In this document: positions 1 through 25,501 of the stretch, one piece after another
How the letters are laid out: each line of letters begins with the position of its first letter
How positions within the stretch are numbered: position 1 is the stretch's first letter
Virus record (IMG/VR): IMGVR_UViG_3300032182_000246
Location: 1 to 25,501 of that record
Length of the DNA stretch: 25,501 nt
Origin: a virus
Strand: one strand, 5' to 3'
The notes under the pieces: generated by a model
Database searches by the model: none
Told to the model about the DNA's origin: nothing
Seen by the model: the letters and a program-made list of their open reading frames with translations, nothing else
Made by a program: the position numbers and the translations under genes

Positions 1-55
1 CTGTATCTGTGAAGTCAAGTGCTTTGTAGTCGAGTTCATAACAAAATTCGAGCAT
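1..55 (-). CDS. Start of a gene cut by the window (DUF4385-like N-terminus)
   Basis: An ATG at 55 opens a frame that is still open at base 1, giving 18 codons: MLEFCYELDYKALDFTDT. It is the only plausible start in this frame, because a stop lies upstream at 104-106 and no other ATG or GTG occurs between. No clear ribosome site precedes it. The YELDYKALDF pattern resembles the beginning of DUF4385 proteins, small uncharacterised proteins that I recall from bacteria and marine T4-like phages; eighteen residues are too few to be certain. The strand and spacing fit the same operon. Confidence 0.5.
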   Translation of the reverse strand, partial: MLEFCYELDYKALDFTDT

Positions 56-66
56 AGGTGACCACT

Positions 67-80
67 GGTGCTTCGCTACC
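67..80 (-). other. Small hairpin in the gap before the last gene
   Basis: On the minus strand the gap between genes contains GGTAGCGAAGCACC, which can fold into a short stem with a GAA loop and one bulged A. The core GCGAAGC is an unusually stable mini-hairpin in DNA. No T-run follows, so it is not a standard Rho-independent terminator. It could be an RNA processing or pausing site, or chance. Confidence 0.25.
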
Positions 81-92
81 CTAGCACAGGTG

Positions 93-983
93 TCAAGCGG
101 TTGTCAAGTCATCAAATTCTTCGACAGTAGTATGGATCAGATAAATGTCCTCAACTTCACCAGTTTCAGATAGTTTCCATCTGAAATCACAACGTGTGTC
201 ATATACTGATTTTGTATCAACAAAGTCTCTCTGTTCTTGTGTAAGAATTCCTCTTTCTTGAAGTTTATCAGCATATTTCACTGACAACGCACCATGAATA
301 CCTTTCTCTTGTCTGGCAACTTTCTTATCATTCCAGTTGAGAACAATACCATCAGCATATTTAAGATACATGTGATAAATGTATCCACCACCATGCAACA
401 TCTCAATTGATCCTTTAACAGAATTAGGACGATGCTGTGCAAAGTAATGAAGCTCTTCTACTTTATCACCTATGTCCAGATCAGCAAGATTATATGTATT
501 GTCATGAACTAATACTGATACAAAATTTCCCTCTGGATCAAGTTTGATAGCATTAAGTGATGTTGCATAAATGTCTGTCTTAGCAGTCATCGCTTCAATC
601 TTGGGTTTCACATCTCTAATCTCTTCGAGTTGAGTATAACCAACAAAATTATTCCATTTGTATAAAGGCAACTTCATATTACCATGGAAAGATGACCACG
701 CCAGTCCAACAACGTCTGTGTAAGAGATTACATCACCATTGTTATGTTCAATAATAAAATACTTTGCCCAATCAGGGGAAGCATCCATTTCTGCTGTTCC
801 TCTGACTGGAGATTTCCATCTGAATGGTAGACTTAACTTATTCCTCAGTGTATCGTCTAGCACTGGTAAGTAAGTAGTATCAGCCAAACTACTATATCGA
901 TATGGCATCTTCTCGATGGTAGAGAGATGCTCATATGTCAATAGACTATACTTTTCGGCAACGTAGTATCTATCGGAAAACAT
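93..983 (-). CDS. Hypothetical protein, 296 residues
   Basis: I do not recognise this family. The ATG shares one base with the upstream TAA (TAATG), a clear sign of coupled translation and good support for the start. The protein is soluble in character and rich in Y, D and K. Notable segments are WAKYFIIEHNNGDVISYTDV, LAWSSFHGN, EMLHGGGYIYHMYLKYADG, and near the C-terminus TRCDFRWKLSETGEVEDIY. The mix of short beta-like segments with aromatic residues suggests a compact alpha/beta fold. There is no signal peptide, membrane helix, nucleotide-binding loop or catalytic signature. It ends at a TGA, with 37 bases before the next probable start. It is probably an accessory phage protein of the same operon; the role is unknown. 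Confidence 0.82.
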   Translation of the reverse strand: MFSDRYYVAEKYSLLTYEHLSTIEKMPYRYSSLADTTYLPVLDDTLRNKLSLPFRWKSPVRGTAEMDASPDWAKYFIIEHNNGDVISYTDVVGLAWSSFHGNMKLPLYKWNNFVGYTQLEEIRDVKPKIEAMTAKTDIYATSLNAIKLDPEGNFVSVLVHDNTYNLADLDIGDKVEELHYFAQHRPNSVKGSIEMLHGGGYIYHMYLKYADGIVLNWNDKKVARQEKGIHGALSVKYADKLQERGILTQEQRDFVDTKSVYDTRCDFRWKLSETGEVEDIYLIHTTVEEFDDLTTA

Positions 984-1330
984 TATTCGTTAGTGGCAAT
1001 TTGTTGTCCTTCAGCATTGTATAGAGCATAGAAAATATAATTTTCTGGTGTAGTACAAGATGCTTGACTTTGTGGAAGATTGTCATCTAACCATTCCATC
1101 ATGATATCTACGTTATCACATTCAATGAAAACATGTTCAGACATCTTCAATGCTGTCCATAGATCACCTGGCAAGATGTCTTCATAGTTTGCCCACGATG
1201 CATTGATTGCATCAACATCTGAACTGGTGTTCCAACCAACAGACCTGAAGTAGACAACTGGTTTGTTAATCAACGCAGCATGTCTTTCAATGAAGTTGTC
1301 GAAATAATATACGTCGTAGTGTGTGTTCAT
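983..1330 (-). CDS. Hypothetical protein, 115 residues
   Basis: I do not recognise this protein. A longer reading is possible from a TTG at 1348, but the ATG at 1330 is preferred because it forms a 4-base ATGA overlap with the stop of the upstream oxygenase gene, the spacing used elsewhere in this cluster. The product is acidic and aromatic-rich (MNTHYDVYYFDNF, YFRSVGWNTS, MMEWLDDNLP), with no signal peptide, transmembrane segment or obvious metal-binding motif. It has two cysteines, in IECDN and ASCTTP. It is likely a soluble cytoplasmic protein. Co-transcription with the oxygenases is likely from the overlaps on both sides (4 bases before, 1 base after), but gives no specific function. Confidence 0.8.
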   Translation of the reverse strand: MNTHYDVYYFDNFIERHAALINKPVVYFRSVGWNTSSDVDAINASWANYEDILPGDLWTALKMSEHVFIECDNVDIMMEWLDDNLPQSQASCTTPENYIFYALYNAEGQQIATNE

Positions 1331-1833
1331 TTTACTAGTAGTTTCCAAGCAATAGTTATACGAAGTCCTGCAAATGATCTAGTGACAGGCTCTGCAGCGT
1401 GTCTCATCTTTCCTGGGAATAATACTGCTGTATTTGGTTTTGGTAACTGATAGTGATACTCACCATCTCCTAATTCAAATACTGTCTTTCCACCCCATTG
1501 AAGTTTCCAATCATCAATTGCATAAAAGAGAAATGTTCTTCCCCTGTCATCATACCAATCAACATGAAGATCTCCAGCAGTACCAAATGTATGCCCGTTA
1601 GCATACACATCATATAATTCGTACTCCTGTTGAGTTTTCTCCTGTATGATATTTAGAAGATACGTGCTGAAGAACTCATACTGTTTAAGATCCATCCTCC
1701 AGAAAGGATAACCTCTCCTAGGATCACCTGGATCAAATGACCCATGACCAAAATACCAATTGTCAGAGTTGACAGTATCTAATACTAACTTCAGTGTCTG
1801 TTTATCAAAGACATCATTAAATGTTTGTACCAT
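1327..1833 (-). CDS. 2OG-Fe(II) oxygenase, small form
   Basis: 168 residues, starting inside the end of the upstream oxygenase gene (17-base overlap), with AAGAGA just upstream of the ATG. The iron ligands are H90 and D92 in LHVDWYDD and H145 in KMRHAAEPVT; R158 in GLRITIAWK is the probable 2-oxoglutarate-binding arginine. Between them, WGGKTVFELGDGEYHYQLPK and NTAVLFPG match the jelly-roll core strands. The protein is shorter than most prolyl hydroxylase-like enzymes but the catalytic triad is intact, so it is probably active. The substrate is unknown. It and the 204-residue enzyme are adjacent and similarly organised, suggesting an old duplication or two enzymes acting on related substrates; the sequences are too far apart by eye to tell. 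Its TGA overlaps the next ATG. Confidence 0.9.
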   Translation of the reverse strand: MVQTFNDVFDKQTLKLVLDTVNSDNWYFGHGSFDPGDPRRGYPFWRMDLKQYEFFSTYLLNIIQEKTQQEYELYDVYANGHTFGTAGDLHVDWYDDRGRTFLFYAIDDWKLQWGGKTVFELGDGEYHYQLPKPNTAVLFPGKMRHAAEPVTRSFAGLRITIAWKLLVK

Positions 1834-2431
1834 ATTCTCTTAGCAAATTCAATCTAAGCTGTTCCAACCTCTCATCAGTAGATCCTTGAATACATCTACC
1901 ATACTCGATGATCCATGAGCGCATGAAACTATCTGTGACAATACTTTCTAACCAAGTGACAGCAACGTTTCGTGTCCCTTGTGTGACAGGATTTACCTTA
2001 TGCCACAATCCAGTAGAATATAGTATTGCTTTCCCTGCCTTTGGTTTGTGAACAGTCTCAGTATCACCCACCTTAATAACTAACTCACCACCTTCATAGT
2101 CATCATTTAAGAAGATACTCATGCTGTAGTGTGCATGAACTCCTGCAATAGGAAAATTATCTAAATGATATCCATATTTGTGTCCTACATTATATTTCAG
2201 AAAATATAATTGGGATATCTTATCAATAGGATATGTGCTATGCATCTTCTCATGCATCATCTGCTGGATAAAGACACAGGCGTCCTGATATTCTTTACCA
2301 TCAAAGCACATTAGGTTTTTCTTGATCTCTGATGGATTGCTAATACTACCATCAATATAGTTGAACTTCTTAGTCTCTTGATTTAAGAAGTTCAAATCAT
2401 CTTCACTCAGAAGATCAATCTCATATATCAT
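1817..2431 (-). CDS. 2OG-Fe(II) oxygenase (PKHD-type hydroxylase-like)
   Basis: 204 residues; its ATG overlaps the TGA of the preceding gene (ATGA), so it is probably read by translational coupling. The motif set is complete for the family: YGYHLDN gives H89-x-D91, a hydrophobic strand reads SMSIFLNDDYEGGELVI, and LWHKVNPVTQGTRNVAVTW gives the distal iron ligand H144 and the 2-oxoglutarate-binding R154. The H...V.PVT.G.R spacing is that of PKHD-type hydroxylases (the group containing PiuC) and prolyl 4-hydroxylase catalytic domains. The predicted reaction is oxygen- and 2-oxoglutarate-dependent hydroxylation in the cytoplasm of the infected cell; the substrate is not known. It is the second of three superfamily members here, clearly different in sequence from the 222-residue one. 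Its last 17 bases overlap the start of the next oxygenase gene. Confidence 0.92.
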   Translation of the reverse strand: MIYEIDLLSEDDLNFLNQETKKFNYIDGSISNPSEIKKNLMCFDGKEYQDACVFIQQMMHEKMHSTYPIDKISQLYFLKYNVGHKYGYHLDNFPIAGVHAHYSMSIFLNDDYEGGELVIKVGDTETVHKPKAGKAILYSTGLWHKVNPVTQGTRNVAVTWLESIVTDSFMRSWIIEYGRCIQGSTDERLEQLRLNLLREYGTNI

Positions 2432-3354
2432 TCAGCTACGTAATAAATGTTCCAATCGATTGGGATGATGTCATCTACTCTCAGTAGTCTCATCATTTCT
2501 AATACTTTAGCATCAATTTCTCTCTGTGTCGAGACCTTACCTTGAGCTCTTGCAAGGTTATACATTGTTTGCTCTCGCTGATTGCGGAAGTCAGTAGATG
2601 CTTCAATGTCATGATATACCCATTGATCAGGATCATTTGCATCTAGATATGCTGGTGGATTTTCTACACCATCATACATTTCTCTGTATACATTTGGGTC
2701 AACAGGAAATCTATACTCGTAAGTATACTTGAAATATGCTAATCCACTATCAAATTCATCAGGAGATTTTAATACTTGTGTGCGTACATGTGCTCTCCAT
2801 GCTTTCCACATTTCTTTCTCACCTTCCCAACTATCTTCTACATCAGGAAGAATTCTCCAGTCACTGAGTTCTAGTAAAGAGTTTTTCTGTCTCTTGAGTT
2901 TGAGATATCTCTTCTCATACAAAAGAACTTCTTTGTCAACCTCTTCTACCAAAGCTTCAACTTTCAAGTTCTTGACTTGATTTGCAACTTCTAAGAAGAT
3001 CTTAATTTGCTCATACAGTTGCTTTGCTTGATCAGCAGTACCATCAGAAAACTGATAAGTTGCAAAATACTGAGTATTTGTAGTAAAGTCAGTTTTTAAC
3101 TTTTTACGCTGACAGAAATATGTGCCATCATCATAATATTGGAAAAAGTCAAGTTGGTCCTTGGCACTATGCCAGAAAGGATCGATAGCAGCTGCTAAAA
3201 ATCTTTCACTCGCAGTATCATCGAAAGCAACTCTACGTCCACCAGGAGCAACTTTGATAGTACCAGTATCCTGGTCTAAGTAACGTGTTTCTTCGTTGAT
3301 AATCTTGTTAAGAAAATCAACTTCTAATAAAGGAGTTCTGATATTAAATGCCAT
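2428..3354 (-). CDS. Putative tail fibre assembly chaperone-like protein
   Basis: 308 residues, with AAGG 7 bases before the ATG. Residues about 107-158 are charged and helical (probable coiled coil, rich in K, E and L). They run into LLELSDWRILPD (S164, D165, W166) followed by KEMWKAWRAHVR. The order R...LL..SDW..LPD...W..WR..VR matches the conserved C-terminal motif of phage tail fibre assembly proteins and tail assembly chaperones (the family containing SDWTQLPD-type motifs), recalled from memory. Here the motif is central and is followed by about 120 further residues rich in D, Y and R, which is unusual; family members are typically shorter, with the motif near the end. No membrane segment is visible. 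A role in folding or trimerising the adjacent fibres would fit the context. It could alternatively be a structural protein that only shares this motif. It overlaps the next gene by 4 bases (ATGA). Confidence 0.85.
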   Translation of the reverse strand: MAFNIRTPLLEVDFLNKIINEETRYLDQDTGTIKVAPGGRRVAFDDTASERFLAAAIDPFWHSAKDQLDFFQYYDDGTYFCQRKKLKTDFTTNTQYFATYQFSDGTADQAKQLYEQIKIFLEVANQVKNLKVEALVEEVDKEVLLYEKRYLKLKRQKNSLLELSDWRILPDVEDSWEGEKEMWKAWRAHVRTQVLKSPDEFDSGLAYFKYTYEYRFPVDPNVYREMYDGVENPPAYLDANDPDQWVYHDIEASTDFRNQREQTMYNLARAQGKVSTQREIDAKVLEMMRLLRVDDIIPIDWNIYYVAE

Positions 3355-3363
3355 TGATCTACC

Positions 3364-4032
3364 TTATTGGTTTTTGATGTACCATCCTGTCAAGATATAT
3401 TTATCCTCAGTCAACACTGTATTTCCTTTATGAGTGTGAGTAAACCCTGCTGGCCAGACTACAACTGTACCCTTTGTTGGTCTAATTCTTCTTCTTTGAT
3501 ACAAAAACTCAGTCTCTGCCTCGCCTTCTGGCATGTCATTGAGGTAAATCATCCACACTAGTTCACGATTAGCATGAAGCATGTCTCCATCTTCATGGTG
3601 CCAAATGTTATATCCACCACCAGGAACAGTTTTTTGTACTTTAATGTCGTAACTAGTTACACTACTATGTTGTAGTGAGAAATATTCGGTCATGTAATGC
3701 TGAACACATGACTTCAATACTTGATTAACATACCTTGCAAATGTAATGTTATGGTAGTTAAGGAGAAATGCTGTATCTTTTCTCTTCAGGGGACCACCAT
3801 ACATGCTTTGCGATTCAATGACTTTCATCTCATCCATATGATGACCATCATATGAAGCTCCATGCTCGAAAATATCCGCGCAAAAAGTCAAGATATCATC
3901 GCATAACGGTGCTGGCATAAAGTTTTCCCAGACACCAATAAAGTCTTTGAATTCAGACTTTGTTATGTTTTCGTCGAGCATCAGTTCAATTGGTCTAAAA
4001 CCAGGAATAGTATTATCTTGCTCTTTCACCAT
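3364..4032 (-). CDS. 2OG-Fe(II) oxygenase (prolyl 4-hydroxylase-like)
   Basis: 222 residues, starting 2 bases after the 1195-residue fibre gene, with an AAGG ribosome site 10 bases upstream. It shows the double-stranded beta-helix signature of the 2-oxoglutarate/Fe(II) dioxygenase superfamily: WHHEDGD supplies H146-x-D148, and the distal iron ligand is most likely H201 in FTHTHKGNT (H199 is a second candidate). K211, in EDKYILTGW, is placed where the family binds the 2-oxoglutarate carboxylate. These enzymes use oxygen, 2-oxoglutarate and ferrous iron to hydroxylate protein side chains or small molecules. The substrate is unknown. The position directly behind tail-fibre genes makes a virion protein a reasonable candidate, but that is inference. 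Two more members of the superfamily lie downstream. The stop is 9 bases from the next gene. Confidence 0.9.
   Translation of the reverse strand: MVKEQDNTIPGFRPIELMLDENITKSEFKDFIGVWENFMPAPLCDDILTFCADIFEHGASYDGHHMDEMKVIESQSMYGGPLKRKDTAFLLNYHNITFARYVNQVLKSCVQHYMTEYFSLQHSSVTSYDIKVQKTVPGGGYNIWHHEDGDMLHANRELVWMIYLNDMPEGEAETEFLYQRRRIRPTKGTVVVWPAGFTHTHKGNTVLTEDKYILTGWYIKNQ
3398..3405 (-). promoter_or_regulatory. Candidate T4-type late promoter (GATAAATA) inside the 222-residue oxygenase gene
   Basis: The same octamer, GATAAATA, occurs on the minus strand near the 3' end of the oxygenase gene, 43 bases before the ATG at 3354. It could start a transcript for the chaperone-like gene and the five genes after it. 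Because it lies in coding sequence (codons around ...EDKYIL), chance occurrence is more likely than for the intergenic copy. Confidence 0.3.
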
Positions 4033-4034
4033 AA

Positions 4035-7000
4035 TTAATATGCCTTGATCATGTATTTAGTCTTGTGGAATGGAGAGATAATTGGAACTTGTCTCTGTGG
4101 TTTCATTGTAACATCAGGGACAGGTTTCTTGATACTACTAGACAACTTAAATGTTCCCTCTGTCATATCCATGAACAACTCGTTCTGGGTAAAGATAATG
4201 GGAATATTTTCACCCACACCACCAACGCCTCCAGTAGAAACGTTTGAAACAACCATGAAGAATTCAGAACCAAGTCCTGGAGTATCAGCCCATGTTGGTG
4301 CTGTCAATTCATCACCTGGCTGAAATCCCGAACCAGCATTAATAATCTGATTAACTCTAATTCTAGTGTCACCAAATAGATTATCACCAGTAAGAGAAGG
4401 ATATGCCTGCATAGTATAGTTAATAACAAAACCTTCTCCATCACCAGTATAACCATCTCTGTAACGAAGTTCTTCTTCAACAGTAATTTCTTCTCCTGGT
4501 TCTGTCCAGTAGCTTTGACCAGCAAGTCTATATGTCCACTCGTTAATAGTTTTGTTAACTAGTTGCATTTCATCATAAGGACCATCAGCACTTCTTCTTT
4601 CATACATTTGGAAAGCAAGAACACCACCAGTAGTACCACTATTACTTAGTCCACCAGCACCATATGGTGTATTAGGATCACCAACACCACCCAAGTTACC
4701 ACCACTAAAGTCAGTATTAGGATCACCAACAACATACTCAGTAATTAAGTGACTGTGAGTTCTAACACTTCCACTAGCTGGTGTATAACTACTAATTCTA
4801 AATGTAGATGGTCTAGTATCGATAACACCAGCAGTTTGTTGGGAATTTTGACCAGCTGCATTTTGAAGAACAGCACCAGATAGTCCATTAATATCAGACA
4901 ACCACCATGTAGTGAACTGCTCTGTAAATCCTTCATCGTCTTGGTCACCAGGACCCAATCCCAATGATGCACCTTGAATTTGTGCATATTCAGCGTTAAC
5001 GTTCTGTCCAGCAGGTAAATTACTTTCTACCCAGTCTCTCAAGTCAAAATCATTTCCATAATATTCTTTAAGGTTATTGTAGATAGCAGTCCAATCACTT
5101 TGAATAATCTTTTCCCAAGTATCCCAGATACTATCTGAATCTTTAGGGTCACTACCTGTAATTCCGTAAGGATATGCTTGGACTTCAGAGAATTGGAAAC
5201 CAGCTCTACCACCAGATCCACCGCCACCCCATGGGATGACAGCTTCTCCTTCTTCAGCATCAGTAACAGCAGAGAAGTACAAGTGATCGTGTTCTGGAAC
5301 TTGTACAATAACTGAAGAAAGAGGACCAATGGTTGCAGTGACACTACCATTAATAGAATACTGAACTTCGCCAGTTACAGTCTCCAATCCATTAATTCTA
5401 ACCGTACCAAGAGAGAAGAAAGCAGATTCCAATCCATTATCACCAGTTCCCTCAATCTGTTCTAATGGTTGTGTACCAAGAGTATCTACTTTATCAAAGT
5501 ACCAATATCCACCTTCAGATCCAACAATATCAATACCACCACCAGAACTACTGATAGGTAAGAAAGCAGAACTTCCTCTACTACTATCAACAATGCCTGT
5601 ACCACAAAGCTTTCTATTTCTGTAATCTGGAATTCTAAAGTTTCCACTATATTCATTATATGTTCCAACTACTTGACCTTCGTCATCTAAAAGATCTTGG
5701 GCAGTAACAACTACTGCACCACCATAATGTGTTCCAATAACTTCATACAATCCACGATATGCAGCAGCATTTAACTCACGACCATCACATTCAATAAATC
5801 CTGGATATCTACTTTGAACATCACTAGGTACTCTATTTTCAATGTTACTAAGGGCACCACCTGTTCTGGACCATCCATCAGGAATTAAATCACCATCAAG
5901 ATCTCCATATGATGCATCACCCTGCTTCATAATAGGAATAACAGTTCCAAGAGGATATCCATCTTGTTTGTATGACTTAATACTATACCATGTTCCTACA
6001 TTTGAAGGAGGTGTTGGTAGAGTTACATAAGTTCTTGCCTGCCAAACAAAAGGATTATTGTTGTTATCACCTGATCCACTACCAACAGAAATAGTTGTAG
6101 TCTCTGGTGTGTCAAGTTGATCTGAAGTCTTAATAGTGAGAGTTACTGCAGTATCAGTTGCAGGATCGAAAGTTCTAGGACCAGTAACAGCTTCATCACC
6201 ATCAATAGAAATTAAAGCATTATATCCACCAGTGCTCTCAATTGTGATAGGAACATTAATGCCACTAATAGTGAAAGGAGCACTGGTTACAAATTGATTT
6301 GGATATTGATTAACTAAATTCTGTGGTGGTTGGAAGTCAGCAACTGGGTCTGGACCACTACCAGTCTTTACCTGCCAAGTAGTAATAGGAATACCACCAA
6401 CATTAATTTTTACAGTTCTAATTTGTCCACCATAATTTGGTGCTGATCTAGCAAATAGTGCTAGTTTATCTCCAAGTGCAACAGTGGTTGGGAATGATCC
6501 TAAAGATCCAACTGTACCATCTGCTTTTGTTACTCTAACATAATACTCAGTTGCTGATGTACCAGTAGCATCTAATGTAACAGGAATGACAACTTCTGGA
6601 TCAATACCAGCAATACCTGCTTCTGGTGCATCTTTAGATCCATATAAAGTATCAGTAAGTGCATCATCTATATTTTCAAACTGGAATGGAGATGGTTCAG
6701 TATCAGGGAACTCACCTGTTGTAACTGTCCATGTATCACCATTTACACCATCACCAATAGTAACATTTGTAGTAATTGAACCAAATGCAGCAGAACTAGA
6801 TGTAACTCTCAACTGAACCCAATCACCATTAACAACATCACCAGATCCAGCATTCCAAGTTACACCACTAAGAACTTCATATCCATCACCATTCGTAAAT
6901 GTAGTGTTTGTGTTAGATCTAGCCCATTCTGCTGATGAGTTTGTGAGTAGTAGTGTTGCAACAGAGTTTGGAATTAGTCCATCAATTCTCAACGGTTCAC

Positions 7001-7622
7001 TATAAACCATCTGACTTGCTTCACGATCATCAATATCTTGCCAGTCAGGGAATGGTTCTGGAATATTTTGTGCTGCGGCTTGAGTTTTAATCTGCCAAGT
7101 TTCGTTAGCAGTACCAATAACTAGTGTAACTAAGGTAGTGCTATTAATTGCTGGTTGAGAGAAACCTCTAATCTGAATTAGAGCACCATTTTCTACGCCC
7201 TGAGGAGCAGTACCAGCAAACCATCCAGTGTCCCAAGTTCCATCACCATTATAATCAATACGAGCACCATAATAGTTGGTTGGATCTTCACCTGTAGGAA
7301 CTGGATAGTTTGAAGATACAGCAACAGCAGCTACAGAACTATCAGTTAGTTCTTCAACCAAGACAATAGCTTCTGCTGGACGATTACCATCACCATAAGT
7401 ATACATGGTGCTGAATTCAGCATCCTCTACCTTCTGGAACGGGAAAGCTTTAGGTGTTAAATCTTCTGGTAGTGTCTCAATATACCAGAAAGTATCTAAC
7501 AGACCAACACGAACTTGGATAGTGATAGACGTTTCCCATGCATCAGGAGCTTGGAATCTGAACTGTACGTAATCACCTTCAGATACATATAACGGCGTAT
7601 TTGTAAATTGATAATCAGCCAT
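4035..7622 (-). CDS. Tail fibre protein with five tandem beta modules and a collar domain
   Basis: 1195 residues, ATG at 7622, 35 bases after the upstream gene; a candidate late promoter sits in that gap. Residues 1 to about 530 hold five modules of 110-130 residues, each ending in a signature like WxIxT: FWYIET, TWQIKT, TWTVTT, TWQVKT and FVWQART. Two aspartate loops look calcium-binding: DYNGDGTWD at residues 123-131 and DLDGDLIPDGW at 574-584. A collar-like segment follows at about 600-690 (YPGFIECDGRELNAAAYRGL, then FRIPDYRNRKLCGTG). HDH (bases 5283-5291) and HSH (4749-4757) are HxH motifs. Near the C-terminus INAGSGFQPGDEL resembles a module in the giant protein, and the end KTKYMIKAY resembles the other fibre ends. 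It is likely a receptor-binding tail fibre. The next gene, an oxygenase, starts 2 bases after its stop. Confidence 0.92.
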   Translation of the reverse strand: MADYQFTNTPLYVSEGDYVQFRFQAPDAWETSITIQVRVGLLDTFWYIETLPEDLTPKAFPFQKVEDAEFSTMYTYGDGNRPAEAIVLVEELTDSSVAAVAVSSNYPVPTGEDPTNYYGARIDYNGDGTWDTGWFAGTAPQGVENGALIQIRGFSQPAINSTTLVTLVIGTANETWQIKTQAAAQNIPEPFPDWQDIDDREASQMVYSEPLRIDGLIPNSVATLLLTNSSAEWARSNTNTTFTNGDGYEVLSGVTWNAGSGDVVNGDWVQLRVTSSSAAFGSITTNVTIGDGVNGDTWTVTTGEFPDTEPSPFQFENIDDALTDTLYGSKDAPEAGIAGIDPEVVIPVTLDATGTSATEYYVRVTKADGTVGSLGSFPTTVALGDKLALFARSAPNYGGQIRTVKINVGGIPITTWQVKTGSGPDPVADFQPPQNLVNQYPNQFVTSAPFTISGINVPITIESTGGYNALISIDGDEAVTGPRTFDPATDTAVTLTIKTSDQLDTPETTTISVGSGSGDNNNNPFVWQARTYVTLPTPPSNVGTWYSIKSYKQDGYPLGTVIPIMKQGDASYGDLDGDLIPDGWSRTGGALSNIENRVPSDVQSRYPGFIECDGRELNAAAYRGLYEVIGTHYGGAVVVTAQDLLDDEGQVVGTYNEYSGNFRIPDYRNRKLCGTGIVDSSRGSSAFLPISSSGGGIDIVGSEGGYWYFDKVDTLGTQPLEQIEGTGDNGLESAFFSLGTVRINGLETVTGEVQYSINGSVTATIGPLSSVIVQVPEHDHLYFSAVTDAEEGEAVIPWGGGGSGGRAGFQFSEVQAYPYGITGSDPKDSDSIWDTWEKIIQSDWTAIYNNLKEYYGNDFDLRDWVESNLPAGQNVNAEYAQIQGASLGLGPGDQDDEGFTEQFTTWWLSDINGLSGAVLQNAAGQNSQQTAGVIDTRPSTFRISSYTPASGSVRTHSHLITEYVVGDPNTDFSGGNLGGVGDPNTPYGAGGLSNSGTTGGVLAFQMYERRSADGPYDEMQLVNKTINEWTYRLAGQSYWTEPGEEITVEEELRYRDGYTGDGEGFVINYTMQAYPSLTGDNLFGDTRIRVNQIINAGSGFQPGDELTAPTWADTPGLGSEFFMVVSNVSTGGVGGVGENIPIIFTQNELFMDMTEGTFKLSSSIKKPVPDVTMKPQRQVPIISPFHKTKYMIKAY
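6025..7622 (-). repeat. Five tandem beta modules in the 1195-residue fibre protein
   Basis: Each module of about 110-130 residues ends in a tryptophan signature: FWYIET (near residue 45, a partial first module), TWQIKT (about 175), TWTVTT (about 297), TWQVKT (about 415) and FVWQART (about 527). A PxPF-type stretch often follows the signature (PKAFPF, PEPFPDW, PSPFQF). The repeats are protein-level and strongly diverged; an Ig-like or similar beta-sandwich fold is inferred. Confidence 0.7.
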
Positions 7623-7649
7623 TCTATCAGTCTATAGTTCCTGTTGTAT

Positions 7650-7657
7650 TATTTATC
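7650..7657 (-). promoter_or_regulatory. Candidate T4-type late promoter (GATAAATA)
   Basis: Read on the minus strand, GATAAATA matches 7 of 8 bases of the T4 late promoter TATAAATA. It lies immediately after the stop of the 1701-residue gene and 27 bases before the ATG of the 1195-residue fibre gene, in one of the longest gaps of the window (35 bases). The placement is good for a late transcript of the fibre and downstream genes. There is no -35 element, as expected for this promoter class. Confidence 0.5.
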
Positions 7658-10600
7658 CTATGGATTTAAGTTCCTGACATCAATCCAACTACCATCGAGA
7701 TTTTTCTGAACTTTAATTGGATGATCAGATAAGATCTCAACAGGGACATCAATGTCATTAATCAGGAGCATTGTATCAAGAGGTCCATCTTCAGGAGATA
7801 TAACAGGTTCCTCATTTTTAATTAAACCAACACTATCAGGAATGAGAATATTATCTGGTGTCTGGTCAATATTCACGAGAGTAATTACATTTACAATTTC
7901 TGTTCCTGCTTCTCCTTCAGCAGTATATCTAAATGTAATTGAGGATGGACCAAGATTATTCCAGAAACCTGACATATCAAAATCAACCTCTTCATTAGCA
8001 ACTTCATTAAAATCAGGTGCTGTTGGGTTCAATTCAAAACTAGTTGGATGTGGAAGAGTATCATCTGTAAATACAGAAGTCGGACTGGTTGTTCCATCGA
8101 GATAGGTAAAGAACACTTCAAGTTTCATACCAATATCAGAGTATCTGGTAGTATACGAAGATGTAATAGTTGCAGTATTATAATCAACAACTCCTGGAGC
8201 ATCTGCTTCCAAGAAAACAAGTTGAGAAACCCTAATAGTTGCACACTTTGTATCAGAAGTTCCACCAGGACCCTCAACATAACCACAATAAGTAGTGGTG
8301 TCTGCTGGATTGACAATTGCCTGTGATGTGAGTAAGGTATTAGCTAAATTACCACTAGTCCACGTCAATGTTTCACCAGAACCAGCTGGTGTTGTTGACC
8401 AGTTGAGTTGAGTATTAACACCAGGCTTTCTTATAGCTTCTTGTTTATTTGGATCACCCAATAACCAAATATTGAATACTGGTTTTGGAATAAGAGTAAC
8501 TGTTACAGATCTAGTTTCAGTAGTACCAGTTGTACCCTGAATTGTCATGGTAAACGTAGTCGTTTCAGTAATCGTTAGATCATCATGACCAGTAAACGAC
8601 AGGGATTGACCATTATTGTAATTTGAAATTGTAACCTGAGTAACTTCACCAAATGCAACCCAAGTTAATCGGAATGATTCACCTTCCTTAACTTGTGACT
8701 TATCACTTGTAATAAATCCAGATGGTGGTAGATCTTTATTGTGACCTGGGATCCAACGCTCACCACTGTCACTAGTCTCAAGAACAATAATAATACCAGC
8801 ATTAGAACATGCAGTTTCAAATGCAGCGTAAGATCTCGCTACATCAACCTCTCGCATAGATCCAGAGATATCCAACCACACAGAAACATATGATCCTGCA
8901 GGAACATTTTGTAAGTTACAAATACTAAACCAATCAGAGATATTTACGGTTTCATCATCTCTGTTTACCTGCACAGTATATGCATATGGATCATTCAAGA
9001 AATTAGATGGTCTATTCAGTCTATCAAGTCCATACCGTGGATTACTCTGTGGAGGGTCTGTTCTAAATGTAGCCTGTAGTAGATAGAACGTTCTGTCTGG
9101 ATAGTTACTTCTAAATGATGCCCAATCATTCGAGTGTGTAGTTACTGATGGAGATGATTCGTCAATGATCGAAATACATGTGACAAGATTAGTATAATCA
9201 ATATCAGTGTGAGCAGAAGTCTTAACAATATTTGGATTTGCTTCTACTACTTGAAGATCTTCAGGTATGCTTCTAGTAGAAACACTTTCTTCTTCAACTT
9301 CAACTACTTCAACTATTTCTTCATCCTCTTCAATGCTACCACCAACAGGGATAGCAGGAGCTCCAAATGACCTAATTTTTTGCCAAGTATTCTGATCATT
9401 ATTTACAGAAACCAAAATTGGATTTGTTGCTTTAATTTCAACAGGGATGTCAACATCATCAACTAAGAGGAGTTCTGATAAAATTTCAGTCTCAGGAGAT
9501 AAGATAGGTTCCTCCTCTTTAATTTTACCAATACTATCGGGAATTAAAATATTATCAGGTGTTTCATCAATGTTAACTAGAACATCCTGACTTGGAATTG
9601 TTTCCGATCCACCATCTCCAGAAAGTTCTAGAGCAAATCTAATAATAGATGGTCCTCTGTCAACCCATGTTGGAGTATATGTGTAAGTTCCACTAGTATC
9701 ATTGGCAGAACCTTGACCAGCTTCTGCTGAATCTGCTAATGGTAAATCTACATTTGTGACATTATTGACACCATCCAAATCAATTGTAGTAATTCTAAGC
9801 CTTACCTTTGTGTTAGCATACTTTGCTTCCCATGGAACATCAAAAGATACATCACCGTAGTTAATCACAGATGGAACAGTAAACTCACCTTCAGGTGGTT
9901 CGTAGACAACAATAGTAACACTATAGTTTGGACTGGTTCCACCAAGACCACTAACTCTTAGTGTATAAGTTGTAGTAGTTTGAGGTTGAACAATAGTTGA
10001 TGATGATAAGAGGGTATTGCTAATATTTCCTTCAATCCACACAAGTGTATCAGCATCACCACTAGTAACCCAAGTTAAAGTTACCTGTTCACCACTCTTG
10101 ATAAAATATTTGTTAGCAGTAAAGTTAACTGTTGGTGGGATATAGACAACAACTTGTCTTTCTACTGTTGTACATCCACCCTCTCCACATACAGTATATG
10201 TGTAAGTTGTAGTTTGATTAGGACATACCTGCTGACTACCACTGAACCCTGGATTACTAGTAAAATTAGAGCTGGCACTATTTCTATTACCACTAGAACT
10301 CCACGATAAAGTAACACATTGTCCTTGTGTAATACCATTACCAGAAGAATTCAACGAAGCTCCTGGTTTTGCTGGTTGACTTGGACCATTTACTCTCCAC
10401 GACATTGCACATGGATTGCTATCAAAGTTTTCACTACCACTAGTGTTGTAAAAACTCCAAGATACGGTTACAGTATTACCTTGATTATAGTTTCTTGAGG
10501 TAGAATTACCATTTTTATTAAATCCACTAGCACTAGTACAAGTACCATTTAGACATACAGTTCCTACGTTATCAACTGCTGCTGTAATTGTGTAAGTTCC

Positions 10601-12763
10601 AGAATAAGAAGCAGTAAATTGATATGATCCAGATGCGGTTCCCAAATTATTAGCATTTGCACTAGTATCAAATGGGTGTGTAGCATAATCATTCATAAAC
10701 CCAGACCATGCTGGGTGATCATATGCAGAATAACCAGGAATATTCAAACTGGTTGCATAAGTGACCAGTGTTTTTACACTCTCTGGATCTGCTTCTACAA
10801 CTTGAAAATCGCTAGATCGTTCTACAAGTTCTTCTTCCTGTACAAATTGTACAGCTTCAAATGGTCCTTCTATCTCAACTATGTCTTCATCCTCTTCTAT
10901 AGATTGAGTTTGAGGTATAGCTGGAGCAATTCCAGTATCTCTTACTTGAAGCCATTCTCCTTGATTATTAATTCTAACCAGAATTTTATTTCCAGAACTG
11001 ACTTCTACAGGAATATCAATGTCAGTAATCTGATAAAGATCAGTAAGAGTTGGTGGTGCTACCTCTTCTGATGGAGATCTTACATCTGGATCAGATTTAA
11101 TTACACCAGTGGTATCGTCAATAAGAATTTGATCTGGTGTTTCATCAATTATAACAAATGTAGTGTAATATCCACCATCATCAGGAAATTGTTCTGTGCC
11201 ACCATCTCCCTCAACACGCAATCTGAATTGAATATATCTTGGACCTTTATCGTTCCAACTAGGTGTATACGAAAGAGTTTCTGTGCGTGAATAATCAACA
11301 GGATCTGAATTTGCTAAAGCTGTGTTGGTGACTTCTAAATCGATTGTCTCTACAACTGTTGAAACATTATCAACATCGAGATAGATTACATCTAATGTGT
11401 TTGCAATGTTAGCATAGTTTACAGTATATTCAATGTCAAAAGTCTCTACACCGTAATTAACACTAACTGGAACATCTACAGAACCTGTTGGAAGTTCATA
11501 TACATTAATTGTCAGACTATAGAAATCACTAAATCCACCAAGCCCGTTTGCTCTAGCAGTATATGTAGTAGTTTCTTGTGGACATACCGTTTCTGTACTA
11601 GTAAGAAGAGTATTAGAAAGATTACCTTCAGTCCAAACAAATGTATCAGCATCTCCAACAGTTTGCCATGAGAAAGTTACACATTCTCCTTTCTTGATAG
11701 AAACAGTATATGGATCACTTGCATCATCTGGTCCTACTGAGATATTATAGAATATAATTCTTGGTTTGTAAACAACATACAGTTCAATATATCCTTCATC
11801 ACCATCATTTGCTGCAGTTACACCAGCAATACCATCAGTTTGTCCACCACTTCCTCTTACAATATCATGACTAGTTCCTAAACCATATGTTTCTGAAGCT
11901 TCAAACTGTGCTCTAGTAATTGTTCCTGAAATAGCAGCACCACCGCCGCCACCCATACCAATAACACCAACTTTAAGTCCAGTTGTGTTAATTGTAAAAC
12001 AACGAATGTAACCATTAGCACCATTTCCATTTTGGAACCAAATATCGATACCATTGGCAGTTTTATTAGCAGTACCATTTAGACCATATGTTCTTTGTCC
12101 AATTCCTCCACCTGCTGCCTGATCACAGATTAGATTAGCTGGAATGGTGAAAGTCCAATTTGAATTAATATAAGGTGTAACAAATCTCAGCGAATAATAC
12201 TTACCATTTGAAGGGGTAGTACCATATATACCATCTGGTGCCGATGGGTTTTCATAATCCAGAGTAATATCAGTAGTATTTCCAGACTTTGTAAAGTCAT
12301 GTGTATTAGATTCATTATCAAATACGTGCGTCATGGACGACGTGTATGTTCTAGCTCCAGTAGATCCATCACCACCATTGCCGCGTATAGTGTTACCTAA
12401 TTTACCTCCTGCTCCACCATCGTTGTCAACAATATTATCAAGTGTTGGAAATGCATATGAAGCTGAATTGCTACCATCTACCATGGTGAGACTGACACCA
12501 CGAGAACCCCACCCATAATCATCAGTGGCTATGCCACCCTTACCAGCATCAACTAAATCCTGTTCTCCCTTAAGACCGCCTCCAGCAGTTAATCCTAAAA
12601 AAGAAGTCGCTGTACCATCACCACCAGAAGTTCTGACAAACGGATCAACATTATCATTTACATTTTCTCCTGCTCCGCCACCACCCCAGATTTTGAATTC
12701 AATATATGCTGTATCAGGATCAATAGTAAACGATCCAGAGTTAAGGACTAGAGTATCTGCCAT
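7658..12763 (-). CDS. Large modular adhesin-like virion protein: glycine-rich head, Ig-like repeats, MIDAS-like cassette
   Basis: 1701 residues, preceded by a strong ribosome site (GGAGGAAGGA) directly before the ATG. Residues 1 to about 330 are glycine-rich (IEFKIWGGGGAG, IGMGGGGGAA), like glycine-rich phage fibre domains. After that come Ig/PKD-like modules of the pattern LxW...TTTYT, five in all, at about residues 355-420, 791-874, 874-953, 1348-1431 and 1444-1516. Three units repeat the order A (Ig-like), B (second beta domain ending near an IDETPDxILI motif) and C (a segment ending in DIPVE and a W). Two different cassettes sit between units: one near residues 654-791 (PA14-like in feel) and one near 1181-1348 that contains DISGSM at D1298, S1300 and S1302, matching a von Willebrand A MIDAS start. 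Acidic linkers (SIEEDEDIVEIE, SIEEDEEIVEVV) precede the cassettes. It is probably a host- or surface-binding appendage protein; the function is inferred from architecture and fibre neighbours. Confidence 0.88.
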   Translation of the reverse strand: MADTLVLNSGSFTIDPDTAYIEFKIWGGGGAGENVNDNVDPFVRTSGGDGTATSFLGLTAGGGLKGEQDLVDAGKGGIATDDYGWGSRGVSLTMVDGSNSASYAFPTLDNIVDNDGGAGGKLGNTIRGNGGDGSTGARTYTSSMTHVFDNESNTHDFTKSGNTTDITLDYENPSAPDGIYGTTPSNGKYYSLRFVTPYINSNWTFTIPANLICDQAAGGGIGQRTYGLNGTANKTANGIDIWFQNGNGANGYIRCFTINTTGLKVGVIGMGGGGGAAISGTITRAQFEASETYGLGTSHDIVRGSGGQTDGIAGVTAANDGDEGYIELYVVYKPRIIFYNISVGPDDASDPYTVSIKKGECVTFSWQTVGDADTFVWTEGNLSNTLLTSTETVCPQETTTYTARANGLGGFSDFYSLTINVYELPTGSVDVPVSVNYGVETFDIEYTVNYANIANTLDVIYLDVDNVSTVVETIDLEVTNTALANSDPVDYSRTETLSYTPSWNDKGPRYIQFRLRVEGDGGTEQFPDDGGYYTTFVIIDETPDQILIDDTTGVIKSDPDVRSPSEEVAPPTLTDLYQITDIDIPVEVSSGNKILVRINNQGEWLQVRDTGIAPAIPQTQSIEEDEDIVEIEGPFEAVQFVQEEELVERSSDFQVVEADPESVKTLVTYATSLNIPGYSAYDHPAWSGFMNDYATHPFDTSANANNLGTASGSYQFTASYSGTYTITAAVDNVGTVCLNGTCTSASGFNKNGNSTSRNYNQGNTVTVSWSFYNTSGSENFDSNPCAMSWRVNGPSQPAKPGASLNSSGNGITQGQCVTLSWSSSGNRNSASSNFTSNPGFSGSQQVCPNQTTTYTYTVCGEGGCTTVERQVVVYIPPTVNFTANKYFIKSGEQVTLTWVTSGDADTLVWIEGNISNTLLSSSTIVQPQTTTTYTLRVSGLGGTSPNYSVTIVVYEPPEGEFTVPSVINYGDVSFDVPWEAKYANTKVRLRITTIDLDGVNNVTNVDLPLADSAEAGQGSANDTSGTYTYTPTWVDRGPSIIRFALELSGDGGSETIPSQDVLVNIDETPDNILIPDSIGKIKEEEPILSPETEILSELLLVDDVDIPVEIKATNPILVSVNNDQNTWQKIRSFGAPAIPVGGSIEEDEEIVEVVEVEEESVSTRSIPEDLQVVEANPNIVKTSAHTDIDYTNLVTCISIIDESSPSVTTHSNDWASFRSNYPDRTFYLLQATFRTDPPQSNPRYGLDRLNRPSNFLNDPYAYTVQVNRDDETVNISDWFSICNLQNVPAGSYVSVWLDISGSMREVDVARSYAAFETACSNAGIIIVLETSDSGERWIPGHNKDLPPSGFITSDKSQVKEGESFRLTWVAFGEVTQVTISNYNNGQSLSFTGHDDLTITETTTFTMTIQGTTGTTETRSVTVTLIPKPVFNIWLLGDPNKQEAIRKPGVNTQLNWSTTPAGSGETLTWTSGNLANTLLTSQAIVNPADTTTYCGYVEGPGGTSDTKCATIRVSQLVFLEADAPGVVDYNTATITSSYTTRYSDIGMKLEVFFTYLDGTTSPTSVFTDDTLPHPTSFELNPTAPDFNEVANEEVDFDMSGFWNNLGPSSITFRYTAEGEAGTEIVNVITLVNIDQTPDNILIPDSVGLIKNEEPVISPEDGPLDTMLLINDIDVPVEILSDHPIKVQKNLDGSWIDVRNLNP
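7661..8430 (-). repeat. A-B-C unit, copy 3, of the 1701-residue protein
   Basis: Copy 3 encodes LNWSTTPAGSGETLTWTSGN and TTTYCGYVEGPGG (A), APGVVDYNTATITSSY (B), then IDQTPDNILIPDSVGLIKNE, DIDVPVEILS and WIDVRNLNP (C). The protein ends right after the C segment, so copy 3 lacks the acidic linker and a following cassette. Confidence 0.8.
9330..10110 (-). repeat. A-B-C unit, copy 2, of the 1701-residue protein
   Basis: Copy 2 encodes LTWVTSGDADTLVWIEGNIS and TTTYTLRVSGLGG (A), VPSVINYGDVSFDVPW (B), then IDETPDNILIPDSIGKIKEE, DVDIPVEIKA and WQKIRS (C). It is followed by the acidic linker SIEEDEEIVEVV and the cassette carrying the MIDAS-like motif. Confidence 0.8.
10905..11715 (-). repeat. A-B-C unit, copy 1, of the 1701-residue protein
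   Basis: This copy encodes an Ig-like A module (FSWQTVGDADTFVWTEGNLS, then TTTYTARANGLGG), a B module starting near VPVSVNYGVETFDIEY, and a C segment (IDETPDQILIDDTTGVIKSD, then DIDIPVEVSS and WLQVRD). It is about 810 bases long. Copies 2 and 3 share the same order with substituted residues, for example SNTLLTS, SNTLLSS and ANTLLTS. Confidence 0.8.
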
Positions 12764-12773
12764 TCCTTCCTCC
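12764..12773 (-). promoter_or_regulatory. Strong ribosome binding site before the 1701-residue gene
   Basis: The whole 10-base gap reads GGAGGAAGGA on the minus strand, directly before the ATG at 12763. It is the most complete Shine-Dalgarno sequence in the window; most other genes here have weak or no visible site and rely on overlaps. It fixes the start of this gene with confidence. Confidence 0.8.
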
Positions 12774-13667
12774 TCAGAACTTGATCAAGTATTGAACTAG
12801 AATAAAGGGAGTAACAAGGTCGTCAATTTTATCAATATTTGCAACATCAACATCAACAGATACAGAAACTCCACTCAGATCAATTTGAGTTTCTGGATAG
12901 GTATATGTAAAAGCATTAGCATACGATGTTGGTCTCGTAATATTATGTTTGTGTATAGATTCTGTTCCAGCTTGAGATGCAATACCCAACTCATGACCAC
13001 CACCACTATTACCAGGAAGATTACCACCTGTTTTACCACCCTGAAATCCTACTTCGTGTTGTGTAGACCAGTTCATTAATGTTGGAAATGCTTCATGAGT
13101 ATGTCCTTGGAAGTTACTAATGTCAAGCTCTGTCTCTGAAGTAGCACTCGCAATATTGTATCTTGGATTTCCTAAGAAATTCAAAGTAGCACTAGGATTG
13201 ATGTTAGCATTTCCAATGTAAAATGACGAAATAGAGTTACCGAAATTAGAAACAACTTCTACCTGTGGTCCTACTCGACGTGCTCCATTGTTGATAGATT
13301 CTGCAGTTCCATCATCAACAAAGTAATTATTGTAGATACCTGTTCCTCTTCCACCTGTAATAACCTTAGATCCTAAATCAGGAAGAACAAATTGCCCAAG
13401 ATCACCTTGTGAAGCATCTGCCTCTCTTAAAGTTTGATTTTCTTTTCTAAATCTACTCTCTGATCCGACACCAAGAACTTGAGACAATGCAAGATAATCC
13501 TTTGCATTCAGAATAGACCCATCACACTTCAAATATCCAGCAGGAATGTCATTTTTGAACCCATTCTCCGTTGGTTCATTTACATTTGCAATGTTTGGAG
13601 TGGAGTGGACAATGATAGATCCACACATACCACCATATTTTCCTCTTTCTCTTGCGTAATTTGCCAT
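12774..13667 (-). CDS. Tail collar domain-containing fibre protein
   Basis: 297 residues; the ATG lies one base after the TAA of the upstream fibre gene, so translation is probably coupled. Residues about 17-67 form a collar-like segment: GSIIVHSTPN, then IPAGYLKCDGSILNAKDY and LSQVLG, followed by FVLPDLGSKVITGGRGTG near residues 93-110. The NxxGxCDG-type core is the same as in the 439-residue neighbour but the sequence has diverged strongly. Two HxH motifs, HTH (13095-13103) and HKH (12945-12953), suggest a metal-bound trimeric fibre region. The C-terminus FILVQYLIKF again resembles the YLIRAY end next door. It is most likely a fibre or fibre-tip subunit acting with its neighbours at the distal tail. 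No transmembrane segment, signal peptide or catalytic motif is visible. The fibre assignment is by domain and context. Confidence 0.9.
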   Translation of the reverse strand: MANYARERGKYGGMCGSIIVHSTPNIANVNEPTENGFKNDIPAGYLKCDGSILNAKDYLALSQVLGVGSESRFRKENQTLREADASQGDLGQFVLPDLGSKVITGGRGTGIYNNYFVDDGTAESINNGARRVGPQVEVVSNFGNSISSFYIGNANINPSATLNFLGNPRYNIASATSETELDISNFQGHTHEAFPTLMNWSTQHEVGFQGGKTGGNLPGNSGGGHELGIASQAGTESIHKHNITRPTSYANAFTYTYPETQIDLSGVSVSVDVDVANIDKIDDLVTPFILVQYLIKF

Positions 13668-13668
13668 T

Positions 13669-14988
13669 TTAGTATGCTCGGATTAAATAGATGACAGTGA
13701 GTGATGGTTGTGATACATTCATATCAATCTGTAATGCTCCAACATTTGACGCATTATCAAGAGTTGCATTAGGAATATTTACCACAGCTTCTAACCTAGG
13801 TTGTGGTTTTAGTGAAGCTTGGTCAAATGTTACAGAGAAAGGATCGTGTGCGTGTGCAAAGAAATCATTTCCAACTGTCCATGCTTCTGCTGGGTTACTA
13901 ACTAAAAGAGCTGTTGGTGCTGCAGCAGATTCATCGGGATAATAGTTTCTATACCCCAGTGGAACTTGGATCTGAGATCCAAAAGATCCGTATGGAATAG
14001 TATCACCACTGCTAATTTGTGGTCCACTCTCGGTATTAGTACCCGCGCCAGCAGGTTGCCAAGTGTTAAATGGTGTAAGAGGAGTTCTACTTACTCTTTG
14101 TGGGTGTAAGTTGGATGGTGGACTTTCAGAGTTAAACTGACCAACAACTCTACCAGGAAGACCATTTCCACCAAATCCACTATATGCATTGCCAACCTGA
14201 GCAAAGTTTTTATCTCCAAGATACTGTTCTGTACCACTATCGCCTACCTTCCAGAATTGAAGGTTTGCACGAATAACATCAGCCTCTTGGTCAGATAGTG
14301 GGAATGAATCTGTTTCGTCATATGAACCATATCTATATCTAAATGCTACCGTATCCCAAGGAATAGCACCAAGTCCTGGTCTGGTAGTATCAATATTCTG
14401 TATAGTTGCATATGATCCTGGGTGTTGGTGTGGTCTTACGTGTTCGTGACCAAGTTTTCTACCACCAATGAACACTGATTTTTCACCTTGACCATCAATA
14501 ATAGTGTTACCAGTGATAGCACCAGCATATCCAGTTCTATCATTTAGAGTAAAAATAACATCAGTACGTACATCAGAAATTGCTGGACTAAAACCATTAT
14601 CACTATTAGTTCCAATATATGGACCAATAATGTTTCCAGCATCACTATCAGTGTCAATACCTAAACCAAATCGATCAGTTTTACCACCAGCATTAAAATA
14701 AGACTGTTCAATATCAACTAGCGCCTTTCCTTCCAATAAATTTGGCAGAGAAAATTTTCCAGAATAATCGGGAAACGGATTGCCATTTGCATTAAAGGGA
14801 TCTTCAACGTTAGTTGCTTCATTATAAGTATCTCCAATTGTTCTGGCAAGAAGAGGATATTCTCTGGCGATAACTCGATCACCATTACAAATTAACCATC
14901 CCTTCGGGATTTGAGATAAAGCTCCCGACCAGGGCATGATGGTGCCAATTACGGCACCATCCATTTCTTGTCTTTGTTGATAGAACAT
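13669..14988 (-). CDS. Tail fibre protein with phage tail collar domain
   Basis: 439 residues, starting at an ATG 4 bases after the stop of the giant gene. The ribosome site is weak, and an in-frame ATG at residue 9 is an alternative start. Residues about 16-57 match the tail collar pattern, with GTIMPWSG, IPKGWLICNGD and a following YPLLARTIGDTYN segment; GKFSLPNLLEGKALV continues it. The rest is beta-rich and low in charge, as in fibre shafts and tips. Three HxH motifs occur: HEH at bases 14440-14448, HQH at 14422-14430 and HAH at 13846-13854. Such motifs bind metal in trimeric T4 fibre tips (iron in gp37, zinc in gp12). The C-terminus VIYLIRAY resembles the ends of two neighbouring fibre proteins. 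The likely role is a short or side tail fibre, acting in host attachment. The collar call is firm; the exact structural position is inferred. Confidence 0.92.
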   Translation of the reverse strand: MFYQQRQEMDGAVIGTIMPWSGALSQIPKGWLICNGDRVIAREYPLLARTIGDTYNEATNVEDPFNANGNPFPDYSGKFSLPNLLEGKALVDIEQSYFNAGGKTDRFGLGIDTDSDAGNIIGPYIGTNSDNGFSPAISDVRTDVIFTLNDRTGYAGAITGNTIIDGQGEKSVFIGGRKLGHEHVRPHQHPGSYATIQNIDTTRPGLGAIPWDTVAFRYRYGSYDETDSFPLSDQEADVIRANLQFWKVGDSGTEQYLGDKNFAQVGNAYSGFGGNGLPGRVVGQFNSESPPSNLHPQRVSRTPLTPFNTWQPAGAGTNTESGPQISSGDTIPYGSFGSQIQVPLGYRNYYPDESAAAPTALLVSNPAEAWTVGNDFFAHAHDPFSVTFDQASLKPQPRLEAVVNIPNATLDNASNVGALQIDMNVSQPSLTVIYLIRAY

Positions 14989-14992
14989 GTGA

Positions 14993-17900
14993 TTAAACGT
15001 TGATTAGATACCAACCAGTACGAGAGGAAGGAACAGATTGACCGCTTTCGCCTTCAACCAAGCTTCCTGCGTAAACTAGAGCAAATGCAGCGTATGGTGT
15101 TTGTACAACCAATTCACCACCATTGTGTGTTGCATATGAAGATGCAGCAATTCCAGTTAAGAGAGTTGATCCTGTGTTAGAACCATCATTCATAACTTTT
15201 TGGTTTGTTGCTGCTCTTACAACTAGTGATAAGTTGTAAGTCAATGCCCCACCAATATCTATAATCCTAATCATATCGCCCATTTGAGCGTTGCCTGGTA
15301 GTTTCACAATTGTGTTACCACCAACGTTGAGGAAGTAGTTTGTATTGACTTCTGCAGTAACAACAGAATCTGCATTGTACTTCCAGAGGCGACCACCAGA
15401 GTTAGAGAAGTAATTCGCTTGACCAGCGACCATAACAGAACCATTATTTTCAACCTTAAAGATTTCATTGCCTGCAATGTCCTTAATGCTGAATTCTTGG
15501 TCAACCTGAGATCTTCCAGCGCCTTCCTGATACTTAAGATTGATACCACCGTTGATATCAAGGGATCCTCCAAAGTAGGAGATACCAGTACCTAGAGCGG
15601 ATAGAGCACCGTAAACAGTTAGGTTGCCATTTGATCCGTTAAAGTCAAGTTTTGGATCAGATAGATCTGCAACACCATCATTATCAACTCCAAAGAACTG
15701 CATACTACCAGTGCTGTAGATGCTACCAGTTGCAGTATCGACCTGGAAGGTAACGGCTTCAGTTACATCAGAGTTTCCACCATTTGTTAGAGTTAGGAAC
15801 TCTGTGTTGCCCTGCTCAGTTACTTTGAACAGTTCAGATGGTTGTGCTGCAAATGTGGTTCCTTTCAGGGTGATCGTGTCATTAGTGGTCAACTTACCAG
15901 TGGTAGTTGTGTCACCAGTTGCAGCGTCAACAGTGAAGCGGTTAAATCCTGCACCAGCGTTGATGTCACCGAAGATGAATGTATCACCTGTTGTAGATTC
16001 TACACGGAAGGTGTCATTTGCACCACTTGGATCACCAGTATTAACGATTAGAGACTGTGGTGAGGTGCTGATTAGTTCCTTGACAGAAACAAATTCGCTC
16101 TTACTTAGTCTGAGGAAATCTCTAGTGGAGAGGCTTCCGCCAAACTCAGCAACACCAATTCTTACATCAGCGTTACCATTACCAATTCCAGATAGTGGTT
16201 CATCTAGTACGCCATCAGAGTTGAGGTCAGAACCAGTGATGAAGGATGCATTAGACTGCTTGATAAACTTAGCAATGTAAGTTTCATCAGGGTGATTATT
16301 ATAGATGCCTGTTCCTTCTTGACCACGAGAAACGATTAGTCTGTAACCATTTGTATCTTGAGGATTGACAACGTTTGCAATACCTTCGATACGAACAATC
16401 TCACTCTCTGCTTCGTTTCTTAGTCCAGTGATTTGGTTTTCACCAGATCCAACAACATCAGGTGATAGTGGATTTGCTCTATCAATGAAGAGTAGATCAC
16501 CACGGGAGAAGTCAGTGATTGCTGGTTCTGTGATTGGTAGATAGTATAGAGTACCAGTGTCAACAACACCAGCAACAATGAATGTCAGTGTACCAGCAGT
16601 TCCAGCAGATCCAGTCTCAGTACCACCAAGATCTTCAGGTTGAATGATAATCTGGTCGCCAATTGCATATCCTTCACCAGGGCTTTCAATGTTAACTTCA
16701 ATGGTCTTGTCAAATCTAACAAGAACAGTAACAGTTGCACCAGCACCAACACCATCGGTAGTTGTTGGGACGAAAGGATATGTAGCAGGTGGTCTAAAGT
16801 CACCACCGTTGTTGACGATAGTATCGAATGTGGAGATTGCACCACCAGCAACTAGGTAAGATGTACCACCCCATGGTCCTTGACCAGGAGTATCAATGTA
16901 TCTTCCAGTGTCCTGATACTGATAGAAGTCGATGTTAGAGTTCTCTACGCTACCGACAACATGAGGAACGATAGTAGTGTTAAATCTACCTCTTTCAATC
17001 TCAATAATACCAGCGTTTAGACCACCGTCTAGTCTGATGTTACCCTCAACGATTGCAGAAGCAAGAACGTTCAGAGTGTTTCTGATGGTTGTTGTACCAC
17101 CAGTGGATCCCATTTCAAATGTGGTTGCGTTTGTACCAAGCTTAACGGTGTTAGTTAAGTCACCGTCAAATGCACGGACAGATCTAGTTCTAGTATAAAT
17201 TCTAGATTCACTAGTTCCTTCACCTTCACCAGAACCAAACTCAACTTCTTTTGAGTAAATGTCAGTAAAGAATGTCTTGATGTTAGTGACAGAATCTGTT
17301 GTGCTTCTAGCATTGTATGCACCACCAAAGTTCAATCTACAAATACCAGTGTTGATATTTTGTACTGTTGCAAAATCAACCGTAGCATTTTGTGAGTTGC
17401 TGTGAACTCTCAATGTAGTGGTAGTTGCAGTAGTACCAATCTTGAGGTTTTGCTGAGTGGTAGTAGTACCTAGGTTAATTTCTTGTCCTAGGGTTGTGTT
17501 AGCAGCAATGTTAAGACGGTCTGCTACACCGAACATGTTAACTCTTACTGCATTAGCAGGAGCCAGAGCAAAGTCAGTGTTGGTTGTAGTGATGTCACCA
17601 CCATTAACCTCAAGGTCACCAGTGATCTCTAGATTTTCATGAATTCTAGCATCACCAATAACAACGAACGTCTTATTGAGTTCCTTGAAAGGATTGATGT
17701 TATCTTCAACCTTAGTATTGATACCAACTCTACCACCATTGGTGGTCATTACTCTCAATACAGAAGTATCATCTGGATCAGAACTGTCTCCACCAACTAG
17801 GAGTGCATTGTCTTGTTCTGTTTCAGCCTTAACAATGGTAGTTTCGTTAAGATAGTTCTCAATGGTCTTACCACTGATGAATGCAGTACCAACAACATCG

Positions 17901-20900
17901 AGGTTTGCTCTAGGATCTGTTTCATCAGAAACAAATTGGTTCTGTGAAGCAATATGAGCAGAACGTGCTACGGTGTTAACACCAAGTTTGAACTGACCCC
18001 AAGTGTCTGTATTGGTTCTGAGTGCTTCTGCACCTAGTACACCAAATTCTTTCCAGATAGACTTGGAGATCTCAACTAGAGGAACAGCAAGACCCTCTGG
18101 ACGTGGTGGTTGAGCAACAACTTGTGTTGCCCAGTTCTTAACAGCTAAATCCTGTGTTGTAGCAGCCTGGAAGTGAACATAGTTGTTATCAGGATCAAAC
18201 GCATCGTCTGGGGGACTGTATACAGTCCAGATACCATTGAGATCAATATTAGGCCAGTAATTAGAGATCTTAATCTGACTTGCTGCGTCAATACCAACAC
18301 CTTCAAGGTCTTTGTTAGCAATGTTCTGTTGTAAGAAGCTATCATACCATGTGATCTTGACGACGTTAGTACCATCAAACTCGATAGTTGCGATGTTAGC
18401 GTTGTTAACGTCCTGGAAGAAGTTAGAGAATACCCAACCAAGAGAACCAGACTTACCAATTTCTAGACCCTTAAGTAGAATGTCACCTGGCTTAGCGAGT
18501 ACACCATTGTAATCTGTAAACTGGTTAACATAAACTCTGTCACCACCTTCTGCAACCAACGCTCCATTGTTTGGAGAGATGTTGGAAGGAACACCAGCAT
18601 ACTCATGTGTCAGGACTTTATAATCTTGTCCATCTCTTCTACCAGTGATACCAAATACAGCAGCATCTACTCTGTTCTTGCTGATGCGAATATCACCCTT
18701 AGTTCTAGGTCTGAAGTTGTCATTGTCGAGACTTTCGTCTTGCTGTTCATTCGTTACAGGATCGATTGAAGTTACGTTAGAACGGATGATTAGACAATCA
18801 CGAACTTCAGTTAGATCATTGTCTTGTACGCTGATGACAATTGGAGAACTGAATGTGTTTGGTAGATCACCATCACCACCAACAACTGTAATGTTCTGGT
18901 TGAACGTTACAGGTGTATTGAAGGTGGTAACGAGGTTACCGAGATCATCATCCTCGTCCTCACTATCGTTCAATACAGCGGCTTCTAGGAACGTCTCTTC
19001 GCCTGTAATAGCGTTGATCTTACGGTTACCAATATAGAGGTCACCGTTGGAGTTCAGACCTGTGTAGAAGACGATACCACCGTCTTGTTTCTTACTTTGG
19101 GCATAGAAGTCCTCAGTAGGTGTTAAGACGATCTCCTGACGTGCTGGGAGACCTGTGGAGTAGTTACCAGGACCGAAACCAAGGTATTCAAACGTGTGGT
19201 TACCAGCACGAGCGATAGATGGTCTTCTAAGTTCAACGTAGTAACGCTGATCAGAAACAATTGTGCTATCACCAGAGATTGAGATAGTACGATCTTCTGA
19301 ACCAGAAGTTGCATTACCTACCTGTGCTCTAATCTGGTTCTCACCAGTATACTCATAATCTCTAAATGCTGGTTGAGAAGTTAGATCATCGACAAGTTCT
19401 CTAGTTACAGATCCCTTGTAGTCGTTAGTAGTAACAAGACCATGAATATAGTTGTTAGCAGCAGAGTATGTTGCTGGTGGATCTAGTAGATTTTCAACAA
19501 CAGAAATCTCTTCAGAACTTGTACCTGCTTTCTGGAACCATAGAGGATCGTTCTTGTAGTTCAGAGGATACAAGCTGCTAACTGGTTGAGAGAACTTGAA
19601 CTTCTTAAAGTTCTCAGTTACACCAGCACCAGTTGGGAATGGAGAAATGTTACCGCGTAGGCAAGAGAGATAGTAAATACCATCTTGCTGACCTGCAATT
19701 CTACGCTGTAGTGTCTCGTAGCTGAAGACATAGAATGTATCTTCGATGACACCTGCATCCTCAACACTATCAACATAGTATTCGTTACCAGCATCGTCCT
19801 GGATAGTATCACCAGGAGTGATGGTGTAAACGTTAGCGCCGTTTTGCTTGTAATAATACTCAGGATAATTTTTTCTGATTAGTGTTTTTAGAGGTAGCGA
19901 TTTGCCAAAATCTTGGTCGGCAAGCATGTCTGCGAAGACAACTGTGCCACCACCTTGATCCTGTGTGAACTGAACGTTCTGATAGTCACTGAACTCTAGT
20001 TTTCCACCACGAACATTCTTAAGGATGAGGTAATGCTCACCACCAATAGAGAAATACTGGTGGATATTAGCAAGACCCGAAGAATATCCGTTCCAATATA
20101 CACGGCTTTCTTCTGTTTGCTCAGTCTTGTTAACAATCCAATCACCACCCTGAGGTGCGTTAATCTTAACTGTTGTGAATGTCTCGTTCTTAAGACCAGA
20201 GAAATCAACAGCGTTGATTGTATGGTCAAAGACTGTTAGTTCTAGATATTCCTTGAATGGATCTAGAGGATCTGCAACCTTAGAAGCACTCTGGATTGTT
20301 GCCTGAATACCAGAATTGAACTTAGCAAACTTAGCATATTGAATGCCATCGTTGGTAAGATCCTTTCTGTATGGATCATATGTTAGATCCTCATCTAGTC
20401 CAGCAGTAGCAAACTCTAGAGCATCCATGCCGATCTTTTCAGCAGCTTGGACTGGGTTTCTAAAGTCTGCAGTGTAGACGTTACCAGCAACAGGCTTGAG
20501 TAGAACCTTCTGTGGTACTAACTTACGAGTGTCGTCAGTTCTCGTCTTGATGACGAAACCATTGATAGGATCTCTTGCATTCTCAAGATACTTAGGAATG
20601 ACATAACGTAGTTTGTATGTTCTATCATCTGCTTCACGCTTATCTTCAATACGAGTGAACCACATATCAGTGGATCTGTTTCTATCAGCAAGGTCTTGCT
20701 GATTAACTCTCCAGATAATGTTCTGCTCATAAGTTGTAGCAGGTACGTTATCAGTATCAGCCTCGTTCTTACAATTGACGAACCACTTACCAGTGTCAGC
20801 AACAGTGTTAGTGAACCCTGGATCAAAGCGAACTGGTGATCTACGCTTGTTAGCGTACATCTTGAATGAATAATCACCAGGAACAAATCTTACAGGATCG

Positions 20901-23900
20901 TTCTCGTTAATTGCATCAGAGTGAGAAGTGTAGATAGTAACAGTCTTCTCATTCTCATATCTTACATAGAACTCACTGTTGTAGTTAAGTCTACCAAAGT
21001 TAGAGTTGATGGCGTCGGTAGTTGTGATGAATGAATCTTCTGCTTGGTTAGTAGATCCTGCACCCTCAGCACCAGCAATAGAAGGTAACTGACTACCTGG
21101 ATTTGCTCTGAAGAATACTCTCTGAGGTTCAACAGAAGCAAATGGTACGTCAAAGATGTGAGAAACATCAGTCTGAATACCATTGGTAACAGATGAACTT
21201 AAAGTACAGTTGTAGCTGTGTAGATCATACTTAAGATCAAGAACAAACTGATAGAGATCAATCTCAACATCCTTGTCAATGCTATCAGATTCAGATGAAT
21301 AGATGTAGATACCTGCTGCAGCATTCTCAGGAGAAGTTGCAAGCATCAGTTTTGTCTGTGCAGCAGAATCAAATACACCTGCGGTATCACCAAAGTTAGT
21401 TGGTTGTGTTCTTCTACCAGGAGCAATTACATAGTAGGTTGTGTTGGTGTCGAAACCATTAGGTAGTCTGACGAGACGCTTATCAACATCAACATATTCT
21501 CTCTTGGTTAGATCGAAGCGAGGACGTGGTACAAGTCTAACAGGTGTTCCAGTCTCCAATTGGTGTGGGTTGGTGCTTCCAAGTCCATCAGTATTGATGG
21601 TGAATACTGTTGCTCTCTTAGTAAATTGACCAGGATCAGCAGTAGGTTCTACTCTAGTTACTGTGCCAGGACCACTCTGGATGATATCAATGATGTCACC
21701 AACCAAGCTATCGATTGTAGCCTTGATGCTTGCACACTCAGGATAACTTTCGTCCTGAATAACTTCAGGGTTGGTTGCTCTTGCTCCAACCTGAGATAGA
21801 GTTGGTAGAGTATCTGCCCATGTACCTTCTGGGAAGGTAAAGTATAGGCTAGTTGTTTCAGTTTGATTAGCAAGTCTCAACTCACCAAGATTGAGTTTAG
21901 ATCCTTTAAATCCAAGTTCAATGTTCTGGTTGTCAACAATTCTCTTGATGTATGTTTCATCAGAAATGTTGTCTTCTAGTTGGACAGCATCAGGTTGCAG
22001 GAGACCATTTACATATGGAATTCTACCACCAGTCTCATCATATTCAGCAACCTTCATACCAATCAAGAGACCCTTAGTATCTCCAACGTTAACGATTGCA
22101 CTACCAGCTTCAGTGTCACAACCTTGAATTAGAACGTCGAAGTTTCTCATGGCAGCAATTGCCATGTCTCTTACATATTCCCAAGCGTCTACAGTTTCAA
22201 CTGCTTCGCCATCGATATAGTCTAATGTGTTACCAACATAGTATGCTTCACCAGCTTGGATGCTGTTGATGTTACCACCAAAACGTAGGTCATTAACAAC
22301 AGCGTCAACAATGTAAGAAACGTCACGGTAGCACTTAGATGCTGTTGGATCATTAGTAAATCCACCCTCTTCAATAGCAGGAAGATCTGCAAGGTTGCTA
22401 CCGATAACTGCATCGCTAGCAATATCAAATAGAGTTTCAATAGAACCACGAACGTTAGCACAATCCCAATCACCATGGGTGAGAGGAGGAAGATTTGCTA
22501 GAGTTGCGAAACCAGAGTTACCCTGACCAGCAATAGCGTCACTGATAATTCCTACTAATGTATCGATTGTTTGTAGAACATCAGAGCAATTTCCGAGTTG
22601 ATATCCAACCTCACCAGAAGCTCCAATGATTGATTGTGGTTGCTCAGGTACAGATCTTGCAGCGACTGGAAGACTACCAGCACCAGTTGCGCTAGTACCA
22701 ATAGCATCAATAACCATGTCCATGAGTGTAGTGAATGCATCAACTGCACCCTGGCATGTTGGGCTTTCCCAATCTTGAACGATTGTAAGATCAATAAACT
22801 GAACGAGATCGAAGTTTGAACCAGTTGGTGGAACTTGCTGGTTTCTGATTACATCAATACCAACTGTTTTAACAAACTCAAATACCTTTCTTGCAGCATC
22901 ACGCTCGTAGTCAAGGAAGGTTGTTTGTAGTGTGCCGTAAGTAACACAGTCTTCTACAGCAGATACGAAATTGTGCTCATAAACATCAGCAGGATCACTA
23001 GCACCAACGTTAACTGTAATGGTGTTAGTATCTGCAGCAACAATCTGCAACCATGTGTTAGCAGCAGGGTCAGTAGCACGAGGATATGCTGTTGCTGTCT
23101 GATAGTTGTCAAGAGCACAGGTGAATGTCAATCCACCAGTAGCAATCTTGATATACTGATTAGCAACCATTCCGTGGTTAGGAATAGTAAGGATAGACAA
23201 ACCAGTAGCTGCATCATATGTTGCAGTTGTTGGAGTGTATCTCTTTGGATTTCTACCACCAAAGATGTTAGTTACATAAACTTCTGCAGCATCATATGCC
23301 TTGTGGTTACCGCCAAACTTGACGTTCCACATGATTTCTTCGAGAACTGCATAAACATCATCGAGACAATCTTGCTCAGATGTACCAGCTCTTGGTGTCC
23401 AAGTAATACCATCGTTAGCGAAGTCAAGGACCATTCTCTCATATGCTTCCTTGGCAAGCCATTCTTTGTTTCTAATGACCAAATCATGTGCATCAGCAAA
23501 TAGATCGCCAACGATTACAGGATCGCCAGTCTGATCTAGAGTAATGTCACGATCTTGACCATAGAGTAGATTGTTGATTGCCTGGTTACAAGCATCAGCA
23601 ACTCTCTTGAATGCAGTGATAGATTGCTCCTTCTCTTCGTCAACACCATTAGCAATCAGGTTGTTGTTCTTATCGAAGTATGCTCTGGTAGCAGCAATAG
23701 TGTACTCGTTACCACCAAACCAGAGATCCTGTGCAATAGCATCAACTAGGTGACCGATATCTCTACGGCACTTGCTTTCACCTGCCTCTAGTCCTCTTGT
23801 AGTTGGAGGAACATAATTTGCATTGTTTACGTCCTCAAGAGAATCTAGATTGCCATCATTGAGAGCCTGAGTAACAATGGTTGTCAGTGTAGAGATAGCA

Positions 23901-25501
23901 TTCTGAACGTCCTGACATGCTGCAGGATCTGTATTAGCAAGATCACCATTGCCATCACCATAAATGCTCTCGCCCTGAGGAACATTAGGATCAGTATACT
24001 GAGTATTCAACTGGTTAGAGACTGCATCCATTAGAACATCTCTAGCAGTATTGAAGCCGTAGATGCTCTGTGCAACCTCACCAACTAAACCATTAGAAAT
24101 TGGTTGTCCACCATCAGTGAAATACTTTCTAACAAAAGTTCTTGACCATTCGTTACCATCAAGGAAGATGTCCAAACCGATAGCATCGATGAAGAAACCA
24201 ATGTCTCTTGCACACTTATCAGTAGTTCCACCAGGGAACACAAAAGTAGGATACTGTGCCTGAATTGCTGCAATAGCAGTATCAATTGCATACTGCTTGT
24301 TTCTTCTGATTAAACGATATGCACTCTTATATCTTGATCTAGATGTTTCGTTAGGATCTCCTGGGAAGTAGAAGTAACCATCAACACCAAGTCCGTCTTC
24401 ATACACTGCAATCTCTGCAAGTGCATTATCCATGATGTAAGATCTGTTTGCAACAATACGGTTGCGAGCATCCTTATAACGTCCAGCAGGATCGATTAGG
24501 TTGCTAGCATCATATGTTACACCGTTTGTAGTATCACCAGCTTCCTCTGCCTGTGATCCAGTCTGTCCCTTACCAGCAATGAACTGAGGATACTTGTTAG
24601 TATTACCATCAAATAGAATGCTATTAGGATCAGGATCATATAGATCTGCTTTATTTGGTAGCAAGTTAGCAACTGCTTTCTTACAAAGATCTCTTGCTCT
24701 GTTGTATGCCCAGTTTGCTTCTTCTCTAGTAACAGCAGTTGGGAACCTTGTCTGTGCTCCATTGAAGTCAAAGAAGTCTCTTACTGTAGTAACAATATTG
24801 TTGTTACCACCATCTCTAATGTCTTCCGCGACGGCATCAACAATCTCAGCAATAGCATCGAAGTCGATGAATGTTGCTGGGAATGTGAGTTGTGTAGAAG
24901 ATAGAGCTTCATTAACAATATACTCTCTGTTTGCAGAGATTAGATCATATGCGTCAAAATATCTGTTTGCATTAGCATCACGACCAGGGTTGACATATGA
25001 AATGTTCTGAAGTCTTGGATGTAGATCAAGAATATAACCGAAGACTTCCTCCTGGATCATCGTGCGGTTCTTCTCGATCATGTTTGCTGCATCAGCAGCA
25101 CGCTGGTCGATAGTTACCGAAGCACCAGATGGATTGAGGATAGAAGGAACAGCAATATACTTAACGAAACCAGTTGGTTCTAGTGTTGCTGTGAACTCAC
25201 TGGTTCCAGTATCACCAACAGGATCGAGGTTTACATATAGTTTCTCATCCGTCTTAGCACCAAGTCTAAAACCATCAAGTGTTACAGCAGGACGATCGAT
25301 TGGTTCGATGATGTCATTGCTACCAAGATATAGCTTGGTGAAGTTATCAGTTCCAGCACGAGTGCCTTGAATATCAACAGTGTAATACTGTACTTTCTTG
25401 ATATTTTCTGGTTCAGTTCCAACAACTCTTGGTGGAATGATGTCTGTTAGATAACCACCCTTATCTTGGTTAAAGGCGAAACCTTTGAAACCAATAGCAT
25501 G
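14993..25501 (-). CDS. Giant modular virion structural / tail-fibre-like protein (5'-truncated by the window)
   Basis: The reading frame stays open to base 25501, so the true start lies outside the window; the ATG at 25081 is internal, because about 140 further in-frame codons precede it. At least 3502 residues are present, ending in TAA. Numbering from the window edge, residues about 130-1090 are helix-rich and hold about five copies of a motif like CxRDIGxxVDAIxxDLxFGGN, interspersed with helices like LIxxNRxYIxxxA. A beta-rich insert with an AYPRATDPA motif sits near residues 750-850. Residues from about 1170 onward are beta-rich, with HQLETGTPVRLV and NTTYYVIAPG type segments. The last 1000 residues have short fibre-like repeats (for example KLTTNDTITLKGT) and a terminal GWYLINV. 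There is no signal peptide or enzymatic motif in the visible part. Similar giant proteins occur as virion structural proteins in marine T4-like phages; a fibre or baseplate-associated role is inferred. It is followed 4 bases later by collar-domain fibre genes. Confidence 0.93.
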   Translation of the reverse strand, partial: HAIGFKGFAFNQDKGGYLTDIIPPRVVGTEPENIKKVQYYTVDIQGTRAGTDNFTKLYLGSNDIIEPIDRPAVTLDGFRLGAKTDEKLYVNLDPVGDTGTSEFTATLEPTGFVKYIAVPSILNPSGASVTIDQRAADAANMIEKNRTMIQEEVFGYILDLHPRLQNISYVNPGRDANANRYFDAYDLISANREYIVNEALSSTQLTFPATFIDFDAIAEIVDAVAEDIRDGGNNNIVTTVRDFFDFNGAQTRFPTAVTREEANWAYNRARDLCKKAVANLLPNKADLYDPDPNSILFDGNTNKYPQFIAGKGQTGSQAEEAGDTTNGVTYDASNLIDPAGRYKDARNRIVANRSYIMDNALAEIAVYEDGLGVDGYFYFPGDPNETSRSRYKSAYRLIRRNKQYAIDTAIAAIQAQYPTFVFPGGTTDKCARDIGFFIDAIGLDIFLDGNEWSRTFVRKYFTDGGQPISNGLVGEVAQSIYGFNTARDVLMDAVSNQLNTQYTDPNVPQGESIYGDGNGDLANTDPAACQDVQNAISTLTTIVTQALNDGNLDSLEDVNNANYVPPTTRGLEAGESKCRRDIGHLVDAIAQDLWFGGNEYTIAATRAYFDKNNNLIANGVDEEKEQSITAFKRVADACNQAINNLLYGQDRDITLDQTGDPVIVGDLFADAHDLVIRNKEWLAKEAYERMVLDFANDGITWTPRAGTSEQDCLDDVYAVLEEIMWNVKFGGNHKAYDAAEVYVTNIFGGRNPKRYTPTTATYDAATGLSILTIPNHGMVANQYIKIATGGLTFTCALDNYQTATAYPRATDPAANTWLQIVAADTNTITVNVGASDPADVYEHNFVSAVEDCVTYGTLQTTFLDYERDAARKVFEFVKTVGIDVIRNQQVPPTGSNFDLVQFIDLTIVQDWESPTCQGAVDAFTTLMDMVIDAIGTSATGAGSLPVAARSVPEQPQSIIGASGEVGYQLGNCSDVLQTIDTLVGIISDAIAGQGNSGFATLANLPPLTHGDWDCANVRGSIETLFDIASDAVIGSNLADLPAIEEGGFTNDPTASKCYRDVSYIVDAVVNDLRFGGNINSIQAGEAYYVGNTLDYIDGEAVETVDAWEYVRDMAIAAMRNFDVLIQGCDTEAGSAIVNVGDTKGLLIGMKVAEYDETGGRIPYVNGLLQPDAVQLEDNISDETYIKRIVDNQNIELGFKGSKLNLGELRLANQTETTSLYFTFPEGTWADTLPTLSQVGARATNPEVIQDESYPECASIKATIDSLVGDIIDIIQSGPGTVTRVEPTADPGQFTKRATVFTINTDGLGSTNPHQLETGTPVRLVPRPRFDLTKREYVDVDKRLVRLPNGFDTNTTYYVIAPGRRTQPTNFGDTAGVFDSAAQTKLMLATSPENAAAGIYIYSSESDSIDKDVEIDLYQFVLDLKYDLHSYNCTLSSSVTNGIQTDVSHIFDVPFASVEPQRVFFRANPGSQLPSIAGAEGAGSTNQAEDSFITTTDAINSNFGRLNYNSEFYVRYENEKTVTIYTSHSDAINENDPVRFVPGDYSFKMYANKRRSPVRFDPGFTNTVADTGKWFVNCKNEADTDNVPATTYEQNIIWRVNQQDLADRNRSTDMWFTRIEDKREADDRTYKLRYVIPKYLENARDPINGFVIKTRTDDTRKLVPQKVLLKPVAGNVYTADFRNPVQAAEKIGMDALEFATAGLDEDLTYDPYRKDLTNDGIQYAKFAKFNSGIQATIQSASKVADPLDPFKEYLELTVFDHTINAVDFSGLKNETFTTVKINAPQGGDWIVNKTEQTEESRVYWNGYSSGLANIHQYFSIGGEHYLILKNVRGGKLEFSDYQNVQFTQDQGGGTVVFADMLADQDFGKSLPLKTLIRKNYPEYYYKQNGANVYTITPGDTIQDDAGNEYYVDSVEDAGVIEDTFYVFSYETLQRRIAGQQDGIYYLSCLRGNISPFPTGAGVTENFKKFKFSQPVSSLYPLNYKNDPLWFQKAGTSSEEISVVENLLDPPATYSAANNYIHGLVTTNDYKGSVTRELVDDLTSQPAFRDYEYTGENQIRAQVGNATSGSEDRTISISGDSTIVSDQRYYVELRRPSIARAGNHTFEYLGFGPGNYSTGLPARQEIVLTPTEDFYAQSKKQDGGIVFYTGLNSNGDLYIGNRKINAITGEETFLEAAVLNDSEDEDDDLGNLVTTFNTPVTFNQNITVVGGDGDLPNTFSSPIVISVQDNDLTEVRDCLIIRSNVTSIDPVTNEQQDESLDNDNFRPRTKGDIRISKNRVDAAVFGITGRRDGQDYKVLTHEYAGVPSNISPNNGALVAEGGDRVYVNQFTDYNGVLAKPGDILLKGLEIGKSGSLGWVFSNFFQDVNNANIATIEFDGTNVVKITWYDSFLQQNIANKDLEGVGIDAASQIKISNYWPNIDLNGIWTVYSPPDDAFDPDNNYVHFQAATTQDLAVKNWATQVVAQPPRPEGLAVPLVEISKSIWKEFGVLGAEALRTNTDTWGQFKLGVNTVARSAHIASQNQFVSDETDPRANLDVVGTAFISGKTIENYLNETTIVKAETEQDNALLVGGDSSDPDDTSVLRVMTTNGGRVGINTKVEDNINPFKELNKTFVVIGDARIHENLEITGDLEVNGGDITTTNTDFALAPANAVRVNMFGVADRLNIAANTTLGQEINLGTTTTQQNLKIGTTATTTTLRVHSNSQNATVDFATVQNINTGICRLNFGGAYNARSTTDSVTNIKTFFTDIYSKEVEFGSGEGEGTSESRIYTRTRSVRAFDGDLTNTVKLGTNATTFEMGSTGGTTTIRNTLNVLASAIVEGNIRLDGGLNAGIIEIERGRFNTTIVPHVVGSVENSNIDFYQYQDTGRYIDTPGQGPWGGTSYLVAGGAISTFDTIVNNGGDFRPPATYPFVPTTTDGVGAGATVTVLVRFDKTIEVNIESPGEGYAIGDQIIIQPEDLGGTETGSAGTAGTLTFIVAGVVDTGTLYYLPITEPAITDFSRGDLLFIDRANPLSPDVVGSGENQITGLRNEAESEIVRIEGIANVVNPQDTNGYRLIVSRGQEGTGIYNNHPDETYIAKFIKQSNASFITGSDLNSDGVLDEPLSGIGNGNADVRIGVAEFGGSLSTRDFLRLSKSEFVSVKELISTSPQSLIVNTGDPSGANDTFRVESTTGDTFIFGDINAGAGFNRFTVDAATGDTTTTGKLTTNDTITLKGTTFAAQPSELFKVTEQGNTEFLTLTNGGNSDVTEAVTFQVDTATGSIYSTGSMQFFGVDNDGVADLSDPKLDFNGSNGNLTVYGALSALGTGISYFGGSLDINGGINLKYQEGAGRSQVDQEFSIKDIAGNEIFKVENNGSVMVAGQANYFSNSGGRLWKYNADSVVTAEVNTNYFLNVGGNTIVKLPGNAQMGDMIRIIDIGGALTYNLSLVVRAATNQKVMNDGSNTGSTLLTGIAASSYATHNGGELVVQTPYAAFALVYAGSLVEGESGQSVPSSRTGWYLINV
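22268..25095 (-). repeat. Helical repeat array in the giant protein (CxRDIG-DAI-GGN and NRxYI motifs)
   Basis: About five diverged copies encode a motif like CxRDIGxxVDAIxxDLxxGGN, near bases 24795-24870, 24150-24222, 23706-23776, 23301-23375 and 22268-22340. Examples are CARDIGFFIDAIGLDIF, CRRDIGHLVDAIAQDLWFGG and CYRDVSYIVDAVVNDLRFGG; the first copy lacks the cysteine. Helices like LISANREYIVNEAL, RIVANRSYIMDNAL, LIRRNKQYAIDTAI and LVIRNKEWLAKEAY recur between them. The copies are visible at protein level only; the DNA has diverged. Confidence 0.8.

Follow-up and report, generated by a model that had tools for sequence, protein, structure and literature searches.

A MIDAS motif in a surface-contact setting has a close parallel in Bdellovibrio, where Bd0875 is a MIDAS adhesin whose motif is needed for function (PMC11003981). 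The domain described here shares with Bd0875-type adhesins the D-x-S-x-S motif, an extra acidic residue, and a putative surface-contact setting, but those are true vWA domains on cells, whereas ours is a short, non-canonical domain on a virion, with a putative function. Tailed viruses also encode MIDAS-type domains, for example in CobT-like proteins (PMC8651126) and in the MoxR-vWA co-chaperones of jumbo phages (PMC7824862); these, however, are canonical vWA domains in chelatase or chaperone partners, outside tail appendages. Our literature search found no description of a vWA or MIDAS-like domain in a cyanophage tail.

Measured against the vWA domain with MIDAS (Pfam PF00092 / PF13519), the type of site used by animal adhesion proteins, the present domain is alike in having a strand that ends in DxSGSM and is followed by a helix and a strand, an extra conserved acid after another strand, and an alpha/beta fold. 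It is unlike in having five predicted strands and two long helices, in that the DxSxS strand comes late, and in being sometimes split over two genes. The protein that carries it, P0001, belongs to PHROG families 29022, 2155, and 9770 (cyanophage virion structural proteins) and to T4-like GC 737, for which the sources used describe no domain, site, or mechanism. The main finding is a conserved MIDAS-like site, probably metal-binding, on a non-canonical and split-capable alpha/beta domain of marine T4-like phage virions.

Gene block and unit architecture

The window, by which we mean the whole stretch of DNA analyzed (25.5 kb), is an IMG/VR virus fragment from a T4-like cyanophage. Its gene order (a giant ORF of at least 3362 aa, short tail fibre, tail collar, P0001, short tail fibre, 2OG-Fe(II) oxygenase, and tail assembly chaperone) matches that of Kyanoviridae (T4-like cyanophage) genomes such as S-PM2, Syn1, S-RIM44, and ACG-2014j, and bears out an earlier sequence-only reading of this DNA that had assigned the motif to a phage appendage protein. 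After the tail-fibre block, on the minus strand at 1327-4032, lie three 2OG-Fe(II) oxygenase-like genes (P0006, P0009, and P0010), with the tail assembly chaperone P0005 between them.

P0001 (Table 1) matches phrog_9770, phrog_2155, and phrog_29022, each a 'virion structural protein', and corresponds to three separate genes in S-RIM44, S-RIM32, and Sf-CH11; in these phages and in S-PM2, separate genes of 465-611 aa fill the block in place of one fusion. By BLASTP, the C-terminal part is common to units 1-3 of P0001 and the N-terminal heads differ. The MIDAS-like domain forms the N-terminus in stand-alone relatives and follows an acidic linker in the fused P0001. Its earlier description as a cassette between Ig-like units therefore suits the fused protein and fails for the stand-alone relatives, in which the domain is an N-terminal head; the Ig-like label for P0001 comes from weak, sub-threshold Pfam matches. 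The stretch in which the motif had been noticed, 8700-9225, corresponds to residues 1180-1354.

Table 1. Features of P0001 and its MIDAS-like domain, in window coordinates
Feature	Coordinates	Strand	Basis
P0001, 1701-aa ORF, three fused paralogous units	7658..12763	-	ORF and translation; PHROG and BLASTP matches
Unit 1, residues 1-610, glycine-rich N-terminal head	10934..12763	-	BLASTP to ACG-2014i ABY41_gp033 and S-RIM32 BJD26_gp222
Unit 2, residues 671-1133, different N-terminal head	9365..10753	-	BLASTP to Sf-CH11 SfCH11_31 and S-RIM44 Np420711_036
Acidic linker, unit 2 to unit 3, about residues 1143-1179	9227..9337	-	Read from translation
Unit 3, residues 1180-1701, N-terminal head is the MIDAS-like domain	7661..9226	-	BLASTP to ACG-2014i ABY41_gp031 (1177-1699) and S-PM2 p223
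MIDAS-like alpha/beta domain, residues 1193-1341	8741..9187	-	Homologue alignments A1, A3, A4; AlphaFold2 pLDDT 88 and 94
D1201-E1202, after strand A	9158..9163	-	Invariant in A4; kept or lost with DxSxS
R1268-D1269, after strand C	8957..8962	-	Invariant in A4; R lost in 15/16 eroded pairs
D1298-I-S1300-G-S1302-M1303, MIDAS-like DxSGSM after strand D	8855..8872	-	DxSGS in 59/59 complete distinct homologues
E1335, after strand E	8759..8761	-	Invariant in A4; missing only from the most eroded pairs

Predicted fold and resemblance to vWA domains

AlphaFold2 models were obtained for the window domain (41 sequences; pLDDT 88.1, pTM 0.85) and for L118, a diverged homologue 42% identical to it in alignment A4 (pLDDT 94.0, pTM 0.90), and the order of elements is the same in both: strand A, helix, strand B, strand C, strand D, helix, and strand E. 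As modeled, residues 1193-1341 would fold into a compact domain of two halves, an N-half of strand A-helix-strand B and a C-half of strand C-strand D-helix-strand E. In the model of the window domain, the strand-helix-strand that had been guessed around the motif spans 1292-1298 (strand, VSVWLDI), 1309-1321 (helix), and 1325-1331 (strand, IIIVLET). In both models, each invariant polar group comes directly after a predicted strand, with DE after A, RD after C, DxSxS after D, and E after E. A binding or active site at the C-terminal edge of a Rossmann-like sheet would be expected to show polar groups placed at strand ends in this way.

Foldseek searches of BFVD returned, at E 0.001 or better, homologous phage proteins only (from ACG-2014i and ACG-2014j, and one from P-SSM2 that matched over 70 columns), and neither model had a PDB match at that threshold. 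Nor did PDB sequence searches give a significant match, whether the query was the domain, the whole protein, or the N-half. In Pfam, neither P0001 nor 18 domain homologues matched VWA, and the C-halves of 21 relatives yielded one chance-level VWA_2 match (E 0.19). In profile comparisons, the C-half aligns to the strand1-DxSGSM-helix1-strand2 of a YfbK-family vWA profile with an HHalign probability of 81-93%, and six PDB profiles match it at E 10 or better. Four of these six are vWA chains, aligned in the same register, with no match significant by itself (E 0.13-1.2). Masking the motif abolished the HHalign match to vWA. With the motif kept and the other columns shuffled, the mean score was 30.7 for the whole domain, against 39.3 observed (60 shuffles, maximum 39.1), and 30.7 for the C-half, against 43.6 observed (100 shuffles, maximum 45.8). 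From these controls it follows that the resemblance to vWA beyond the motif is modest, and that most of the signal is the motif itself.

The N-half showed no similarity to vWA by HHalign, including searches against permuted and doubled vWA profiles. By eye, its strand-DE-helix-strand looks like the strand4-acid-helix-strand5 of vWA, and the order of elements fits a circular permutation, so that the domain may possibly be a circularly permuted vWA. What is very unlikely is a canonical vWA domain from a cellular source. The DxSGSM is flanked by the expected strand and helix, and the C-half profile does match vWA chains, but the domain has no Pfam VWA match, its five predicted strands come in a different order and have no PDB fold match, and a scan of genome contigs found no cellular homologue. 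The canonical fold is six-stranded with the DxSxS strand first, whereas here that strand is the fourth of five, and we rejected this candidate with both fold and profile searches against it.

The sequence-only reading had seen the start of a vWA domain, short or rearranged. The DxSxS that closes a strand and is followed by helix and strand survives from that description, as do the words 'short or rearranged'; membership of the vWA family does not, given the lack of a significant Pfam or fold match. Structure prediction, which the same reading had proposed as a check and for which a fold unrelated to vWA was to count against it, gave a divided answer, namely a related alpha/beta fold class yet no vWA match. 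Any kinship of the domain with vWA, possibly through circular permutation, would be tentative, and we do not class the domain as vWA.

Conservation and joint erosion of the site

Since bare DxSxS occurs twice in P0001, at residues 96 and 1298, the motif by itself means little. To avoid circularity, homologues for the measure of conservation were picked by the N-half pattern [QT]C[IV]S[VI]IDE only, with the motif ignored, and a scan that had been pattern-selected on DISGSM was left out. Of the complete distinct homologues selected in this way, 58/59 carry D[IVTNA]SGSM and the remaining one DTSGSL. DxSGS is thus invariant, and the poor conservation in close homologues that had been named as evidence against the motif is clearly not what was found. 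D1298, S1300, and S1302 do lie where they had been read, in YVSVWLDISGSM, with codons within 8858-8872, and the two strings quoted in that reading, YVSVWLDISGSM and AGIIIVLETSDSGE, are both present in the P0001 translation. The homologues come from 35 phage records, all of marine cyanophages or related marine viruses, and from many IMG/VR contigs; the scan of genome contigs found them in no cellular sequence.

Other residues accompany the motif. The invariant positions of A4 include C1196, D1201, E1202, R1268, D1269, and E1335 (window numbering), and D1201, E1202, D1269, and E1335 are conserved and coupled with DxSGS. In the classical MIDAS, a threonine from loop 2 completes the site. Neither A3 nor A4 contains an invariant threonine that could take its place; T118 of A3, which is nearly invariant, comes after DxSxS on the same helix start. 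It is hardly credible that DxSxS is a chance motif without function. Bare DxSxS is common by chance, as the second copy in the same ORF illustrates, but among the unbiased homologues DxSGS never changes even though its second position takes I, V, T, N, or A, and its fate is tied to that of DE, RD, and E at other points of the domain, on separate genes as well as on one. The conservation data contradict the chance reading.

The coupling across genes comes from other marine T4-like phages, in which the domain is split, the N-half ending one virion gene and the C-half ending a downstream gene. A scan with the C-half of a Marine virus AG-345-F15 protein gave 71 further loci. At 19 C-half loci the N-half ended the gene directly before, which overlaps the C-half gene; at three it lay about 1.5 kb upstream of the C-half ORF; and at two (L319 and L320) it was in the same 1085-aa ORF, about 710 residues away. 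Because many loci had no N-half within the flank examined, 20 records were searched whole, and each of the 20 had a single N-half match, which in one record was incomplete at the end of the contig. At least one gene separates the two half-bearing genes in L323-L327. In L324 (546-1583), the N-half ends a 345-aa tail-tube homologue (phrog_45), in its extra C-terminal region, and the C-half ends a 551-aa protein that is followed by a UvsY-like gene; in L323, the N-half ends a phrog_3304 protein. Besides an ordinary tail-tube gene, five records (G005, G007, G008, G012, and G017) show another phrog_45 match, a weaker one, close to the N-half.

Two side observations concern these loci. The insert of about 710 residues in L319 (1-3255) carries repeated WTSVAWSP / TSPDGITW-type motifs and has a beta-propeller-like look. 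In addition, the head of unit 2 of P0001 (window 9365-10753, minus strand, residues 671-800) resembles, by eye, a region of another virion protein in L323 (3-1226); residues 54-172 of that L323 protein match phrog_773 'major head protein'.

The intact set DE / RD / D-S-S / E is present in 85 of the 101 distinct N/C pairs (75 contiguous and 10 split, with E unreadable in two truncated pairs). The remaining 16, all split, are changed in both halves, and discordant pairs number zero. Their states are graded, from DG / RD / DST / E in L275, through DD / ID / DS- / E in the L033 type and PD / SD / DG- / E in the P-SSM2 type, to L256-L260 and L316, in which nearly all of the residues are lost. In a tree built without the motif columns, 15/16 eroded pairs form one clade, with L275 elsewhere on weak support; the erosion events are therefore few in independent terms, and we claim no P value. 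Even so, site residues on separate genes are kept or lost together, as one shared site predicts. This joint retention and loss supports the view that the eight residues from both halves (DE, RD, DxSxS, and E) would make up one composite site, which probably binds metal. A virion domain that is split between two genes, and whose site parts persist or decay together, lends itself to the study of how domains split and composite sites evolve.

Possible host contact, assembly, or catalysis

The MIDAS-like domain probably serves in host attachment or assembly, as a kind of module that has no earlier description, and it is best read as a virion module that can be swapped and that carries a MIDAS-like site for putative host contact. 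The whole explanation, a composite MIDAS-like metal site on an exposed, swappable tail head for host contact, has in our estimate a probability of about 45%. The topology of the domain suggests that D1201 E1202, R1268 D1269, D1298xS1300xS1302, and E1335, at C-terminal strand ends, form one pocket, which would probably bind a divalent metal in a MIDAS-like manner. The domain would sit as a head, exposed on a modular protein of the tail fibre or baseplate decoration, and an acidic group on the surface of the cyanobacterium would complete the coordination of the bound metal; relatives would build the same pocket from two polypeptides. Were host contact metal-mediated in this way, a phage could gain, lose, or swap the module as hosts change.

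It is tempting, if tentative, to speculate further about an undescribed family of MIDAS-like virion domains, possibly circularly permuted vWA, that come on a single chain, with an insert of about 700 aa, or split over two structural genes, one of them a tail-tube paralogue. The site would form only when two virion proteins meet, and might thereby signal or trigger tail assembly or host contact. In some relatives the N-half is carried by a tail-tube paralogue, which suits a structural role no less than it suits host binding, and the tail-tube fusion favours a structural part for the split forms. A rival reading is an assembly clasp, a metal-bound or purely structural domain whose halves would lock two virion proteins together, or stabilize one fibre protein, without direct host contact. 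It is supported by the many relatives in which the two halves end two virion genes, one such gene being a second tail-tube paralogue, and by the constant pairing of the halves. In the window and in S-PM2-type proteins, however, the domain is a terminal or head module on a single chain and therefore needs no clasp, and some split pairs have an eroded site yet keep both halves, so that the site is not required for pairing. On balance, we regard this assembly role as unlikely, though worth serious attention. A catalytic site, in which the conserved acids and serines act on a host surface polysaccharide or lipid, is improbable: the topology is Rossmann-like with acidic residues at strand ends, and the best PDB fold matches are mostly enzymes, none significant, but there is no significant similarity to any enzyme family or fold, and the DxSGSM arrangement is the binding-site motif of vWA and, to our knowledge, not a known catalytic motif.

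For putative host contact through a swappable head the support is indirect: the place of the gene in the tail block, the differing heads over a shared C-terminal part, and natural variants. Two ACG-2014j isolates, L024 (NC_062735.1) and L328 (NC_026926.1), differ by about 3.8 kb in this gene, with a 1861-aa protein that includes the MIDAS-like unit in the one and a 582-aa protein without it in the other; the unit is present in isolate US23 and missing from US103, and the flanking DNA is 92-94% identical. Heads that vary over a conserved base and come and go between near relatives are traits of a receptor-binding or adhesin module, and this protein shows them. T4-like cyanophages are abundant ocean viruses whose receptor-binding parts are largely unassigned, and the domain is a concrete candidate with eight named residues, accompanied by natural sibling phages in which it is present or absent.

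The block also has a record of change under host pressure, as d218, d219, d220, and d224 of S-PM2d are reported to mutate during coevolution with Synechococcus WH7803 (PMC9910659). The domain-bearing gene of S-PM2d is d221, of which these four are named neighbours in the block; d221 is not among the genes named in the main text of that paper. The giant ORF of the window, on the minus strand at 14993-25501 and open at the contig end, occupies the position of the 3779-aa S-PM2d218.
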